Below, piece by piece: positions 1-64,000 of a stretch of DNA of 64,000 bases. Source of the stretch: Streptomyces sp. WP-1 (GTDB lineage Bacteria > Actinomycetota > Actinomycetes > Streptomycetales > Streptomycetaceae); contig NZ_CP123923.1 of assembly GCF_030450125.1 (NCBI RefSeq), positions 496,001 to 560,000 of the forward strand. The letters are read 5' to 3'. The notes below the pieces were generated by a model. It had not been told where the DNA came from. It searched no databases and saw only the letters and a list, made by a program, of their open reading frames with translations. Both the position numbers and the translations under genes were made by a program. Position 1 is the first letter of the stretch. The number at the start of each line of letters is the position of its first letter.

Positions 1-957
1 CCGTAGCGCGCCCGCGTGGTCGAGCGCCGAGGCGAGCACCTCGGCCAGGTCGACCCAGAGCCGCTCGGCACCGCGGTGCACGGCGGTGGCGAGGAGGTCG
101 TGCTTGCTGGCGAAGTGGTGGTAGATGCTCTGCCCGGCGATCCCGACGGCCGCGCCGGTGTCCTCCAGGCTGACCGAGGCGTAGCCGCGCTCGGCGAACA
201 GCTCGGTGGCGGCGGCGAGCAGCGCCTCCCGGCGGGAGCGGTGGCGCAGGGTGCCCCGGGGCGCGTCGAGCCGGGGCTCGCCGAGTCCGGGCGGGGCCGA
301 GGTTGCGACGCGGTGCATCAGACGTGCGACGAGGTCCGGCGTCGTCAGTTCCACGTGCTGGTAGGCGAGGCTCGCCGCCACCCCGAGGGTGCCCCAGGAC
401 AGCAGCTCGGTGTGGGCGGGTCCCAACTCCGGGCGGGCGGCGCTCAGTTGCCCGGCGAGGGTGCGCCGGGCCGCGTGCAGCCGCCGGGTGAGTTCCGCGT
501 GCTGCTCGGCGGGCAGGTGCCGGGCCTCGCGCTGCCACAGCACGCCCAGTTCGCGCCGGGCCAGCGCGGACGCGGCGAAGTCCTGTACCAGGGCGTCGAG
601 TTCGCCGGGCCCGGCCGGGTAGAGGCCGGCCAGGCAGGAGTCGAGGGCCTCGGTGACGACGGCGTGCAGCAGCTCCTGCTTGCCGCCGAAGTGCCGGTAC
701 AGGGCGGAGGGGCCGATGCCCACGGCCGCCGCGATGTCGCTCATCGCCGCGTTGGCGTAGCCGTCCCGGGAGAACAGCTCCCGCGCGGCGGCGATGATCA
801 GCTCGCGGCGGTTGCGCGGCCGCGTCGCCCGCACGGGCGGGGCGGCGGGCTCCGCCCCGGGTCCCGTCGCCGCCGTACCGCTCGGGGCGACCGTCTCCAC
901 ACCGGGTCCCATCACCGCCGTACCCCTCCGCGAAACCGTTTCCACACCGGATCCCAC
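1..957 (-). CDS. TetR-family regulator with two TetR DNA-binding domains (3' end outside window)
   Basis: At least 319 codons read leftward and run off the window edge without a stop. The protein has two TetR_N helix-turn-helix modules: one near residues 48-95 (containing IGPSALYRHFGGKQELL) and a second near residues 240-290 (containing IAGQSIYHHFASKHDLL). A helical ligand-domain-like stretch lies between them. Ordinary TetR proteins are about 200 residues with one such module. The GTG start is chosen because AGGAGGAG lies about 10 nt upstream; an in-frame ATG at 912 is the alternative. The first 40 residues contain a short imperfect repeat (GSGVETV / GPGVETV). The gene lies just downstream of the acyl-CoA dehydrogenase on the same strand, so it may control that gene and the divergent mutase. 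The domain calls are secure; the target is inference. Confidence 0.85.
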   Translation of the reverse strand, partial: MGSGVETVSRRGTAVMGPGVETVAPSGTAATGPGAEPAAPPVRATRPRNRRELIIAAARELFSRDGYANAAMSDIAAAVGIGPSALYRHFGGKQELLHAVVTEALDSCLAGLYPAGPGELDALVQDFAASALARRELGVLWQREARHLPAEQHAELTRRLHAARRTLAGQLSAARPELGPAHTELLSWGTLGVAASLAYQHVELTTPDLVARLMHRVATSAPPGLGEPRLDAPRGTLRHRSRREALLAAATELFAERGYASVSLEDTGAAVGIAGQSIYHHFASKHDLLATAVHRGAERLWVDLAEVLASALDHAGALR

Positions 958-986
958 CGCGAGCCGTCTCCTCCTGGACCGGCGGT

Positions 987-2135
987 CTAGCCGAGTTCCA
1001 GCGAACGGCCGATGATCTCCTTCATGATCTCGGTCGTGCCCGCGTAGATCCGGCTCACCCTACTGTCCTGCCAGGCCCGCGCGATCGGGTACTCCAGCAT
1101 GTAGCCGTACCCGCCGTGCAGCTGCACGCAGGCGTCCATGACCCGGCCTTGCAGCTCGGTGCACCACCACTTGGCCTTGGCGGCGTCGACCACCGTCAAC
1201 TCGCCCGAGTTCAGGGCGAGTACGCAGCGGTCGAGGTAGTGCTGGGCGATCTCGATCTCGGTGTCCAGCTCGGCGAGGCGGTGCCGGATCACCTGGAGGG
1301 AGCCGATCGGCTTGCCGAACGCCTTGCGCTCGCGCACGTACTCGACGGTCCAGTCGAAGGCCGCCACCGCCTGCGCCAGACCGGCGATCGCCACCGACAT
1401 CCGCTCCTGCGCGAGATTGCGCGTCAGGGCGAAGAAGCCCTCGCCCTCCGCGCCGAGCAGGTTGGCCGCCGGCACCCTGGCGCCGGTGAAGACCAGCTCG
1501 GCGGTGTCCTGGGCGTGCAGGCCGACCTTCTCCAGCTTGCGGCCGCGCTCGAAGCCGGGGGTGCCGCGCTCCACGACGATCAGGCTGAGCCCGCGGTGCG
1601 GGTGCTCGCCGGTGCGCACGGCGACGACGACCAGGTCCGCGTTGATGCCGTTGGTGATGAACGTCTTCGCGCCGTCGATGACGTAGTGGTCGCCGTCGCG
1701 GACGGCCTTGGTGCGGATGCCGGACAGGTCGGAACCGGTGCCGGGCTCGGTCATCGCGACCGCTGTGATCGTCTCACCGGAGGCGATGCCGGGCAGCCAG
1801 CGGGCCTTCTGCTCGTCGTTCGTCTGATCGAGGAAATAGGGCAGGACCACGTCCGCGTGCAGGGTCGGGCCGAGGATCGCCGGGATGGCGCCCACCCGCG
1901 CGCCCTCCTCGTGCAGGATCGTGTTGTAGCGGAAGTCCTTGATCCCCGCGCCGCCGAACTCCTCGGGCACCGCGATGCCGAGCGCGCCCAGCTCGCCCAG
2001 GCCCGTGAACAGCTCACGGGGCACGATCCCCGCCTTGTCCCAGTCCGCGTAGTGCGGCACCACATGCTTGGTGATGAAGGCCCGCACGCTCTCGCGGTAG
2101 TCCTCGTGCTCGGCTTCGAAAAGGGTTCGCTTCAT
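987..2135 (-). CDS. Acyl-CoA dehydrogenase, long-chain (LCAD)-like
   Basis: A 382-residue flavoprotein that introduces the alpha,beta double bond into acyl-CoA and passes electrons to ETF. Both family signatures are present: AMTEPGTGSDLSG (residues 127-139) and the C-terminal QLHGGYGYMLEYPIARAW. The residue that serves as catalytic base in MCAD/SCAD (the E of YEGT) is Ala here (YAGTTEIMKE). Instead, the LCAD-type base is available as E244 in LAQERM, so the protein resembles mammalian ACADL rather than the short-chain enzymes. The upstream GAGAAAG is only a weak ribosome site. It is divergent from icmF across a 284-bp spacer and followed on the same strand by the double-TetR gene. A role in fatty or branched acyl-CoA oxidation feeding or draining the mutase reaction is inferred; substrate chain length is not known. 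Confidence 0.93.
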   Translation of the reverse strand: MKRTLFEAEHEDYRESVRAFITKHVVPHYADWDKAGIVPRELFTGLGELGALGIAVPEEFGGAGIKDFRYNTILHEEGARVGAIPAILGPTLHADVVLPYFLDQTNDEQKARWLPGIASGETITAVAMTEPGTGSDLSGIRTKAVRDGDHYVIDGAKTFITNGINADLVVVAVRTGEHPHRGLSLIVVERGTPGFERGRKLEKVGLHAQDTAELVFTGARVPAANLLGAEGEGFFALTRNLAQERMSVAIAGLAQAVAAFDWTVEYVRERKAFGKPIGSLQVIRHRLAELDTEIEIAQHYLDRCVLALNSGELTVVDAAKAKWWCTELQGRVMDACVQLHGGYGYMLEYPIARAWQDSRVSRIYAGTTEIMKEIIGRSLELG

Positions 2136-2357
2136 GATCAGCTTTCTCAGAGGGATCGAGAACCGCGGCGGTGCCGTCGTGCGACCGGATGCGCCAGCGG
2201 AGACTACTCGGGATTCACTTGAGGCGAAAGTGGTGAGGTGATGGCGCGTGAAGCGGGGTCACTGGTTCCGGCGCACCACTTGCGCACACTGATCCGGATT
2301 CACAAAGGCGCGCCGCCGACTGTGCCGCTGCTCACATCGGCTACGACTACTGCGGTT

Positions 2358-2375
2358 TACTAGGGCGTCCTAGTA
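2358..2375. promoter_or_regulatory. Palindromic operator candidate upstream of icmF
   Basis: A perfect inverted repeat with 7-bp arms, TACTAGG and CCTAGTA, separated by GCGT, sits 45 bp before the icmF start in the icmF/acyl-CoA dehydrogenase divergent spacer. It is embedded in locally AT-rich sequence and contains a TAGTAT hexamer that could serve as a -10 box. Symmetry and size suit a TetR-family dimer, and such a regulator is encoded nearby. The pairing of site and regulator is inference. Confidence 0.6.
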
Positions 2376-2419
2376 TTTCTCTGATCAGCGTCCCCCCGAC
2401 CTGTCCCGGAAGGCCCCCG

Positions 2420-5400
2420 ATGAGCGAACTGCACTCGCCTGTGCACCCCGTACGCCTGGTCACCGCATCCGCTCTGTTCGACGGGCACGACGCGTCGATC
2501 AACATCATGCGGCGCATCTTCCAGTCCCAGGGCGCCGAAGTGATCCACCTCGGGCACAACCGGTCGGTGCAGGAGGTCGTGAACGCGGCGCTGGAGGAGG
2601 ACGCGCACGGCGTGGCCGTCTCCTCCTACCAGGGCGGCCATGTCGAGTACTTCGAGTACCTGGTCGAGTCGCTGCGCGAGCGGGGCGCGGAGCACATCCG
2701 AGTGGTCGGCGGCGGTGGTGGGGTGATCGTGCCCGAGGAGATCACCCGGCTGCGCGCGCACGGGGTGACCATCTTCTCGCCCGAGGACGGCCAGCGGATG
2801 GGCCTCGCCGGGATGATCAACTCCGTCGTACGGGACTGCGACTTCGACCTCTGGGAGGGCAAGCCCGCCGACGCCGACGCCGTGCTCGCGGGCGACCGGT
2901 TCGCCACCGCGCGGGCCATCACGGGCGCCGAACTCGGCAAGCTGCCCCCGGAGTTCCTCGACCGGCTGCGGGCCGCCGCGGCCGGCCGGGTGGTGCCGGT
3001 CCTCGGCATCACCGGCACCGGCGGCTCCGGCAAGTCCTCGCTGACCGACGAGCTGGTGCGCCGCTTCCGCGTGGACCAGCAGGACAAGCTGCGCATCGCG
3101 GTGATCGCGGTCGACCCGACCCGCCGGCGCGGCGGCGGCGCCCTGCTCGGCGACCGGATCCGGATGAACTCCCTGGACGGGAACCGGGTGTTCTTCCGCA
3201 GCCTGGCCACCCGTGGCAGCCATGAGCTGCCCGAGCACCTCACCGATGTGATCGACGTGGTCAAGGCGGCCGGGTACGACCTGGTGATCGTGGAGACCCC
3301 GGGCATCGGCCAGGGCGACGCGGCGATCGTGCCGTTCGTCGACACCTCCCTGTACGTGATGACGCCGGAGTTCGGCGCCGCGTCCCAGCTGGAGAAGATC
3401 GACATGCTCGACTTCGCCGACGTGGTCGCGGTCAACAAGTTCGAGCGGCGCGGCGCCAAGGACGCGCTGCGCGATGTGAGCCGCCAACTGGTGCGCAACC
3501 GCGAGGCGTTCGACAAGAGGCCCGAGGACATGCCGGTGTACGGCACCTCGGCCGCGACCTTCCACGACGACGGGGTCACCGCGCTCTTCCAGCACCTGAA
3601 GACGGAGCTGGACGGGAAGGGACTGCACCTCCAGGAGGGCACCCTCGCGCCCGTCGATGTGCGCCACTCCTCCGGGATCCGCCAGGTGGTGCCCGCCGAC
3701 CGGGTGCGCTATCTCGCGGAGATCACCGAGTCGGTCCGCGCGTACCACGCCGAGACCGAGGTGCTCGCCGAGGCGGCCCGTCGGGTGCAGCGCCTCGACC
3801 TGGTCAAGGGCGAGCTGGCGGCGGCCGGTTCGGACGCGGACAACGTGGACGCGCTGCTCACCGACGCCCGCGGGCAGCTCCCGCACGAGATCCGCCGGCA
3901 GATCGAGACCTGGCCGGCCGTCGTGGCGTCGTACTCCGGTGACGAGCAGGTCGTGAAGATCCGCGACCGGGAGATCCGCACCAAGCTGACCCGTGAGTCG
4001 CTGTCGGGCAACAAGGTGCCCCGGGTGGCGCTGCCCCGGTTCACCGACCACGGCGAGCTGGTGCGGTTCTGGCGGCGGGAGAACCTGCCCGGCTACTTCC
4101 CGTTCACCGCGGGCGTGTTCCCCTTCAAGCGCGACGGCGAGGACCCGGCGCGGATGTTCGCCGGCGAGGGCGACCCGTTCCGCACCAACCGCCGCTTCAA
4201 GCTGCTCTCCGAGGGCCAGCCCGCCACCCGGCTGTCCACCGCCTTCGACTCGGTCACCCTCTACGGCCGCGACCCGGGCGAGCGCCCCGACGTCTACGGC
4301 AAGATCGGCACCTCAGGCGTCTCGGTCGCGAACCTGGACGACATGAAGGCGCTGTACGACGGCTTCGACCTGATCGCGCCGACGACCTCGGTGTCGATGA
4401 CGATCAACGGCCCGGCGCCCACCGTGCTGGCGTTCTTCCTCAACACCGCGATCGACCAGCAGATCGAGCGGTTCCGCGCCGCCGAGGGCCGCGACCCCTC
4501 CGCCGAGGAGGCGGAGCAGCTGCGCGCCCACGCGCTGGCGAGCGTGCGGGGCACGGTGCAGGCCGACATCCTCAAGGAGGACCAGGGCCAGAACACCTGT
4601 CTGTTCTCGACCGAGTTCTCGCTGCGGATGATGGCCGACATCCAGGAGTGGTTCATCGCGCACAAGGTCCGCAACTTCTACTCGGTGTCCATCTCCGGCT
4701 ACCACATCGCCGAGGCGGGCGCGAACCCGATCAGCCAGCTGGCGTTCACCCTGGCCAACGGCTTCACCTATGTGGAGGCGTACCTGGCGCGCGGCATGGA
4801 CGTGGACGACTTCGCGCCGAACCTGTCGTTCTTCTTCTCCAACGGCATGGACCCCGAGTACTCGGTGCTCGGCCGGGTCGCCCGCCGGATCTGGGCGGTC
4901 GCGATGAAGCGGAAGTACGGCGCCAACGAGCGTTCCCAGAAGCTCAAGTACCACGTCCAGACCTCGGGCCGCTCGCTGCACGCCCAGGAGATGGACTTCA
5001 ACGACATCCGCACCACGCTCCAGGCGCTCATCGCCATCTACGACAACTGCAACAGCCTGCACACCAACGCCTACGACGAGGCGGTCACCACCCCGACCGA
5101 GGAATCCGTCCGCCGGGCGCTGGCCATCCAGCTGATCATCAACCGGGAGTGGGGCCTCGCGATGAACGAGAACCCGCTCCAGGGGTCGTTCATCATCGAT
5201 GAGCTGACCGACCTGGTCGAGGAGGCGGTGCTGCTGGAGTTCGAGCGGATCAGCGAGCGCGGCGGCGTGCTCGGCGCGATGGAGACCGGCTACCAGCGCG
5301 GCCGTATCCAGGACGAGTCGATGCTCTACGAGCAGCGCAAGCACGACGGTTCGCTGCCGATCATCGGCGTCAACACCTTCCGCAACCCGCACACCGAGGG

Positions 5401-5650
5401 TGCCGAGCCGGGCGCCATCGAGCTGGCCCGCGCGACGGAGCAGGAGAAGCGTTCCCAGCTGGAGCGGGTGCACGACTTCCAGGCCCGGCACCAGCAGGAG
5501 GCGCACGCCGCGCTGAGCGCCCTGAAGGCGGCGGCGGTCGCGGGCGAGAACGTGTTCTCGGTGCTCATGGACGCCGCGCGGGTGTGCACCCTCCAGCAGA
5601 TCACCGAGGCGTTCTTCGAGGTGGGCGGCCAGTACCGGCGCAACGTCTGA
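2420..5650 (+). CDS. icmF: Fused isobutyryl-CoA mutase (adenosylcobalamin-dependent)
   Basis: A 1076-residue three-part protein. The N-terminal cobalamin-binding domain (residues ~10-145) carries DGHDAS at 21-26 with H23 as the expected lower axial ligand of B12. It is followed by a MeaB/MeaI-type GTPase chaperone domain (P-loop GTGGSGKSS at 199-207). The large TIM-barrel mutase subunit follows from about residue 540 (ISGYHIAEAGANP). This is the diagnostic IcmF order: a small subunit, its G-protein chaperone and a large subunit in one chain. It interconverts isobutyryl-CoA and n-butyryl-CoA, linking valine catabolism with butyrate metabolism; some homologues also accept isovaleryl/pivalyl-CoA. 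The start is set by ATG with GGAAGG 6 nt upstream. The length is typical and no lesion is visible. A strong hairpin follows the stop. Confidence 0.96.
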   Translation: MSELHSPVHPVRLVTASALFDGHDASINIMRRIFQSQGAEVIHLGHNRSVQEVVNAALEEDAHGVAVSSYQGGHVEYFEYLVESLRERGAEHIRVVGGGGGVIVPEEITRLRAHGVTIFSPEDGQRMGLAGMINSVVRDCDFDLWEGKPADADAVLAGDRFATARAITGAELGKLPPEFLDRLRAAAAGRVVPVLGITGTGGSGKSSLTDELVRRFRVDQQDKLRIAVIAVDPTRRRGGGALLGDRIRMNSLDGNRVFFRSLATRGSHELPEHLTDVIDVVKAAGYDLVIVETPGIGQGDAAIVPFVDTSLYVMTPEFGAASQLEKIDMLDFADVVAVNKFERRGAKDALRDVSRQLVRNREAFDKRPEDMPVYGTSAATFHDDGVTALFQHLKTELDGKGLHLQEGTLAPVDVRHSSGIRQVVPADRVRYLAEITESVRAYHAETEVLAEAARRVQRLDLVKGELAAAGSDADNVDALLTDARGQLPHEIRRQIETWPAVVASYSGDEQVVKIRDREIRTKLTRESLSGNKVPRVALPRFTDHGELVRFWRRENLPGYFPFTAGVFPFKRDGEDPARMFAGEGDPFRTNRRFKLLSEGQPATRLSTAFDSVTLYGRDPGERPDVYGKIGTSGVSVANLDDMKALYDGFDLIAPTTSVSMTINGPAPTVLAFFLNTAIDQQIERFRAAEGRDPSAEEAEQLRAHALASVRGTVQADILKEDQGQNTCLFSTEFSLRMMADIQEWFIAHKVRNFYSVSISGYHIAEAGANPISQLAFTLANGFTYVEAYLARGMDVDDFAPNLSFFFSNGMDPEYSVLGRVARRIWAVAMKRKYGANERSQKLKYHVQTSGRSLHAQEMDFNDIRTTLQALIAIYDNCNSLHTNAYDEAVTTPTEESVRRALAIQLIINREWGLAMNENPLQGSFIIDELTDLVEEAVLLEFERISERGGVLGAMETGYQRGRIQDESMLYEQRKHDGSLPIIGVNTFRNPHTEGAEPGAIELARATEQEKRSQLERVHDFQARHQQEAHAALSALKAAAVAGENVFSVLMDAARVCTLQQITEAFFEVGGQYRRNV

Positions 5651-5667
5651 CATACGTGCGCATACGC

Positions 5668-5702
5668 GGAGGGGGGAGCGGGCTCGGTCCGCTCCCCCCT
5701 CC
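5668..5702. terminator. Strong bidirectional hairpin between icmF and the multicopper oxidase
   Basis: A 14-bp perfect stem (GGAGGGGGGAGCGG paired with its complement) closes a 7-nt loop. It lies 17 bp after the icmF stop and 8 bp before the oppositely oriented multicopper oxidase stop. There is no U-tract, as is common for streptomycete terminators. The position in a convergent gap suggests it ends both transcripts. Confidence 0.85.
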
Positions 5703-5710
5703 CCGCGCTG

Positions 5711-7369
5711 TCAGGCCGTGTACGCCAGCAGCGCCATCATCCCCGCCTCGCCGTGGTAGGCGTTGTGGCAGTGCAGCATCCACTGGCCCGGGTTGTCGGC
5801 GTCGAAGTACACGGACACCGTGCGGCCGGGCAGCACGATGGTGGTGTCCTTGCGCGGGCCGCCCGTACCGAGCTGGTACGTATGTCCGTGCAGGTGCATG
5901 GGGTGCCACATGTCGGTCTTGTTGACGAAGTCCAGCCGGACCCGCTGGCCCTGCTCGACCAGGACGGGGTCGGCGGTGGGGTGCTTCATGTCGTACCGCC
6001 GGCCGTTGATGCCCCAGTCGTACTCGGCCATGCCGCCGGTGAGTTCGATCCGGTGGACGCGGTCGGTCTTCCTCGTGTCCAGGCGCACGTCGTCGGCGGC
6101 CTTCAGCGCGGCGGCGTTCATGATCATGCCGTCCAGTTCCTTCGGGCGGACGGTCGCCTTCGGCGCGGCGCCGGAACCGGTGCGCACCAGTGCCAGGCCG
6201 CTCGCGTCCTTGCCCTCGGCGAGGGCGACCAGCGGGAAGACCCCGTCGGCGAGCGTGACGAGGATGTCGTACCGCTCCCCCATGCCCACCAGCAGCGCGT
6301 CCACCTGCTGATGGGCGACCGGGAAGCCGTCCGTGTGGGTGATGGTCAGCTTGTGGCCGCCGAGCGCGACGCGGTACGCCGTGTCGCCGCCGGCGTTGAT
6401 GACGCGCAGCCGCACCCGCTTGCCGGGCTTGCCGGTGTAGACGTCGGGGTCGGCCGGCACGCGGCCGTTGATCAGGTGGTACGGGTACTTGACGTCACCG
6501 GCGTCGCCGCCGAGCAGACTGCTTCGCGCGCTCATGAGCATGAACTTCATCGAGCCGGACGACGACGCCTTGCCGCCCCCCTTGCCCGCATCACTGCCGC
6601 TCATGTCCATGCCGGCCATGTCCATCCCGCCCATGTCGCCCATGTCATGGCCGGAGGAGCCACCGTGGCTCGCGCCGCCGTGGCCCGAGCCGTCACCCGA
6701 ACCGCCCCCCGAACCGCCCATGTCCATGTCGCCCATGCCGTGGCTCAGTTCGGCGAGGACCTGGTCGGGGGAGCCGGTGACACCGTCGACCCAGTCGTCC
6801 AGCACGACGACCCACTCGTCGTCGTACGACAGCGGTTCCCTCGGGTCCTCCACGATGAGCGGGGCGTGCAGTCCCCGGTCGAGCTGGACGCCCACGTGGG
6901 GGTGGAAGAAGTAGGTGCCGGGGGTGTCGGCGAGGAAGCGGTAGGTGAAGTTGTGGCCGGCGCGCACCGCATTCTGGGTGGCCGGGGGCACGCCGTCCAT
7001 GTCGGCGCGCAGGGCGATACCGTGCCAGTGGACGGACGTGGTGGTCCGGTCCGGGAGCTGGTTGGAGAGTTCGGCGGCGAGGGTGTCACCGGCCGGGAGC
7101 CGGATCTCCTGGCCCGGGGTGCGACCGCCGTAGGCCCAGCTCTTCGCCGTCACCTTGCCGCCGATGTCGAGCAGGGCGGGCGCGGCGGTCAGGGTCACCT
7201 CGCGCACCTTGCCGGTGCCCTTGCGCTTCCTCTCGGTGGTCGCGACCACCTTGCTGTCGGGGCTCACCAGGGCCGGCGTGGCCCCGGAGCCGCCGCACGC
7301 GGCGAGCGCTCCGGTCCCGGCGACGGCGAGACCGGCCAGCAGGGTGGAACGACGGTTGATGCTGTTCAT
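5711..7369 (-). CDS. Multicopper oxidase, secreted, with Met/His-rich insert
   Basis: A 552-residue cupredoxin-domain oxidase. The N terminus has a twin-arginine-like NRRSTLL followed by a hydrophobic stretch and a lipobox-like LAAC, so a Tat-exported lipoprotein is likely. Copper-ligand motifs occur in order: HWHG, HPHVG, HPMHLHGH and HCHNAYH. Between the first two domains (roughly residues 225-290) is an insert very rich in Gly, His and Met (repeated GHD/GMDM units), the kind that binds extra copper in CueO/CopA-type oxidases. A longer frame begins at 7426, but the ATG at 7369 has GAGG 8 nt upstream and starts directly on the signal sequence. The gene is second in a probable operon with the DUF6153 gene. 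Copper(I) oxidation and detoxification is the expected role. Confidence 0.93.
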   Translation of the reverse strand: MNSINRRSTLLAGLAVAGTGALAACGGSGATPALVSPDSKVVATTERKRKGTGKVREVTLTAAPALLDIGGKVTAKSWAYGGRTPGQEIRLPAGDTLAAELSNQLPDRTTTSVHWHGIALRADMDGVPPATQNAVRAGHNFTYRFLADTPGTYFFHPHVGVQLDRGLHAPLIVEDPREPLSYDDEWVVVLDDWVDGVTGSPDQVLAELSHGMGDMDMGGSGGGSGDGSGHGGASHGGSSGHDMGDMGGMDMAGMDMSGSDAGKGGGKASSSGSMKFMLMSARSSLLGGDAGDVKYPYHLINGRVPADPDVYTGKPGKRVRLRVINAGGDTAYRVALGGHKLTITHTDGFPVAHQQVDALLVGMGERYDILVTLADGVFPLVALAEGKDASGLALVRTGSGAAPKATVRPKELDGMIMNAAALKAADDVRLDTRKTDRVHRIELTGGMAEYDWGINGRRYDMKHPTADPVLVEQGQRVRLDFVNKTDMWHPMHLHGHTYQLGTGGPRKDTTIVLPGRTVSVYFDADNPGQWMLHCHNAYHGEAGMMALLAYTA

Positions 7370-7459
7370 AGGGGATGCCTCTTCTCGAATTGCCGTCGAC
7401 CTGCGCCCATGCGGCATCGCTCCCACGGAGTACAGGGGAACGGGCCGCTCGGGGGCGGC

Positions 7460-7924
7460 CTAGATCAGCAGTCGGGAGAGGACGGAGAGGTCGGGCGGCG
7501 CGCGATGCGGGTTGCCCGGCAGGCCGCGCCCGGCGAGGACGCCCCGGGGCGGGGCGGCCCGGACGGTGTGCGTCGGCACGGTCGGCGGATCGAGCCACTG
7601 CGGTGAGCCGACGGCCCCCGAGGTGCAGTGCTGCATGTCGGCACCGGAGCAGGCGCCGCCCATGTCATGGTCCATGGCCGAGGTCAGGGCCTGGGCGGCC
7701 CTGTCCTGCCCGGTCATGCGGTGCGCGGTGCGAGCCGTCCCGGGCATCGCGCTCATGGCGGTCCCGGGTGCGACGGGGGCCGCGCTCATGGCGGTCGCCG
7801 GTGCGGCGGGGGCCGAGCCCAGGTCGTGGTGGACCAGGACGACGAAGGCGGCGAGCAGGGCCAGGACGGCGGCCCACGACCGGCGCGCCGCGCCGCCACG
7901 GGAACCGGTCCGCCGGTACGTCAC
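7460..7924 (-). CDS. DUF6153-type small membrane or secreted protein of a copper operon
   Basis: A 154-residue protein with one N-terminal membrane segment (SWAAVLALLAAFVVLVHH), then an Ala/Met/His-containing region and a CSGADMQHC segment. It ends with the RAPPDL...L motif typical of DUF6153 proteins in streptomycetes. The GTG start is chosen because AGGGAGG lies 7 nt upstream; a longer frame to 8086 lacks support. It precedes the multicopper oxidase by 90 bp on the same strand and lies behind a CsoR-like operator, so a part in copper binding or delivery is likely. The family itself has no established biochemical function. Confidence 0.8.
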   Translation of the reverse strand: MTYRRTGSRGGAARRSWAAVLALLAAFVVLVHHDLGSAPAAPATAMSAAPVAPGTAMSAMPGTARTAHRMTGQDRAAQALTSAMDHDMGGACSGADMQHCTSGAVGSPQWLDPPTVPTHTVRAAPPRGVLAGRGLPGNPHRAPPDLSVLSRLLI

Positions 7925-8015
7925 CTGCCGCCCTCCCTGTCCGAGACCACGCCTGCGATCACACACGCGTCGCGGGACCACGTCCCGTGCGCCACAGGCT
8001 CCAGGCACGCCACTA

Positions 8016-8030
8016 TACCCCCTAGGGGTA
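8016..8030 (-). promoter_or_regulatory. CsoR-type copper operator
   Basis: TACCCCCTAGGGGTA is a near-perfect G-tract/C-tract palindrome about 90 bp upstream of the DUF6153 start. It closely matches the palindrome bound by actinobacterial CsoR copper(I) repressors (known from S. lividans). It would derepress the DUF6153/multicopper oxidase operon when copper rises. No csoR gene is in the window. Confidence 0.78.
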
Positions 8031-8107
8031 CGACGTCCAGGCGCCGTCAGGCCCTGGCCGCCTCCGCCCTGCCGGTGCCGTTGCACCTGCGCAGCGGGTC
8101 CTCGCCC

Positions 8108-8147
8108 AGTTCTGCGGTGACTTGCCGAGTTCTGCGGTGACTTGCCG
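8108..8147. repeat. Perfect 20-bp tandem duplication
   Basis: The unit AGTTCTGCGGTGACTTGCCG occurs twice head to tail. It lies in the non-coding stretch between the copper operon and the asparagine synthetase-like gene. No function is apparent; it looks like a recent slippage or duplication scar. Confidence 0.9.
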
Positions 8148-8373
8148 ACGCTGATCCGCCGCTACGCCGGCCGCCCGCTCGTCGGGTCTCCGCTGTCAGC
8201 TGCCGGGCGCCACGGAGAAGGAGCTGCGCATCCACCGGTGAGCGGCCTCACGGTGACAACGGGTGCCATTCGGTCCTGACGATCCGGAGCGCCTCCGCGA
8301 GGCGGCCCGTGGGCAGACCACCCGCATCGGCATGTTCGGCGAGCCGGTCGAGCAGCATCCCGGCGGGGTCCCC

Positions 8374-8439
8374 TCAATCGGACTGGAACAGCGCGCCGCC
8401 GAGCCCGAACGAGGCGCCGACCAGCAGCCCGGCGGACGG
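8374..8439 (-). pseudogene. Possible remnant of a FecCD-type iron-siderophore permease
   Basis: A 21-codon open stretch between stop codons reads AGLLVGASFGLGGALFQSD. This matches the conserved 'LxGAxxGLxGALFQS' helix of FecCD/BtuC permeases, and nothing else of that gene is recognisable nearby. The same frame continues after the stop for about 40 codons with no match I recognise. Flanking sequence between 8040 and 8600 has no convincing gene on either strand, so this stretch looks like decayed coding DNA. The call rests on one short motif. Confidence 0.35.
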
Positions 8440-8606
8440 TCACAGCGAGAAGACTCTCCGGCGCGGCGCGGTCTGCGGACTCGGCCCTGAACTCTTCCGT
8501 CCCGTCGACCCTGTTGGGCGGCAGACCGGCCGGACAAGGCGGCCCCGGTGACGCATCGACGCCATGACATCAATGCGCCAGGCCAATAGTCGGCGCTCCC
8601 CCGATA

Positions 8607-8622
8607 TTTTGGTGACCCAAAA
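8607..8622. promoter_or_regulatory. Inverted repeat upstream of the asparagine synthetase-like gene
   Basis: TTTTGG and CCAAAA flank TGAC, a perfect 6-bp-arm palindrome in an AT-rich pocket 34 bp before the ATG at 8656. Its position between a likely promoter and the start suits an operator. The regulator is unknown; the Fur-family and LuxR-type proteins encoded 3-4 kb away are possible. Confidence 0.5.
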
Positions 8623-8655
8623 CAAGGTCGCAACCACGTCTCGGAGGCCACCAGC

Positions 8656-10446
8656 ATGTGCAGGATCTTCGGCTCCTTCGCGGTCGCGGCCACCGGCGCC
8701 GAGCTGGCCACGGTGTCGGCCCGGCAACGGCACGGGGGACCGGACGAGCGCGGGCTGCGCACCGGCCGCGGTTGGTCCCTCGGCTGTGACCGGCTCGCCG
8801 TGACCGACCCGGCGGGCGGCTCCCAGCCCTTCGCCCTGCCGACGGCGCCGGGCGTGCTGGCCGTACTCAACGGCGAGATCTACAACCACCAAGAGCTGCG
8901 AAGGCACTTGACCGCCCGTGGCCATCGTTTCCCGGACCGCTGCGACGGAGGGCTACTGCCCGCCCTCTACACGGAGTTCGGCCCCGCGTTCGCCGACCGG
9001 CTGGACGGGATGTTCGCGATCGCCGTCCTGGACCTGCGCGAACGCCGTCCCCGACTCGTCCTGGCCGTCGACGGGATGGGCATGAAGCCGCTGCACTACC
9101 ACCAGGGTCCGCGCGGTGCCCTGCGGTTCGCCTCGGAGATCCCCGCGTTGCTCGCGTTCGACGGGGTGCCCGCCGTCCCGCGCGAGGACGCCCTCGACAC
9201 CGTCCTGTCCACCAGGACACCCTTCGGTACGGAGACCGCCCTGCGCGACATCCGCGTGCTGCCGCCCGGGAGCGTCGCGGTGGCCCGTGGCGGTGAGGGG
9301 CTGCGGATGCTGCGCTGCGGGCCGCGCGCCTCGGTGCCCCACCCCGGGCCGGCGCCGTCGGGCGCGGACGTGCTGACGACGCTGCGCCGCGAGGTGCACC
9401 GGCTCGCCGACGTCGATCTGCCGCTGTGCGCCCTGACCAGCGGCGGCCTGGACTCCGGCCTGGTGACCGCGCTCGCCGCCGAGCACACCGAGCCGCTGCA
9501 CACCTTCCACCTCGGCTACCGCGGCCGCTGGCCCCGAGCCGAGCACACGTATGCGAAGGCTGTCGCCAGGCGCGCCCGTACCCTCCACCACCATGTCTCC
9601 CTGGATCCCGCCGAGTTGCCCTCACTGCTGACCCGCACGATGCGCCATCTGGGCCAGCCCAACGCCGATCCCGTCACCGTCAGCACCTACGCGCTCTTCC
9701 GGGCCGTACGCGAGGCCGGGTTCACCGTGGCGCTCACCGGGGACGGCGCCGACGAACTCTTCGGCGGCTACGACCGGATCGGCACCGCCCTGACCGCGCC
9801 CGCCGGGACCGACTGGACGGCTCCCTACGCCGACGCGCTGGCGGCCGCGCCCCGGCTGCTGCGGGAATGGCTCTACACCCCCGAATACCGGGCGTTCATC
9901 GCCGAGCACGGCTCCGCGGCCGACCGGGTCATGGCCGAACTGCGCGCCTGCGGCACCGAACGGGCCGGTGCACTCCAGCGGTTCGAGACGCGGCGCCGGC
10001 TGCCCGCGTACCACCTGCGGCGCATGGACCATCTGAGCATGGCGTGGGCGGTCGAGGCCCGCATGCCGTTCTGCCAGCCGGACATGGTCTCCCTGGCCCG
10101 CCGACTGCCCGTCGAACTGCGCACCGGGAAACGGGCGTTGTACGAGGCCGGGCGTGGGCTGCTCCCGGCCGCCACGCTGCGCCGACCCAACCAGCCCTTC
10201 ACGCTGCCCCTTTCGGCCATGCTCGCCGTCGACGGACCGCTGGTGTGGACCCTGCGCGAACTGCTCTCGCCCGCGCGGCTGCGGCGCACCGGGCAGCTGC
10301 GCGCCGACCGGGTGCAGGCCCTGTTCGCCCGGCACGCCGAACGCCCCTCCGACCAGGACGCGCTGGCCCTCTGGTCGCTGGGCGTGCACGAGTTGTGGGC
10401 CGATGTCGTACAGGGCCTTCGGGTGTCGGCCGACCTCGCCGCGTGA
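8656..10446 (+). CDS. Asparagine synthetase (glutamine-hydrolysing) family enzyme
   Basis: 596 residues with two domains. The N-terminal class II glutamine amidotransferase has the nucleophile Cys2 right after the initiator Met, GGPDE at 27-31, NGEIYN at 72-77 and an Asp at 97 matching the glutamine-binding Asp. The C-terminal ATP-pyrophosphatase domain has the P-loop SGGLDS at 262-267 and GDGADELFGGYD near 357. All key residues for glutamine hydrolysis and aspartyl-AMP formation look present, so it should amidate a carboxylate. Free asparagine synthesis is possible, but stand-alone relatives also act on natural products and peptides. The next gene on the same strand, about 460 bp on, encodes a small secreted peptide with repeated Asp-Asn-Asn-Trp-Pro, so peptide amidation is an attractive but unproven idea. 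An inverted repeat lies just upstream. Confidence 0.9.
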   Translation: MCRIFGSFAVAATGAELATVSARQRHGGPDERGLRTGRGWSLGCDRLAVTDPAGGSQPFALPTAPGVLAVLNGEIYNHQELRRHLTARGHRFPDRCDGGLLPALYTEFGPAFADRLDGMFAIAVLDLRERRPRLVLAVDGMGMKPLHYHQGPRGALRFASEIPALLAFDGVPAVPREDALDTVLSTRTPFGTETALRDIRVLPPGSVAVARGGEGLRMLRCGPRASVPHPGPAPSGADVLTTLRREVHRLADVDLPLCALTSGGLDSGLVTALAAEHTEPLHTFHLGYRGRWPRAEHTYAKAVARRARTLHHHVSLDPAELPSLLTRTMRHLGQPNADPVTVSTYALFRAVREAGFTVALTGDGADELFGGYDRIGTALTAPAGTDWTAPYADALAAAPRLLREWLYTPEYRAFIAEHGSAADRVMAELRACGTERAGALQRFETRRRLPAYHLRRMDHLSMAWAVEARMPFCQPDMVSLARRLPVELRTGKRALYEAGRGLLPAATLRRPNQPFTLPLSAMLAVDGPLVWTLRELLSPARLRRTGQLRADRVQALFARHAERPSDQDALALWSLGVHELWADVVQGLRVSADLAA

Positions 10447-10909
10447 TCGCCTGGCGCATCCGCGTCGTGGAGGAAGAACCCTGACCAGGGTGAAGAACGC
10501 CTCGCTCGCCCCGGGCGACTGTCCCGAGCCCGGCCCGCGCATGCCGCGGGCGCGGGTGTCCCGAGGTGGGGCAGGAGCGGCGGCACGCCCCTGCCCCGGC
10601 GGCCGCTTCCTCCCGGAGGTACAAAAGGGCCGCGATCGCAGCCTAGCATTTCATTTGAGTGGACCAAAGGTACTGGCTCATCCAAAAAGACGCTCGGCCT
10701 GATTTATTCGATTGGCCGAATGAAGCCCTTGTGGTGATTCCATCGGGCACCACCCGTCCCGGCGCTGTCATATCCGCGCCATGGCAGGTCCACGACTCGA
10801 AGAAACATGGACTCCGGGTCCAGGAAGGGTGATTATAGAAATGTCTTCGGAACAAGCTCGGCGGCACGGGCCCGAAGGCGAAAACCACCGATCACTTCCT
10901 GGAGGAAAA
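10447..10909. other. 463-bp spacer, partly AT-rich, between the synthetase and the peptide gene
   Basis: No convincing gene is seen. From about 10640 to 10850 the GC content drops well below the surroundings, and the sequence contains ATTCG/CGAAT arms (10706-10721), GGACCAAAGG near 10662 and an alternative ATG at 10841 preceded by GGAAGGG. The peptide gene therefore probably has its own promoter here. A minus-strand ORF at 10643-10888 has no family resemblance. Confidence 0.55.
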
Positions 10910-11155
10910 GTGTCCGCGTCTTCCCTCATCGCCGGTTTCCGCACCACCGCCCGCCAGTTCGCCCTGGCCACCCTTGTCTGCACCGCGGTAACGGGCGGAG
11001 CGGTCGCGGCCACCGTCACGGGAACGCACTCCGCGCACCACTCGGTGGCCGACAACAACTGGCCCAGCGCCTACGCGGTCCCGGCGGACAACAACTGGCC
11101 CGCCACTCCCGCGCCGACGGACAACAACTGGCCGGTGACACCTGCGGCTGCCTGA
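10910..11155 (+). CDS. Small secreted peptide with three DNNWP repeats
   Basis: An 81-residue product. Residues 1-36 form a signal peptide (Arg-containing n-region, then FALATLVCTAVTGGAVAA), giving an exported tail of roughly 45 residues. The tail contains DNNWP three times (near residues 48, 60 and 71), spaced by Pro/Ala/Thr-rich linkers. The DNA of the repeats is nearly identical while the linkers differ, so the pentapeptide looks selected. GTG is preferred because GGAGG lies 4 nt upstream and the signal peptide then starts cleanly; ATG at 10841 would add 23 residues. It follows the asparagine synthetase-like gene on the same strand and converges on a Fur-family gene. I do not recognise the family. 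It may be a secreted structural or signalling peptide, or the precursor of a modified peptide. Confidence 0.7.
   Translation: MSASSLIAGFRTTARQFALATLVCTAVTGGAVAATVTGTHSAHHSVADNNWPSAYAVPADNNWPATPAPTDNNWPVTPAAA
11051..11133 (+). repeat. Three 14-bp direct repeats encoding DNNWP
   Basis: GACAACAACTGGCC recurs at 11051, 11087 and 11120, in the same reading frame of the peptide gene, with periods of 36 and 33 bp. The spacers vary in both DNA and protein. Confidence 0.95.
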
Positions 11156-11171
11156 CGCGGCACTTTCCCCC

Positions 11172-11208
11172 GGGGCCGGGAGGGATGGGCAGCCATCTCC
11201 CCGGCCCG
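11172..11208. terminator. Hairpin between the peptide gene and the Fur-family gene
   Basis: An imperfect GC-rich stem (GGGCCGGG paired with CCCGGCCC, extended by GGATGG/CCATC) lies in the 57-bp convergent gap. It probably ends transcription from both sides. Confidence 0.65.
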
Positions 11209-11212
11209 TCCG

Positions 11213-11656
11213 TCATCCGGCCGCGGCAACCACGGAACGGCAGTCCGGGCACAGCCCCTTGAATACAATATCGGCGTCGTCGACTTGCCAGTCGGGCAGA
11301 TCTTTTCGCGGCAGCGTCGGAGCGCGGTGCATGACATTCTCCACCCGCCCGCATTGCACACACAGCGCATGCTGATGGCGTGGTCCCGCTATTTCGAAGA
11401 CCGCCGGCCAGCCGGGGCGCTCGAATTTCGCCGCCAGGCCCGCTTCCAGAAAATGCCGCAGCATTTCATAGACAGCCTGGGAAGTGAGCGTACCCAACCG
11501 CTCGCGTGCCGTGGCCGTCAAACCCTCGACGTCGAAATGATCGCCCGACGCGAGCACCTGGAGCACTTCCAGGCGCGGACTGGTGACCCGCAGCCCCGCA
11601 TCGCGGAGTTGCTGGATCGCCGCCTCGCGCCCCTGAGCCACCGCTTCGCGTGCCAT
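11213..11656 (-). CDS. Fur-family metalloregulator
   Basis: 147 residues, the normal Fur size. The N-terminal winged helix begins with AAIQQLRDAGLRVTSPRLEVL, and the recognition region contains LTSQAVYEMLRHFLEAGL. The C-terminal dimer domain has the His cluster PRHQHALCVQCGRVENV and a second CPDC. The two CxxC pairs make a structural zinc site, as in CatR/FurA and Zur-type proteins. The ATG at 11656 is used; a longer frame to 11752 lacks a ribosome site. It has no catalase or metal transporter as direct neighbour, which is unusual for CatR, FurA, Nur or Zur. It sits between the DNNWP peptide gene and a LuxR-type regulator. Iron, zinc, nickel or peroxide sensing cannot be told apart from sequence alone. 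Confidence 0.85.
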   Translation of the reverse strand: MAREAVAQGREAAIQQLRDAGLRVTSPRLEVLQVLASGDHFDVEGLTATARERLGTLTSQAVYEMLRHFLEAGLAAKFERPGWPAVFEIAGPRHQHALCVQCGRVENVMHRAPTLPRKDLPDWQVDDADIVFKGLCPDCRSVVAAAG

Positions 11657-11774
11657 GTTCCCGCCATCTGGTGAGACCAAAAGTTTGAACGCATCGTAGC
11701 TCTTGGTCCGCCGGGTGCGAGGGGGCCACGCGGAGGGCGACGACCGAGACAACTCCCGCGCCCGGCGGTGGCGT

Positions 11775-12827
11775 TCAGCCCAGCCAGCCGAGCCGGGCGG
11801 CCCGCGCTCCCAGTTCGAAGCGGCTGGACGCGCCCAGTTCCTGCATCAGCTCGGAGATCATCCGGCTCACCGTCCGCAGCGAGACGCCGAGGCTGCGCGC
11901 GACCTTCTCGTCTTTCATCCCCGACGCCAGCATGCGCAGCGCCGCCCGCTGCTGCTCCGAGAGCCCGCCCCCGCCCCGGGCGGGCAGCACCTGCTCGCCG
12001 TAGGGCGTCGCGGTGTGCCAGCAATGTTCGAACAAGGTCTGGTACGAGCGCACGATCGCGGAGCCATGGGCGAGGATGGCACCGGCGGCGCCGTCCTCCG
12101 GGTCGACCGGGAGGATCGCGAACTGCTCGTCCGCGATGATCATGTTCATGGGGACGACGGGCGAGAGGCGCACCTGGACGCCCAGCTTCGCCTTCATCCG
12201 CAGATGCTCCGCGTCCTCGGACACCGAGGTCAGACGCTGGCTGAAAATGGAGCGGACCTGGACGCCCTTCTCGATCTGCCGCCGGTCCCGGTCGAGGGCC
12301 CGCTCGGGGATCTCCCGCCCGCGCGTGATCGGGTGCATCGAGGCGAGGTTGCCCTGGACCGTCACCGTGATGTCCTCCAGCACCTGCTGGATGCGGCGGT
12401 AGTCGGACAGGATCTCGATCTCCACGCCGACCGTCCGCGCCAGCGTCTCCGTGCGCAGGAAGTTGCCGGCGAGTGTCTTCAGCGTGTGGTGCGCCCGGTC
12501 GGCCTGCTCCAGATGGTCACGCAGCCGGGTGCGCTCGCGCTCCAGCAGCCGCAGCAGGGCGATCTCGGGGGCGATGACCGTGACGACATCGGTCTCCGCC
12601 TCGTCCGGAGCGGCGGGGTCCAGGCGGCTGGCGTGCAGTTGACCGGTTCGGACGACCAGACCGAGGTCGATCAGTTCCTCACGACATTGCGCGAGATCAC
12701 CCTCCGACAAACCCATGTCGGACGCGACTTGGTGCAGGCTCGACGCCCCCTGTGCCCGAAGGCGCCGGTAGAGAGTGAGCGCAAGATCAGTGGATTGCGT
12801 TGCTGCACCGCCACTGCCATTGATCAC
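11775..12827 (-). CDS. LuxR-type regulator with N-terminal winged helix
   Basis: About 350 residues. The N terminus (LALTLYRRLRAQGASSLHQV) resembles a TrmB-type winged helix and is followed by a long helical stretch and a middle domain. The C-terminal GerE/LuxR helix-turn-helix begins at LSEQQRAALRMLASGMKDEK and runs through VARSLGVSLRTVSRMISELM. This architecture is common in streptomycetes, often next to specialised-metabolite or peptide clusters, where the signal is usually unknown. The start is uncertain: GTG at 12827 has a GGGGGG tract 10 nt upstream, while the frame extends to a TTG at 12893. It follows the methyltransferase gene by 100 bp on the same strand, with a small inverted repeat between. 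Confidence 0.85.
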   Translation of the reverse strand: MINGSGGAATQSTDLALTLYRRLRAQGASSLHQVASDMGLSEGDLAQCREELIDLGLVVRTGQLHASRLDPAAPDEAETDVVTVIAPEIALLRLLERERTRLRDHLEQADRAHHTLKTLAGNFLRTETLARTVGVEIEILSDYRRIQQVLEDITVTVQGNLASMHPITRGREIPERALDRDRRQIEKGVQVRSIFSQRLTSVSEDAEHLRMKAKLGVQVRLSPVVPMNMIIADEQFAILPVDPEDGAAGAILAHGSAIVRSYQTLFEHCWHTATPYGEQVLPARGGGGLSEQQRAALRMLASGMKDEKVARSLGVSLRTVSRMISELMQELGASSRFELGARAARLGWLG

Positions 12828-12917
12828 CGCGACGCGGCCCCCCTTGTGATTGCGCGAAGCCCTCCCATCACACCTTGTCACAGAGGAGGCCAAAGATCTC
12901 CGATGCTGCTTAGTAAT

Positions 12918-12931
12918 GTGACGGTCGTCAC
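12918..12931 (-). promoter_or_regulatory. Short inverted repeat upstream of the LuxR-type gene
   Basis: GTGAC and GTCAC flank GGTC, overlapping the stop of the methyltransferase gene. On the minus strand it is followed by an AT-rich TTACTAAG stretch that could be a -10 region. It is a candidate operator for the LuxR-type gene. Confidence 0.35.
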
Positions 12932-13800
12932 GTATCGGTGCGGCAGGTCAGGAGCACGCTTCGCGTCCACTCGTCGATCTGGTACTGCCGCTCATCGACG
13001 ACGCGCAGTCCCGCGACGCGCAGATCCCGGTGCAGATCAGAGGAGTTGACGATCCATTTGTCGGTCGTCACCAGCACGGCGCGGCCGTTTCTCGACTCCG
13101 AGCGCTCAATGACATAGGAGATGCGCTCCCGCATAGCCACCGCATCGAAGTCCTGCCGAGCCACGGCCCGTTCCGTGATCCCGTCGAAGCGCGGCACCTC
13201 GAACGACCAGACGCGGTGCGGGCGTTCGGCAAGCCCCGTGGGGTCGTGGGCGGTGTAGTCGAAGGCGAGCACGCCGCGCGGTCCGAGGTGGCCGGCGATC
13301 TCACGCAGCACACGGGGGCGTGACCTCGGGGGGACGGCAGCGATCATCGACCCTGCCATCAGGGCGAGTTGGCAGGACCGGTGCGGGGGCAGGCGGAGCA
13401 GATCGGCGGGGATCGCGGTGATCCGGTCGCACACCTCGGGGCCGAGGCGGCGGGACCGGTCGAGCAACCGGTGCAGGCTGCGCCGGTCCCGGTCGACGGC
13501 GTCCACCGTGAAGCCGTGACGCGCGAGGGGTACGGCGATCCGGCCCGCGCCCGCGCCGAGGTCGAGCACCGGACCGCCGGTGGCCCTGGCCAGCGCCAGG
13601 TACTCCAGGATGTCGTCGCTGAACGGGCCGAGCAGGGCGTCCTGGAGCCATACGTCCTCGTCCGTGAGCGGGGCGAGGCATTCGAGGCCGGGCAGCCGGT
13701 CGGAGCGGAGCGGGATGGCGGTGGCGGTGGCGGTTCGGGACGCCGAGGCCGGTGCGGGCGCGGGCGCGGGCAGCACCGGGGTGCCGTTCTGTATGAGCAT
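12928..13800 (-). CDS. Class I SAM-dependent methyltransferase
   Basis: 290 residues. A low-complexity Pro/Ala-rich leader (residues ~9-25) is followed by the Rossmann fold with SAM motif I PVLDLGAGAGRIAVPLARHG and the acidic ribose-binding segment VDAVDRDRRSL. The start is ATG at 13800 with GGAGGAG just upstream; the longer frame to 14232 is unsupported. The substrate cannot be read from sequence. Its position upstream of a LuxR-type regulator and near the peptide and amidotransferase genes makes modification of a peptide or small metabolite possible, but this is context only. Confidence 0.85.
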   Translation of the reverse strand: MLIQNGTPVLPAPAPAPASASRTATATAIPLRSDRLPGLECLAPLTDEDVWLQDALLGPFSDDILEYLALARATGGPVLDLGAGAGRIAVPLARHGFTVDAVDRDRRSLHRLLDRSRRLGPEVCDRITAIPADLLRLPPHRSCQLALMAGSMIAAVPPRSRPRVLREIAGHLGPRGVLAFDYTAHDPTGLAERPHRVWSFEVPRFDGITERAVARQDFDAVAMRERISYVIERSESRNGRAVLVTTDKWIVNSSDLHRDLRVAGLRVVDERQYQIDEWTRSVLLTCRTDT

Positions 13801-14094
13801 CGCTCCTCCAGGTGGCCTCGGCCGCTCCCGGCCGTCCGGGCGGACGCCGTGCCGTGGGGGGCCACGGCGCCCGATCATCGTGTCCGGGCGCGCCCGCGGC
13901 GGTCCAGCCAGGGGGAATGCGCGTTCACGCCAACGCGTGCGTGCGCCACAGCAGTTGTGCCGGGCGGCAGCGTGGCACACGATCCGTACCGGCCTGTGTC
14001 CTGTGCCGGTAAGTCCATGGGCCGTGAAGACAGGCAGCTCGGGGTCGTCGTCTTGGAGAGGGCCGGTTGGGTCCGCGGCCCGCTGGGGGCGCAT

Positions 14095-14383
14095 CCGGTC
14101 GGTGAGCGGGCCAGCAGCGTGCTGCCGATGTCGCGACGGCGGTGCCGATCGGGCGTGGTGCACAGGGCGTAGCTGGCACACAGGGCGTAGATCGCGCGCT
14201 GGCCGATGCCGGGGACACCGCCAACGCCGCATCGCCGACGACCCGCCCGCCGACCTCCGCCGCCACCAGCCGAGCGAGCCGGCCCGGGGTGCCGCCCGTC
14301 CAGCCGTGCCGTGTCGCGGTGGCGAGCGGATGCGGGATCGGGGCGGCGTCCACGGGCACGGCGGACCGCACGTCCACGCTCAC
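14095..14383 (-). pseudogene. Frameshifted, truncated GNAT acetyltransferase
   Basis: One minus-strand frame reads VSVDVRSAVPVDAAP then LVAAEVGGRVVGDAALAV, a typical GNAT N-terminal half. It loses sense near 14205, and the acetyl-CoA-binding half continues in another frame as IYALCASYALCTTP and RRDIGSTLLARS. A frameshift therefore splits the gene. No GNAT sequence can be followed past about 14095, so the C-terminal third is also missing. No full-length start-to-stop frame exists. Confidence 0.65.
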
Positions 14384-14414
14384 CAGGGCAGAACCTTCGG
14401 GGGCCTTCGCCCGG

Positions 14415-15398
14415 TCAGCTGCAGGGGCCCGGGGCCGAGCAGTACACCGCCGCCAGTATGAGCAGGCCGACCGCCAGGGCGAGGGCGAGCAGGGTGACAC
14501 CCAGCACCGTGGGGCGCTCGGTGGGTGGTTGAAGGATGCGCCGCATGCGCAGCAGCGCCGACGAGCCGCCCGCCGCGAGGGCCGCGCGTGGTGCTTGTCC
14601 GGCCGCGACCACGTACAGGGCGACGGCCAGTGCCTGGCGCGAGCAGCGGCGCAATGCCCGGTCGTCGGCGGCCATTTCGAGCAGGAGCGGCACCTCGTCG
14701 CGGACGAGCCGGGCCAGCGGCAGCCGCCGGGAAAGCGCCCCGAAGGCAGAGGCGGCGGCCGCGAGGAGGTGGTGGCGGCCCGCGATGTGCGCGCGTTCGT
14801 GTTCCAGCGCGGCCGTGAGCTGTTCCCCGGTCAGGGCGTGTACGGCGCCCTCGCTGACCACCACCTGCGGCGCGCGGCCGGGCAGGCAGTAGACGGCGGG
14901 GGTGGTGTGCGGCAGCACCGTGGCCCGCAGTTCGGAGCGCCAACTCCCCACCATGCCGAGGAGTTCGGCGTGCCGGGCCCGGCGGCGCCGGAAGTCGAAC
15001 ACCTGCCGCCCGAAGGCCAGGGCGAGGGCGAGGGGCGGGCAGACGGCGGCGGAGAATCCCGCCCACGCGAGGGCGCTGGGCCGTTCCAGGCCGTTCAGCA
15101 TGACGGCGACACAGCGTCCGGCGCTGGTGAGGAGGAAGTCTCCGGCCGCCTCGGGGAAGTGGTGGCTCTCGGCGACCGGGAAGAAGAGTTGCAGGATTGC
15201 GAGGGACAGGGACGCGGTGAGGACGAGCACCAGCAGTCCCCATAATCCGAGGGTGAACCGCGGCACCCGGTGCGCCCAGCGGCTGCGCACGAGGAACCGC
15301 GGCAGGATCACCCCGGCCGCGACGGCCAGCACCAGCGGCGGCAGGACATGATGGAACCGCACAAGGAACTCCCCGGCGCGGCAGCGGAGTTGGCTCAC
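14415..15398 (-). CDS. M56-family (BlaR1-like) membrane metallopeptidase
   Basis: 327 residues with hydrophobic segments near residues 18-35, 45-70, 100-125 and at the C terminus (VLGVTLLALALAVGLLILAAVY). The zinc-peptidase motif HERAH lies between the third and last. The C-terminal beta-lactam sensor domain of true BlaR1 is absent, as in most actinobacterial M56 proteins. It overlaps the upstream BlaI-type repressor gene by 4 bp and is translationally coupled to it. The pair probably forms a signal system in which the peptidase triggers inactivation of the repressor. The inducing signal is unknown. Confidence 0.9.
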   Translation of the reverse strand: MSQLRCRAGEFLVRFHHVLPPLVLAVAAGVILPRFLVRSRWAHRVPRFTLGLWGLLVLVLTASLSLAILQLFFPVAESHHFPEAAGDFLLTSAGRCVAVMLNGLERPSALAWAGFSAAVCPPLALALAFGRQVFDFRRRRARHAELLGMVGSWRSELRATVLPHTTPAVYCLPGRAPQVVVSEGAVHALTGEQLTAALEHERAHIAGRHHLLAAAASAFGALSRRLPLARLVRDEVPLLLEMAADDRALRRCSRQALAVALYVVAAGQAPRAALAAGGSSALLRMRRILQPPTERPTVLGVTLLALALAVGLLILAAVYCSAPGPCS

Positions 15399-15787
15399 AA
15401 CGGTCTCTCCGGTGGCGCCTCGCCGACGGGCCGGTGCCCCGAGGCGCGCAGGGCGGCCTCCAACACGGAGACGTCCTCAGGGGACATGTGCTCCACGAAG
15501 CGCTGGAGCGCGGCCTGCCGGTCCTCGGTACTGCCGAGGGCCTCCTGCATCAGGCTCGCGGTGTATTCCTCGCGGCTGCGCAGCGCTTCGTACAGCCAGG
15601 CGCGCCCGGCCTTTTCACGCTGGAGCATGCCCTTGCGGTACAGGATGTCCGCGACCGTCATGACCGTCGTATAGGCGACCGGCCGGATCCGGTTGATGTC
15701 GTCCACGACCTCCCGGACCGTGGCGGGCCGTCCCCAGTTCCAGAGACGGTCCATGATTTCGGCTTCCAGATCACCGAGCCGTCGCAC
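15395..15787 (-). CDS. BlaI/MecI/CopY-family repressor
   Basis: 130 residues. The winged-helix domain (LGDLEAEIMDRLWNWGRPAT and VAYTTVMTVADILYRKGML) is followed by a helical dimerisation tail. GTG at 15787 is chosen because GGAGGGG lies 6 nt upstream; the frame could extend to a GTG at 15811. It is the first gene of a two-gene operon with the M56 peptidase, the standard arrangement for BlaI/BlaR1-type regulation. Autoregulation through an operator in the 15788-15850 region is expected, but I see no clear TACA-N-TGTA palindrome there. Confidence 0.92.
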   Translation of the reverse strand: MRRLGDLEAEIMDRLWNWGRPATVREVVDDINRIRPVAYTTVMTVADILYRKGMLQREKAGRAWLYEALRSREEYTASLMQEALGSTEDRQAALQRFVEHMSPEDVSVLEAALRASGHRPVGEAPPERPL

Positions 15788-16233
15788 CTGTTCCCCTCCG
15801 CCGCCTGCCACCGAGGCGCTTCACATCGTAGGACAAGCCTTCCGGACGCGGCATCACCCGCCACATTCCGATACCGGGCGGGGTACGGTCGAGGCATGGT
15901 GTGCTTCGGCAGGCAGGTCGCCGTCGGGGGCGGGGAAGGGTGAAGACGTCGATGCGGTAGGCGGGGACCTCGCCTGATTACACGTCCGCCCGTCGGGCGA
16001 GCCGGGTGACGGTACGGCGGAACCGGGGCCGAAGGCCTCCTACACGGTGGCGCCCCGCACCCTGGCCCACTGGCTTTTGGCCGGGCACCCGAGGCGAACG
16101 ATCACCCTTGGCGTGCCGTCCCGGTTGTGGGTCCGAACATGTGCCCTTTCCCGTTGACCCATGGAAATATCCGGTCTTTTGTGTGCTTGCGGAAATGAAG
16201 CAAGGGCATTCGAGGGCCAGGAGGTTGATAACG
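15788..16233. other. Intergenic spacer upstream of blaI-like and hydrophobic-protein genes
   Basis: 446 bp between divergent genes. It should contain promoters for both; a CGCCCG/CGGGCG mini-hairpin occurs near 15985. The last 100 bp are less GC-rich and contain TTGACCC around 16154. Part of the minus-strand ORF at 16040-16654 extends into it. No other gene is convincing. Confidence 0.5.
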
Positions 16234-16654
16234 ATGGTTCCCCTGATTCTGGTTCTTCTTCTGGCCCTGATCCTCTTCGGCGCCGGCTTCGCGCTGAAGG
16301 CGCTGTGGTGGATCGCGGTGATCGTGCTCGTGCTGTGGCTGCTGGGCTTCCTCGTCCGGCCGACCGGGAGCGGTGGCCGCCGGGGGCGTTGGTACCGGTG
16401 GTAGACCCGAGAAGACGGGTCGCGAGCCGGTAGACGACGCGGACGTCGCGGTACTCCCGGCCGGGGACGACCCGGTCGGGGAGGTTGGTCCGCTCGCTGC
16501 GGGAGGATGACTCCCGTTCGCCGTCGCCGGTGAAACCGACGGCGGCGCGGGGCTCCTCCGCGAAGCGGAGACGGTCACCGCGGACCGTCGCCTCGAACGA
16601 GATGTCCGGTTCCGGGGATCCACCGGAGCCGCGCGCGGCAGGTGACCGACTCAC
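16040..16654 (-). CDS. Hypothetical protein; conserved-looking first 83 residues, probable stop-loss extension
   Basis: A 204-codon frame from a GTG start. The first ~83 residues (including DISFEATVRGDRLRFAEEP and ERTNLPDRVVPGREYRDVRV) have balanced composition and look like a small conserved streptomycete protein. The remaining ~120 residues are Arg/Ser/Thr-rich and antisense to the hydrophobic-protein gene, without protein-like character. I infer that the ancestral stop near 16404 has been lost and that translation reads on to 16040. No strong ribosome site is visible. Function is unknown. Confidence 0.45.
   Translation of the reverse strand: MSRSPAARGSGGSPEPDISFEATVRGDRLRFAEEPRAAVGFTGDGERESSSRSERTNLPDRVVPGREYRDVRVVYRLATRLLGSTTGTNAPGGHRSRSAGRGSPAATARARSPRSTTAPSARSRRRRGSGPEEEPESGEPSLSTSWPSNALASFPQAHKRPDISMGQRERAHVRTHNRDGTPRVIVRLGCPAKSQWARVRGATV
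16234..16404 (+). CDS. Small hydrophobic membrane protein (56 aa)
   Basis: Almost the whole protein is two membrane segments (VPLILVLLLALILFGAGFAL and LWWIAVIVLVLWLLGFLV) ending in a short Arg/Gly/Trp-rich tail (GGRRGRWYRW). AGGAGG lies 9 nt before the ATG. This small protein is widespread in streptomycetes, usually annotated only as a hydrophobic protein. The gene is entirely overlapped by an antisense ORF. Function is unknown. Confidence 0.85.
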   Translation: MVPLILVLLLALILFGAGFALKALWWIAVIVLVLWLLGFLVRPTGSGGRRGRWYRW

Positions 16655-16696
16655 CGGCCCCGTATCGGCTCCACCGGATCCCCGGCGGGCCCCCGT

Positions 16697-17899
16697 TCAC
16701 GGCGGCTCCTCCCGCGCCCTCCGGGCCCGGCGACGGGCGGGACGCTCCGGCCGCTCGTCATCACGACCACGGTCGCCTCCTCGTCGCCCCTCGCCGTCGT
16801 CCCCGCCGTCGTCATCCGCCTCGCGGGAGCGCCGCGTCCTGGCGGTCCGCCCGCGTTCCGTCTCACCGTTTCTGCCGGCGGCCCTCCTCGCCGACCGCGC
16901 CGTTCGTCGGGCGGCGCTGCGCTCGGCGGCAGTCCCTTCGACGTCGACCGCCGCTCCCCCGGCGTCGACCGTCTCCCCCGCCTCATCGACCGCCTCGCCC
17001 GCGACGTCTCCCGCCCTCTGCACGGTGCGCCCCGCAACCCGGCCGGTCCCCCGCACCACCCCGCCCGCGTCGCCCACGACCTGCCCGGCCCGGCCTCCGA
17101 CGTCCTCCACCGCACGTCCAGCCCCAGCCCCGACGTCCTCCACCACGCGCCCGGCCCCGCCACCGACGTCCTCCACCACCCGCCCCACTCCCCCACCTAC
17201 GTCCCCGACGGCTCCCCCCGCGCCCGCGCCGACATCCCGCACCGCCGAGGCCGCGCCCCGGCCCACGTCCTCGACGGCGCCGCCGACTCCGCGCCCGACG
17301 CCCTCCACGGCGTACCCGGCGCCATGGCCGACGTCCTCGACGGCTCTGCCCGCCCCGGTGCCCAGTTCGCCCACGGCCAGCCGGGCCCCGCTCCCGACGT
17401 CCCGCACCGCCGAGCCGACGCCACGCGCCAGTTCCTCCAGGATCTGCGGGTTGCGGTCGAGGGTGGTGAGCACCCGGTGGATGATCGACGCGACGTTGTC
17501 GAGCCGCACCTTGAGCTGCGCCTGCGCCTCCACACCCGAGATCCCCAAGTGCACCCGCCCGAGGGCGACATCGGCGCCCACGTTCAGCTTCAGCAGGTCC
17601 AGAACCTCGGCCTGGAGCGAGACGCGGGCCCGCAGATCCTCCACGTCCAGGTCGATCTCGTCGATACTGAGGTGCGGGACGTCGAGGAAGACATCGGGCT
17701 CCGCGTCGGCGCCACCCCTGCGGGCCAGCACCGGGGCACCCTCCGGGTACGGCTCGGTCCCGGCGTACTCATCGGGGCCGTCGACCTCGTACTCGTACTC
17801 TTCTTCGTACTCGTCCCCGGCCCCTTCCTGGTCCTCGTCCTCGTCGTACGGCTCGGGTTCCTCGACGGGCCCGTCGTCGTTCTCGACGTCGTCGCGCAT
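16697..17899 (-). CDS. Protein with eleven 11-residue amphipathic repeats
   Basis: 400 residues in four parts. An acidic N terminus (residues 1-70, rich in Asp/Glu/Tyr) is followed by a well-ordered conserved segment (71-160) containing IDEIDLDVEDLRARVSLQAE and RVLTTLDRNPQILEEL. Residues 163-283 form about eleven tandem 11-residue units of the type xAVEDVGxGAG. A basic, low-complexity C terminus follows (330-400). The 11-residue periodicity with hydrophobic Val/Ala and acidic faces recalls LEA or synuclein-type lipid-binding helices. ATG at 17899 with GGAGG 7 nt upstream is chosen over a longer frame to 18037. No signal peptide or membrane segment is seen. Function is unknown; stress protection or membrane association are guesses. 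Confidence 0.85.
   Translation of the reverse strand: MRDDVENDDGPVEEPEPYDEDEDQEGAGDEYEEEYEYEVDGPDEYAGTEPYPEGAPVLARRGGADAEPDVFLDVPHLSIDEIDLDVEDLRARVSLQAEVLDLLKLNVGADVALGRVHLGISGVEAQAQLKVRLDNVASIIHRVLTTLDRNPQILEELARGVGSAVRDVGSGARLAVGELGTGAGRAVEDVGHGAGYAVEGVGRGVGGAVEDVGRGAASAVRDVGAGAGGAVGDVGGGVGRVVEDVGGGAGRVVEDVGAGAGRAVEDVGGRAGQVVGDAGGVVRGTGRVAGRTVQRAGDVAGEAVDEAGETVDAGGAAVDVEGTAAERSAARRTARSARRAAGRNGETERGRTARTRRSREADDDGGDDGEGRRGGDRGRDDERPERPARRRARRAREEPP
17051..17413 (-). repeat. 33-bp-period coding repeats (11 residues x ~11)
   Basis: Tandem units in phase with the reading frame encode variants of xAVEDVGxGAG. Several units, such as RVVEDVGGGAG and RAVEDVGxGAG, are nearly identical at DNA level, pointing to recent unit duplication. 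Confidence 0.9.
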
Positions 17900-18106
17900 C
17901 CTGGCACCTCCGCGAGTTCTGCGGGTGTTCTGCGGGTTTTCTGCCTCTTTCGAGCCAGTATGGTGCGCTGTCGTACGCCACCCCCGGCCACGGAAGGCCC
18001 CGGCAGGGCCGCACCCTGCCGCGCACCCACGGCGCACACGGGAGCGCGCGACAGGGATACGGCGCGAACCCGGTGCGCCGGACGGGTGACGGCGGCGGAC
18101 ATCTCA

Positions 18107-18160
18107 TCCCACAGACCGCACGGTCCGTGGGATCCGGCGGCATCCGGTGGATGCCGCCGG
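18107..18160. terminator. Two tandem hairpins downstream of the SDR gene
   Basis: The first stem is TCCCACAGACCG/CGGTCCGTGGGA with one mismatch (18107-18132). The second is a perfect 12-bp stem CCGGCGGCATCC/GGATGCCGCCGG with loop GGT (18134-18160). They lie 38-90 bp past the SDR stop and should terminate its transcript. A 16-bp direct repeat (CGGGGGCCGACGGGTG at 18158 and 18178) sits between hairpin and stop. Confidence 0.75.
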
Positions 18161-18197
18161 GGGCCGACGGGTGTTGGCGGGGGCCGACGGGTGCCGG

Positions 18198-19160
18198 TCA
18201 GGATGCGAACGCGTTCACCCCGGTCAGCTCGGCCGACAGCGTCCACAGGCGGGCCGCCTGCTCCGGGTCGATCGCCCAGTCCTTGACGCCCTCACGGTCG
18301 TCGGTGTCCGGGGCGGGCTCGGCGATGTCGCAGTCCTCCAGGTAGAGGCCGCCCAGACCGTCGAGCTGCGGAGAGGTCGCCGCCCAGACCTGGGTGGCCG
18401 CGCCCTGCTGCGGGGTCTTGAACATTTCGGGGTGGAGCAGGTTGCCCTGCTCGTCGATCCAGCCGCGCTCGATCATCTCCTCCTGGGCCAGGTGCCGTTG
18501 GAGCGGCGTAAGGATGCCGCCGGGGTGCAGGGCGAAGGCGCGGACCCCGGCGTCGCGGCCGAGCCTGTCCAGGTGGACGGCGAACAGGACGTTGGCGGTC
18601 TTGGCCTGGCCGTACGCCTCCCACTTGTCGTAACCCTGGCGCCAGTGGACGTCGTCCCAGCGGATGCCGGAGGCGTGGTGGCCGCGTGAGGACACGGAGA
18701 CGACCCGGGCGCCGCCCGGCGCGATCGCGGGCCACAGCCGGTTGACGAGGGCGAAGTGGCCGAGGTGGTTGGTGGCGAACTGCGCCTCCCAGCCGTCGCC
18801 CACCCGGGTCTCCGGGCAGGCCATGATCCCGGCGCTGTCGATCACGATGTCCAGGCTCCGCCCGGAGGCGAGGAACCGCTCCGCGAACCGGCGTACGCTC
18901 TCCAGGTCGCCGAGGTCCAGCTCGTCCACCTCGACGCCGGACAGACCGGCCAGCGCCTGCTCGGCGGTCTCCGGACGCCGTGCCGGTACGACGACCCGGG
19001 CGCCGGCCTTGACGAGCGCGCGCGTGGTCTCCAGCCCGATGCCCGAGTAACCTCCGGTGACCAGGGCCAGCTTGCCGCTGAGGTCGATGCCCTCCAGAAC
19101 CTCGTCCGCCGTGCTGGTGGCGCCGAATCCGGATCCGATCTTGTGCTGTGCAGTACTCAT
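18198..19160 (-). CDS. Short-chain dehydrogenase/reductase
   Basis: 320 residues. A Rossmann-fold NAD(P)-binding motif TGGYSGIG near residue 38 is followed by the NNAG-equivalent DSAGIM, the catalytic Ser in VVSVSSRGHH, and YGQAK as the catalytic Tyr and Lys. The architecture resembles retinol-dehydrogenase/protochlorophyllide-reductase-like SDRs widely annotated as 'oxidoreductase' in streptomycetes. ATG at 19160 is chosen because the promoter elements end 7 bp upstream, making a leaderless message. The frame upstream is open but implausible. The MerR-type spacer palindrome in the promoter suggests induction by a small molecule. The substrate is unknown. Confidence 0.9.
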   Translation of the reverse strand: MSTAQHKIGSGFGATSTADEVLEGIDLSGKLALVTGGYSGIGLETTRALVKAGARVVVPARRPETAEQALAGLSGVEVDELDLGDLESVRRFAERFLASGRSLDIVIDSAGIMACPETRVGDGWEAQFATNHLGHFALVNRLWPAIAPGGARVVSVSSRGHHASGIRWDDVHWRQGYDKWEAYGQAKTANVLFAVHLDRLGRDAGVRAFALHPGGILTPLQRHLAQEEMIERGWIDEQGNLLHPEMFKTPQQGAATQVWAATSPQLDGLGGLYLEDCDIAEPAPDTDDREGVKDWAIDPEQAARLWTLSAELTGVNAFAS

Positions 19161-19167
19161 GTCCGGA

Positions 19168-19198
19168 ACGCTACGAATTGGAGTGCTCTCCAAGTCAA
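19168..19198 (-). promoter_or_regulatory. MerR-type promoter with 19-bp spacer, leaderless
   Basis: On the minus strand, -35 TTGACT (19198-19193) and -10 TAGCGT (19173-19168) are 19 bp apart. The spacer contains the perfect palindrome TTGGAG-N4-CTCCAA (19178-19193). An overlong spacer with a centred palindrome is the hallmark of MerR-activated promoters. Transcription should start at or next to the ATG at 19160. No merR gene is in the window. Confidence 0.7.
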
Positions 19199-19299
19199 GC
19201 GGCACACTGGACCGTCGTCCCCGCGCACCTCCGTCGGCCGCTCTCGCACGGCCCTCACCGGTCTCAGCAGCAACTGCCCGGCGCTCTAAGGTGATCGCC

Positions 19300-20079
19300 A
19301 TGCCGATACCCGTACACGCCCTCGCCCACCGGCCGTTGACCGTCGAGGCAGTCGCCGAACTGGTGGCGCTGCCCTACGTTTCGCCCGTGGACGAGGGCGA
19401 CGAAGCCGCCGTCGAGGCGGAGCTGCGGCGGCGCGGCCGGCAGTCGGAGGACCTGGTGTGCGAGTCGTTCCGCACCGGGCACGGGCATGTGCTGTGCAGC
19501 GATGCCTTCAGCCCGTTCGGGGAGCTGAAGGCGCGCGCCTTCCTTGTCTTCGGGGAGCTGTACCCGGTGGGTCCGGACGACGAGGGGATGGTCAACGGCA
19601 CTTGGCTGAACGGGTACATGGAGGGGTGGGAGCAGTTGCCCGGCTGGCGCGGCTTGCGGCCCGCCACCGGTCAGGACTGCGAGACCGTGCTCGCGCGGGC
19701 GGCGGGGGTGGTCGCCGAGGTGATCGGCGCGGCCCCGGAGCGGGCCCTGGTCTCCGCGCACACCACGGGCCCCGGCCCCGCGCTGACGCACCGCGTCTGG
19801 CGCACCCCCGCCCACGCCCTGATCCTCGGCCCGCGCGCCGACGAGGGTCCCTACGGCTACCTCACCCACCTCCAGCTCTCCTCCACTCCCCTGACCTGCG
19901 CCTCGGACCTGTCGGCCGCCACCACCCGAGAGAGCCGCGCCATCCGGGAGTCCCCCACTACCCGAGATACACCCACTGCCCGAGAGACCCCCACCAATGG
20001 TCAGATCCCCACCGTCGGACAGACCGCCGCCGACGGTCAGGCCCTGGCCGACCGGATCACCGCCCACACCAACTGGTGA
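19300..20079 (+). CDS. Hypothetical protein with degenerate Thr/Arg/Pro repeat tail
   Basis: 259 residues. The first ~195 residues look globular (for example VDEGDEAAVEAELRRRGRQ and GTWLNGYMEGWEQLPGWRGL) but match no family I recognise. The last ~60 residues consist of short repeats (TTRES, SPTTRDTP, TARETP, VGQTAADGQ), suggesting recent repeat expansion. Start alternatives are ATG at 19300 or GTG at 19291; AAGG lies just upstream of both. It is divergent from the SDR with only ~140 bp between starts. No signal peptide or membrane segment is seen. Confidence 0.65.
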   Translation: MPIPVHALAHRPLTVEAVAELVALPYVSPVDEGDEAAVEAELRRRGRQSEDLVCESFRTGHGHVLCSDAFSPFGELKARAFLVFGELYPVGPDDEGMVNGTWLNGYMEGWEQLPGWRGLRPATGQDCETVLARAAGVVAEVIGAAPERALVSAHTTGPGPALTHRVWRTPAHALILGPRADEGPYGYLTHLQLSSTPLTCASDLSAATTRESRAIRESPTTRDTPTARETPTNGQIPTVGQTAADGQALADRITAHTNW

Positions 20080-20128
20080 CCACGGCACCTGCCCGCCCCA
20101 CCTCAACGCCCCCGCTTTGACGCCCCCC

Positions 20129-20312
20129 TCAACGCCGCCGCGCGACCGTCACCCCGTCGCGCACCGGCAGCATCACCGAGTCCACCCGCTCGTCCGCGGC
20201 GATCAGATCGTTGAGCCGCCGCATCGTCACATGGCGCGCCTCCTGGTACGCCGGGGCGAGGACCCGGCCGCCGAGGAAGACGTTGTCCAACACCCGGCCT
20301 GCCGCCGGACGG
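20129..20312 (-). pseudogene. C-terminal remnant of a caffeoyl-CoA-type O-methyltransferase
   Basis: The frame ends with AGRVLDNVFLGGRVLAP, VTMRRLNDLIAADERVDSV and MLPVRDGVTVARRR before a TGA at 20129. This is the characteristic last ~55 residues of class I O-methyltransferases (the VDNVLxGGxV strand and the LPxxDG(L/V)xxARK end). Nothing of the preceding SAM-binding part is found upstream, where the MFS-gene terminator lies. It is a 5'-truncated gene. Confidence 0.7.
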
Positions 20313-20390
20313 CGACGCGGACTGACCGGGCGGCGGCCTTTCGCATCGAAGAATCCGACGCCCTTCCCTCACCAGGGTCCCGCACATGAC

Positions 20391-20427
20391 ATCAGGGCCC
20401 GTGATCCGGTGGATCGCGGGCCCTGAT
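20391..20427. terminator. Long hairpin downstream of the MFS gene
   Basis: ATCAGGGCCCG pairs perfectly with CGGGCCCTGAT, and inside it GATCC pairs with GGATC around a GGT loop. This gives an almost uninterrupted 16-bp stem 30 bp past the MFS stop. No U-tract follows. Confidence 0.85.
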
Positions 20428-20457
20428 CGGACTCCCCCGAGGGGCTTTCCGTGCGCG

Positions 20458-23067
20458 TTACCTGACGGTGTCCTCGTGGGACAGTTCGAGGTCGAAGTCC
20501 GTGGTGCCGCCGGCGTCCACGCGGACGGAGGTGGCGACCGGGGCGTACCCGCTGGCGATGACGGTGTACTCACCGAGGTCGAGGTCGGTGAACCCGTAGG
20601 CGCCGTCGGGGCCGGTGGTGGCGGTGCCGAGCACGTTGCCGGCCGCGTCCAGGAGCGTCACCTTGGCGTCGCCGAGCGGTCCGCCGGTGGCGGCGCTGAT
20701 GACGCCGTGCAGCTGGGCCCCGGCTTCGAGACGGATCTCGCAGGGCTCGGCCGCACCCGGGGTGACCTCGACGGGGACGGCGGCCGGACGGTAGCCCGGC
20801 GCGTTCACGGCGAGGGTGTAGCTGCCCGGGACCAGGTCCACCAGCGAGAAGCCGCCGTCGGCGGCCGAGGTCGCGGAGGTCACGACCTCACCGCGCAGGT
20901 CGGTCGCGACCAGCAGGGCGCCCGGCAGCGGGTTCCCGTGGGCCGCGTCCCGGACGGAACCGGCGAGCGCGGCGCTGCTGCCGCCGAGGACGAGGTCGCA
21001 GACCACGGGCTCGTCGCCGACCAGCACGGTGACGGCCTGCGGCTGACGGGCACCGGCGGCGCCGATCAGCACGTAGGTGCCGGCGCCGGGCACCGACACC
21101 GTGTAGGTGCCGTCCGCGCCGCTGACCGCGCGGTCGAGCTGCCGGCCGCGGACGTCGATCAGGGTGATCGCCGCCTGCGTGACCGGGGCGTTCGCGTCGT
21201 CGAGGACCCGGCCGCTGACGAGCTGCCCAGCGGCGGGCACGGATTCGACGGCCACGGTGGCGTCCTCGACGAGCGGGACGGCGGGCGCCTGACCGCTGTC
21301 CGCCGCGACGGCGTTCACCTGGGCGTCCTTCACATCGGCGGCCTTCACATCGGCGGCCTCGGCCTGCGTGCCGTTCGCCTCGGCGGCCCGTGCCTCCAGC
21401 CCGGATACCTTGCGCAGCGGCACCTCCTTGGTCCACACCGCGACCAGGAAGCCGAGGACCATGATGGCCGCGGCGCACAGGAACACCACGTGCATGGCGT
21501 CGGTGAAGCCCTCCTTGAAGGGCTGCGCCAGCCGCGGGTCGAGCTGCTGGATGAAGGAGGAGTCGTCCAGCACGCCCGAGCCGCCGCCGCTGGACGCGGG
21601 GTGCTTGAGCATGTCCAGCACGGGCGCGTTCGCCGGGTCGGCGCGGACGGCCGGGTCGTGCAGGGCGGCCTGGAACGCGGGCGTCTGGGCGGCCGACCGG
21701 AACGCGGAGCTGATCTTGTCGCCGACGGTGCTGAACAGCACGGACAGGAAGATCGCCGTACCGGCGGTGCCGCCCATCTGCCGGAAGAAGGTGGCCGACG
21801 CGGTGGCGACGCCCATGTCCTTGGGTTCGACGGAGTTCTGCACGGACAGGGTCAGGATCTGCATACAGCCGCTGAGGCCGAGGCCGAACAGCGCCATGTA
21901 GGCCATGGTCTCCGGCAGCGGGCTGTCCCACTGGACCCGGTAGTGGAACAGCAGCATGGCGGCGACCAGCAGGACGGTGCCGATGATCGGGAAGATCTTG
22001 TACTTGCCGGTCTTGGAGATGATGCGGCCGACCACCATGGTGCCGGCGATCATGCCCACCATCAGCGGGAGCATCAGCAGGCCGGACTTGGTGGGGCTGA
22101 CGCCCTTCACGATCTGGAGGTACAGCGGGACCATCATCATCCCGCCGAACATGCCCATGCCGATGAGCACGGACAGCAGGCTCATCTTGCTGAACACGGA
22201 GCTGCGGAACAGGCGCATCGGGATCAGCGCCTCGTCACCCATGGCCCGCTCCACGAAGACCCAGGCCACCAGGCCGACCACGCCGATCGCGTAGCAGGCG
22301 TACGACTTGGTGGACGTCCAGCCCCAGGTCTGGCCCTGCTCGGCCACCAGCAGCAGCGGCACCACGCCGATGGCGATGGTGAGCGCGCCCCACCAGTCGA
22401 TGCGGTGCTCGCGCCGGGTGTGCGGAAGGTTCAGCACCTTGGCGACGACGAAGAGCGCGACGATGCCGACCGGGACGTTGACGAGGAACACCCAGCGCCA
22501 GCCCGCGATGGCCAGGATGCTGCTGCGACCGGCGAGGAAGCCGCCGATCAGCGGGCCGAGGACGCTGGAGGAGCCGAACATGGCGAGCATGTAGCCCTGG
22601 TACCGGGCGCGCTCACGGGGCGGCACGATGTCGCCGATGATCGCCAGCGCCAGCGACATCAGACCGCCGGCGCCGATGCCCTGGAAGGCGCGGAAGGCCG
22701 ACAGCTCGTTCATCGAGGTGGCGAAGGAGCAGGCCGCCGAGCCGGCGATGAAGATCGTGATGGCCGCGAGGAAGAAGGGTTTGCGGCCGTAGAGGTCGGA
22801 GAGCTTGCCGTACAGCGGGGTGCTGATGGTCGACGTGATCAGGTAGGCGGTGGTGACCCACGCCTGCGCGCTGAGTCCGTGCAGATCGTCCGCGATGGTG
22901 CGGATCGAGGTGCTGACGATGGTCTGGTCGAGGGCGGCGAGGAACATGCCCAGCATGAGACCGCTGAGGATCGTCATGATCTGGCGGTGCGTCAGCCGGC
23001 CGGCCGGTGGTGGCGGCGCGGATATCGCTGTTGTTCCCCCGCGGGCCGGGGACGCGGACATGGTCAT
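20458..23067 (-). CDS. DHA2-type MFS exporter fused to three carboxypeptidase-regulatory-like domains
   Basis: 869 residues. The N-terminal ~545 residues are a 14-helix DHA2 drug/H+ antiporter: DQTIVSTSIRTIADDL after helix 1, the motif A loop GKLSDLYGRKPFF, and motif C-like GSSSVLGPLIGGFLAG. After a short Ala/Glu-rich linker come three ~80-residue beta-sandwich repeats of the CarboxypepD_reg type, each with a 'DGTY/GGF/GAY' turn (SGADGTYTV, SAADGGFSL, TGPDGAYGF), at roughly 620-700, 705-785 and 790-865. These domains should follow the last helix. The ATG at 23067 overlaps the MarR stop by 4 bp. Export of a toxic small molecule under MarR control is likely. The appended domains are unusual for a transporter, and their role is unknown. 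Confidence 0.9.
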   Translation of the reverse strand: MTMSASPARGGTTAISAPPPPAGRLTHRQIMTILSGLMLGMFLAALDQTIVSTSIRTIADDLHGLSAQAWVTTAYLITSTISTPLYGKLSDLYGRKPFFLAAITIFIAGSAACSFATSMNELSAFRAFQGIGAGGLMSLALAIIGDIVPPRERARYQGYMLAMFGSSSVLGPLIGGFLAGRSSILAIAGWRWVFLVNVPVGIVALFVVAKVLNLPHTRREHRIDWWGALTIAIGVVPLLLVAEQGQTWGWTSTKSYACYAIGVVGLVAWVFVERAMGDEALIPMRLFRSSVFSKMSLLSVLIGMGMFGGMMMVPLYLQIVKGVSPTKSGLLMLPLMVGMIAGTMVVGRIISKTGKYKIFPIIGTVLLVAAMLLFHYRVQWDSPLPETMAYMALFGLGLSGCMQILTLSVQNSVEPKDMGVATASATFFRQMGGTAGTAIFLSVLFSTVGDKISSAFRSAAQTPAFQAALHDPAVRADPANAPVLDMLKHPASSGGGSGVLDDSSFIQQLDPRLAQPFKEGFTDAMHVVFLCAAAIMVLGFLVAVWTKEVPLRKVSGLEARAAEANGTQAEAADVKAADVKDAQVNAVAADSGQAPAVPLVEDATVAVESVPAAGQLVSGRVLDDANAPVTQAAITLIDVRGRQLDRAVSGADGTYTVSVPGAGTYVLIGAAGARQPQAVTVLVGDEPVVCDLVLGGSSAALAGSVRDAAHGNPLPGALLVATDLRGEVVTSATSAADGGFSLVDLVPGSYTLAVNAPGYRPAAVPVEVTPGAAEPCEIRLEAGAQLHGVISAATGGPLGDAKVTLLDAAGNVLGTATTGPDGAYGFTDLDLGEYTVIASGYAPVATSVRVDAGGTTDFDLELSHEDTVR

Positions 23068-23792
23068 GCGTGCAGATCTCCTTGCCTCGCCTCGCCCACC
23101 GGGTGCTGCCCGGTTCCGAGGCTCGTGTACGTGCTGTCCACCAGGTCGTCGTTGAGGCGCTTCAGCAGACGGGTGAGAAGGGTGCGGTCCGCGGCCGGCC
23201 ACGGTTCGAGGAGCCGGGCCAGCTCCGCCTCGCGGCGGCGTACGGCGCTCTGGTACGCGGCGCGTCCGGCCTCGGTCGCGCTGAGCAGCGAGCCGCGCCG
23301 GTCCTCCGGGTCCGGGTGGCGTTCCACCAGCCCCCGGTCCACCAGTGAGCGCACCTGCCGGCTGACCGTCGACAGGTCGAGGAAGACGTCCGCGGCCAGG
23401 TCGGTCGCGCGGCGCCGGCCGCAGGTCACCAGCCGGGCGAGCAGCACGCGGTCGGCGGCCCCGCACTCGAATCCGGCGCGCTGGGTCCAGGCGGCGAAGA
23501 GCCGCATGAGGCGGACCATCTCGGCGCCCAGACCCGACGCGGCGGCCTCGGCGCTCACGCCCTCCGCGAGCACGGCCTCGACGCTCACGGCGTCCGCGAT
23601 CGAGGTCGCCGTCGCGATCGCTGTCGCGGGGTACGCCGCCCCGACGGACCCGAGGGACCCGACGGACCCGGCGGACCCGGCGGACGGCGCCTCGTCCGTG
23701 CGCGTGTCGCTGGCCCGTACGGCGTCCATCCGTACGGCGTCCATCCGTGCGGCGCTTTCATGCCCTCTGCGGCTGTCTGTGCCGATCATCAC
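23064..23792 (-). CDS. MarR-family regulator
   Basis: 242 residues, of which the C-terminal ~150 are the MarR winged helix: ADRVLLARLVTCGRRRATDLA, DLSTVSRQVRSLVDRGLVER and the wing HPDPEDRRGSLLSATEAGR. The N-terminal ~85 residues are low-complexity (Ser/Gly/Val then Ala-rich) and include a MDAVRMDAV duplication. They are atypical, and an internal start cannot be excluded. The stop overlaps the MFS start (ATGA), so the two genes are translationally coupled. The regulator probably represses this operon through a palindrome in the upstream spacer. Confidence 0.88.
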   Translation of the reverse strand: MMIGTDSRRGHESAARMDAVRMDAVRASDTRTDEAPSAGSAGSVGSLGSVGAAYPATAIATATSIADAVSVEAVLAEGVSAEAAASGLGAEMVRLMRLFAAWTQRAGFECGAADRVLLARLVTCGRRRATDLAADVFLDLSTVSRQVRSLVDRGLVERHPDPEDRRGSLLSATEAGRAAYQSAVRRREAELARLLEPWPAADRTLLTRLLKRLNDDLVDSTYTSLGTGQHPVGEARQGDLHA

Positions 23793-23825
23793 TCACATTC
23801 CGTTGCTTGCGGCTACCAAGTGAGT
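23791..23825 (-). promoter_or_regulatory. Nested inverted repeats at the marR-MFS start
   Basis: ACTCAC (23791-23796) and GTGAGT (23820-23825) bracket a second repeat CTTG-N7-CAAG (23806-23820). The nested symmetry directly at the translation start is typical for MarR autoregulatory sites. Confidence 0.45.
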
Positions 23826-24356
23826 GTAGGGCCTGGCCGACGCCACCTGTACGCCGGTGTCCGGTCATGCTTCGGCAATACGGCGTCCGGTGTGATGGGG
23901 GGAGCAGGGTACCCGGCCGACCTGTGTGCCCGGACCGCGCGCGCCGCCGGCCGGGCATCGCGGTACGGCCCCGCCGCCGGGCGGAACGCGCTCCAGGGGG
24001 ACCGTTGCGGCTCTCCGCCCGTGGGACACGGGAGGCGCGTCGGCGCCCAGGTCGCGGACACCGGTCGCCTGGACTACACGCAGTTCACGGCGCTGCCCGA
24101 CCGGGTCCCGCCGACCGACGGTCCGAGCACTCCGCCGTCCTGCGGTACGGACACCCCGGCGCCGCAGGACCCACAGACCGCCCCGGTGCCGTACCCCGGT
24201 GAGGAGAAGCTGTACGCGCGAACGACGTCCCGATCGCGTACATCCCGTCGTCGGAGACCTCTCGGAGACCTCCCCCGTCGGAGAACGACGGCTGAGGCGC
24301 CCCGGCCGGGGGCCGTCCCCTGTTTCCGGTGGGGTCTGCCGGTGCAGGGTTCCCCC
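23826..24356. other. 530-bp region without a convincing gene
   Basis: Open frames exist on both strands, but none has a ribosome site, a recognisable family or sensible composition. A short direct duplication (TCGGAGACCTC twice near 24255-24275) is present. It may be degraded coding sequence. Confidence 0.4.
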
Positions 24357-25322
24357 ATGGCTGATTCCTTCGCTGGAGCGTGGCCGGCCGGCTATCGGGT
24401 CCGCCCCGCCGACACCGCCGACACCGCCGCTGTGCACCGCCTGGTGGGCGCGGGCGAGCGCGCGCTGCACGGCCTGGCCACGACCGACGCCGATCGCATC
24501 GCGGCCGATCTCGGCATGGCCGGGGGCGGGTCGGCGGGTGACACGGTGCTGGTCACCGGTCCTGCCGGGGACCCGGCGGCGTGGGGCTGGGTACGGGGGC
24601 GGCGGGCGACCGTGCATGTGCATCCCGGGCACCGGGCGCGGGGGCTGGGCGCCGCCCTGCTCGCCTGGTCCGAGGCGCGGGCCCGGGAGCTGGGCGCCGA
24701 CCGGCTGGCGCAGACGATCTCCGGCAGTGATCTCGGGGCCGTGGCGCTGCTGCGTTCCGGCGGTTACGTCGGGGTGGTCACCGAGTGGCTGCTGGAGATG
24801 CCGCTGACCGGCGAACCGGTGGTGCCGGAGCCGCCCGCGGGGATCACGGTGCGGGCGTTTCGCGCGGGCGACGAGGAGGCCGCGTACCGGCTCACCGAGG
24901 ACGCGTTCGACGAGTGGCAGCAGCGGCGGAAACCGTACGCGGAGTGGGCGCGGCGCACGGTCGGCCGGGCGACGTTCGCACCGGGGGCGTCGCCGCTCGC
25001 CTTCGAGGGTGACCGGTTGGCCGGTGTGGTGCTGTCGTCGGATCCGGGGGCGGGTTCAGAGGCGGACGCGGGTCCCGTGCCGGGGACTTTGGGCGGCGGC
25101 GAGGGGTACGTCGACCGGGTGGCGGTCCGCCGCGATCAGCGCGACCGGGGCATCGCACGGCTGCTGCTGCAAGAGGCGTTCCGTGCCTTCTACCTCCAGG
25201 GGAAGCGGAGTTGCGTCCTGTGGACGCATTCGGACACGGGGGCGCTGGGGCTGTACGAGCGGCTCGGGATGACGGTGCGGCGCAGTTCCACGGTGTACGG
25301 CAAGGCGCTCGTCGCGGGCTAG
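24357..25322 (+). CDS. Tandem-domain GNAT acetyltransferase
   Basis: 321 residues with two GNAT folds. In domain 1 (residues ~12-150) the acetyl-CoA loop is in VHPGHRARGLGAALLAWSEA. In domain 2 (~165-320) it is in VAVRRDQRDRGIARLLLQEA. Both retain the R/Q-x-x-G-x-G/A signature, so either could bind acetyl-CoA. The ATG at 24357 is used; the open frame upstream shows no start support. Mycothiol synthase MshD has the same two-GNAT layout, but residues here do not allow that assignment. The substrate is unknown. Confidence 0.85.
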   Translation: MADSFAGAWPAGYRVRPADTADTAAVHRLVGAGERALHGLATTDADRIAADLGMAGGGSAGDTVLVTGPAGDPAAWGWVRGRRATVHVHPGHRARGLGAALLAWSEARARELGADRLAQTISGSDLGAVALLRSGGYVGVVTEWLLEMPLTGEPVVPEPPAGITVRAFRAGDEEAAYRLTEDAFDEWQQRRKPYAEWARRTVGRATFAPGASPLAFEGDRLAGVVLSSDPGAGSEADAGPVPGTLGGGEGYVDRVAVRRDQRDRGIARLLLQEAFRAFYLQGKRSCVLWTHSDTGALGLYERLGMTVRRSSTVYGKALVAG

Positions 25323-25436
25323 CCGACCGAGGAGGGCTTCCGGTTTGCCACCGTGCGCGGGCTGGTGCCAGCCCCCGTACAGGTCCGGCTGCCTGCCGGA
25401 GTGATCGTGCCGTGGGCGATCTCTACCGTGTTGCGC

Positions 25437-26642
25437 ATGGCAATTCCTTTACTTTCGACCGTGCTTCGCAGAGGTGCCGCGCTCGTGGCCGGGGCCGTCG
25501 CCATGGTGCTGCTCGCCGCGCCGCTGTCCGCCGCCCGGGCACCGGACGCGTCCCGGGCGTGCGGCACGCACGAGGCCGTACGGCGGTCGGTGCACCGGCT
25601 GGTCGCCGAGGACCGGATCGCCGGGGCCGCGGTTCTCGTCGACGGGCCTGCGGCCGGGCCGGGTTGCGCGCGCTGGTCCGTCACGGACGGGGTCGCCGAC
25701 CTGCGCACCGGCCGCCTTACGAACACCACGGACCGGCTGCGGATCGGCAGCGTCACCAAGACCTTCACCGCCACGGTGGTCCTGCAACTCGCCGCCGAGC
25801 ACCGGCTGTCCCTGGACGCGCCGGTCGAGCGCTATCTGCCCGGCCTGATCCGGGGACACGGCTACGACGGCCGCCGGATCACCGTCCGCCGACTCCTCCA
25901 GCACACCAGCGGCCTTCCCGACTACCTCGAAGCGCCCGAGTGGAAGCACCCCGAGGCGCTGCGCCATCGCCATTTCGAGCCGCGCGAACTCGTCTCCCGT
26001 GCACTCCAGTTGCCGCACCCCGGCCAGACCTGGCACTACGCGACCACCAACTACGTCGTCGCCGGGCTGATCGTCCAGGCGGTCACCGGGCACTCGCCCG
26101 AGGCGGAGATCACCCGCCGCGTCATCGTGCCGCTCGGGCTGCACGACACCTACTGGCCCGGCGACGACACCCGGATCCAAGGCCCCCATTCCCGGAGCTA
26201 CTTCACGGACGCCGAGGGCCACCGAGTGGACGGCACCGACTGGAACATGACCTTCGGGGACGTCGGCGGCGCTTTGGTGTCCACGCCGGAGGACCTGACG
26301 CGGTTCGCCACCGCGCTGTTCGGCGGGCGCCTGCTGCCGGCGGCCCGACTCGCCGAGATGCGGCGCACGGTGGCCGCCGACCCCGACCGGCTCTGGCCCG
26401 GTGCGCGCTACGGACTCGGTCTGATCATGACCCCGCTGACCTGCGGCGGCGCCTGGTGGAGGCATGCCGGGACGGTGCCGGGCGGACACCGGGCACTGGT
26501 GGCCGTGGGCCCGGGCGGGCGCAGCGTCGCCGTGGCGCTGAACGAGATACCCGCGACCCTCCAGGCCGAACAGGACTTCCTCGACGTCGTGGACACGGCC
26601 TTCTGCACGCAAGGCTCCCCCATCGGAAGGACGACCGCATGA
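25437..26642 (+). CDS. Secreted serine hydrolase of the beta-lactamase/D-Ala-D-Ala carboxypeptidase class
   Basis: 401 residues with an N-terminal signal peptide (residues 1-34, VLRRGAALVAGAVAMVLLAA). The SxxK nucleophile motif is SVTK and the third motif is HAG (in WRHAGTVPGG). The second motif, YxN in R61-type carboxypeptidases (YSNTNY), reads YATTNY here, so the Asn is replaced by Thr although a nearby Asn remains. The fold landmarks RIGSVTKTFTATVVLQL and LLQHTSGLPDY are typical. It could be a peptidoglycan DD-peptidase, esterase or peptidase. The stop overlaps the next gene's ATG by 4 bp, so the two secreted enzymes are co-translated. Confidence 0.88.
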   Translation: MAIPLLSTVLRRGAALVAGAVAMVLLAAPLSAARAPDASRACGTHEAVRRSVHRLVAEDRIAGAAVLVDGPAAGPGCARWSVTDGVADLRTGRLTNTTDRLRIGSVTKTFTATVVLQLAAEHRLSLDAPVERYLPGLIRGHGYDGRRITVRRLLQHTSGLPDYLEAPEWKHPEALRHRHFEPRELVSRALQLPHPGQTWHYATTNYVVAGLIVQAVTGHSPEAEITRRVIVPLGLHDTYWPGDDTRIQGPHSRSYFTDAEGHRVDGTDWNMTFGDVGGALVSTPEDLTRFATALFGGRLLPAARLAEMRRTVAADPDRLWPGARYGLGLIMTPLTCGGAWWRHAGTVPGGHRALVAVGPGGRSVAVALNEIPATLQAEQDFLDVVDTAFCTQGSPIGRTTA

Positions 26643-28228
26643 CCACCTCCCTCGCGGGTGACCGGCACCGAGGACACCGCTTACGCCGGCTCGTGACACG
26701 GTCCGGCCCGATGACCGCGCTGAGCCTGGCCGCGGCACTCACCCTGGGCGCCGCCCCCGCCGCCCCCGCCGCCCCTGCGGCCCCCGCCGATCCCCTGGCC
26801 CGCTACCACCATCAGCACCTCACCTGGAAGAGCTGCCTGCTCGGCCCGGACGACGAGACCGGCAAGGAACTGGAGCAGGCAGGCGCCCGATGCACCGAAG
26901 TCACCGTGCCGTTGGACTACGCACGCCCCGACGGCCGTACGATCACCGTCGCGCTCTCCCGGATCCGGGCCACCGACTCCGCGCACCGCGTCGGCACGCT
27001 CGTGCTCAACAGCGGCGGTCCCGGCGGGCCGACCATCGGTGATCCGCCGTGGGTGCGCAAGGCGATGAAGGACGTCGGCGGGCGGTACGACGTGGTGGGG
27101 GTGGATCCCCGCTTCGTGGGCCGCAGCACCGCGCTGGACTGCGGATGGCCGACCGGCAGCATGATCCGCGGGGCGGGCAGGGACCGCGCCGAGTTCGACG
27201 GCATGGTCGCCTTCTCCGCCGACCTCGCCCGCCGCTGCCGCACCCACGCGGGCGACCTGGTGCCGTACGCGAACACCCGCAACACCGCCCGCGACATGGA
27301 TGTGATCCGCGCCGCGCTGGGCGAGCGCCGGATCTCCTACCTCGGCTACTCGTACGGCAGTTACCTCGGTGAGGTGTACACCACGATGTTCCCCGGCCGC
27401 ACCGACCGGGTGGTGCTGGACGGTGTGATCGACCCCGCCCGCTACGGTCCCCGGCTGCTGCGGGGCACGGAGGCCGCCGGGAAGCACGCCCTGCGCGACT
27501 GGGCGGACTGGGCCGCCGCGCATGACGAGGACTACGGCCTGGGCCGTACCGGGAGTGCGGTCCTCGCGACGGTGGAGGAGATCCAGTCGGCCGCCGAGCG
27601 CGCCCCGCTGCGGGTCGGCGGCTACCGGGTGGACGACCGGATCACCCCCACCCTCGTCCTCAACGGCCTCTCCCAGGATCTCCCCTCGGCCTACGGCGAC
27701 TTCGCCCAGGGGGTGCGGGAGCTGCGGCGCGCCGCCGGGGGAGAGCCGGTGTCCCCGTCACCCTGGCTGGCCGGCCTGCTCCAGTTCCTGCTGACGGGAC
27801 ACGACTCCGCCTACGGCAGTGCGCAGACGGCGATCCTGTGCGGTGACGGAACCGCGCCCCGCGATCCGGAGACCTACTGGCGCGATCTGCGGCAGGCCGA
27901 CCCCCGGGACCGGTTCTTCGCTCCCGTCACGAACGCCATCAACCCCTACGCGTTCTGGGGGCCGCCGCGCGAACGGCCGACCACCGTCCGCGCCGACCTC
28001 CCGGCCCTGCTGGTGAACGCCACCGGCGACCCGCGCACCCTCTACTCGGGCGCCGAGAGGGTCCACCGCGGCTGGCCCGGCTCCCGGCTGATAACCCTGC
28101 ACGACGCCGACCAGCACGCCGTGTTCGGCATCTTCGGCAGCGCGTGCGTGGACGACGCGGTGAACGCCTACCTCGCGACCGACCGGCTGCCGGCCGTGGA
28201 CCTGTCCTGCCCCCGGGGCCGGCCCTGA
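26639..28228 (+). CDS. Secreted TAP/SlpD-like alpha/beta hydrolase peptidase
   Basis: 529 residues with a signal sequence (LSLAAALTLGAAPAAPA). The alpha/beta-hydrolase core has an oxyanion NSGGPGGP and the nucleophile elbow GYSYGSYLG. The C-terminal TAP-like domain ends with PALLVNATGDPRTLYSGAE and DQHAVFG, supplying Asp and His. This set defines streptomycete tripeptidyl aminopeptidase/SlpD-SlpE relatives, which trim short peptides from protein N-termini outside the cell. The ATG overlaps the upstream serine hydrolase stop. The natural substrate is unknown. Confidence 0.9.
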   Translation: MTTSLAGDRHRGHRLRRLVTRSGPMTALSLAAALTLGAAPAAPAAPAAPADPLARYHHQHLTWKSCLLGPDDETGKELEQAGARCTEVTVPLDYARPDGRTITVALSRIRATDSAHRVGTLVLNSGGPGGPTIGDPPWVRKAMKDVGGRYDVVGVDPRFVGRSTALDCGWPTGSMIRGAGRDRAEFDGMVAFSADLARRCRTHAGDLVPYANTRNTARDMDVIRAALGERRISYLGYSYGSYLGEVYTTMFPGRTDRVVLDGVIDPARYGPRLLRGTEAAGKHALRDWADWAAAHDEDYGLGRTGSAVLATVEEIQSAAERAPLRVGGYRVDDRITPTLVLNGLSQDLPSAYGDFAQGVRELRRAAGGEPVSPSPWLAGLLQFLLTGHDSAYGSAQTAILCGDGTAPRDPETYWRDLRQADPRDRFFAPVTNAINPYAFWGPPRERPTTVRADLPALLVNATGDPRTLYSGAERVHRGWPGSRLITLHDADQHAVFGIFGSACVDDAVNAYLATDRLPAVDLSCPRGRP

Positions 28229-28317
28229 CCCGTCAGGGGCACATCAGCACCCGGTCAGGGGCCGCTGCCATCCTCTTCTTGTGAACGGAACGGGGCACCA
28301 CACCGGGCCGGGAACAA

Positions 28318-28415
<98 letters not shown>

Positions 28416-28429
28416 GAGGCGGTCCGCGT

Positions 28430-28858
28430 TCAGTCCTTGTCGTCCGTCGGCGGGGACCAGGGCTGTTCCGGGGGCGGCGGCCCCTCCCACGCGCCGCGGA
28501 GCATCTCCTTGAGAGTCTTCGGCGGGGTCTCCTTCTCCTCCCGCACATGCATGAGCCGGGCGGTGCTCACCCGTATGTGGCACTGGTGTCCCCGCAGCCC
28601 GACGAGGACCACCCACGAGCCGTCCTGGGCGAGGAAGGCGTGCCGCGCGGGCTGGTCCCCCGGTTTGGCGTGGCGGGCCAGGGTGGTCGGCAGGTAGTGC
28701 AGCGCCGCGTCCTCGGCCACGGCGGCGATCCTGGCCTCGTCCCCCCGGACGCGGTGTGCGGCCGCGAGCTTCCAGTGGTGCAGCCTGAACTCGATGGCCT
28801 GCAGATGTTTCGTGTCCCGTATGTCTTCCTCGACGAGGATGTACCAGTCAGCACTCAT
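28430..28858 (-). CDS. Conserved actinobacterial hypothetical protein (142 aa)
   Basis: The frame starts at ATG 28858 (MSADWYILVEEDIRDTKHL) and shows alpha/beta character up to about residue 105, followed by a Pro/Glu-rich tail. No catalytic motif, signal peptide or membrane helix is seen. It converges on the tRNA-like sequence and is divergent from the phosphoglucomutase-type gene. I do not recognise a named family. Confidence 0.75.
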   Translation of the reverse strand: MSADWYILVEEDIRDTKHLQAIEFRLHHWKLAAAHRVRGDEARIAAVAEDAALHYLPTTLARHAKPGDQPARHAFLAQDGSWVVLVGLRGHQCHIRVSTARLMHVREEKETPPKTLKEMLRGAWEGPPPPEQPWSPPTDDKD

Positions 28859-28973
28859 GATCCGCGCATCCTGTCATGCGCCCCGGCGCACGCCTCCACC
28901 GAGCGGGTGCCTTCCGGCGCGCCGGGCCGGTGTCCCCTCGGCGTCGGTCGCCGGTGGCTCCTAGCCTCGGAGC

Positions 28974-29717
28974 ATGCCCCGGCTTCCCGCACATGTACGC
29001 GCCTGTCTGTTCGATCTCGACGGGGTGCTCACCCAGACCGCCAAGGTGCACGCGGCGGCCTGGAAGGAGATGTTCGACGCCTATCTGCGAGAACGCGCGC
29101 GCCGGGAGGGCACGGAGTTCGTGCCCTTCGACGCGGTGCGCGACTACGACGAGTACGTGGACGGGCGGCCGAGGGAGGACGGGGTGCGCACGTTCCTCGC
29201 GGCGCGCGGGGTGCGGTTGCCCGAGGGGTCGCCGCAGGATCCGCCGGACGCCGAGACGGTGCAGGCGCTGGGCGCCCGGAAGAACGAGCTGGTGCTGCGC
29301 CGGATCCGGGAGGACGGCGTGGAGCCGTACGAGGGTTCGGTCCGCTTTCTGCACGAGGTCCGCGCGGCGGGCCTGGCCTGCGCGGTGGTGTCGTCCAGTG
29401 CGAACGCCCGGGACGTGCTGGCCGCGGCCGGTATCGCGGACCTGTTCGACGAGTGGGTCGACGGGGTGGTGACCCGCGAGCGGCACTTGCGCGGCAAGCC
29501 CGCCGCGGACACCTATCTGGAGGCGGCACGGGAGTTGTCCGTGGAGCCCGGCGCGGCGGCCGTGTTCGAGGACGCGCCGGCCGGTGTCGAGGCCGGGCGG
29601 GCGGGGCGGTTCGGGCTGGTCGTGGGGGTGGACCGGGTGGGGCAGGCGGAGCAGCTTCGGGCGCACGGCGCCGACGTGGTCGTACGCGACCTGGCGGAAC
29701 TTCTGGAGTCGTCGTGA
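28974..29717 (+). CDS. HAD-family beta-phosphoglucomutase-like enzyme
   Basis: 247 residues. HAD motif I is [10 protein letters not shown] with Asp14 as nucleophile and Asp16 as acid/base, the Asp-x-Asp pair required for beta-phosphoglucomutase. Motif II is [10 protein letters not shown], the conserved Lys lies in [11 protein letters not shown], and the metal-binding motif is [12 protein letters not shown] helical cap lies between residues ~25 and 110. The stop overlaps the next gene's GTG by 4 bp. That gene encodes a GH65 phosphorylase, which releases beta-glucose 1-phosphate. This enzyme should convert it to glucose 6-phosphate, a standard functional pair. Confidence 0.93.
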
Positions 29718-32101
29718 TCACGCATCCCAGCTACACCGTCGAGCCGTGGTCCCTGCGCGAGACCGAGCTGAATCTGGACGTGCTCGCGCAGAGCGAGTCG
29801 GTGTTCGCGCTGTCCAACGGGCATGTCGGCTGGCGCGGCAACCTGGACGAGGGCGAGCCGCACGGGCTGCCCGGCGCCTACCTCAACGGGGTCCACGAGC
29901 GGCATCCGCTGCCGTACGCGGAGGCCGGGTACGGCTATCCCGAGTCCGGCCAGACGGCGATCAACGTGACCGACGGCAAGGTCGTCCGGCTGCTGGTGGA
30001 CGACCATCCGTACGATCTGCGCTACGGGCGGCTGCTGTCCCATGAGCGGGTCCTGGACTTCCGTACCGGTGTGCTCAGCCGCACCGCCCGCTGGACCTCG
30101 CCCGGTGGCCGTACGGTCCGTATCACCTCGCGGCGGCTGGTGTCCTTCACCCAGCGCGCGGTGGCCGCCGTCGTCTACGAGGTGGAGCCGGAGGACGGCC
30201 CGGCCTCGGTGGCCATCCAGTCCGAGCTGATCGCCAACGAACAACTCCCCCATGTCGAAGGGGATCCCCGGGTCGCGGCCGTGACCGATTCCCCGCTGAC
30301 GGCGGAGGAGCACTACGCCGAGGAGACCCGGCTGCGCCTGGTGCACCACACCGACCGCAGCGGGCTGCGGGTGGGCGCGGCGGCCGACCATCTGGTGGAG
30401 GGGCCCGAGAGCACCCGCTGGTCGGCGCAGTGCGAGCCCGACGTCAGCCGGCTGACGGTGACGGCGGACCTGGCGCCCGGACAGCCGTTGCGGCTGGTCA
30501 AGTTCGTGGCCCACGGCTGGTCCGCGGAGCGTTCGCTGCCCAGCATGCGCGACCAGGTGGACGGGGCGGTGGCGGTCGCGGTCAGTACCGGCTGGGACGG
30601 GCTGGTCGCCGAGCAGCGGGCCTATCTGGACGAGTTCTGGGCGGGCGCGGACGTCGAGGTGGAGGGGGACCCGCAGATCCAGCAGGCGGTGCGGTTCGCC
30701 CTCTTCCATGTGCTTCAGGCGGCGGCCCGCGGCGAGAACCGGGCGATCCCCGCGAAGGGACTGACCGGGACCGGGTACGACGGGCACTCCTTCTGGGACA
30801 CCGAGGCGTATGTGATGCCGGTGCTGACGTTCACCGCGCCGCAGGCCGTGGCGTCCGCCCTGCGCTGGCGGCACAGCACCCTGCCCGCGGCCCGTGAGCG
30901 CGCCCGCCAACTGGGCCTGGAGGGCGCCACGTTCCCCTGGCGGACCATCGACGGCGCCGAGTGCTCCGCCTACTGGCCGGCCGGGACCGCCGCCTTCCAC
31001 ATCAACGCGGACATCGCGCTGGCCACGGTCCGGTACATCGCGGCGACCGGGGACGAGGACTTCGAGCGCGGGGTCGGGTTCGACATCCTGGTGGAAACGG
31101 CCCGGCTGTGGCGCTCCCTCGGCCACCACGACCCGGAGGGCGTCTTCCACATCGACGGGGTCACCGGCCCCGACGAGTACAGCGCCATCGCCCGGGACAA
31201 CCTCTACACCAACCTGATGGCCCGCCAGAACCTGCTGGCCGCAGCGGATGTGGCGATCCGCCACCCCGACCGGGCCGACGAACTCGGCGTGGACGACGAG
31301 GAGGCCGCGGCCTGGCGGGACGCGGCGGCCCGGATGGCGCTCCCGTACAACGAGGCGCTGGGTGTGCACGAGCAGTCCGCCGGATACACGCACTTGCAGC
31401 GCTGGGACTTCGAGGGGACCCCGCCCGAGAACTACCCGCTCCTGCTCAACTACCCCTACTTCGACCTGTATCGCAAGCAGGTGGTGAAGCAGGCGGACGT
31501 GGTGCTGGCGATGATGGAGTGCCCGTACGCGTTCAGCGAGGAGGAGAAGGCGCGCAACTTCGCCTACTACGAGGCGCTGACGGTGCGCGACTCCTCGCTG
31601 TCGGCGTGCTGCCAGGCGGTGCTCGCCGCCGAGACCGGGCACCTCCGGCTGGCGTACGCCTATCTCGGCGAGGCCGCGCTGATGGACCTGGACGACCTGG
31701 AGCACAACACCCGCGACGGGCTGCACATCGCCTCCCTCGCCGGGACGTGGATCGCCGTCGTCGGCGGTTTCGGCGGTCTGCGCTGGCATCTCGGCAAGGA
31801 CGAGCGGCCCGATGTGCTCGGCTTCGGGCCCCGGCTGCCGGAGACGCTGTCCCGGGTGGTGTTCACGGTGCAGGTGCGCGGGCGCCGGCTGAAGGTGGAC
31901 ATCGGCCCGAAGCAGGTGCGCTACGGGCTGGTGGAGGGCGATCCGCTGACGATCCTCCACTACGGCGACCCGCTCACCGTGTCCGTCGACGCGCCGCAGG
32001 ACCGCCCCATCCCGCCCCCGCCGGTGCACCCGGAGCCGCAGCAGCCCCGGGGGCGGCACCCGCAGGGGCTGGCCGAGCAGGACGAAACCGCGGAGCAATA
32101 G
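29714..32101 (+). CDS. GH65 disaccharide phosphorylase (trehalose/maltose/kojibiose type)
   Basis: 795 residues, the normal length for GH65 phosphorylases, with an N-terminal beta-sandwich (~1-270), a linker and an (alpha/alpha)6 barrel. The general acid is Glu488 in [10 protein letters not shown], matching Glu487 of Lactobacillus brevis maltose phosphorylase. The phosphate-site region ends in [17 protein letters not shown]. The start is GTG at 29714, inside the upstream stop (GTGA). It should phosphorolyse an alpha-glucosyl disaccharide with inversion, yielding beta-glucose 1-phosphate. Which disaccharide is used (trehalose, maltose, kojibiose or nigerose) cannot be told. A hairpin follows directly after the stop. 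Confidence 0.93.
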
Positions 32102-32128
32102 CCGTACGGCGGAGCAACTGCCGTACGG
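32102..32128. terminator. Hairpin directly after the GH65 stop
   Basis: CCGTACGGC and GCCGTACGG form a perfect 9-bp stem around GGAGCAACT. The segment also contains an imperfect direct duplication of the gene's last bases (GGAGCAA..GCCGTACGG occurs twice), so the hairpin seems to have arisen by local duplication. Confidence 0.7.
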
Positions 32129-32285
32129 GCGGGCCGAGTTCACCCGGGCCGCGCGCACGCGGAGCCGCCGGCCGAGGAGGCCGACCCCCGGGGAGGGCAT
32201 ACCGGCCGTTCACCCGGATGGGTACATCCCGACAAGAGTCACGGCTCGGGCGCATGACCGGCCTCCAGGCGGTGAGACATCGGTC

Positions 32286-33038
32286 ATGGCGATGAACATG
32301 GACGAACCGCCGCGGGGCGACCCGTTATCGGACGCCCCGCGTTTCCCGGCCGCGACCGACGTGGTGTTCACGGCGGACTTCACCTCCACGACCCAGTGGG
32401 TCGCGGGCCGTTCGCGGGCGTTCCCGGGCGGCGGCCCGGCCCATCCGGACGAGGACCGGCTGGACCGGCTGGTGGCCGATCCCGGCTACTGCCGCTCCGG
32501 GGTCTTCCGGGCCACCCGCCGGGCGGACGGGCGGTGGGACACGGGGCTGCTGACCACGGAGGGCAGCCGGGAGGGGTTCACCGTGCAGCCGGGCGATGTG
32601 CTGGAGGCGCGGGTGCGGCTGCCCCGGGAGACCGGCGCCTGGCCGGCGATCAGGACCTGGCGGGACGGCGGCCAGGGCGTGGACGTGTTCGAGTACCACG
32701 TGGACAACCCCGACCATCTGGAGTTCACCAACCGTGTGCGCAGCGCCAGTTGCTACCTCCGCGACGAGGCGGTCGGTCCCGGCGCCTGGGTGGATCTGCG
32801 CACCGAGTTCGGGCCGCGCTGTGTGATCTGGTCACTGAACGGCGCCTCGGTCTTCGCCGACCACCGGGGCGTGGGGCAGGCCTGGCGGGCCCATCTCATC
32901 GTCGCCCTCTCGGTGTGCGCCGGGCGCTACCACCCGCCGCCGGAGCCCGGGACGAGCGAGATGTCGTTCGAGGTGAGCGGCCTGACCGTGCGCCGTCCGT
33001 TCGGTGGTGTCCGTACGGCGTACGCGGGGCCGGTATGA
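32286..33038 (+). CDS. GH16-like concanavalin-fold protein, probably non-catalytic
   Basis: 250 residues with jelly-roll features of GH16 glucanases: FTADFTSTTQWVAGRSRAFP, then SGVFRATRRADGRWDTGLLT, then WPAIRTWRDGGQGVDVFEYH. The GH16 active-site strand is ExDxxE; here it reads GVDVFE, so the first Glu (the nucleophile) is Gly. No signal peptide is evident. The stop overlaps the ATG of a PIG-L deacetylase by 4 bp. A sugar-binding or inactive role beside that deacetylase is likely. The start could also be the second Met (codon 3). Confidence 0.7.
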   Translation: MAMNMDEPPRGDPLSDAPRFPAATDVVFTADFTSTTQWVAGRSRAFPGGGPAHPDEDRLDRLVADPGYCRSGVFRATRRADGRWDTGLLTTEGSREGFTVQPGDVLEARVRLPRETGAWPAIRTWRDGGQGVDVFEYHVDNPDHLEFTNRVRSASCYLRDEAVGPGAWVDLRTEFGPRCVIWSLNGASVFADHRGVGQAWRAHLIVALSVCAGRYHPPPEPGTSEMSFEVSGLTVRRPFGGVRTAYAGPV

Positions 33039-33835
33039 GCGGTCCTCCGGCTCCCGATGGCGAAGATGGCCCGTCCGTGTCCGTGCCGAGTCTGCTCGCG
33101 GTGTTCGCCCACCCGGACGACGAGTCGCTGTCGGCGGGCGGGGTGCTGGCCCGGCACGCGGCCGCGGGCGCCCGTACCGGGGTCGTCACCTCGACGTGGG
33201 CCGCGGGCACCGGCCGTGCGGCGGAGCTGGCCGAGGCGCTGCGGATCCTCGGCGCCGGGGAGCCCCGGCTGCTGGGGTACGCCGACGCGCGGGTGCCGTG
33301 GTCGGCACCGGGCCGCGCGCGGTTCTGCGACGCACCGTTGGACGAGGCGGTACGGCGGCTGGTGGCGCACATCCGCGCGTTCCGGCCGGAGATCGTCGTC
33401 ACGCACGACGCGTACGGCGGGGTGACGGGGCACCCCGATCATGTGCACACCCACCGGGTGACGCTGCTCGCCGCCCGGGCCGCCGGGCTGGCGCGGTTCC
33501 ATCCGGAGGAGGGTGCTCCCTGGCAGCCGCGCGCCCTGTATCTGGCGACCCATCCGCACTCGGTCGTGCCGGCGCTGCGGGAGGTGGTCGGGGAGCGCAA
33601 GACGGTGTACAGCGTGCCGGACGAGCAGGTCACGGCGACGGTCGATGTCGTCCCCTGGCTGGCCCGGAAGACCGCCGCCGTGCTGGCGCACCGCTCGGAG
33701 GTGGAGCGCGGTGCCGCACCGGGTCTGCTCGCCCGTCTCCCCGTACCGGAGCGTAAGCGGCTGATGGGCACGGAGTGGTTCATCCGGCAGGATCTCGCCA
33801 CCACCGCACCGGCGGGCACGGAGCTGACCGTCTGA
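33035..33835 (+). CDS. PIG-L/LmbE-family zinc deacetylase
   Basis: 266 residues. Zinc ligands are in VFAHPDDESLSAGGVL (HPDD) and HPDHVHTHR, with the catalytic Asp in HPDD. Family members remove N-acetyl groups from GlcNAc-containing small molecules (MshB, Mca and antibiotic deacetylases). The gene overlaps the GH16-like protein's stop, so the two are made together, suggesting a joint carbohydrate-related task. MshB is usually encoded elsewhere, and no mycothiol gene neighbours it here. The substrate is unknown. Confidence 0.9.
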   Translation: MSGPPAPDGEDGPSVSVPSLLAVFAHPDDESLSAGGVLARHAAAGARTGVVTSTWAAGTGRAAELAEALRILGAGEPRLLGYADARVPWSAPGRARFCDAPLDEAVRRLVAHIRAFRPEIVVTHDAYGGVTGHPDHVHTHRVTLLAARAAGLARFHPEEGAPWQPRALYLATHPHSVVPALREVVGERKTVYSVPDEQVTATVDVVPWLARKTAAVLAHRSEVERGAAPGLLARLPVPERKRLMGTEWFIRQDLATTAPAGTELTV

Positions 33836-33915
33836 CCGGCCGCCGAGAGGCGGGCGCCCGGCCGATTGGCCATGCTGGGCTGAGACCGGCAGTTCTGCGC
33901 GACAAGGAGCACGGC

Positions 33916-34131
33916 ATGCCGACGGACGCGATCGGACGATTCATGGCGGCTCTGGATCCCGGCCGGCGGGAGGCCATCGGCGCGAAACCGCACGCCGAAC
34001 AGGAGCAGCTGGCCGCGGCCTGGGAGCGGGAGCTGGAGGCCGACGACGAGCTGGACACCCTGGACGAGCTGTCCCCACCGGCGGCCGAGGCCGAGGCGGC
34101 ACGCCGAGTGCTGCACCGCGAGGCGGGCTGA
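33916..34131 (+). CDS. Small acidic helical protein (71 aa), unknown
   Basis: AAGGAG lies 6 nt before the ATG. The protein is predicted helical and Ala/Glu-rich (for example EQEQLAAAWERELEADDEL). It ends 17 bp before the convergent Imm-5-like gene. I do not recognise it. Confidence 0.6.
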   Translation: MPTDAIGRFMAALDPGRREAIGAKPHAEQEQLAAAWERELEADDELDTLDELSPPAAEAEAARRVLHREAG

Positions 34132-34147
34132 GCGGCCGGGGCGTCGC

Positions 34148-34699
34148 TCACGCGCGCAGCGCACCGTCCAAGCCGCGCAGGTACTCCCCCACGCGGCCGC
34201 CCCCGGCAGGAGCCGCGGGCAGGCGGCCGAGGACGGCGGTGACGGCGGCCGGGGCGTGCGCGCGGGCCCAAGCGAGGGCGTCGGCGGCGACCGTCGGGTC
34301 CTCGTCCGCCGCCAGTTCCAGCGCGCGTGCGGCGTGGGCCGCCGCGCCGAGGATGTGTTTGACCTGGTGGGCGTCGGCGAGGGGGTGGAGGAACGCGGCG
34401 CCCGCCGCGTGGCTCGCCGCGCGGGCCGCGTCGGCGGCGGCCGGCGCGGCGGGCTCGCGGGCCGCGCGGAACGCCGCGAAGCCGCTCATCCGCAGCGCCT
34501 GGGTGCGGCGGCCGCCGTCAGCGAAGGCGCGGGCCGCCTCGACGGCCTCGCGGGGGCGCGGGTCGGCGGGACGGCTCTGTTCGAACAGGTGCAGGGCCCG
34601 GCCTGCGCAGTCGGCCGCGTAGCCCGTGATCTCCCGCAGCTCGTCCTCGGTCAGCGCTATCCGGTCGGCCCGGTCCGTTTCGTTCGAGTTCGTCGGCAC
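34148..34699 (-). CDS. Putative Imm-5-like immunity-type protein
   Basis: 183 residues, nearly all helical. The order LTEDELREITGYAADCAGRA, RPREAVEAARAFADGGRRTQ, then AFLHPLADAHQVKHILGAAA and GGGRVGEYLRGLDGALR matches the Imm-5-like family labelled 'putative immunity protein' in streptomycete genomes. GTG at 34699 is chosen because it begins at the conserved N terminus (PTNSNETDRAD); the frame to 34861 overlaps the promoter region of the ATPase gene. No cognate toxin gene is adjacent, so an immunity role is unproven. Confidence 0.75.
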   Translation of the reverse strand: MPTNSNETDRADRIALTEDELREITGYAADCAGRALHLFEQSRPADPRPREAVEAARAFADGGRRTQALRMSGFAAFRAAREPAAPAAADAARAASHAAGAAFLHPLADAHQVKHILGAAAHAARALELAADEDPTVAADALAWARAHAPAAVTAVLGRLPAAPAGGGRVGEYLRGLDGALRA

Positions 34700-34890
34700 A
34701 GGGCCATCCTGCCGTAGACCGGGTTGACGCCGGGGTCGTTCAGCGGCCCGGAGGTGGACCGAACGGCCCCGTGGCGATCGCGGGGTGGACACGGAGACTG
34801 GTGACCGAGCGGCCGGGAGGCCGGCGTCCCGTCGGGCAGGAGTGTTCTCGTCATGCGGCATCCCAGCGGCAGCGAATTCGGCGCCCGGAC

Positions 34891-37524
34891 ATGGTGACCA
34901 CGGCCGTGGGCGCCGGGCCCGGCGCCGCGAGCGGAATCGGCGCGGCGGCGACGCGGCCCGGCGAGGACGTGCTGGGCGAGCTGGAGGTGACGCCGGCCGG
35001 GCTGACCGAGCAGGAGGCGGCGCGGCGGCTGGAGCGCTGGGGGCCGAACGCGGTCCGCTCGCACCGGGCGCGCGGGCTGCTGGTCCTCTGGCACCAGGTG
35101 CGCTCCCCGCTGCTCGGCCTGCTGCTGGCCGCCGCCGTCGTGTCGTACTTCGTGGGCGAGCGCAGCGACGCGGTGATCATCGCGGTGATCGTGGCGCTCT
35201 CGGTGGGCCTCGGTTTCGTCAACGAGTACCGGGCGGAGAAGACCGCCGAGTCGCTGCACGCCCGCATCACGCACCAGGTGCTGGTGCTGCGCGACGGCCG
35301 GCCGCGCGAGGTCGACGTCACTCGGCTCGTCCCCGGTGACGTGGTGGAGCTGCGGCTCGGCGATGTGGTGCCCGCGGATCTGCGGCTGCTGTCGGTGACG
35401 GAGCTGAGCTGCGACGAGTCGGCGCTGACCGGCGAGTCCCTGCCGGTCGCCAAGGACACGTCGGCCGTGTCGGCCGGGGCTCCGCTGGCGGAGCTGACCG
35501 GGTGCGCGCTGATGGGCAGCGTGGTGCACGCGGGCAGCGGGCGCGGGGTGGTGGTCGCGACGGGACCGCGTACCGAGTTCGGGGCGATCGCGGCCGGGCT
35601 CGGCGAGCACCAGCTGGAGACCGAGTTCCAGCTGGGCCTGCGGCGGTTCTCCATGCTGCTGGTGTACGTGGCCGGAGCGCTCACCACGACGATCTTCGTG
35701 ATCAACGTGGTGCTGCACAGGCCGCTCATCGACGCGCTGCTGTTCTCCCTGGCGATCGCGGTCGGCATCACCCCCCAGCTGCTCCCGGCGGTGGTCTCCA
35801 CGTCCCTCGCGGCCGGCTCCCGGCGGCTGAGCCGACTGAAGGTGCTGGTCAAGCGGCTGGTGTGCATCGAGGACCTCGGGGACGTGGATGTCCTGTTCAC
35901 CGACAAGACCGGCACGCTGACCCTCGGGCGCATCGAGTTCATGCGCTCGGTGCCGCTGGGCGACGCCTGCGCGCAGGACGTGCTGCGGTGGGGGCTGCTG
36001 TGCACGGAGACGGAGTTCGACCAGGGCCGGGCGGTGGGCGGCAATCCGCTGGACGCGGCGCTGTGGGACTCCCCCGCGGCCGACGCCCAGCGCGCTGCCG
36101 TGGCCGGGTGCGCCAAGGCGGGGCTGCTGCCGTTCGACCATGAGCGGCGGCTGGTCTCCGTGACCGTCACCGACGCCTCGGGCGCCGCGCTGCTGGTGAC
36201 GAAGGGCGCCCCCGAGGCCGTACTGGAGCGCTGTGCGCGGGTACCGGAGGAGGCGCGGCGGCGGCTGGAGGCGGAGTTCGCGGCGGGCAACCGGGTGGTG
36301 GCCGTCGCCACCCGCGCCCTGCCGGCCGCCGTGGCGCCCACCGCCGAGGACGAGCGGGGGTTGCGGCTCGCCGGGCTGCTGGTCTTCCTCGACCCGCCGA
36401 AGCCCGACGCGGCGGCCGCGCTGGAGCGGCTGGCAGGGCTCGGGATCGGCGTGAAGATCGTGACCGGCGACAACGCGGCGGTGGCGGTGAAGGTCTGCCG
36501 CGATCTGGGACTCGGCGAGGTCGCCGCGCTCACCGGAGCGGACCTGGACGGCATGGACGATGCCGGGCTGACCGCGGCGATCGCGCGCACGACCGTGTTC
36601 GCGCGGGTGAGTCCGGAGCAGAAGGCGCGGATCGTCCGGTTGCAGCGGGGGACCGGCAGCGATGTCGCCTTCCTGGGTGACGGTGTCAACGACGCGCTCG
36701 CCCTGCACGCCGCCGACGTGGGGATCTCGGTGGACTCGGCCACCGATGTCGCCAAGGACGCCGCCGACATCATCCTGCTGGAGAAGAGCCTCGGCGTGCT
36801 CGCGGACGGGGTCGCCGAGGGGCGGCGCATCTTCGCGAACACGATCAAGTACGTGCTGATGGGGACGTCCAGCAACTTCGGCAACATGTTCAGCGCCGCC
36901 GGTGCCTCGCTCTTCCTGGGCTTCCTGCCGATGCTGCCCTCGCAGATCCTGCTGAACAACCTGCTGTACGACACCAGTCAGCTGGCCATCCCGACCGACG
37001 AGGTGGACGAGGAGCAGGTGCGCCGCCCGGCGCACTGGGACATCGCGTTCATCCGCCGGTTCATGCTGTGCTTCGGACCGATCAGCTCGGTGTTCGACTT
37101 CGCCACCTTCGGCGTGATGCTGTGGGTCTTCCACGCGGGGCCCGCGCAGTTCCGCACCGGATGGTTCGTGGAATCCCTCGCCACCCAGACGCTGGTCATC
37201 TTCGCGATCCGGACCCGGCGCAGCCCGTTCTGGCGCAGCCGGGCGAGTCTGCCGCTGGTGCTGACCACCCTTTTGGTGGTCGTGCTGGGCGCCCTGCTGC
37301 CGATCACCCCGCTCGCGCCCGCCCTCGGCTTCCAGCGGCTCCCCCTCGGCTATTTCGCCGCGCTGGCCGGGATGGTGCTGTGCTATCTCGCCCTGGTGGA
37401 GGTGGCCAAGCGCCTCTTCTACCGGACCCGGCCCGGCGCGGTCGGCCCGCGCGCCGAGGTCGGCCACCGGCATCTGCGGCGTCTCGCGGCCCGCTTCAGC
37501 ACGTCCGGCCGGCTGGCCCACTGA
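34891..37524 (+). CDS. mgtA: P-type ATPase, MgtA-like (Mg2+ import)
   Basis: 877 residues with all P-type ATPase parts: actuator loop CDESALTGESLPVAKD, membrane motif GITPQLLPAVVSTSLAAG, phosphorylation site DKTGTLT, nucleotide-domain KGAPE and hinge GDGVNDALALHAADVG. MgtA-type marks are SSNFGNMFSAAGASLFLGFL and NNLLYDTSQLAIPTDEVD in the C-terminal membrane half. It should carry Mg2+ into the cytoplasm. The N-terminal Ala/Gly-rich ~20 residues are weakly conserved, so the start may be slightly later. No ribosome site is obvious. No Mg2+ leader or mgtE partner is visible upstream. Confidence 0.88.
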   Translation: MVTTAVGAGPGAASGIGAAATRPGEDVLGELEVTPAGLTEQEAARRLERWGPNAVRSHRARGLLVLWHQVRSPLLGLLLAAAVVSYFVGERSDAVIIAVIVALSVGLGFVNEYRAEKTAESLHARITHQVLVLRDGRPREVDVTRLVPGDVVELRLGDVVPADLRLLSVTELSCDESALTGESLPVAKDTSAVSAGAPLAELTGCALMGSVVHAGSGRGVVVATGPRTEFGAIAAGLGEHQLETEFQLGLRRFSMLLVYVAGALTTTIFVINVVLHRPLIDALLFSLAIAVGITPQLLPAVVSTSLAAGSRRLSRLKVLVKRLVCIEDLGDVDVLFTDKTGTLTLGRIEFMRSVPLGDACAQDVLRWGLLCTETEFDQGRAVGGNPLDAALWDSPAADAQRAAVAGCAKAGLLPFDHERRLVSVTVTDASGAALLVTKGAPEAVLERCARVPEEARRRLEAEFAAGNRVVAVATRALPAAVAPTAEDERGLRLAGLLVFLDPPKPDAAAALERLAGLGIGVKIVTGDNAAVAVKVCRDLGLGEVAALTGADLDGMDDAGLTAAIARTTVFARVSPEQKARIVRLQRGTGSDVAFLGDGVNDALALHAADVGISVDSATDVAKDAADIILLEKSLGVLADGVAEGRRIFANTIKYVLMGTSSNFGNMFSAAGASLFLGFLPMLPSQILLNNLLYDTSQLAIPTDEVDEEQVRRPAHWDIAFIRRFMLCFGPISSVFDFATFGVMLWVFHAGPAQFRTGWFVESLATQTLVIFAIRTRRSPFWRSRASLPLVLTTLLVVVLGALLPITPLAPALGFQRLPLGYFAALAGMVLCYLALVEVAKRLFYRTRPGAVGPRAEVGHRHLRRLAARFSTSGRLAH

Positions 37525-37616
37525 GGCCGACCCTGCCGACGGGCCGCGCGCCGTCAGCGGCTACTGTCACCTGTCGTCCGGTGTGCTCCCTGTAGGCAGG
37601 TGGAGGAAGCTTTTCC

Positions 37617-38651
37617 ATGTCTGGTCACGCGACGGCCGCCGCGGCGGTCGGCAGCCTGCCGGAGCTGACAACCGCACGCGCACTGGGCTCCTGGCAGCTC
37701 GACGTACCCGCGCTGATCCTGATCGCCCTCCTGGCCGGTCTCTACGGCTGGGGCGTGCTCCGGGTGCGCCGGGCGGGCGGGACCTGGTCGCCGGGCCGGA
37801 CCCTGGCGTTCACGCTGCTGGGCCTCGGCGGGCTCGCGGTGGCCACCATGTCGAGTCTCGCGGTCTACGACCATGTGCTGTTCTGGCCGGCCGCGGTGCA
37901 GAACGTCCTGCTGGACCTCATCACCCCGCTGGGCCTGGCGCTCGGCGATCCGCTGCGGCTCGCCATCGAGGCGCTGCCGGGCGAGGGCGCCGGGCGGGTG
38001 CAGAAGGTGATGAGCGGCCGGGTCGTACGACTGCTCACCTTCCCCCTGGTCAGCACGGCGCTGGTGCTGGGGACCGAGCTGACGGTCTACTTCACGCCGT
38101 ACTTCGCCACCGCCCTGCGCGTCGGCTGGCTGCACGAGCTGATGTATCTGCACCTGTTGGCGGCCGGCTGTCTGTTCGTCGTACCGGTGCTCACCCGGGA
38201 GGAGGCGCTGCCCACGTGGTGCAACCACCCGGTGCGCGCGGCGCTGGTGTTCCTGGACGGCATCATCGACGCGGTGCCCGGCCTGGTGGTGATGACCCAC
38301 GGCACGCTGATCGCGGGGGCCTGGTACCTGCACCACGCGCCCGCCTGGTCGCCGGACGTCCGGCACGACCAGCAGATCGGCGGCGGCGCCATGCTGAGCA
38401 TCGCCGAGCTGGTCGCGCTGCCCTTCCTGCTGGCGATCCTGGCGCAGTGGGCGCGCGCCGAGCGGGTGCAGGCCGCGGCCCTCGACCGGCGGCTGGACCG
38501 GGACCTCACGCCGGTCGCGTCCCCGGTGTCCGCGCCCGGCCGCGCGGAGGCCGCGTCCGACGAGGCCGAGGCCGTACGGGTACGGCCCTGGTGGGAGACG
38601 GAGCAGAACGAGGTGGCCGCCCGGATCCGCCGCCAGCACGGCGAGGACTGA
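37617..38651 (+). CDS. caa3-type CtaG-family membrane protein
   Basis: 344 residues with about seven membrane segments from residue 30 to 285 and a soluble, charged C-terminal tail. Conserved His residues in membrane-flanking positions (YDHVLFWPAAVQNVLLDLIT, WLHELMYLHLLAAGCLF, HGTLIAGAWYLHHAP) fit the Bacillus CtaG/caa3 assembly family implicated in copper insertion into cytochrome oxidase. GGAGG lies 10 nt before the ATG. It is transcribed in the same direction as the ATPase gene but about 90 bp downstream. Confidence 0.88.
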   Translation: MSGHATAAAAVGSLPELTTARALGSWQLDVPALILIALLAGLYGWGVLRVRRAGGTWSPGRTLAFTLLGLGGLAVATMSSLAVYDHVLFWPAAVQNVLLDLITPLGLALGDPLRLAIEALPGEGAGRVQKVMSGRVVRLLTFPLVSTALVLGTELTVYFTPYFATALRVGWLHELMYLHLLAAGCLFVVPVLTREEALPTWCNHPVRAALVFLDGIIDAVPGLVVMTHGTLIAGAWYLHHAPAWSPDVRHDQQIGGGAMLSIAELVALPFLLAILAQWARAERVQAAALDRRLDRDLTPVASPVSAPGRAEAASDEAEAVRVRPWWETEQNEVAARIRRQHGED

Positions 38652-38730
38652 CCGGCGCGTGCCGTCGGCCCGGACCGACCGACGCGGAGTGACCGGCACG
38701 GGCCGACCGGAGCGGGCTGACCGGCGCGGA

Positions 38731-39321
38731 TCAGGGCCGGGCGCCCCGGGCCAGGATGACGGCGTAGCGGCACTCGGCGCCGGTGGTGTTGGCGAAGACG
38801 CGCGGGGCGGGATCGCCGAGTTCGAGGGTGTCGCCCGGCCCGAGTTCATGGATCTCGTCGCCGTCGTGGAAGGTCAGGCGGCCGTCCAGGACCCAGACGA
38901 CCTGATGCACGAAGGCGAAGGCCGCGGCCGGGTACGGCACCCGGGCCCCGGCGGGCAGCCGGATCTCGGCGACCTCCGCGGGAAAGTGCGCGCCGGTGAT
39001 CTGGCGGCGCCGGTAGCCGGTGGCGGGGTCCTGCCATTCCGGCGCCTCGGTACGACGGCGTACGCCCGCTTCCTCCGCGTTCTCCGGCCGCGTGCCCTCC
39101 GCGAGGGCGAGCAGCGAGGCGACGCTCAGCTGGAAGGCGGCGGACAGCTTGCCCAGCACGACGGCGGTGGGGCTGCTCTCGCCGCGCTCGATCCGGTTGA
39201 TCATGGCGCGGGAGACCCCGGACGCCTCCGCCAGCTGGGTCAGGGTCCAGCCGCGCCGTTCCCGTTCGGCGCGGATCCGGGCCGCGATCCGCCCCACCAG
39301 GGGATCTACTATGTTGGACAT
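38731..39321 (-). CDS. XRE-family regulator with C-terminal cupin domain
   Basis: 196 residues: an N-terminal helix-turn-helix (WTLTQLAEASGVSRAMINRI) and a C-terminal cupin with RLPAGARVPYP, VWVLDGRLTFHDGDEIHEL and GPGDTLELGDPAPRVFANT. The cupin probably binds a small ligand or metal. ATG at 39321 is used because the -10-like TATATT lies ~6 bp upstream, giving a nearly leaderless transcript; the frame to 39417 overlaps the divergent GNAT gene. XRE-cupin proteins divergent from GNAT/amine-metabolism genes usually control that neighbour. Confidence 0.9.
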   Translation of the reverse strand: MSNIVDPLVGRIAARIRAERERRGWTLTQLAEASGVSRAMINRIERGESSPTAVVLGKLSAAFQLSVASLLALAEGTRPENAEEAGVRRRTEAPEWQDPATGYRRRQITGAHFPAEVAEIRLPAGARVPYPAAAFAFVHQVVWVLDGRLTFHDGDEIHELGPGDTLELGDPAPRVFANTTGAECRYAVILARGARP

Positions 39322-39329
39322 GCTTCCAA
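39314..39329. promoter_or_regulatory. Inverted repeat between the XRE-cupin and GNAT genes
   Basis: TTGGA and TCCAA with a 6-bp spacer straddle the regulator's ATG, next to a TATATT -10-like box read on the minus strand. This is a plausible autoregulatory operator shared with the divergent GNAT gene. Confidence 0.5.
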
Positions 39330-39361
39330 TATATGAGAGAGAAGAAGCGCGAGGTCGCGCG

Positions 39362-39877
39362 GTGACCGTGCGCTCGGCGTGCGCCGGTGATGCGGAGGCG
39401 GTGCGGGCGATCCGCAATCACGCGATCGAGCACTCGACGGCCCTGTGGACGGAGATCCCGCAGTCGCCGGCCGAGGGCGCGGCCTGGCTGGCACGGCATC
39501 TGGAGCGCGGTTCGGCGTTCGTCGCCGAGGTGGCCGGCGAGGTGGCGGGGTTCGCCGTGTTCGCGCCGTGGCGGGACCTGGAGGGCTACCGGCACACGGT
39601 GGAGGACTCGGTCTACGTCCGCGAGGGCCGGCACGGACTCGGCATCGGCTCGACCCTGCTGGCCACGCTCATCACGGCGGCGCGCGCGGCGGGCCACCAC
39701 CTCGTGATCGCCGGTATCGAGTCCGGCAACGGTGCCTCGATCCGGCTCCACGAGCGCTTCGGGTTCGAGCACGCCGGAACGGTCCGGGAGGCCGGGATCA
39801 AGTTCGGCCGCCGGCTCGACCTGACCCTCATGCGGCTGGCGCTGGACAAGGCCGCCGCGCCCGGGTCCCCGGGCTGA
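39362..39877 (+). CDS. GNAT acetyltransferase, phosphinothricin-acetyltransferase-like
   Basis: 171 residues. The PAT/MnaT-type features are AIRNHAIEHSTALWTEIP near the N terminus, then FAPWRDLEGYRHTVEDSVYV, the acetyl-CoA loop EGRHGLGIGSTLLATLI, and RLHERFGFEHAGTVREAGIKFGR at residues 125-160. GTG at 39362 is chosen because GAGG lies 7 nt upstream and the product starts at the fold (VTVRSACAGD); ATG at 39311 would overlap the regulator. It probably N-acetylates an amino acid analogue or amine and is likely controlled by the divergent XRE-cupin protein. Confidence 0.9.
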   Translation: MTVRSACAGDAEAVRAIRNHAIEHSTALWTEIPQSPAEGAAWLARHLERGSAFVAEVAGEVAGFAVFAPWRDLEGYRHTVEDSVYVREGRHGLGIGSTLLATLITAARAAGHHLVIAGIESGNGASIRLHERFGFEHAGTVREAGIKFGRRLDLTLMRLALDKAAAPGSPG

Positions 39878-39964
39878 TCAGGCGCCCGCCGAGATGCGGG
39901 TCGGGGCGGGCGGTCGTTTACTGAAGCCCGCCCGGTGCGTTGCCGAACGCCGTCCGAGGGCGCC

Positions 39965-41392
39965 ATGGGCGGTGGAGGTGGAGCGGGCGTGAGCGGCACG
40001 GTCGGGCAGCCTCCCGCGGCCGACGACGGGCGGTCCCCCGCGGCCGACAACGGGCGGTTCCCCGCGGCCGACGACGGGCCGCCCCCTGCGGCCGACGACC
40101 CGGCGCGGACCCTGCTGAGCCGCGGCTACCTGCGACTGCTGGCCCTATCCCTGGCCCTCGGCGTGCCCATCGCGCTCGCCAGCTTCTTCTTCGTCAGCCT
40201 CCAGCACTGGCTCCAGCACCAGGTGTGGCAGGAGCTGCCGCACGCGCTCGGGCTCGGGCACGCCCCCTGGTGGTGGCCGCTGCCCGCGCTGACGCTGGCC
40301 GGACTGCTCCTGGCCCCGATCATCACCCGGCTGCCCGGAGCCGGCGGGCATGTCCCGGTGCACGGTCTGGGCGGGGCTCCCATCGGCCCCCGCGCCCTGC
40401 CCGGCGTGGTGCTGGCGGCCGTCCTCACGCTTCCGCTGGGTGTGCCGCTCGGTCCCGAGGCGCCGCTGATGGCGGTCGGGTCCGCGCTGGCCCTGCTCGG
40501 GGTGCGGGTGCTGCGACGGCACCCGGCGGACGCCGCCTCGGCGACGGTCGTGGCGACGGCGGGCTCCACAGCGGCCATCTCCACCATCCTGGGCGGCCCG
40601 GTGGTGGCCGCCATCATGGTCATGGAGGCCGCCGGTCTCGCCGGGCCGCGGCTCGCCGTGCTGTTGCTGCCCTGTCTGGCAGCGAGCGGGGCGGGCGCGC
40701 TCGTGTTCACCGGGTTCGGCCGCTGGACCGGCCTGTCGATCGGCGCCCTCGGGCTGCCGGAGGTGCCGCCGGACACCGTCCCGGACGCGGGCGACTTCCT
40801 GTGGGGGCTGCCCGCGGCCGCGCTGATCGCCGTGCTCGTCTCGGTGGCCCACGGGCTCGGCGAGCGCACCCAGCGCTGGACCTCGGCGCACGCCACAGCG
40901 GTCCGCACCGTGGTGTGCGCCGTGGCCGCCGGCATCTGTCTGACGGCGTACGCCCTGCTCACCGGCCGCTCGCCCGAGGAGGCGGCCCTGTCCGGGCAGA
41001 CGACGCTCGGACAGCTGGCCCAGAACCCGCACGGCTGGTCGGTGCCCGCGCTGGTGGCGTTGGTCCTGTGCAAGGCGCTCGCCTGGGGCATCAGCCTGGG
41101 CAGCCTGCGCGGCGGTCCGATCTTCCCGGCCGTGCTGCTCGGGGTGGCGACCGGGCTGGCCTGCGCGGGCCTGCCGGGGTTCGGGACCGCCCCCGCGTTC
41201 GCGCTGGGCATCTCGGCGGCGGCGACCGTCGTCACCGGGCAGCCGCTCACCAGCTGCGTCCTGGCCGTACTGCTGCTCGGCCGCGACGCGTACAACCAGA
41301 TGCCGCTGATCGTCCTCGCGGCGGTGACCGCCCTCCTCGTCAGCCGCCTGCGGACGAGCCGCCGCCCGAAGCCCGCCCCGGCCGCCGCCTAG
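39965..41392 (+). CDS. ClC-family chloride channel/transporter
   Basis: 475 residues with a ClC core of many membrane segments. Selectivity-filter regions correspond to LPLGVPLGPEAPLMAVGSAL (the GxEGP region, altered to GPEAP) and LRGGPIFPAVLLG (the GxFxP region, GPIFP). The usual gating Glu position is followed by Ala rather than Gly. The soluble N terminus contains four 8-residue repeats (PAADDGRS type) encoded by 24-bp DNA repeats. The start may be ATG at 39965 or GTG at 39989. There is no C-terminal CBS domain. It should conduct or exchange Cl-; the transport mode is not known. Confidence 0.88.
   Translation: MGGGGGAGVSGTVGQPPAADDGRSPAADNGRFPAADDGPPPAADDPARTLLSRGYLRLLALSLALGVPIALASFFFVSLQHWLQHQVWQELPHALGLGHAPWWWPLPALTLAGLLLAPIITRLPGAGGHVPVHGLGGAPIGPRALPGVVLAAVLTLPLGVPLGPEAPLMAVGSALALLGVRVLRRHPADAASATVVATAGSTAAISTILGGPVVAAIMVMEAAGLAGPRLAVLLLPCLAASGAGALVFTGFGRWTGLSIGALGLPEVPPDTVPDAGDFLWGLPAAALIAVLVSVAHGLGERTQRWTSAHATAVRTVVCAVAAGICLTAYALLTGRSPEEAALSGQTTLGQLAQNPHGWSVPALVALVLCKALAWGISLGSLRGGPIFPAVLLGVATGLACAGLPGFGTAPAFALGISAAATVVTGQPLTSCVLAVLLLGRDAYNQMPLIVLAAVTALLVSRLRTSRRPKPAPAAA
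40013..40108 (+). repeat. Four 24-bp tandem repeats in the ClC gene
   Basis: Units beginning CCCGCGGCCGA recur every 24 bp (40013, 40037, 40061, and a variant at 40085), in phase with codons, encoding PAAD-x-G-x-x octapeptides in the cytoplasmic N terminus. Confidence 0.9.
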
Positions 41393-41398
41393 CCGACG

Positions 41399-41640
41399 TC
41401 ACGCCGCGCGTCCGCCGAACCGCCAGGCGTGGACCTCGGCCTCGGCCTCGGCGTACCGGTCCTCGGTCAGCGGGGCGCGGGCGGCGTCCGGCCCCGGGGC
41501 CCGTACCAGGGCCGCCGTACCCGGCCGGGCGGCGCCGTCGTCGGACAGCAGCGGGCCGTAGGCGATCATCTCCTTGCCGAACCGGTCCCTGGAGGACCGG
41601 TGCTCCTCCAGCGACGCCCCGCGCGCACCCTCTCGCCCCC
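41399..41640 (-). pseudogene. C-terminal fragment of a YciI-like protein
   Basis: The minus-strand frame ends with LEEHRSSRDRFGKEMIAYGP, LLSDDGAARPGTAALVRA and APLTEDRYAEAEAEVHAWRF. This matches the last ~75 residues of YciI-family dimeric alpha/beta proteins (KEMIxxGPxLxDDG...). The N-terminal beta strand and its start are missing; upstream residues are Arg/Gly-rich nonsense. An inverted repeat ACCGGTCC-N5-GGACCGGT lies inside (41581-41601). It is probably a truncated gene. Confidence 0.5.
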
Positions 41641-41657
41641 GCGCCCGGCGCCCGCGG

Positions 41658-41684
41658 TTTCTCCGCGTGCGGCACCCGGAGAAA
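41658..41684 (+). promoter_or_regulatory. Inverted repeat upstream of the alpha/beta hydrolase
   Basis: TTTCTCCG and CGGAGAAA flank 11 bp, about 70 bp before the hydrolase ATG. It may be an operator, or the end of a lost gene. Confidence 0.35.
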
Positions 41685-41754
41685 ACGTGCAGGGTGGGAA
41701 CGTCGGCCGTTCGCCCGTCGGTCCGGCGGCCCGGAGATGTTTCGAGGAGAACCG

Positions 41755-42726
41755 ATGTCCGATGCCGTAGCGCCCCCGCAGCCGGTACTGGAGCCCGCGG
41801 CGGCCGAGTTCGCGGCGGCGACCGCGAAGCCGCCGTTCCTGTTCGACCTGCCACCCGCGGAGGGCCGCAAGGCGGTCGACGAGGTGCAGTCCGGGGACAT
41901 CGAGAAACCGGCGGTAGACGAGGAGTGGATCACCGTCTCGGGCGGGCCCACCGGCAGTGTCCGGGCGCGGATCGTGCGGCCCGCCGGCGCCTCGGGCACC
42001 CTCCCGGTCGTCCTCTATGTGCACGGCGCAGGCTGGGTGTTCGGCAACGCCCACACCCACGACCGTCTGGTGCGCGAACTCGCCGTCGGCGCCGGGGCGG
42101 CGGTGGTCTTCCCCGAGTACGACCTCTCCCCCGAGGCCCGCTACCCCGTCGCCGTCGAGCAGAACTACACCGTCGCCCAGTGGGTGGTGGAGCAGGGCGC
42201 GACCAAGGACCTGGACGGCTCCCGGATGGCGGTGGCCGGGGACTCGGTCGGCGGCAACATGAGCGCCGCCCTCACCCTGATGGCCAAGGAGCGCGGCGGT
42301 CCCGCGCTGGTCCAGCAGGTGCTGTTCTACCCGGTGACCGACGCGAACTTCGACACGCCGTCGTACCACCAGTTCGCCACCGGCTACTTCCTGCGCCGCG
42401 ACGGCATGCAGTGGTTCTGGGACCAGTACACGACCGACGCGACCGACCGCGCCCAGATCACCGCCTCCCCGCTGCGCGCCACCACCGAGCAGCTCAGCGG
42501 TCTGCCGCCCGCGCTGGTCATCACCGGTGAGGCGGATGTGCTGCGCGACGAGGGCGAGGCGTACGCGACCAAGCTGCGCGCGGCCGGTGTCCCGGTGACC
42601 GCCGTGCGGTTCCAGGGCATCATCCACGACTTCGTCATGCTGAACGCCCTGCGCGACACCCACGCGGCGCGGACGGCCATCGAGCTGGCGACCCGCACCC
42701 TGCACCGGGCGCTGCACGCGAACTGA
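41755..42726 (+). CDS. Alpha/beta hydrolase of the hormone-sensitive lipase family
   Basis: 323 residues. The oxyanion motif is HGAGW (HGGG family), the nucleophile elbow is GDSVGGN with Ser near residue 163, and Asp and His of the triad lie in GEADVLRDEGEAY and GIIHDFVMLNALRDTHAA. The HSL-type lid region (FATGYFLRRDGMQWFWDQYT) is present. Family members hydrolyse small acyl esters. GAGGAGA lies 5 nt before the ATG. No signal peptide is seen, so it acts in the cytoplasm. The substrate is unknown. Confidence 0.93.
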   Translation: MSDAVAPPQPVLEPAAAEFAAATAKPPFLFDLPPAEGRKAVDEVQSGDIEKPAVDEEWITVSGGPTGSVRARIVRPAGASGTLPVVLYVHGAGWVFGNAHTHDRLVRELAVGAGAAVVFPEYDLSPEARYPVAVEQNYTVAQWVVEQGATKDLDGSRMAVAGDSVGGNMSAALTLMAKERGGPALVQQVLFYPVTDANFDTPSYHQFATGYFLRRDGMQWFWDQYTTDATDRAQITASPLRATTEQLSGLPPALVITGEADVLRDEGEAYATKLRAAGVPVTAVRFQGIIHDFVMLNALRDTHAARTAIELATRTLHRALHAN

Positions 42727-42771
42727 CGCCGGGACCCTGCGGATTGACCGGCCCCGGGGCAGCGGGCTTTC

Positions 42772-43374
42772 ATGAGGACCATGTCTGGCGGCTCATCCCA
42801 CGCGACCGATCCGGTGCTGTTCTTCGCCACCCCCGAGGAGTGGGAGAAGTGGCTGGCGGACCACCACGCGGACGCCACGGGGGTCTGGCTGAAGCTGGCC
42901 CGCAAGAGCGTCTCCGGGCCCGACGGCGTCGACTACCAGGGCGCGCTGGAGGCGGCGCTCTGCTTCGGCTGGATCGACGGCCAGAAGCGGAAGCTGGACG
43001 AGCAGCACTGGCTCCAGCGCTTCACCCCCCGGCGGCCCACGAGCAGATGGTCCCAGGTCAACCGGGAGAAGGCCACGCGGCTCATCGAGGAGGGCCGGAT
43101 GCGGCCCGCCGGGCTGCGCGAGGTGGAGCGGGCCCGCGCGGACGGCCGCTGGGCGGCGGCCTACGCCGGTCCGCGCGCGGCCACCGTGCCCGACGACCTG
43201 CGGGCGGCCCTGGACGCCGAACCGGACGCCGCCGCGTTCTTCACCACCCTGGACAGCCGCAACCGCTACTCCGTCCTCCACCGGATCGAGGAGGCGAAGA
43301 AGCCCGAGACCAGGGCGGCCCGCATCGCGAAGTTCGTCGCCATGCTCGCCGACGGGAAAAAGCTCCACCCCTAG
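42772..43374 (+). CDS. YdeI/OmpD-associated family protein
   Basis: 200 residues. The conserved set (LFFATPEEWEKWLADHH, then VWLKLARKS and ALCFGWIDGQKRKLDEQHW, then RFTPRRPTSRWSQVN) defines the YdeI/DUF1801-like group found across bacteria. The biochemical role of the family is unclear. Two in-frame ATGs (42772 and 42781) lack a ribosome site. It follows the hydrolase gene by 45 bp. Confidence 0.85.
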   Translation: MRTMSGGSSHATDPVLFFATPEEWEKWLADHHADATGVWLKLARKSVSGPDGVDYQGALEAALCFGWIDGQKRKLDEQHWLQRFTPRRPTSRWSQVNREKATRLIEEGRMRPAGLREVERARADGRWAAAYAGPRAATVPDDLRAALDAEPDAAAFFTTLDSRNRYSVLHRIEEAKKPETRAARIAKFVAMLADGKKLHP

Positions 43375-43500
43375 GGCGAGCCGGGTTCCGGTCCTCCGCC
43401 GGTCCAGCGCATACGATACGGAAGCGAGTCCCTTTTGCCCCGTTTCGTTTCCCTTCGATCCGTCTGGATCCGTCCCGATCCCTGTCGACTGGAGCAGCGA

Positions 43501-43970
43501 TGACCGATGGCCCCGAACCGATCAGTGCCGAAGCGCGGCGTGCGCTGGAGCAGGAGCTGGCGGATCTGCGGGAGGAACGGCAGCTGGTCGCCGGGACGCT
43601 GAAGGGCAATCCCGACGTGGGCGACCAGGCCGATCAGGCGGACGAGTTGCAGCGGGTGGACCAGCTCGACCGGCTGGAGCGGCGGATCGCGGACATCGAC
43701 GAGCGGCTGCGCGGGGCGGACCAGGCCGGGCCCGCGCGCACCGATGTGGTCGGGGTGGGCAGCACGGTCACCGTGCGGTTCGCGAACGGCTCGGTGGAGA
43801 CTCTGTCCATCGGCGAGGGGGCCGAGGCGCTGGACCAGAACCTGGTCACCGAGGACAGCCCGCTCGGCCGGGCCCTGCTCGGGCGGCGGGCCGGGGAGAG
43901 CGTGCGGTACGACACCCCGGACGGGCCCGCGAGCGCGGTGGTCGAGTCGATCGGCGGGGCGTCCTCGTAG
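43501..43970 (+). CDS. GreA/GreB-family transcript-cleavage-like factor
   Basis: 156 residues. The N-terminal coiled coil (RRALEQELADLREERQLVAG, with a second helix DQLDRLERRIADIDERLRGA) is followed by the FKBP-like domain (VGVGSTVTVRFANGSVETLS to SPLGRALLGRRAGESVRYDT). The acidic tip residues that coordinate Mg2+ in GreA (Asp41/Glu44) correspond to the loop GNPDVGDQADQADEL, where several acids are available, so an active factor is possible. The gene starts 25 bp after a run of AT-richer sequence. A role in RNA polymerase backtracking or stress is presumed by family. Confidence 0.88.
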
Positions 43971-43994
43971 CCGCGGGCGCCGCAGGGGCGGGCG

Positions 43995-46481
43995 TCAGCT
44001 CTCGGACCTGCTGACCGAGCAGTGCAGCGTGTCCTTCACCACGTCGGCGACGATCGTGTCCCCGGGCTCGGCCTCACCGCCGAGCAGCAGCGTGGCGATG
44101 CGGTTGTCCAGCTCCGCCTGGATGGTGCGGCGCAGCGGGCGGGCGCCGAACTCCGGCTGGTGGCCATGGGCGATGAGCAGCTTCTTCGCGGCCTCCGTGA
44201 CCTCCAGCTTCATGCCCTGGGCGTGCACCCGGTGCTTGCTCTGGTCCAGGAGGTGGTCCACGATCTGCGACAGATCGTCCTCGGTGAGCCCGTGGAAGAT
44301 GATGATGTCGTCGATGCGGTTGAGGAACTCCGGCAGGAAGCGGCCCCGCAGGTCGTCCGTCAACTCGTCCTTCAGATCGGACACATCGCCCTTGTGGTCG
44401 AGGATGCGGTGCGCGCCGATGTTGGACGTCATGATGATGACGCAGTGCCGGAAGTCGACGGTGCGGCCCTGGGAGTCGGTGAGGCGGCCGTCGTCCAGGA
44501 TCTGGAGCAGGGTGTTGAAGACATCGGGGTGCGCCTTCTCCACCTCGTCGAACAGCACGACGCTGTACGGCTTTCTGCGCACCTTCTCGGTGAGCTGACC
44601 CGCCTCCTCGTAGCCGACGTATCCGGGCGGGGCGCCGACGAGCCGGGCGACGGTGTGCTTCTCCTGGAACTCGCTCATGTCGAAGCGGACCATGCGGTCC
44701 TCCTCGCCGAACAGCAACTCCGCGAGGGTCTTGGCGAGTTCGGTCTTGCCGACACCGGTCGGGCCGAGGAACAGGAAGGAGCCGACCGGCCGGTTGGGGT
44801 CGCCCATGCCGGCGCGGTTGCGCCGTACGGCCTGGGAGACCGCGGTGACGGCCTCGTCCTGGCCGACGATGCGGGCGTGCATCTCCTCCTCCAGCTTGAG
44901 GAGTTTCTCCTTCTCGCTGGCGGTGAGCTGGGAGACGGGGATGCCGGTGCGCCGGGAGACGATGTCGGCGACGTCGGCGGCGGTGACGGAGACGACGCCC
45001 TCGCGGCGCTCCTCGATGCCGGCGAGTTCTGCCTCCAACTCGGCAAGCTGCCGCTTCAGTTCAGAGGCCCGCTCGAAGTCCTCGGCGGACACGGCCTGTT
45101 CGAGTTCGCGGCGTAGTTTGGCGATGCGGTCCTCGCGGCTGACGACCTCGGTGGAGCGGCTGGCGCTGCGCAGCCGTACCCGGGCGCCCGCCTGGTCCAT
45201 GACGTCGATGGCCTTGTCGGGCAGGAAGCGGTCGGTGACGTACCGGTCGGACATCTCGGCTGCGGCGGCCAACGCGCCGTCGTCGAAGCGGACTTGGTGG
45301 TGCGCCTCGTAGGCGTCCCGCAGCCCTTCGAGGATCTGCACCGTCTCCTCGACGGTCGGCTCGGGGACCAGGACCGGCTGGAACCGGCGCTCCAGGGCGG
45401 CGTCCTTCTCGACGTACTTGCGGTACTCGTCGATGGTGGTGGCGCCGACGACGTGCAACTCGCCGCGCGCGAGGGCGGGTTTGAGCATGTTGGCCGCGTC
45501 CATGGAGCCCTCGCCGGTGGCGCCGGCGCCGACGACCGTGTGCAGCTCGTCGATGAAGAGGATGACGCTGCCGCTCGCGGCCTGGACGTCCTCGATGACC
45601 TTCTTCAGCCGTTCCTCGAACTGGCCGCGGTACTGGGCGCCCGCCACCATGCCCGACAGGTCGAGCGCGACGACCCGCTTGTCCTTCAGGGTGTCGGGGA
45701 CCTCGCCGGCCACGATGCGCTGGGCGAGGCCCTCCACGATGGCGGTCTTGCCGACACCGGGTTCGCCGATCAGCACGGGGTTGTTCTTGGAGCGCCGGGA
45801 CAGGATCTCCACGGTCTGCTCGATCTCCTCGGCGCGGCCCACCACCGGGTCCAGCTTGCCGGCCTTGGCCTCGTCGGTCAGGTCGCGGCCGTACTCGTCC
45901 AGGGTGGTGGCCGGCTGCTTGCGCTCGGCCGGCGTGTTCTCGGCGCGGGCGGTCTGTTCGGCGAGGCCCGAGAGCTTCTGGGTGTCCATGCCCTCGGCCC
46001 GCAGCAGCCGGGCGGCACCGGTGTCGTTGTCGCCGAGCAGCGCGGCGAGGATGTGCTCGGGGCCGATGTACGACACCCCGGCCGCCTGGGACTGGGCGTA
46101 GGCGGCGCCGAGGGTGCGCTTGGCGGCGGGGGTGAGCCCGGGTTGCGCGGAGGGCTGTCCCGACTCGTGCGGCAGGGCCTTGGCGATCTCGTTCGCGAGG
46201 GTGTCGGGGTCGACGTCCACCTGGAGGAGCAGCCTGCGGGAGGGCTCGACCTTGGTGGCCGCCCACAGCAGATGCTCGGTGTCCAGGTCGGAGGTGCCGT
46301 CCTCGGCGGCCCGCTGCGCGGCCAGGTTGAGGAGTTGCTGCGAGGACTCCGTCAGCAGTCTCCCGACCGGGACCCGCTGCACGGCCGGCGGCGAGGACGC
46401 CGGCGACATCCCGAAGAAGCGATTCAACAGTTCACTGAACGGGTCCTGGGAACCGAAAGGGGCGCCGAACGACATCGACAT
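43995..46481 (-). CDS. Clp ATPase, ClpC-like AAA+ unfoldase
   Basis: 828 residues. After an N-terminal extension (residues 1-40, [20 protein letters not shown]) comes the Clp_N double repeat, then AAA1 with Walker A GEPGVGKT and Walker [17 protein letters not shown]-type middle segment ([20 protein letters not shown]) follows, then AAA2 with Walker A GPTGVGKT, the IGF/LGF-region replaced by FFGM-type features, and sensor residues [10 protein letters not shown] near the end. The UVR segment and length place it with ClpC/ClpE rather than ClpB. It should unfold proteins for ClpP, which is encoded elsewhere. AGGAG lies 5 nt before the ATG. It follows the DyP gene by 23 bp. Confidence 0.93.
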
Positions 46482-46504
46482 GAGAACTCCTGGGGCGCAA
46501 GGGG

Positions 46505-47473
46505 TCAGTTCTCACTGAACCCTGGCGCCGAGTGGCCCGCAAGCGGAGGCCGGGCCGGGAGATCGTCGAGGAAGTCGATGGTCGGCACATGGAAGAGACA
46601 GCCCGTGACCGGCACGGAGAATTCGAGGATCCGGTCGTGCGACGCGGGGCCCCGGCCGAGGAACATGTTGCGCAGCATGGACTCGGTGACCTCGGGGGTA
46701 CGGGCGTAGCCGATGAAGTAGGTGCCGTACTCGCCCTGCGCGATGTTCCCGAAGGGCATGTTCTCGCGCACGATCTTGCGTTCGTCGCCGTGCTCGTCGG
46801 TGACGGTGTTGAGGGCCACATGGGAGTCGGCGGGTTTCACGCCGTCGGGGAACTCGATGTTGGTGAGCCGGGTGCGCCCGATGGTCTTCTCCTGTTCCTC
46901 GACGGGCAGCGCGTTCCAGCTCTTCATGTCGTGCAGGTACTTCTGCACGATCACATAGCTGCCGCCGCGGAAGCCGGGATCCTCGTCGCCGATGAAGACC
47001 GCGTCGTCCGCGATCTCGCCCTCGGGGTTCTCGCTGCCGTCCACGAAGCCGAGCAGATCGCGTTCGTCGAAGAACTTGAAGCCGTGCACCTCGTCCACCA
47101 CGGTGGCGGCGCCCTCCAGCCGCTCGGCGAACAGCCGGGCCAGTTCGAAGCAGAGGTCCATGCGGCGGCAGCGGACGTGGAAGAGGATGTCGCCGGGGGT
47201 GCCCGGGGCCTGGTGGCGGGGGCCGTCCAGTTCCTCGAACGGGTGCAGGTCGCGCGGGCGCGGGCCGCTGAACAACCGGCTCCAGGCGGCGGAGCCGATA
47301 CCGACGACGCAGCTCAGCTCCTCGGGCGGGGCGCGGAAGGCGACCGAACGGCGCAGGGCGGACACGTCCTGCAACAGGTCCCGGACGGTGTCCTCGCCGC
47401 CCTGGCCGACGGTGACGACGAGGAACACGGCGGCCCTGGCGGGCGGGACGACGACGGGCTGCGACTCGGGCAC
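46505..47473 (-). CDS. Dye-decolorizing (DyP-type) peroxidase
   Basis: 322 residues. The DyP signature GFVDGSENP supplies the distal Asp. The heme-proximal His lies in KPADSHVALNTVT, and the Arg/Asn heme-pocket elements are in IGRTRLTNIEFPDG and FGNIAQGEYGTYFIGYARTP. Length and motifs fit bacterial class B (DypB). No encapsulin-targeting tail is present at the C terminus (ends GHSAPGFSEN), and no signal peptide is seen, so it is probably free in the cytoplasm. It is the likely first gene of a two-gene unit with the Clp ATPase. Confidence 0.93.
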   Translation of the reverse strand: MPESQPVVVPPARAAVFLVVTVGQGGEDTVRDLLQDVSALRRSVAFRAPPEELSCVVGIGSAAWSRLFSGPRPRDLHPFEELDGPRHQAPGTPGDILFHVRCRRMDLCFELARLFAERLEGAATVVDEVHGFKFFDERDLLGFVDGSENPEGEIADDAVFIGDEDPGFRGGSYVIVQKYLHDMKSWNALPVEEQEKTIGRTRLTNIEFPDGVKPADSHVALNTVTDEHGDERKIVRENMPFGNIAQGEYGTYFIGYARTPEVTESMLRNMFLGRGPASHDRILEFSVPVTGCLFHVPTIDFLDDLPARPPLAGHSAPGFSEN

Positions 47474-47591
47474 GGGGACCTGCCTCCTCGTACGGGGCGG
47501 AGCCGGACCGTTCCAGCATGGCCCGGCCCCGCGGGCTCGGCAGGTCGGGCTCGGCAGGTCGGCGGGCCCGTCGGCGTCCTGACGTGGGGGG

Positions 47592-47963
47592 ATGCGCGAC
47601 GAGGTGAGCGAGGTCCGTCAGGTGAGCGATGCCGACACCGCACGGGCGCTGGGCAGCGGCGAGGTGCCCGTGCTCGGCACGCCCCGGCTGATCGCGTGGC
47701 TGGAGGCGGCGACCGTGCGCGCCGCCGCGCCGTTCACGGGTGCGGGCGAGACCACCGTGGGGACCGCCGTCCGGGTGCGGCATCTGCGCGCGGCACACGT
47801 CGGCGGCCGGGCCGAGGTGACGGGCCGGCCGCCGGCCCGGACGGGCGCGCGGCGGCTCACCTTCGCGGTGCGGGCCGTCGACGTGGAGGGCCTGCCGGTG
47901 GCGGAGGGCGAGATCGACCGGGTGGTCGTGGACCGGCGGCGGTTCCTAGGACAGCGCACCTGA
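47592..47963 (+). CDS. FlK-like hotdog thioesterase
   Basis: 123 residues with a hotdog fold: DTARALGSGEVPVLGTPRLI, VGTAVRVRHLRAAHVGGRAE and the C-terminal VDVEGLPVAEGEIDRVVVDR with RF. Similar proteins include FlK, which hydrolyses fluoroacetyl-CoA, though most are generic acyl-CoA thioesterases. The catalytic Thr/Glu/His positions of FlK are partly matched (Thr in PVLGTP, Glu in WLEAATV), but the role cannot be fixed. A G-run lies just upstream of the ATG at 47592. Confidence 0.78.
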   Translation: MRDEVSEVRQVSDADTARALGSGEVPVLGTPRLIAWLEAATVRAAAPFTGAGETTVGTAVRVRHLRAAHVGGRAEVTGRPPARTGARRLTFAVRAVDVEGLPVAEGEIDRVVVDRRRFLGQRT

Positions 47964-48002
47964 GCCGGGGCGCGGCTCCGCGAAGGTGACCCCTGAGCCG
48001 GG

Positions 48003-48341
48003 TCACACGGGGGTGTGCCCCTCCAGGTACTCGCGCACGGCCTCGGGCAGCGCGAGGGCCGCGGCCTGCTCGTTCGGCGTCCAGCGGATGTCCTCGGGGG
48101 CGAGCCGGGCGCCGTCCGAGGGGTCCTCGCTGAGGAGTTGGCACAGCACGGCCGGGCCGCCGTCCAGCGCCGCTGAGCCGTCGGCCAGATAGCCGGTGAG
48201 CTCGTAGACGACGCGTGCGGCGGTGGCCTCCGCCGTCTCGGCCGGCTGCCCGGCGCCCGACGGCAGCCCCCACCCGTCCGCATCCCGGACCAGCAGCAGC
48301 CGCCCGTCGTACACGACGACCGCCTGTACGGCGTTCTCCAT
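48003..48341 (-). CDS. Nudix-fold protein with degenerate Nudix box
   Basis: 112 residues. The fold starts with VQAVVVYDGRLLLVRDADGW and GLPSGAGQPAETAEATAARV. The Nudix box Gx5Ex7REUxEExGU reads G-x5-E-x7-R-V-V-x-E-L-x-G-Y, so two of the three core Glu residues are Val and Leu. Hydrolase activity is therefore doubtful, and ligand binding may be the remaining role. It converges on the FlK-like gene. Confidence 0.75.
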   Translation of the reverse strand: MENAVQAVVVYDGRLLLVRDADGWGLPSGAGQPAETAEATAARVVYELTGYLADGSAALDGGPAVLCQLLSEDPSDGARLAPEDIRWTPNEQAAALALPEAVREYLEGHTPV

Positions 48342-48414
48342 GCGCTTCCTCCCCCTCGTCCACCGCTCCCCCGGTCGCCGCTCCCCTACCCACGCGGCCG
48401 GGCCCGCACACGGG

Positions 48415-49314
48415 TCAGGCGGTGTCCGCGGGCCGGTACAGCACCGGCAGGTCGCCGGGCCGTACCCGGACGGTCACCGGCAAGGTGGCCTCCACCTCGC
48501 CGTCGGCGCCGTAGGGGACGGGCCCGGCGGACTCGATGCGCAGCTCCTTGGCGCGCAGGACGCGTACCTCGGGGCGGCGTATGTGCGTTCCGGTCTTCAG
48601 CTCGTTCATCAGGGTGAAGAAGAGCCGGCGGGGCGCCTCCTTGATCATCACGATGTGCAGCAGGCCGTCGTCGACCCGGGCGCCGGGGGCGATCTGCCGG
48701 CCGGAGCCGTAATAGGGGGAGTTGGCGGCGACGACCGTGTAGCCGCGGTGGCTGTGCTCCTCGCCGTCGACGGTGACGCGGTAGTCGGCGGCCCGCCAGG
48801 TGGTCACCGCGCGCAGGCCGCCCGCGTAGTAGGCGGCGGCGCCGCGCAGCAGCCGGGTCCGGTTGGCGTGCCGGTTGGCCAGCGCGTCGACCCCGGCGTA
48901 CACGCTGCCGAGGACCACGGTGCGCCGGTGCACGGCGGACTCCACCTCGATGGTGTCGACGGCCCGGGGCTCGGCGCGCAGCAGGATGTCGGCGAGCGCG
49001 GCGGGGTCGGCCGGCAGGCCGAGGGCGCGGGCGAAGTCGTTGCCGCGTCCGGCCGGGACGATGCCGAACACGGTTCCGGTGCCGCTCAGCGCGCCCCCGA
49101 TGCCGCCGGTGATGCCGTCGCCGCCGACGGCGAGCACGGCCCGGCCCCGCTCGCCGGCCTTGCGGGCGATGTCCTGGGCGTGGGCCAGGCTGTGGCTGTA
49201 CTCGGTCTCCAGACCGGCCCCGGCCTCCCTGAGCAGGCGGGCCACCTGGAGCAGCGTGGCCGCCGCGGTGGAGCCGCCCGCGGTCGGGTTGACGACGGCG
49301 GTGAACTGGCGCAT
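48415..49314 (-). CDS. Diacylglycerol kinase-like lipid kinase (YegS/DagK family)
   Basis: 299 residues. The nucleotide loop is AVGGDGITGGIGGAL, followed by GIVPAGRGNDFARALGLP; the C-terminal beta-domain includes PYYGSGRQIAPGARVDDGLL. The N terminus VVNPTAGG is the family's first strand. ATG at 49314 is chosen, since the frame upstream runs into the neighbouring flavoenzyme. It probably phosphorylates diacylglycerol or a related lipid. The neighbouring ether-lipid-type flavoenzyme and GlpD suggest a glycerolipid function. Confidence 0.92.
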   Translation of the reverse strand: MRQFTAVVNPTAGGSTAAATLLQVARLLREAGAGLETEYSHSLAHAQDIARKAGERGRAVLAVGGDGITGGIGGALSGTGTVFGIVPAGRGNDFARALGLPADPAALADILLRAEPRAVDTIEVESAVHRRTVVLGSVYAGVDALANRHANRTRLLRGAAAYYAGGLRAVTTWRAADYRVTVDGEEHSHRGYTVVAANSPYYGSGRQIAPGARVDDGLLHIVMIKEAPRRLFFTLMNELKTGTHIRRPEVRVLRAKELRIESAGPVPYGADGEVEATLPVTVRVRPGDLPVLYRPADTA

Positions 49315-49348
49315 CGGGAGTGCCTCCGGGACAGGCGGTGGGGTGGGG

Positions 49349-50941
49349 TCAGTCGGTGGGCAGCAGGACGCCGGGGTTGAGCAGCCCGTCGGGGTCCAGG
49401 CGGCGCTTGACGGCGCGCAGTGCCTCGACGGCCAGCTCTCCGGTCTCCCTGACATACCAGTCGCGGTGGTCGGTGCCCACCCCGTGGTGGTGGGAGATGG
49501 TGCCGCCGGCGGCGAGGATCGCCTCGTTGGCCGCGTGCTTGGCGGGCGTCCAGTGGGCCACCGGGTCCTCGCCCTGGGCGCTGACGACGGTGAAGTACAG
49601 CGAGGCGCCGTTCTCGTACACATGGGAGATGTGGCACATCACCAGCGGCGGGGTGCCCGCCTCGGTGAGGGTGTCGGTGAGCGCGGTGCGCACGGCCGCG
49701 TACAGCTCGGGGACGCGGGACCAGAAGGCGGCGGTCTCCAGGGTCTCGGCGAAGGCGCCGACGTCGAGGAGGGCGTCGCGCAGGTACGGCGCGGAGAAGC
49801 GGCCGTGCGCCCAGCGCTCGCCGGACTCGGTGCCGAGCGGGGTGCCGCCGCAGGCGGTGAGGACGGCGGCGGCCCGTTCGCGCCGGTACGCGGTCTCCTC
49901 GGGCGTGCCCTCGTAGCCGGTGATGGCGAGGCAGCCGGCGTCGCTCCGGCCGAGGCCGGCGCCGATCTTGTCGGGCGAGGCGAGGCCGATGAGGGTCTCG
50001 GTCTCGTCGGACAGGCGCAGCACGGTGGGGCGCGGTCCGTCCTGGGCGAGCCTGCGCAGCGCGGCGGCGCCCTCCTCGAAGGAGGCGAACCGCCAGCCCT
50101 CGTAGACCTTCGTCTCGGGCAGCGGGCGCACCCGCACGGTGACGGAGGTGATGACGCCGAAGGCGCCCTCGGAGCCGAGGATCAGCTGGCGCAGGTCGGG
50201 GCCCGCGGCGGAGCGGGGGGCGCGGCCGGTCTCGACGGTGCCCTCCGGGGTGGCGAGGGTGAGGCCGAGGACCATCTCGTCGAAGCGGCCGTACCCGGCG
50301 GAAGCCTGGCCGCTGGAGCGGGCCGCGGCGAAGCCGCCGATGCTGGCCCACTCGAAGGACTGCGGGAAGTGGCCGAGGGTGAAGCCCTGTTCGGCGAGGA
50401 GCGCCTCGGCCTCGGGGGCGCGCAGGCCGGGCTGGAGGACGGCGGTGCGCGAGACGGGGTCGAGGTCGAGCAGGGCGTCCATGCGGCGCAGGTCGAGGGC
50501 GACGAACGCGCCGCGCTCGGGGGCGAGTCCGCCGACGACGGAGGTGCCGCCGCCGAACGGGACGGCGGCCAGGCCGTGGTCCGCGCAGGCGCGCAGTACG
50601 GCGAGGACCTCGTCGTGGGTGGCGGGCAGGGCCACGGCCTGCGGGACGTCGCTGAGATCGCCGGTGCGGATGCGCAGCAGGTCGGGGGTGGACTTGCCGC
50701 GGGTGTGCCGGATGCGGCTCTCGGCGTCGGTGCGCACGTGCTCGGCGCCGCCGACGGCCTCGGCGAGTGCCGCGAGGGCGGCGGGACGGGCCGTGGGGGC
50801 GGGCAGGTCGAGGTCGTCCAGGGCGAGCGCGGGGGTGCTGCGCGGCTTGACGCCGAGCAGGTCGCGCAGCAGCCCGGTCACCGATTCGGGCAGCGGTGCC
50901 GCCTTGGCCGGGTCGCCCCAGCCGTTCCACAGCATGTCCAT
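49349..50941 (-). CDS. FAD-binding oxidase, alkyl-DHAP-synthase-like
   Basis: 530 residues of the VAO/PCMH flavoprotein family. The FAD site is FGGGTSVVGGLAPERGAFVA, the region for linking the diphosphate is FPQSFEWASIGGFAAARSSG, and the cap domain ends with MCHISHVYENGASLYFTVVS, then THHHGVG-like SHHHGVGTDH and LNPGVLLPTD. This set is typical for alkyldihydroxyacetonephosphate synthase (AGPS)-like proteins, which in eukaryotes make the first ether-lipid bond. Bacterial members, such as this actinobacterial one, have unproven substrates. A GAGG motif is 11 nt upstream of the ATG. It is divergent from a TetR gene and upstream of the lipid kinase gene by 34 bp. Confidence 0.9.
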   Translation of the reverse strand: MDMLWNGWGDPAKAAPLPESVTGLLRDLLGVKPRSTPALALDDLDLPAPTARPAALAALAEAVGGAEHVRTDAESRIRHTRGKSTPDLLRIRTGDLSDVPQAVALPATHDEVLAVLRACADHGLAAVPFGGGTSVVGGLAPERGAFVALDLRRMDALLDLDPVSRTAVLQPGLRAPEAEALLAEQGFTLGHFPQSFEWASIGGFAAARSSGQASAGYGRFDEMVLGLTLATPEGTVETGRAPRSAAGPDLRQLILGSEGAFGVITSVTVRVRPLPETKVYEGWRFASFEEGAAALRRLAQDGPRPTVLRLSDETETLIGLASPDKIGAGLGRSDAGCLAITGYEGTPEETAYRRERAAAVLTACGGTPLGTESGERWAHGRFSAPYLRDALLDVGAFAETLETAAFWSRVPELYAAVRTALTDTLTEAGTPPLVMCHISHVYENGASLYFTVVSAQGEDPVAHWTPAKHAANEAILAAGGTISHHHGVGTDHRDWYVRETGELAVEALRAVKRRLDPDGLLNPGVLLPTD

Positions 50942-51047
50942 TGAACGGTCGTCCTCACAGGTCGGTGGCTCGGTCCGGGCGGGCGTCGGGCGGGCCGTGC
51001 GGCGGGCCGCACGGTGACGGTCCGCTGGTTTCCGCCCGGCCCGGGGC

Positions 51048-51062
51048 GTTACACTGTTACAC
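51048..51062 (+). promoter_or_regulatory. Direct repeat GTTACAC at the TetR start; leaderless promoter candidate
   Basis: GTTACAC occurs twice with an 8-bp period immediately before the ATG at 51063. The hexamer TACACT (51050-51055) is a good -10 box; transcription from it would begin at the start codon, giving a leaderless message. The repeat could be the TetR protein's own site and would also lie in the shared upstream region of the divergent flavoenzyme. Confidence 0.55.
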
Positions 51063-51671
51063 ATGACGCCTATTCGTCACAACGGTGCGGAAGACACGGA
51101 GAGCGATCCGATCCTCGACGCGGTGCGCGACTGCGTGCTGGCCGTCGGGGTGCGCCGCACGACCCTCGCCGACGTGGCCCGCCGCGCCGGTGTCTCCCGG
51201 ATGACCCTGTACCGGCGCTGGCCGGATCTGCGCACGCTGGTGGGCGATCTGATGACCCGTGAGTGGATCGGCGTGGCCACCCGGGCGATCCCCGCGCCCG
51301 CGCCCGGCCTCGACACCCGCACCCGGATGGTGGAGGGGCTGGTGGCGGGCGTCGAGGCGTTCCGGGCGCACCCGCTGTTCCGCAAGATCGTCGACGTCGA
51401 TCCGGAGCTGCTGCTCCCCTATGTGCTCGACCGGCGCGGGGCGAGCCAGCTGGCGCTGCTCGCGCTGCTGACCGAGGGCCTGCGCGAGGGCCACGAGGAC
51501 GGCTCCGTGCGTCCCGCGCACACCGAACGGCAGGCGCGAGCCCTGCTGCTGACGGTGCAGTCCTTCACCCTGTCCCTGCGCACCATGACCGACGAGGACG
51601 ACCCGGAGCTGGACTCCGCCGCCTTCCTCGGCGAGCTGCGCACCCTCCTGGAGAGGATCCTCAGGCCATGA
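51063..51671 (+). CDS. TetR-family regulator
   Basis: 202 residues. The TetR_N helix-turn-helix is VRRTTLADVARRAGVSRMTL then YRRWPDLRTLVGDLMTREWI, with the Trp-Pro-Asp sequence common in such proteins; the C-terminal ligand-binding half is all helical. It overlaps GlpD by 4 bp and is divergent from the AGPS-like gene, so it probably controls both. Confidence 0.93.
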   Translation: MTPIRHNGAEDTESDPILDAVRDCVLAVGVRRTTLADVARRAGVSRMTLYRRWPDLRTLVGDLMTREWIGVATRAIPAPAPGLDTRTRMVEGLVAGVEAFRAHPLFRKIVDVDPELLLPYVLDRRGASQLALLALLTEGLREGHEDGSVRPAHTERQARALLLTVQSFTLSLRTMTDEDDPELDSAAFLGELRTLLERILRP

Positions 51672-53230
51672 GTCACACCGAGGCGATACCCGGCTCGTCC
51701 CTCAGCGCGGCCCGGCGTACCCGGGAACTGACCGAGGCGGCGGGGCGGGTGGCCGATGTGCTGGTCGTCGGGCTCGGCGCCACCGGGGCCGGGGTCGCCC
51801 TGGACGCGGCGGCCCGCGGACTGGACGTCGTCGCGGTGGACGCCCACGACCTGGCCTTCGGCACCTCGCGCTGGAGCTCCAAGCTGATCCACGGCGGGCT
51901 GCGGTATCTGGCGTCCGCGCAGTTCGAGGTGGCGCACGAGAGCGCGGTGGAGCGGGGGGTGCTGATGACCCGTACCGCCCCGCATCTGGTCTCCGCGCAG
52001 CCGTTCGTGCTGCCGCTGACGCCGATGGTGTCGACGGCTCAGGCATCCCTCGCCTGGGCCGGGCTGCGGGCCGGGGACATGCTGCGGCTGGCCGCGCGCA
52101 CCCCGCGCCAGGTGCTGCCCGCGCCGCGCCGGCTGTCGGCGACGGAGGCGCGCCACCTGGCACCCGCGGTGCGCGGGGCCGGGCTGCGCGGCGGGCTGCT
52201 GTCCTGGGACGGGCGGGTCACCGACGACGCCCGGCTGGTGACCGCGCTGGCCCGTACGGCGGCGGCGCGCGGGGCGCGGGTGCTGACCCGGGTCCGGGTG
52301 CTGGAACTGACCGGTGGCGGCGCCCGGGTCCGTGACGAACTCACCGGCGAGGAGGGCGAGATCAGGGCCCGGGTGGTGATCAACGCCGCCGGGGTGTGGG
52401 CGGACGGTCTGGTGGACGGCATCCGGATCCGGCCCTCGCGCGGCACGCATCTGGTGCTGCGCTCGGAGCGGCTCGGGGAGCTGCCGGCCGGTCTGCACAT
52501 CCCGATCCCGGGCGAGACGAACCGCTTCGTGCTGGTGCTGCCGCAGGGGGACGGCCGGGTGTACGTCGGCCTCACCGACGAGCCGGTCGAGGGGGGCGTT
52601 GCCGATGTGCCGGAGGTGCCCGAGACGGACATCGGCTTCCTGCTCGACGTGCTCGGCTCGGCGCTGGACGTGCCCGTCGCCCGGGACGAGGTCGTCGGCG
52701 CGTTCGCCGGGCTGCGGCCCCTGCTGGACATGTCGGGGGGCGGCGCGGGGACCCGTACGTCCGACATCTCGCGCCGGCACGCGGTGCTGACCTCGGCGGA
52801 CGGGGTGACGACAGTGGTCGGCGGCAAGCTCACCACGTACCGCCGGATGGCCCAGGACGCCGTGGACGCGGCCGCCGCGGCCGAGGGGCTCTCCGTGCCC
52901 CCGTCCCCCACCGCGGGCCTGCCGCTGGTCGGTGCCGCCGCGCCCGAGCGGCTGCGGGCCCTGCCGGTGCCGAGCCGGCTGGTCCGCCGCTACGGCACGG
53001 AGGCCCTGGCCGTCCATGCCCTCGCCGCCGAGGACCCCGCCCTCGCCGCGCCCGTGCTGCCCGGCCATCCGGTCACCCGCGCCGAACTCGTGTGGGCGGC
53101 CCGGCACGAGGGCGCCCTGGACGAGTCCGACCTGCTGGACCGCCGCACCCGCATCGGCCTGGTCCCGGCGGACCGGGAGGCGGCGCTGGACGCGGCGCGG
53201 GAGGTGGTGACGGAGGGGGTGTCGGGCTGA
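51668..53230 (+). CDS. glpD: Glycerol-3-phosphate dehydrogenase (FAD), GlpD-type
   Basis: 520 residues. The FAD dinucleotide-binding motif VLVVGLGATGAGVALDAAAR occurs at the N terminus, followed by GTSRWSSKLIHGGLRYLASA, the substrate-site region unique to GlpD. The middle strands contain RVVINAAGVWADGLVDGIRI and the C-terminal signature VTTVVGGKLTTYRRMAQDAV. It oxidises glycerol 3-phosphate to dihydroxyacetone phosphate (DHAP) and feeds electrons to quinone. DHAP is also the backbone used by alkyl-DHAP synthase-type enzymes, one of which is encoded next door. The ATG lies within the TetR stop (ATGA). Confidence 0.93.
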   Translation: MSHTEAIPGSSLSAARRTRELTEAAGRVADVLVVGLGATGAGVALDAAARGLDVVAVDAHDLAFGTSRWSSKLIHGGLRYLASAQFEVAHESAVERGVLMTRTAPHLVSAQPFVLPLTPMVSTAQASLAWAGLRAGDMLRLAARTPRQVLPAPRRLSATEARHLAPAVRGAGLRGGLLSWDGRVTDDARLVTALARTAAARGARVLTRVRVLELTGGGARVRDELTGEEGEIRARVVINAAGVWADGLVDGIRIRPSRGTHLVLRSERLGELPAGLHIPIPGETNRFVLVLPQGDGRVYVGLTDEPVEGGVADVPEVPETDIGFLLDVLGSALDVPVARDEVVGAFAGLRPLLDMSGGGAGTRTSDISRRHAVLTSADGVTTVVGGKLTTYRRMAQDAVDAAAAAEGLSVPPSPTAGLPLVGAAAPERLRALPVPSRLVRRYGTEALAVHALAAEDPALAAPVLPGHPVTRAELVWAARHEGALDESDLLDRRTRIGLVPADREAALDAAREVVTEGVSG

Positions 53231-53246
53231 GGGGGAGGTGCCGGGC

Positions 53247-53297
53247 TGAGGGGCGTACGTCGGCGATCGCCGTCGCGTTCCTCGTCCCCGCCCCTCA
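53247..53297. terminator. Inverted repeat between glpD and the WGR gene
   Basis: TGAGGGGC (53247-53254) pairs with GCCCCTCA (53290-53297), enclosing a CGGCGATCGCCG palindrome. It sits in the 64-bp convergent gap and ends at the WGR gene's stop, a plausible bidirectional terminator. Confidence 0.45.
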
Positions 53298-54746
53298 CAC
53301 GAGCCGCCGGATGTCCCCCCGCACCCGGTAGAAACCCCCCGCCGCCGGGTGCAGGGCGTCCACGACGTAGCGGGCGCCCGGGACGCGTATCGCGCGGGGG
53401 AACTGGACGTTCCAGGAGGATTCGTAGCCGCCGGAGATGACGTGGACCCGGAGGCGGCCGGATTCCTGGACACACTCGACGACGACCGAGCCGGTCGGGG
53501 CCTGGGCCACGGTGGCGACGGCCTCGACGGCGGTGGCGGGGGCGTACGCCGGGAGCGCGGCGGCGAGTTTGACGTCGCGCACGACCGGTACCGAGCCCTG
53601 CTGGGCCGCGCCGACGGCGGCCTCGCTCGCGTCCACGCACACCAGGGAGCCGTCCGTGGTCACCAGGTACAGCCGTTCGTCGCGGTACTGCATCGACAGC
53701 GCCGAGCCGCTGCCCGTGCCGAGCTTCCACAGCCGGGTGCCGTCGCGGTCGAAGCAGTAGACGGACGAGGCCGCGTCCCCGGCGAACACGAACCGGCCGC
53801 CCGGCGAGGTCGCGCAGGAGTACACCGCGCTGTCGCAGGCGTACGTCGCCTCGATCGCGCCGGTCGCCTTCGACAGCCGCTGCACCACGCGGTGCCCGGT
53901 GCCCGCGTACACCGCGTCGTCCTCCTGCCAGCCGAACAGCACCCCGCCGCGAGTGCGGGTGTGCCACAACTCGCCGCCGCCGTCCGGCCGGTAGGCGGTG
54001 ACGCCCTGGTGGTGGCCGTGGTAGACGGCGCGGTCGTCGGCGCGCACCATCCAGGCGTGCTCGCCCTGGCTGCGGCGGGCCCACTGGTGCTCGTCCTCGT
54101 GGTCGATGACGGTGAGCCGGCCTTCACGGTCGGACACGTTGAGCACGCCCTCGTGGATGTCCAGCCAGAAGATGTCGACGTCGGCGTTGATGTCGTACGC
54201 GGCGAAGGGCAGTTTGGAGGACAGGTCGTACACCTTGCCGTCGTCGCAGCCCGCGTAGATCCAGAAGTCGTCGGCGACCAGGCACTTCACGCCGTCCGGC
54301 AGCCCGAAGCGGGCCAGTACGGCGCCCTCGTGGTCCAGGGTGTAGACGTCGCCCGCCTGATTGCCGACCCAGCAGTGGTCGTCGTCCACATGGATGCCGA
54401 ACGCCGCGGAGCCGGTCCGGAACCGCCACAGCACCGGTGCCACGGCGCGGGCGGTGGACGGGGCCGAGCTGACCTGGCGCCGGGTCACCGGCCGGGGCGC
54501 GCGGCCGCCCGGCACCGCGGGGGCGTACCCCTTGCGGACCTTCTCCCCCACCTTCTTCGCCGCGGCGGCCCGCGCCTTCTCCACGGTCGGGAAGGTGCTG
54601 ATCTGCGTCTGGCCGCCGGCGCCGATCCGGCCGTACCGCACCGTCACCACCGGTCCGTCGACGCTCACCTCGTAGAACTTGTGCGCGCCGCCGCCCTCCT
54701 GCGACAGCTCCAGATACGTCGTCTCCGCCGCGGACACCGCAGACAT
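53295..54746 (-). CDS. WGR-domain protein with C-terminal beta-propeller
   Basis: 483 residues. The N-terminal WGR domain (residues ~10-80) contains KFYEVSVDGPVVTVRYGRIG and TFPTVEKARAAAAKKVGEKV, the fold found in PARPs, MolR-type regulators and some DNA-associated proteins. The C-terminal ~370 residues form a PQQ-like/WD-type propeller with repeated hydrophobic blades (for example VLWRFRTGSAAFGIHVDDDH and LWKLGTGSGSALSMQYRDER). GGAGGGG lies upstream of the ATG at 54746. Many streptomycetes carry the same WGR-propeller protein; its function is unknown. Confidence 0.88.
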   Translation of the reverse strand: MSAVSAAETTYLELSQEGGGAHKFYEVSVDGPVVTVRYGRIGAGGQTQISTFPTVEKARAAAAKKVGEKVRKGYAPAVPGGRAPRPVTRRQVSSAPSTARAVAPVLWRFRTGSAAFGIHVDDDHCWVGNQAGDVYTLDHEGAVLARFGLPDGVKCLVADDFWIYAGCDDGKVYDLSSKLPFAAYDINADVDIFWLDIHEGVLNVSDREGRLTVIDHEDEHQWARRSQGEHAWMVRADDRAVYHGHHQGVTAYRPDGGGELWHTRTRGGVLFGWQEDDAVYAGTGHRVVQRLSKATGAIEATYACDSAVYSCATSPGGRFVFAGDAASSVYCFDRDGTRLWKLGTGSGSALSMQYRDERLYLVTTDGSLVCVDASEAAVGAAQQGSVPVVRDVKLAAALPAYAPATAVEAVATVAQAPTGSVVVECVQESGRLRVHVISGGYESSWNVQFPRAIRVPGARYVVDALHPAAGGFYRVRGDIRRLV

Positions 54747-54857
54747 GGCACACCCCTCCCCACAGCGGACCGGCGGCCGTTCCCGCAGGTCCTCAACTGG
54801 TGACACCGTAGGCGGGGGCACTGACAATCGACCGGGACGGCGAGGCGCCCGCACCGC

Positions 54858-55832
54858 TCAGCCGCCGAGCAGCTCCGCGAACCGGCGGGCGTCGATGTTG
54901 CCGCCCGAGGCGATGACGCCGACCCGGGGCGGGAGGTCGCCGACGCGCCCGGCGAGGAGGGCGGCAAGACCGGTGGCGCCGCTGGGTTCGAAGACGGCCT
55001 TCAGCCGGTCGAAGGCGAAGCGCATGGCGTCGATGATCTCGGCGTCGCCGACCAGCGCGACGGAGTCCACCAGGTGCCGGTTGACGGCGAAGGTCAACTC
55101 GCCCGGAACGGCGACCGCCTGGCCGTCGGCGACGGTGCGGGGCACGGGGACGGCCACCCGGGCGCCGCGCTCCAGGGAACGCTTGGTGTCGTCGCTGCCC
55201 TCGGGTTCCACGCCGATGACCCGGATGTCCCGGTGCAGCCCCTTGGCCGCGACCGCGCTGCCGGCGATCAGCCCGCCGCCTCCGACGGGCACCAGCAGCG
55301 CGTCCAACGGGCCGGTTTCTTCGAGGAGTTCGAGGGCGGCCGTACCCTGGCCCGCGATGACGTCCGGGTGGTCGTACGGCGGGATGAGGGTCAGGCCCCG
55401 CTCCTCGGCGAGCGCCGTGCCGAGCGCGACGCGGTCCTCGGTGTAGCGGTCGTAGGTGACGATCTCGGCGCCGTACCCGGCGGTGGCCTCCATCTTGGAG
55501 CGCGGGGCGTCCTCGGGCATCAGGATGACGGCGGTGGTGCCGAGTTCGCGGGCGGCGAGGGCGGTGGCCTGGGCGTGGTTGCCGGAGGAGAACGCGGCGA
55601 CGCCCTTGGCCCGTTCCTCGGGCGCGAGTCCGGCGATGGCGTTGTAGGCGCCGCGGATCTTGAAGGCGCCCATCCGCTGGAGGTTCTCGCACTTGATGAA
55701 CACCCGCGCGCCCACCCGTTCGTCGAGGGTGCGCGAGGTGAGGACCGGGGTGCGGTGGGTGAAGCCCTCGATGCGCGCGGCGGCCGCGCGGATGTCGTCG
55801 AGGCTCACGGGCAGGGCGGCGGCGCCGGACAT
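54858..55832 (-). CDS. PLP-dependent threonine/serine dehydratase-type lyase
   Basis: 324 residues of fold type II PLP enzymes. The Schiff-base Lys is in MGAFKIRGAYNA, the substrate Ser/Asn loop is SSGNHAQATALAA, and the phosphate-binding glycines are in VPVGGGGLIAGSAVAAKG. The sequence falls in the serine racemase/threo-3-hydroxyaspartate ammonia-lyase/EutB-like group rather than the biosynthetic IlvA group, which carries a C-terminal ACT domain that is absent here. The neighbouring DauR-like regulator often governs amino acid catabolism genes. The exact substrate (L-Thr, L-Ser, hydroxyaspartate or a D-isomer) is unclear. Confidence 0.88.
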   Translation of the reverse strand: MSGAAALPVSLDDIRAAAARIEGFTHRTPVLTSRTLDERVGARVFIKCENLQRMGAFKIRGAYNAIAGLAPEERAKGVAAFSSGNHAQATALAARELGTTAVILMPEDAPRSKMEATAGYGAEIVTYDRYTEDRVALGTALAEERGLTLIPPYDHPDVIAGQGTAALELLEETGPLDALLVPVGGGGLIAGSAVAAKGLHRDIRVIGVEPEGSDDTKRSLERGARVAVPVPRTVADGQAVAVPGELTFAVNRHLVDSVALVGDAEIIDAMRFAFDRLKAVFEPSGATGLAALLAGRVGDLPPRVGVIASGGNIDARRFAELLGG

Positions 55833-55896
55833 GGCGAAGTCCTCTTTCTGTACCGGGTGTTCATCGGGTGCTGCGGCTCCGGCCGGGTGCGGGCCC

Positions 55897-56544
55897 CTAC
55901 GGGTCCGACGGCGGTTTCGCGTAGTTGTAGACGGTCGCCCGGGACACACCGAGGAGATCGGCGATGGTCCGGGCGGCGTCACGGGACTCGAAGTAGCCGT
56001 CGCGGTTGAGCTGTTGCACGAGGGCCTTCTTGTCCGTCCGGCTGAGCGACCGGGGCGGGGCGCCGCGCTCGGCGGAGAACTCCTCCACCACCCGGCGCAG
56101 TTCGCGCGCGTGGCGGTCGCGCAGTGTCTCCAGGGGCGTGTCGCCGTGCCCGTCGTCGGTGGCCACGAGGTTCGCCAGGGTGAGCGTCACGGGCGACAGG
56201 ACGGAGACGTCGAGGTTGAGGCAGAGCGCCGCGATGTACCGCCCCTCGGCGTTCTTGATGCCGATGGAGGTGCTTTTGGCCGGGCGGCCGTCGGGGAAGC
56301 GGTTGGGGTAGTTCTGGACGACATCGGGGTAGGCGGGGTCGGCGATGCGGCTCAGCCCCAACTCCGTCGCTGGATCACCCACCTGACGGCCCGACAGGTT
56401 GTTCTCGATGGCCCGGATCGAGCGGTCCGGGTCGCGCAGGTCGTGCAGGACCACTTCGCACAGGCCCGGGAACATCCGCCCCAGGGCGACGGCGATCTTC
56501 TCGGCCTCTTGGACGAGATGCTCGTCCGCCGCCCCGCTCTCCAT
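55897..56544 (-). CDS. DauR/YheO-type PAS regulator
   Basis: 215 residues. The PAS-like YheO domain (residues ~10-120) has GLCEVVLHDLRDPDRSIRAI and KSTSIGIKNAEGRYIAALCL; the C-terminal helix-turn-helix is FESRDAARTIADLLGVSRAT. The family includes DauR of Pseudomonas, which regulates D-arginine catabolism. ATG at 56544 is used; GTG at 56562 (with GAGG 5 nt upstream) is an alternative. The gene precedes the dehydratase by about 65 bp on the same strand. A repeated TGAGGC motif upstream may be its binding site. Confidence 0.88.
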   Translation of the reverse strand: MESGAADEHLVQEAEKIAVALGRMFPGLCEVVLHDLRDPDRSIRAIENNLSGRQVGDPATELGLSRIADPAYPDVVQNYPNRFPDGRPAKSTSIGIKNAEGRYIAALCLNLDVSVLSPVTLTLANLVATDDGHGDTPLETLRDRHARELRRVVEEFSAERGAPPRSLSRTDKKALVQQLNRDGYFESRDAARTIADLLGVSRATVYNYAKPPSDP

Positions 56545-56555
56545 CCGCCCCCCAA

Positions 56556-56596
56556 GCCTCACTTTGGCCTCAAAATCTATTTCTGGACGATGAGGC
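56556..56596 (-). promoter_or_regulatory. Repeated TGAGGC motif upstream of the DauR-like gene
   Basis: On the minus strand TGAGGC occurs twice with 11-bp spacing (56572-56567, 56561-56556), one helical turn apart. A third copy in inverted orientation (56591-56596) makes a 30-bp inverted repeat. The sites lie at or just before the start codon, in locally AT-rich DNA. This is a candidate operator for the regulator's own operon. Confidence 0.55.
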
Positions 56597-56679
56597 TAAG
56601 CGATCGGTCGGCCGCTGTCCAGGGAGTGGCTGTCCCAGGGAGCGGCTGTTCCAGGGAGTACCTGCGGCGCAGGCCCACG

Positions 56680-58572
56680 TCAGCGGTCCTTGGCCAGGGC
56701 GACGAGTTCCGCGAACAGCCCGCCGCCCGCCACGAGTTCGTCGTAGTGCCCCTGCTCCACGATGCGGCCCTCGCGCATGACGACGATCCGGTCGGCGAGG
56801 CGGGTGTTCTCCAGCTGGTGGGTGACCACGATGGTCATGCGCCGGGCGGCGATCCGCTTGATCTCCAGGAAGATGCGGTGCTCGCCGCGCGGATCCATCT
56901 GCGAGGTGGGTTCGTCCAGGATGAGCAGGGGCGTGCGGCGGTACAGCGCGCGGGCGCAGGCCAGCCGCTGCCACTGCCCGCCGGACAGCTCGACGCCACC
57001 GTAGACCTCCCGCGCGAGCAGTGTGTCGAGGCCGTGCGGCAGCCCCTCGATCACCTCGCGCATGCCGACGGCCTCCGCGGCCGCCCACACCGGGTCGTCG
57101 TCGTGGGTGCGCGGCTGGCCGAGGGTGATGTTCTCCCGGGTGCGCAGCGGCCAGCAGGCGAAGTTCTGCGGCACGAGCGCGGTGCGGGACCAGACGGACT
57201 CGGGCCGGGCGCCCGCCAGATCGATGCCGTCCCACAGGACGCGGCCCTTGTCTGGCAGGAGGATGCCGGTGATCAGCCTGGTCAGCGTGGACTTGCCGGA
57301 GCCGTTCTCGCCGACGACCGCGAGGATCTCACCGCGGCGCAGGGTGAGCGAGACACCGTCCACGGCGGGCATCTCCTTGCCGGGGTAGCGGTGCGCCACC
57401 TCGTCCAGGCGGATCTCCGCCACCTCCGCCGGGACGACCGACTCCCCGCGCCGCGGGGCGCGTTCGGCGGCCAGGTCGAGGAAGGCGCGCATGTCGGCGA
57501 GGTAGAGGGAGGTGTGGAACATGGCGGCGCCGTTCTGCACGAACTGGGTCAGCGCGCCGAGCGTGGTCTGCACGGCGACGACCGCGGTGGCGGCGACGGG
57601 CAGCGCCACCCGCCCGGTCATCGCCAGCCAGGCGAGCGCGGCCCAGGTGACGAGCAGGAACAGTCCGCCGAGCGCGGAGGTCGCGAGGACGATGCGGAGC
57701 ATGCGGGGCGCGGTGTCCAGGACGCGCCGGTCGATCCGCTCGGACAGCGCGCGGTACCAGTAGACGAGGTAACCGGTCATCCCGTTCGCGCGGACCTCGT
57801 CGCCGTGCCGGGAGTACGCGGCCCACCAGCGCATCATGCCGCGTACGTTGCGGTCGGCGAGGTTGAGGTAGTGGGTCTCGTAGTCGACGCGGGCCGAGAG
57901 CACCGCTCCGAGGCCGGCGGGCAGCACCGCCAGCAACAGCAGGGGCAGCATCAGCCAGTGCAGCGCGGTGATCACACCGCCGGCGGCGATCATGCGGACG
58001 AGGGCGGCCATGAACCGCTGGGCGTCCTTGACCATGGTGGTGGTGCGGGTGACGCCGACCTCCGCGGCCTCCTGCCGGTCGGCGAAACCGTCCTCGCCGT
58101 ACGCCGACGCCTCCACATGGCAGACGGCGGAGACGAGCGCCACGTCGGCCTCGGTGACCAGGCGCGGGGTGATCCGGCCGTCGGCGTAGGAGGCGAGGGC
58201 CGAGCTGATCCGGCCGGTGGCGGCGGCCGCGGTGACGACGGCGAGGGCGGGCAAGGCTCCGTGCAGGCGTTCGGAGACCGGGCCCGGGCCGAGGACGTGG
58301 GTCATGGCCCGCGAGGTGGCGGTCAGGACGAGGGCGGCGGCGACTCCGGTGACGAGCTGGCACCCGAGCAGCAGGAGGACACCGGTCCGGTCCACCGCCC
58401 AGGCCATGCGTGCGGTCCGGCCGAGCACCGAGGGGAGCCGGCCGCACATGGTGCGGAAACTGGCCTCTTCCAGCGGATTCTTGCCGGACTCCCCCTCGTA
58501 GCCGATCGTGGCCGGTGGCGGTGGTGGCGGCGACGGTGGGGTCGGGGAGCTTTCGGTCGAGGCGTCGGTCAC
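56680..58572 (-). CDS. ABC exporter, fused membrane and ATPase domains
   Basis: 630 residues. A cytosolic Pro/Ser-rich N terminus is followed by a type IV exporter membrane domain (about residues 65-345, six helices) and the nucleotide-binding domain with Walker A VVGENGSGKSTLTRL, the signature LSGGQWQRLACA and Walker B LLILDEPTSQMDP. The switch His is in TIVVTHQLENTRLADR. GTG at 58572 is chosen for GGAGG 7 nt upstream. A half-transporter like this should act as a homodimer or pair with another half. The cargo is unknown. Confidence 0.92.
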   Translation of the reverse strand: MTDASTESSPTPPSPPPPPPATIGYEGESGKNPLEEASFRTMCGRLPSVLGRTARMAWAVDRTGVLLLLGCQLVTGVAAALVLTATSRAMTHVLGPGPVSERLHGALPALAVVTAAAATGRISSALASYADGRITPRLVTEADVALVSAVCHVEASAYGEDGFADRQEAAEVGVTRTTTMVKDAQRFMAALVRMIAAGGVITALHWLMLPLLLLAVLPAGLGAVLSARVDYETHYLNLADRNVRGMMRWWAAYSRHGDEVRANGMTGYLVYWYRALSERIDRRVLDTAPRMLRIVLATSALGGLFLLVTWAALAWLAMTGRVALPVAATAVVAVQTTLGALTQFVQNGAAMFHTSLYLADMRAFLDLAAERAPRRGESVVPAEVAEIRLDEVAHRYPGKEMPAVDGVSLTLRRGEILAVVGENGSGKSTLTRLITGILLPDKGRVLWDGIDLAGARPESVWSRTALVPQNFACWPLRTRENITLGQPRTHDDDPVWAAAEAVGMREVIEGLPHGLDTLLAREVYGGVELSGGQWQRLACARALYRRTPLLILDEPTSQMDPRGEHRIFLEIKRIAARRMTIVVTHQLENTRLADRIVVMREGRIVEQGHYDELVAGGGLFAELVALAKDR

Positions 58573-59225
58573 CTGCGTCCCTCCTCGGGGTCGGCACCGC
58601 ACCTGGGTGGTCCGGTGGCGCCAGGTTCAACGAGGAGGCGGCGATTCGAACGCGCTCGATTCCGGACGAAGAGGCGGTCCGTGATCCGGGGGCGTCGAAC
58701 GCACGGTCGCGACCGTGCGCAGTCGGCACAGGGGCTCTCGCGTCGACGGGCGTGGCCGAAACGCCGGTGCCGGACTCGGGTGGGGCGGGTGCGACGGATG
58801 GGGTCACCGGTTCGTCCGGGCTCGGCGGGAGAGGGCAGGCGGGGAGACAGGACGGGGCGGGGAACTACCCGAGCGCAGTGGATTAACCGTTCCCCGCCCC
58901 GGGTCGACCACCGCCGGTACATCGCCGGTATGTCGACGATCGGCGGGGGCCGGTCTGGGGCGCTGCGGCACACGGGGGCGTACCGCGGGCGTGCTGAGGC
59001 GGGCCGCGAGGCGCTGAGGCGGACCGCGGCGATCGAAGACCTCGTTCAGACCTTGCGTCGCCGCCCGCCGGGAGGCCAACGGAGACGGACCGACCGGGTG
59101 ACGCTCGATCTCGCCGGGGCCCGGCCCGTGCACAGCCGCATGGTGGCTCCCCACCGATGGTGCGACATTGGGAGGAGACTGTCCGACGAGGAGACTGTCC
59201 GACGAGGGGTAATCCTGGAGGGGCG
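58573..59225. other. 653-bp region without a convincing gene
   Basis: Divergent upstream region of the ABC exporter and the GCS2-type ligase. Frames on both strands are Arg-rich and lack family features. A frame from ATG 58930 (starting STIGGGRSGALRHTG) could be a small gene but has no good ribosome site. Near its right end is a perfect 16-bp tandem duplication (59172-59203). Confidence 0.45.
59172..59203. repeat. Perfect 16-bp tandem duplication upstream of the GCS2-type gene
   Basis: The unit GAGGAGACTGTCCGAC occurs twice head to tail, 23 bp before the ATG at 59226. It lies where the 5' leader or the ribosome site of the ligase gene is expected. Confidence 0.9.
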
Positions 59226-60704
59226 ATGGGGCGTGACGTCCCGGCGCTCGTGTTCACCCGCGAGGACCGCCGCCGGTACCGGGTCAAGATGCAGGAGTGC
59301 CTGGACGCGTTCGCGAAGATGCTCCGGGAGGCACGGTTCGACTCCGAGCGGCCGCAGGTGGGCCTGGAGATAGAGCTGAATCTGGTGGACGACGACGCCG
59401 AGCCCGCCATGCGCAACAGCGATGTGCTGGACGCGATCTCCGATCCCGCGTGGTCCACCGAGCTGGGCCGGTTCAATCTGGAGGTCAATGTGCCGCCGCG
59501 GCGGCTCACGGCGGGCGGTCCGGACGCCTGGGAGTCGGAGATCCGGGCCGCGCTCGACCACGCCGACGAGCGGGCCCGCTCGGTCGGCGCCCGGCTGATC
59601 ACGGTCGGGATCCTGCCGACGCTGCGGCAGGAGGACATCGGCGAGGAGACGCTCTCGGAGAACCCGCGCTACCGGCTGCTCAACGACCAGGTCTTCGCGG
59701 CGCGGGGCGAGGATCTGCGTATCGAGGTGGACGGCGTCGACCGGCTGCGCACCTACGCGGACAGCATCACCCCGGAGGCCGCCTGCACCAGCACCCAGTT
59801 CCATCTCCAGGTCTCCCCCGAGGAGTTCGCCGACTACTGGAACGCCGCGCAGGCCATCGCCGGTGTCCAGGTGGCGCTGGCGGCGAACGCGCCCTTCCTG
59901 TTCGGCAAGGAACTGTGGCACGAGACCCGGATCCCGCTGTTCGAGCAGGCCACGGACACCCGCCCGCAGGAGATCAAGGTGCAGGGCGTACGGCCCCGGG
60001 TGTGGTTCGGGGAGCGGTGGATCACCAGCGTCTTCGATCTGTTCGAGGAGAACGTGCGCTACTTCCCCGCCCTGCTCCCGCTGTGCGACGACCAGGACCC
60101 GGCGGAGACCCTGGATCGCGGCGATGTGCCCGAACTCGGTGAACTCACCCTGCACAACGGCACGATCTACCGCTGGAACCGCCCCGTCTACGCCGTCTCC
60201 CGGGACCGGCCGCACATCCGTGTGGAGAACCGGGTGCTGCCCGCCGGTCCGACCGTCGCCGACACCCTCGCCAACGGCGCCTTCTACTACGGGCTCACCC
60301 GCGCGCTGGTCGAGGAGGACCGGCCGGTGTGGTCGCGGATGTCCTTCAAGGCCGCCGAGGAGAACCTGCACAGCGCCGCCCGGTACGGCATGGAGGCGCT
60401 GCTGTACTGGCCCGGCGCCGGTGAGGTCACCGCGCCCGAACTGGTGCTGCGCCGCCTGCTGCCGCTCGCCCATCGCGGGCTGGAACGCTCCGGGATGGAC
60501 GCGGCCTGGCGGGAGCCGCTGCTCGGCATCATCGAGCAGCGCTGTGTGGCGGCGCGCAACGGCGCCGTGTGGCAGAAGGAGATGTTCCACCACATCATCG
60601 ACTCCACCCACTGCTCCCGGCACGAGGCGCTGCGGCGCATGACCGAGCTGTACATCGACTACATGCACCTCAACGCCCCGGTCCACACCTGGCCGGTCGA
60701 CTGA
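59226..60704 (+). CDS. GCS2-type glutamate-cysteine-ligase-like enzyme
   Basis: 492 residues. The ATP-grasp-like GCS2 core has VGLEIELNLVDDDAEPAMRN as the metal/glutamate site, then CTSTQFHLQV and VENRVLPAGPTVADTLANGA. Family members join an amino acid carboxylate to an amine, such as Glu to Cys in glutathione-type pathways. Streptomycetes use mycothiol rather than glutathione, so the true substrates are probably other carboxylate-amine pairs. GGAGGGG lies 3-8 nt upstream of the ATG. Confidence 0.9.
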   Translation: MGRDVPALVFTREDRRRYRVKMQECLDAFAKMLREARFDSERPQVGLEIELNLVDDDAEPAMRNSDVLDAISDPAWSTELGRFNLEVNVPPRRLTAGGPDAWESEIRAALDHADERARSVGARLITVGILPTLRQEDIGEETLSENPRYRLLNDQVFAARGEDLRIEVDGVDRLRTYADSITPEAACTSTQFHLQVSPEEFADYWNAAQAIAGVQVALAANAPFLFGKELWHETRIPLFEQATDTRPQEIKVQGVRPRVWFGERWITSVFDLFEENVRYFPALLPLCDDQDPAETLDRGDVPELGELTLHNGTIYRWNRPVYAVSRDRPHIRVENRVLPAGPTVADTLANGAFYYGLTRALVEEDRPVWSRMSFKAAEENLHSAARYGMEALLYWPGAGEVTAPELVLRRLLPLAHRGLERSGMDAAWREPLLGIIEQRCVAARNGAVWQKEMFHHIIDSTHCSRHEALRRMTELYIDYMHLNAPVHTWPVD

Positions 60705-60811
60705 GACGCGGCAGCCTCGACTCCTCCGGCCGGGTGTGCGCCGGGGCGCGGACACGCGCGGGGGCGGGCCGGTCCGGGTGTGGCGGGCGCCGTGATGGAA
60801 CCCTGCGGCCC

Positions 60812-61093
60812 ATGAGCAACCCACCGAGCGTGAACAGCTATGTCGACCGGGTCACCGCGGGACCCGGCGGGGCGATGACGGACGAGGCCGGCGTCATCAC
60901 CGGCGATCTCACCGTGGCGACGATCCTGCGGTCCGACGGCCGCAGCGCGCGCGTCGCCGTCCAGCACTTCGGCGGTGACACCTGGTACACCCTCACCGGC
61001 AGTCCGGCGCCCGTCCCCGAGGGGCGGCTCGCCGCCTATCACCGGGATCTGCTGGGCCGTATCCGCCGAGGTGGCGGCACCCGAGCGACCTGA
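60812..61093 (+). CDS. Hypothetical protein (93 aa)
   Basis: The ATG at 60812 is preceded by GCGGCC and no strong ribosome site. The sequence (SVNSYVDRVTAGPGGAMTDE to VQHFGGDTWYTLTGSPAPVP) has mixed alpha/beta composition without a recognised family. It lies between the GCS2-type gene and the chitinase. Confidence 0.6.
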   Translation: MSNPPSVNSYVDRVTAGPGGAMTDEAGVITGDLTVATILRSDGRSARVAVQHFGGDTWYTLTGSPAPVPEGRLAAYHRDLLGRIRRGGGTRAT

Positions 61094-61166
61094 CCGGCAG
61101 TCAGTTCCGGTGGGCGAGCGAACAGTTGATTCTTTCATGAACACGCAAAAAGGCGGCTCCCGCACC

Positions 61167-61206
61167 TTGACCGGGGTTTGGTCCAGACCAATTATGGCCT
61201 AGACCA
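61167..61206 (+). promoter_or_regulatory. Chitinase promoter with two DasR-type dre sites
   Basis: TGGTCCAGACCA (61179-61190) and TGGCCTAGACCA (61195-61206) are tandem 12-bp sites 4 bp apart, closely matching the DasR-responsive element (TGGTCTAGACCA). The -35 box TTGACC (61167-61172) and the -10 AATTAT (61190-61195) are 17 bp apart, so both sites overlap the core promoter. This is the classical layout of streptomycete chitinase promoters, repressed by DasR and released by glucosamine-6-phosphate. Confidence 0.88.
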
Positions 61207-61278
61207 GTTAGCCCGGCCGGGCCCTACCGTGCGCCACCCCCGCTCGATCGACTGTCGTTCGCCAACCGGGAGTACCCG

Positions 61279-63033
61279 ATGACACGTCCGAGATCCGTAC
61301 GCGCCCTGCTCACCGGCGTGGCCACCCTGGCCGCGTCCGCGGGGCTGGCCCTGGGGATCGGGGGCACCGCGCACGCGGCGACCCCGCTGCCCGCGCATGT
61401 CTTCGCCCCCTATTTCGAGGCCTACAACGGCGACAGCCCCGCCGCGCTCGCCCAGTCCTCCGGCGCCAAGTACCTCACCATGGCGTTCATCCAGACCGAG
61501 AAGAAGGGATCCTGCACGCCCTACTGGGACGGTGACACCAGCACCCCCATCTCCTCCTCGGTCTACGGCTCCGACTTCGGCACCATCCGCTCGCGCGGCG
61601 GCGACGTCATCCCCTCGCTCGGCGGATACGCCGCCGACAACGGCGGCACCGAGATAGCCGACAGCTGCACCGACGTCGACTCCATCGCCGCCGCGTACGA
61701 GAAGATCATCACCACGTACGACGTCTCCCGGCTCGACATGGACGTCGAGGACAACTCACTGACCAACCAGGCCGGCATCGACCGCCGCAACCAGGCGATC
61801 AAGAAGGTCCAGGACTGGGCCGCCGCCAACGGGCGCTCGGTGCAGTTCTCGTACACCCTGCCCACCACCACGAGCGGGCTCGCCGACAGCGGGCTCGCGG
61901 TGCTGCGCAGCGCCAAGAACGCGGGCGCCAAGGTGGACGTCGTCAACCTCATGACGTTCGACTACTACGACGGCGCCACCCACCACATGGCCACCGACAC
62001 CCAGACGGCCGCGACCGGGCTGCACGACCAGCTCGCCTCGCTGTACCCGAACCTGTCGGACAGCCAGCTGTGGAACATGATCGGCGTCACCGAGATGCCC
62101 GGCATCGACGACTACGGCGCGGCCGAGACCTTCACCACCGCCGACGCCACATCGGTGTACAACTGGGCGGTCTCCAAGGGCCTGAACACCCTGTCCTTCT
62201 GGGCGCTCCAGCGCGACAACGGCGGCTGCCCCGGCACCGGCGGCTCCGACAGCTGCTCGGGCATCAGCCAGGACACCTGGTACTTCACGCACACCTTCGC
62301 GCCGTTCTCGGGCGGTACGACCACCCCGCCGGCCAACGACTTCTCGGTCTCCCTCTCCCCCGCCACCGCCGCCCTCGACCCCGGCACCGCCACGACGGCG
62401 ACCGTGAAGACGTCGGTGACCTCGGGCAGCGCCCAGTCCGTCGACCTGGCGGTCAGCGGCGCGCCGAGCGGGGTGACGGCGACGCTGAGCCCCACCTCGG
62501 TCACCGCGGGCGGCAGTTCCACGCTCACCGTGAAGACGGCCGCCTCCACCGCGCCGGGCACCTACTCGCTGACCGTCACCGGCACGGCGGGCGCGGCCAC
62601 GCACAGCTCGACCTTCAGCCTCACCGTGAACGGGTCCGGCGGCGGCACCCCGACGGCGCCGGCCAACGGTGACTTCGAGAGCGGTTCGCTGTCGCCCTGG
62701 ACCTGCGACAGCGGGGCATCCGTGGTCACCTCCCCGGCGCACGGCGGCAGCCACGCCCTGAAGACCGCGCCGACCTCCTCGGCGACCGGCCAGTGCGCCC
62801 AGACCCTCACCCTCAAGCCCAACACCTCGTACTCGCTCAGCGGCTGGGTGCAGGGGTCGTACGCCTACCTCGGTGTCAGCGGTGGGGCGACGGCCAGCAC
62901 CTGGACCTCCGCCACCGCCTGGCAGAAGCTGACGGTGCCGTTCACCACCGGCTCCTCCGGCACGGTCACCGTGTATGTGCACGGCTGGTACGGCCAGGGC
63001 ACGGTCTACGCGGACGACCTCGCCGTCTCCTGA
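61279..63033 (+). CDS. Secreted GH18 chitinase with Ig-like and C-terminal carbohydrate-binding domains
   Basis: 584 residues. A Sec signal peptide (residues 1-36) is followed by a GH18 TIM barrel (~40-335). The catalytic strand is [10 protein letters not shown]: the D-x-D-x-E part of the GH18 motif is present, with the first Asp of DGxDxDxE replaced by Ser. Next come an Ig-like linker domain (~352-456, [20 protein letters not shown]) and a CenC-type carbohydrate-binding module (~465-584, [20 protein letters not shown]). It should hydrolyse chitin outside the cell. Two dre sites in its promoter and a terminator hairpin after the stop frame a single-gene unit. Confidence 0.95.
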
Positions 63034-63048
63034 CCCGTCCCTGCGGCT

Positions 63049-63080
63049 GGGCCCGTCCGGTGAGCGCACCGGGTGGGCCC
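63049..63080 (+). terminator. Hairpin after the chitinase gene
   Basis: GGGCCC-GT-CCGGTG pairs with CACCGG-GT-GGGCCC around an AGCG loop, with only the central GT/GT mismatched. It begins 16 bp past the stop. Confidence 0.85.
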
Positions 63081-63181
63081 GGCCGTCGTTGCCGCCCCGC
63101 CACGCGGTGATCTTCCGCGGTCTGAGAGAGGCTGTGGGTGAGACTCCTCGGGAAGCATGACCGCAGGCAGGAGAGACGGCC

Positions 63182-64000
63182 GTGATCGAACTGGCCGCGG
63201 CGTTCGCCGTCGCGGGCGCGGCGAGCAACGCCGTCGGCACCGCGTTCCAGCGCAAGGCCGCCGCCGCGAGCAGTCGCGGCGGGATCCGGCTGCTCGCGGA
63301 GCTGGTGCGCCGGCCGTTCTGGATGATCGGCATGGCCGGTGTGATCTGCGCGGCCCTGTTCCAGAGTCTGGCGCTGGTCAACGGGCCGCTGGCGCTGGTC
63401 CAGCCGCTGTTCATCCTGGAGCTGCCCTTCGCGCTGCTGGTCGCCGCCCCGCTGATGCACCGGCGGCTGCCGCCCTCGGGCTGGTGGGGCGTCGCGAGCT
63501 GTGTGGCGGGGCTCGCCGTGCTGCTGATCGCGGCCGCACCGCACGGCGCGCTCGACCAGGCGCCGCTCACCCGGTGGATCCCGGCGCTGTGTCTGTGCGT
63601 CGGTGTCATGGCCGGTACCGTGCTCCTCGCCGCCCCGGGACGCCCGGCGGCCCGGCGCGCCGCGCTGCTGGCGGCCGCTTCCGCCACGGGCAACGCGCTG
63701 ACCGCGGCGCTGCTGAAGTCGGCCTCGGGCACCTTCGCCGACGAGGGGTTCCTGGCGTTCCTGCGGTCGTGGCAGACGTACGGCTTCGCGCTCGCCGGGG
63801 TGGCCGCCGTCCTGCTGCTGGAGAACGCGCTCCAGGCGGGCCCGCTGGCCGCCGCCCAGCCCGCGCTGACCATCGGTGACGCGGTGGTGAGCCTGGCCCT
63901 CGGCATCGCGCTGTTCCACGAGCGGATCCGTACGGGCTGGTGGCTGGCGCCGGAGGTGTGCGGGGCGCTGATGATCGTCGCGGGCGTGCTGGTGCTGAGC
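63182..64000 (+). CDS. DMT-superfamily-like membrane protein (3' end outside window)
   Basis: At least 273 codons with about nine or ten membrane segments (for example AAAFAVAGAASNAVGTAFQ, GMAGVICAALFQSLALVNGP and LAGVAAVLLLENALQAGPLA). The pattern of alternating helices with Pro/Gly-rich turns fits EamA/DMT-type transporters of the 'DMT family' annotated in streptomycetes. The start is GTG at 63182 with GGAGAG upstream. It runs off the right edge. The cargo is unknown. Confidence 0.8.
   Translation, partial: MIELAAAFAVAGAASNAVGTAFQRKAAAASSRGGIRLLAELVRRPFWMIGMAGVICAALFQSLALVNGPLALVQPLFILELPFALLVAAPLMHRRLPPSGWWGVASCVAGLAVLLIAAAPHGALDQAPLTRWIPALCLCVGVMAGTVLLAAPGRPAARRAALLAAASATGNALTAALLKSASGTFADEGFLAFLRSWQTYGFALAGVAAVLLLENALQAGPLAAAQPALTIGDAVVSLALGIALFHERIRTGWWLAPEVCGALMIVAGVLVLS

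Follow-up and report, generated by a model that had tools for sequence, protein, structure and literature searches.

The window analysed here, a stretch of 64,000 nucleotides from Streptomyces sp. WP-1 (contig NZ_CP123923.1, positions 496,001 to 560,000), almost certainly holds, on comparison with related sequences, a decayed copy of a gene cluster that is conserved in Streptomyces and Kitasatospora and apparently undescribed. In relatives, the full set consists of a PIG-L deacetylase gene; genes for an asparagine synthase-family enzyme (AS), a PrpF-like protein, an SDR, a MetRS-like ligase, an MshA-like glycosyltransferase and a peptide; and then LuxR, Fur, methyltransferase and GNAT genes. 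The window retains AS, the peptide, Fur, LuxR and the methyltransferase, whereas PrpF, SDR and the ligase are gone and PIG-L, the glycosyltransferase and GNAT are reduced to scraps. The initial annotation had placed the five retained genes correctly, and its Fur-family, LuxR-type and SAM methyltransferase assignments are borne out by Pfam; the scraps, inside or beside its interval, were overlooked. Synteny across relatives answers its reservation that the genes might be mere neighbours.

Table 1. Features of the decayed locus (window positions)
Feature	Position	Strand	Evidence or remark
MDMPI_N (DinB-like) flanking gene scrap, C-terminal residues	8115..8207	+	tblastn 55%/31 aa vs L036 gene
PIG-L deacetylase scrap, C-terminal residues 213-246 of 246	8269..8370	-	76%/34 aa vs L035
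PIG-L deacetylase scrap, residues 2-20	8441..8497	-	79%/19 aa vs L035
Operator-like dyad TTTTGGT-G-ACCCAAA, 5' of AS	8607..8621	.	1 mismatch; spacer 1 base, others 3
Glutamine-dependent AS enzyme, intact ORF, 596 aa	8656..10446	+	TIGR01536; catalytic residues
MshA-like glycosyltransferase scrap, residues 132-154 of 438	10475..10543	+	74%/23 aa; blastn vs L035, L034
Glycosyltransferase 3'-end scrap	10561..10643 (end approximate)	+	blastn 86.6%, 10561-11133 vs L035 6634-7214; end set where L035 glycosyltransferase match stops (6716)
Operator-like dyad, peptide promoter	10653..10669	.	4 mismatches in window; 1-3 in 31/41 relatives
81-aa peptide, three DNNWP copies	10910..11155	+	GTG start behind GGAGG
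Fur-family regulator	11213..11662	-	Pfam FUR 8.3e-15
Operator-like dyad 5' of fur	11666..11682	.	2 mismatches
Regulator with C-terminal LuxR HTH	11775..12893	-	Pfam GerE
SAM methyltransferase	12928..13800	-	Pfam Methyltransf_25; under daptide cut-off
GNAT acetyltransferase scrap, residues 20-55	14294..14398	-	47%/36 aa
Cluster-flank gene, presumably an M56-type membrane peptidase	14415..15398	-	syntenic in relatives
Cluster-flank gene, presumably a BlaI-like regulator	15395..15811	-	syntenic in relatives
Far flanking gene scrap	15963..16079	+	60%/40 aa vs L036

The peptide lies inside the conserved cluster in 38 related loci, that is, in all 38 loci with PIG-L; AS is present in 35 of them, PrpF and SDR in 32, and the glycosyltransferase in all but one (L092), counts that are not probabilities because the loci come from related species and are not independent. 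Three loci (L057, L067 and L074) hold LuxR and the ligase without PIG-L, glycosyltransferase, AS, Fur, methyltransferase, GNAT or the motif peptide. L094 (a 3.9-kb contig) and L097-L099 (AS-PrpF elsewhere) were excluded before the count of 41 loci. Several cluster genes are broken over frames in L080, from a genome rated 88% complete, and sequencing error is suspected; piece lengths were summed in the count for this locus and for two glycosyltransferase pieces in L089. The cluster LuxR has a match at E 1e-90 in 34 of the 392 sampled genomes of the genus (∼9%), 30 of which carry the PIG-L-bearing cluster, yet neither a description of the gene combination nor a product was found in the open-licence PMC literature, in line with the earlier remark that no described family fits. 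Among these 34 genomes, only that of the window strain lacks the MetRS-like gene.

Compared with its relatives, the window has deletions at five or more places. About 192 codons are absent between the two PIG-L scraps, the CsoR and Cu-ATPase genes found between the flanks in relatives are missing, and the DNA lost between AS and the peptide gene amounts to ∼3 kb relative to the nearest relative, L035, and 4.7 kb relative to complete clusters. The adjacency of AS and the peptide gene in the window is therefore a deletion scar, a caution for the interpretation of gene neighbours in any single genome. As it stands, the pathway of the window strain probably cannot run, leaving a non-productive copy. 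PrpF and SDR are missing from L035 as well, and their loss may therefore predate the split of the window lineage. The dN/dS values of surviving genes against L035 are ordinary (AS, 0.22; Fur, 0.18; LuxR, 0.13), and hence some of these genes may still be used. An Rfam search of positions 7400-16200 gave no matches at E up to 1, and PADLOC gave no defence reading of the locus, with weak matches only (methyltransferase to mad2, 48 bits; LuxR HTH to CARF/CasR models).

The scar bears directly on the initial proposal of a RiPP pair in which the peptide is amidated by AS, with Asp next to Trp becoming Asn, a proposal that is now hardly credible. The two genes do adjoin on the same strand, and the window enzyme exceeds the TIGR01536 cut-off for asparagine synthase (glutamine-hydrolysing) (289.9 versus 267.1 bits), with all glutaminase and synthetase residues checked, including Cys2 and the P-loop, in place. 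However, the peptide's Asn residues are encoded in the DNA (AAC) and the residue preceding Trp varies across the family (N, G, D, E, V or L), so such amidation is not needed. Homologous peptides without the synthetase, which the annotation itself had named as counting against its proposal, occur in 3 of the 38 loci (L060, L091 and L092); in the genome of L060 (G038), the sole one searched as a whole, no AS was found at E 1e-150. Moreover, AS reaches only 87.6 bits with the lasso isopeptide cyclase model (cut-off, 525), and it adjoins PrpF in all three other AS loci fetched, out of 18 such rows.

The peptide nevertheless represents a real conserved family, with the motif in every member and synteny in 38 loci. 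Its three DNNWP copies were confirmed: a 14-base DNA pattern for DNNWP has three matches in the 7.6-Mb genome, all in the peptide gene, versus none for the backward control. Each member carries an xxW[P/D/N] motif, including the shortest, of 23 residues and without a signal sequence, and 12 of the 39 peptides have 2-7 copies. A strict ORF test was passed by 34 of 38 loci, against 0/38 reverse complements and 10/1900 shuffles; L086, L087, L091 and L092 failed it and were accepted on position and motif under looser criteria, not by alignment to the window peptide. Searching 199 genomes with the peptide at E 1 gave matches in 183, almost all of which are noise; six genomes score below 1e-5, that of the window and five with cluster loci, and the weaker matches in G143 (2.6e-4) and G076 (0.0028) are likewise cluster loci. 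L041 (G154, 7e-4) was rejected as a peptide locus, with no cluster gene within its 20 kb.

Metal regulation of the peptide or cluster is possible, given that an operator-like dyad is common to the peptide and fur promoters. The shared dyad occurs with ≤3 mismatches in 31 of 41 peptide intervals and in 2 of 820 shuffles, which preserved base composition only, in a scan that is partly circular because the half-sites were read off the same sequences. A Fur-family repressor would act at these TTTTGGT-N3-ACCAAAA dyads. We regard the peptide as a constant, co-regulated member of the cluster. It might be an exported signal or surface factor that plays no part in making the small molecule, a possible but rather unlikely role. 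Its own promoter has the best dyad, most copies have a hydrophobic N-terminal stretch (the feature that led to the window peptide being labelled secreted, which it may be), and the multi-copy repeats fit a processed pheromone, but L060, L068, L095 and L091 lose or reduce the hydrophobic stretch and yet keep the motif. We consider it unlikely that the peptide is instead a ribosomal substrate of a new RiPP-like class, with an xxxW core that is excised and that the PyrN-type ligase couples to GlcN-inositol or an amino acid. Such a role agrees with the distribution of the motif peptide (38/38 PIG-L loci, 0/3 with LuxR and ligase only), the near-zero controls of the ORF test, the similarity of tandem copies within a protein alongside their divergence between lineages, and the 23-41-aa versions (L060, L068 and L095) that have lost the signal sequence while retaining C-terminal GNGWD. 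Conversely, leader-binding domain, processing protease and exporter were absent among the matches of family scans aimed elsewhere, most copies look Sec-exported, and constraint is weak (pooled pN/pS 0.67 over 11 DNGWP-type peptides; dN/dS 0.45-0.74 over the first 47 peptide codons in the window group).

For the chemistry of intact relatives, we tentatively favour, somewhat short of an even chance, a conjugate of GlcN-inositol that resembles mycothiol and is assembled with the help of a PyrN-type ligase. The MshA-like enzyme would form GlcNAc-inositol, PIG-L would deacetylate it, the MetRS-like ligase, replacing MshC, would add an amino acid to the free amine, and GNAT and the methyltransferase would cap the conjugate; AS, PrpF and SDR may form an optional module that produces or modifies the acyl moiety. 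The L034 glycosyltransferase passes the MshA model (517.7 versus 462.5), and the deacetylase belongs to the PIG-L family. Against this pathway, PIG-L scores far below the MshB cut-off (L038, 28.0; L035, 29.0; cut-off, 224.35) and GNAT far below that of MshD (L038, 24.8; L036, 18.4; cut-off, 163.1), and the loci without AS or glycosyltransferase also weigh. The cluster ligase is not CysRS-like, as MshC is, and no other ligase was noticed in the cluster. Decay of the window copy, GlcN-inositol chemistry in relatives and Fur at the dyads together make the best overall explanation, with nearly an even chance of being right in full.

The closest relative of the ligase in both solved fold and sequence is the PyrN domain, which makes it a PyrN-type MetRS-like domain. 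The KMSKS-like loop is lost in Streptomyces ligases and could not be located in 85 of the 99 members of the clade (one of these, P0086, is a fragment), so adenylation is not assured. This loss, together with a HIGH motif altered in 13 members, fits a degenerating pseudo-synthetase acting as sensor or partner of the LuxR regulator, as do the presence of LuxR in all eight loci found without a LuxR query (L034, L089-L093, L095 and L096) and the three loci with LuxR and ligase only; we judge it distinctly improbable, since HIGH is intact in 86 of 99 and eight paired cysteines are invariant across 49 aligned sequences. About as improbable is a hydrazine/hydrazide pathway whose components are encoded separately; for albofungin, a MetRS-like protein is reported to work together with a cupin and an AS-like hydrazine transferase (PMC11705231). 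The kinship to PyrN, that precedent and the lineage L065, which is sister in the ligase tree and whose neighbour gene falls in the Lys/Orn N-hydroxylase group, would accord with it, but in the ten mapped cluster loci (L034-L040 and L058-L060) no ORF grouped with L062's cupin or its N-hydroxylase.

Returning to the GlcN-inositol reading, its boldest extension is quite unlikely: that the products of intact clusters form a new class of natural product, consisting of a ribosomal xxxW core (from precursors down to 23 residues) activated by a cupin-free, PyrN-type MetRS-like ligase and joined to mycothiol-like GlcN-inositol, with the window showing loss of the class by deletion. The cluster combines a minimal Trp-motif peptide with mycothiol-type sugar chemistry and a ligase of hydrazine-synthetase lineage. 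Its natural loss series (AS/PrpF/SDR, signal sequence, KMSKS, whole pathway) makes the role of each part testable.

Among known systems, the daptide RiPP methyltransferase (NF041820) is the best NCBIfam match of the cluster methyltransferase, but below its cut-off (window, 102.3; L038, 107.7; L036, 125; cut-off, 175). AS shares the two-domain architecture and catalytic residues of the asparagine synthase B family (lasso cyclases, hydroxyamidotransferase 7ylz); unlike lasso cyclases, it falls far under the lasso model cut-off and is partnered by PrpF. The ligase is nearest to PyrN among the MetRS/cupin hydrazine synthetases (PyrN, Spb40, Tri28 and the split Afn8/Afn9 of albofungin), but the ten mapped loci have no cupin or N-hydroxylase and the Streptomyces ligases no KMSKS-like loop. 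Finally, mycothiol biosynthesis (MshA, MshB, MshC, MshD) likewise groups an MshA-type glycosyltransferase, a PIG-L deacetylase, an aminoacyl-tRNA-synthetase-like ligase and a GNAT, which the cluster has in one locus; the cluster differs in its MetRS-like rather than CysRS-like ligase and in a PIG-L and GNAT below the MshB and MshD cut-offs, and it adds AS, PrpF, SDR, a methyltransferase and the peptide.

The five genes of the initial annotation are real and lie at the positions tabulated here, and the locus that they form is almost certainly a relic of a larger, conserved cluster. Genome searches showed the same genes recurring in one order in the loci of relatives, where the asparagine synthase-family gene (AS) and the peptide gene are about 5 kb apart, compared with 3.4 kb in locus L035 and 0.46 kb in the window. 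Complete loci carry, within this interval, genes for a PrpF-like isomerase, an SDR, a MetRS-like ligase, and an MshA-like glycosyltransferase. A PIG-L deacetylase gene is divergent to AS, and past the methyltransferase lie GNAT, genes that we take to be M56 and BlaI, a CsoR-type repressor, and a heavy-metal ATPase.

Features of the window and its peptide locus
Feature	Position	Strand	Remarks
Fused mutase	2420-5650		1076 aa; presumably IcmF-like
Multicopper-oxidase-like gene (assumed)	5711-7366		Met/His-rich insert; on the side where AHCY/MDMPI genes occur in many relatives
AS	8656-10446	+	
Peptide 5' leader	about 10840-10900		
Peptide ORF	10910-11155	+	GTG start at 10910, GGAGG ahead of start
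Fur family	11213-11662	-	
LuxR type	11775-12893	-	
SAM methyltransferase	12928-13800	-	
Repeat-rich protein	16697-18037		446 aa; 33-base tandem repeat at 17083-17204

Within the 64-kb window, neither the MetRS-like protein nor PrpF had a match at E 0.01, and the sole SDR match was 25% identical and away from the locus; no MetRS-like copy was found at E 1e-80 in the genome of the strain, a single 7.62-Mb contig rated 99.99% complete. Searches with tblastn and blastn recovered scraps of PIG-L (residues 2-20 and 213-246), the glycosyltransferase, GNAT, and two flanking genes; on the flank opposite the multicopper-oxidase-like gene, the window lacks the Cu-ATPase and CsoR genes of its relatives. 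The dedicated AS-peptide pair initially proposed, in which AS might amidate Asp to Asn beside Trp, is thus not upheld, because the interval genes are gone or, for the glycosyltransferase, in scraps; moreover, in L060, L091, and L092, the peptide is present and AS is absent from the locus. By LuxR, the nearest relatives are G003 (94%; L035, without PrpF and SDR) and G365 (91%; L066, complete). Pairwise dN/dS against L035 is ordinary (AS, 0.22; Fur, 0.18; LuxR, 0.13; methyltransferase, 0.51), which argues for constraint through most of the divergence and does not imply present constraint.

The cluster LuxR was detected at E 1e-90 or better in 34 of 392 genomes of the genus, taken as Streptomyces, and in all 33 bearers other than the window strain it is accompanied in its locus by the MetRS-like gene, which is in pieces in L080. 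Adding L034 and 7 loci from a search of the family (10 of 297 genomes matched; two duplicated earlier loci, and L094 was left out) gives 41 loci with both genes. Under length thresholds, these include PIG-L (38), AS (35), PrpF and SDR (32 each), the glycosyltransferase and GNAT (37 each), and Fur and the methyltransferase (38 each); counting any match, M56 is found in 34, CsoR in 33, and Cu-ATPase in 35, with some loci truncated where their contigs end. In these loci, PrpF and SDR are gained or lost jointly and never occur without AS. Four loci (L089-L092) come from genus g14, taken as Kitasatospora. Among 18 AS matches outside the cluster, the three inspected (L097-L099) also pair AS (52-55% identical) with PrpF (45-47%), near cupin genes in L097 and L098 and, in L097, near HAD and Indigoidine_A-type genes, the latter presumably PsuG-like; AS-PrpF is a module that other clusters also employ.

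In all 38 PIG-L loci, the biosynthetic and regulatory genes flank a short ORF containing a W directly before P, D, or N. When GGAGG, a start, and W[PDN] were all strictly required, 34/38 forward intervals, 0/38 reverse complements, and 10/1900 shuffles qualified; no short W-motif ORF at all was found in the 51-, 160-, and 19-base intervals of L057, L067, and L074, which carry LuxR and ligase only. The motifs differ by lineage: DNNWP (3, 3, 6, 6, and 7 copies, window included), E/NVDWP (2 copies), IVWP (3 and 5 copies), and DNGW, GNEW, GNGWD, and TVDWP. At least two copies occur in 12 of 39 peptides, window included. The peptides of L068 (just 23 residues) and of L060 and L095 (41 residues) end in GNGWD, and the L091 peptide, likewise 23 residues long, carries ILWP. 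A protein search returned seven matches varying in copy number, Streptomyces where named, one 99% identical to the window peptide; the DNNWP DNA pattern occurs three times genome-wide, all at the peptide locus. The 5' leader is conserved in L036, L039, L040, L058, L060, and the window, and upstream of the start it includes a CGGCGGCACGG-like core; no Rfam match to it was found in window positions 7400-16200.

A TTTTGGT-N3-ACCAAAA dyad (≤3 mismatches) is present in 31 of 41 peptide intervals versus 2 of 820 shuffles, with weaker copies before fur (5/38) and the first biosynthetic gene (2/41). None of 71 sites, some counted in two registers, falls within mapped genes; shuffled loci yielded 5 sites. 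In the window, the peptide site has 4 mismatches, the fur site 2, and the AS site, with its 1-base spacer, 1. The dyad is absent from the three Fur-less loci, whose intervals are short, and, at 3 mismatches, from the peptide intervals of seven Fur-bearing loci (L035, L086, L087, and L089-L092). Fur may be its binder.

The ligase, found at E 1e-80 in 15 of 199 genomes (five distant, 40-49% identity), falls in a 99-member clade (support, 0.98) neighbored by L065 and next by a group with L061-L063. By regular expressions, HIGH and KMSKS-like motifs are both kept in 48/48 sampled sequences outside the clade; within it, one sequence being a fragment, 14 keep both (Kitasatospora type), 72 HIGH only, and 13 neither. 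The AlphaFold model (mean pLDDT, 90.4) has values under 50 solely at 311-325, the stretch aligned with the KMSKS loop, and best matches the PyrN C-terminal domain. The review PMC11705231 states that such MetRS-like domains adenylate amino acids and that in the albofungin pathway the MetRS-like protein, cupin, and AS-like hydrazine transferase are separate proteins. In L057, L067, L074, and L064, LuxR and the MetRS-like gene stand nearly alone; the HIGH motif is also lost in L064 and L074, which, judged from sequence, suggests a pseudo-synthetase. One MetRS-like protein, P0063, has a fused GNAT domain.

The cluster glycosyltransferase passes the MshA model and aligns over its length with 3c48, which we take to be Corynebacterium glutamicum MshA; N25, K78, Y110, T134, and R154, presumably the inositol-phosphate ligands, appear conserved. 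The genome has a distinct gene, 60% identical, as its likely housekeeping MshA. The intact cluster differs from mycothiol clusters in the ligase, MshB, and MshD features, from hydrazine synthetases in cupin and hydroxylase, from lasso peptides in the cyclase, and from daptides in the methyltransferase, these being the features compared; the hydrazine-synthetase arrangement is seen in L062, where a cupin and a Lys/Orn N-hydroxylase adjoin the MetRS-like gene. The closest parallel to the intact cluster is a mycothiol-like assembly line in which a different ligase takes the place of the usual one, accompanied by a Trp-motif peptide.
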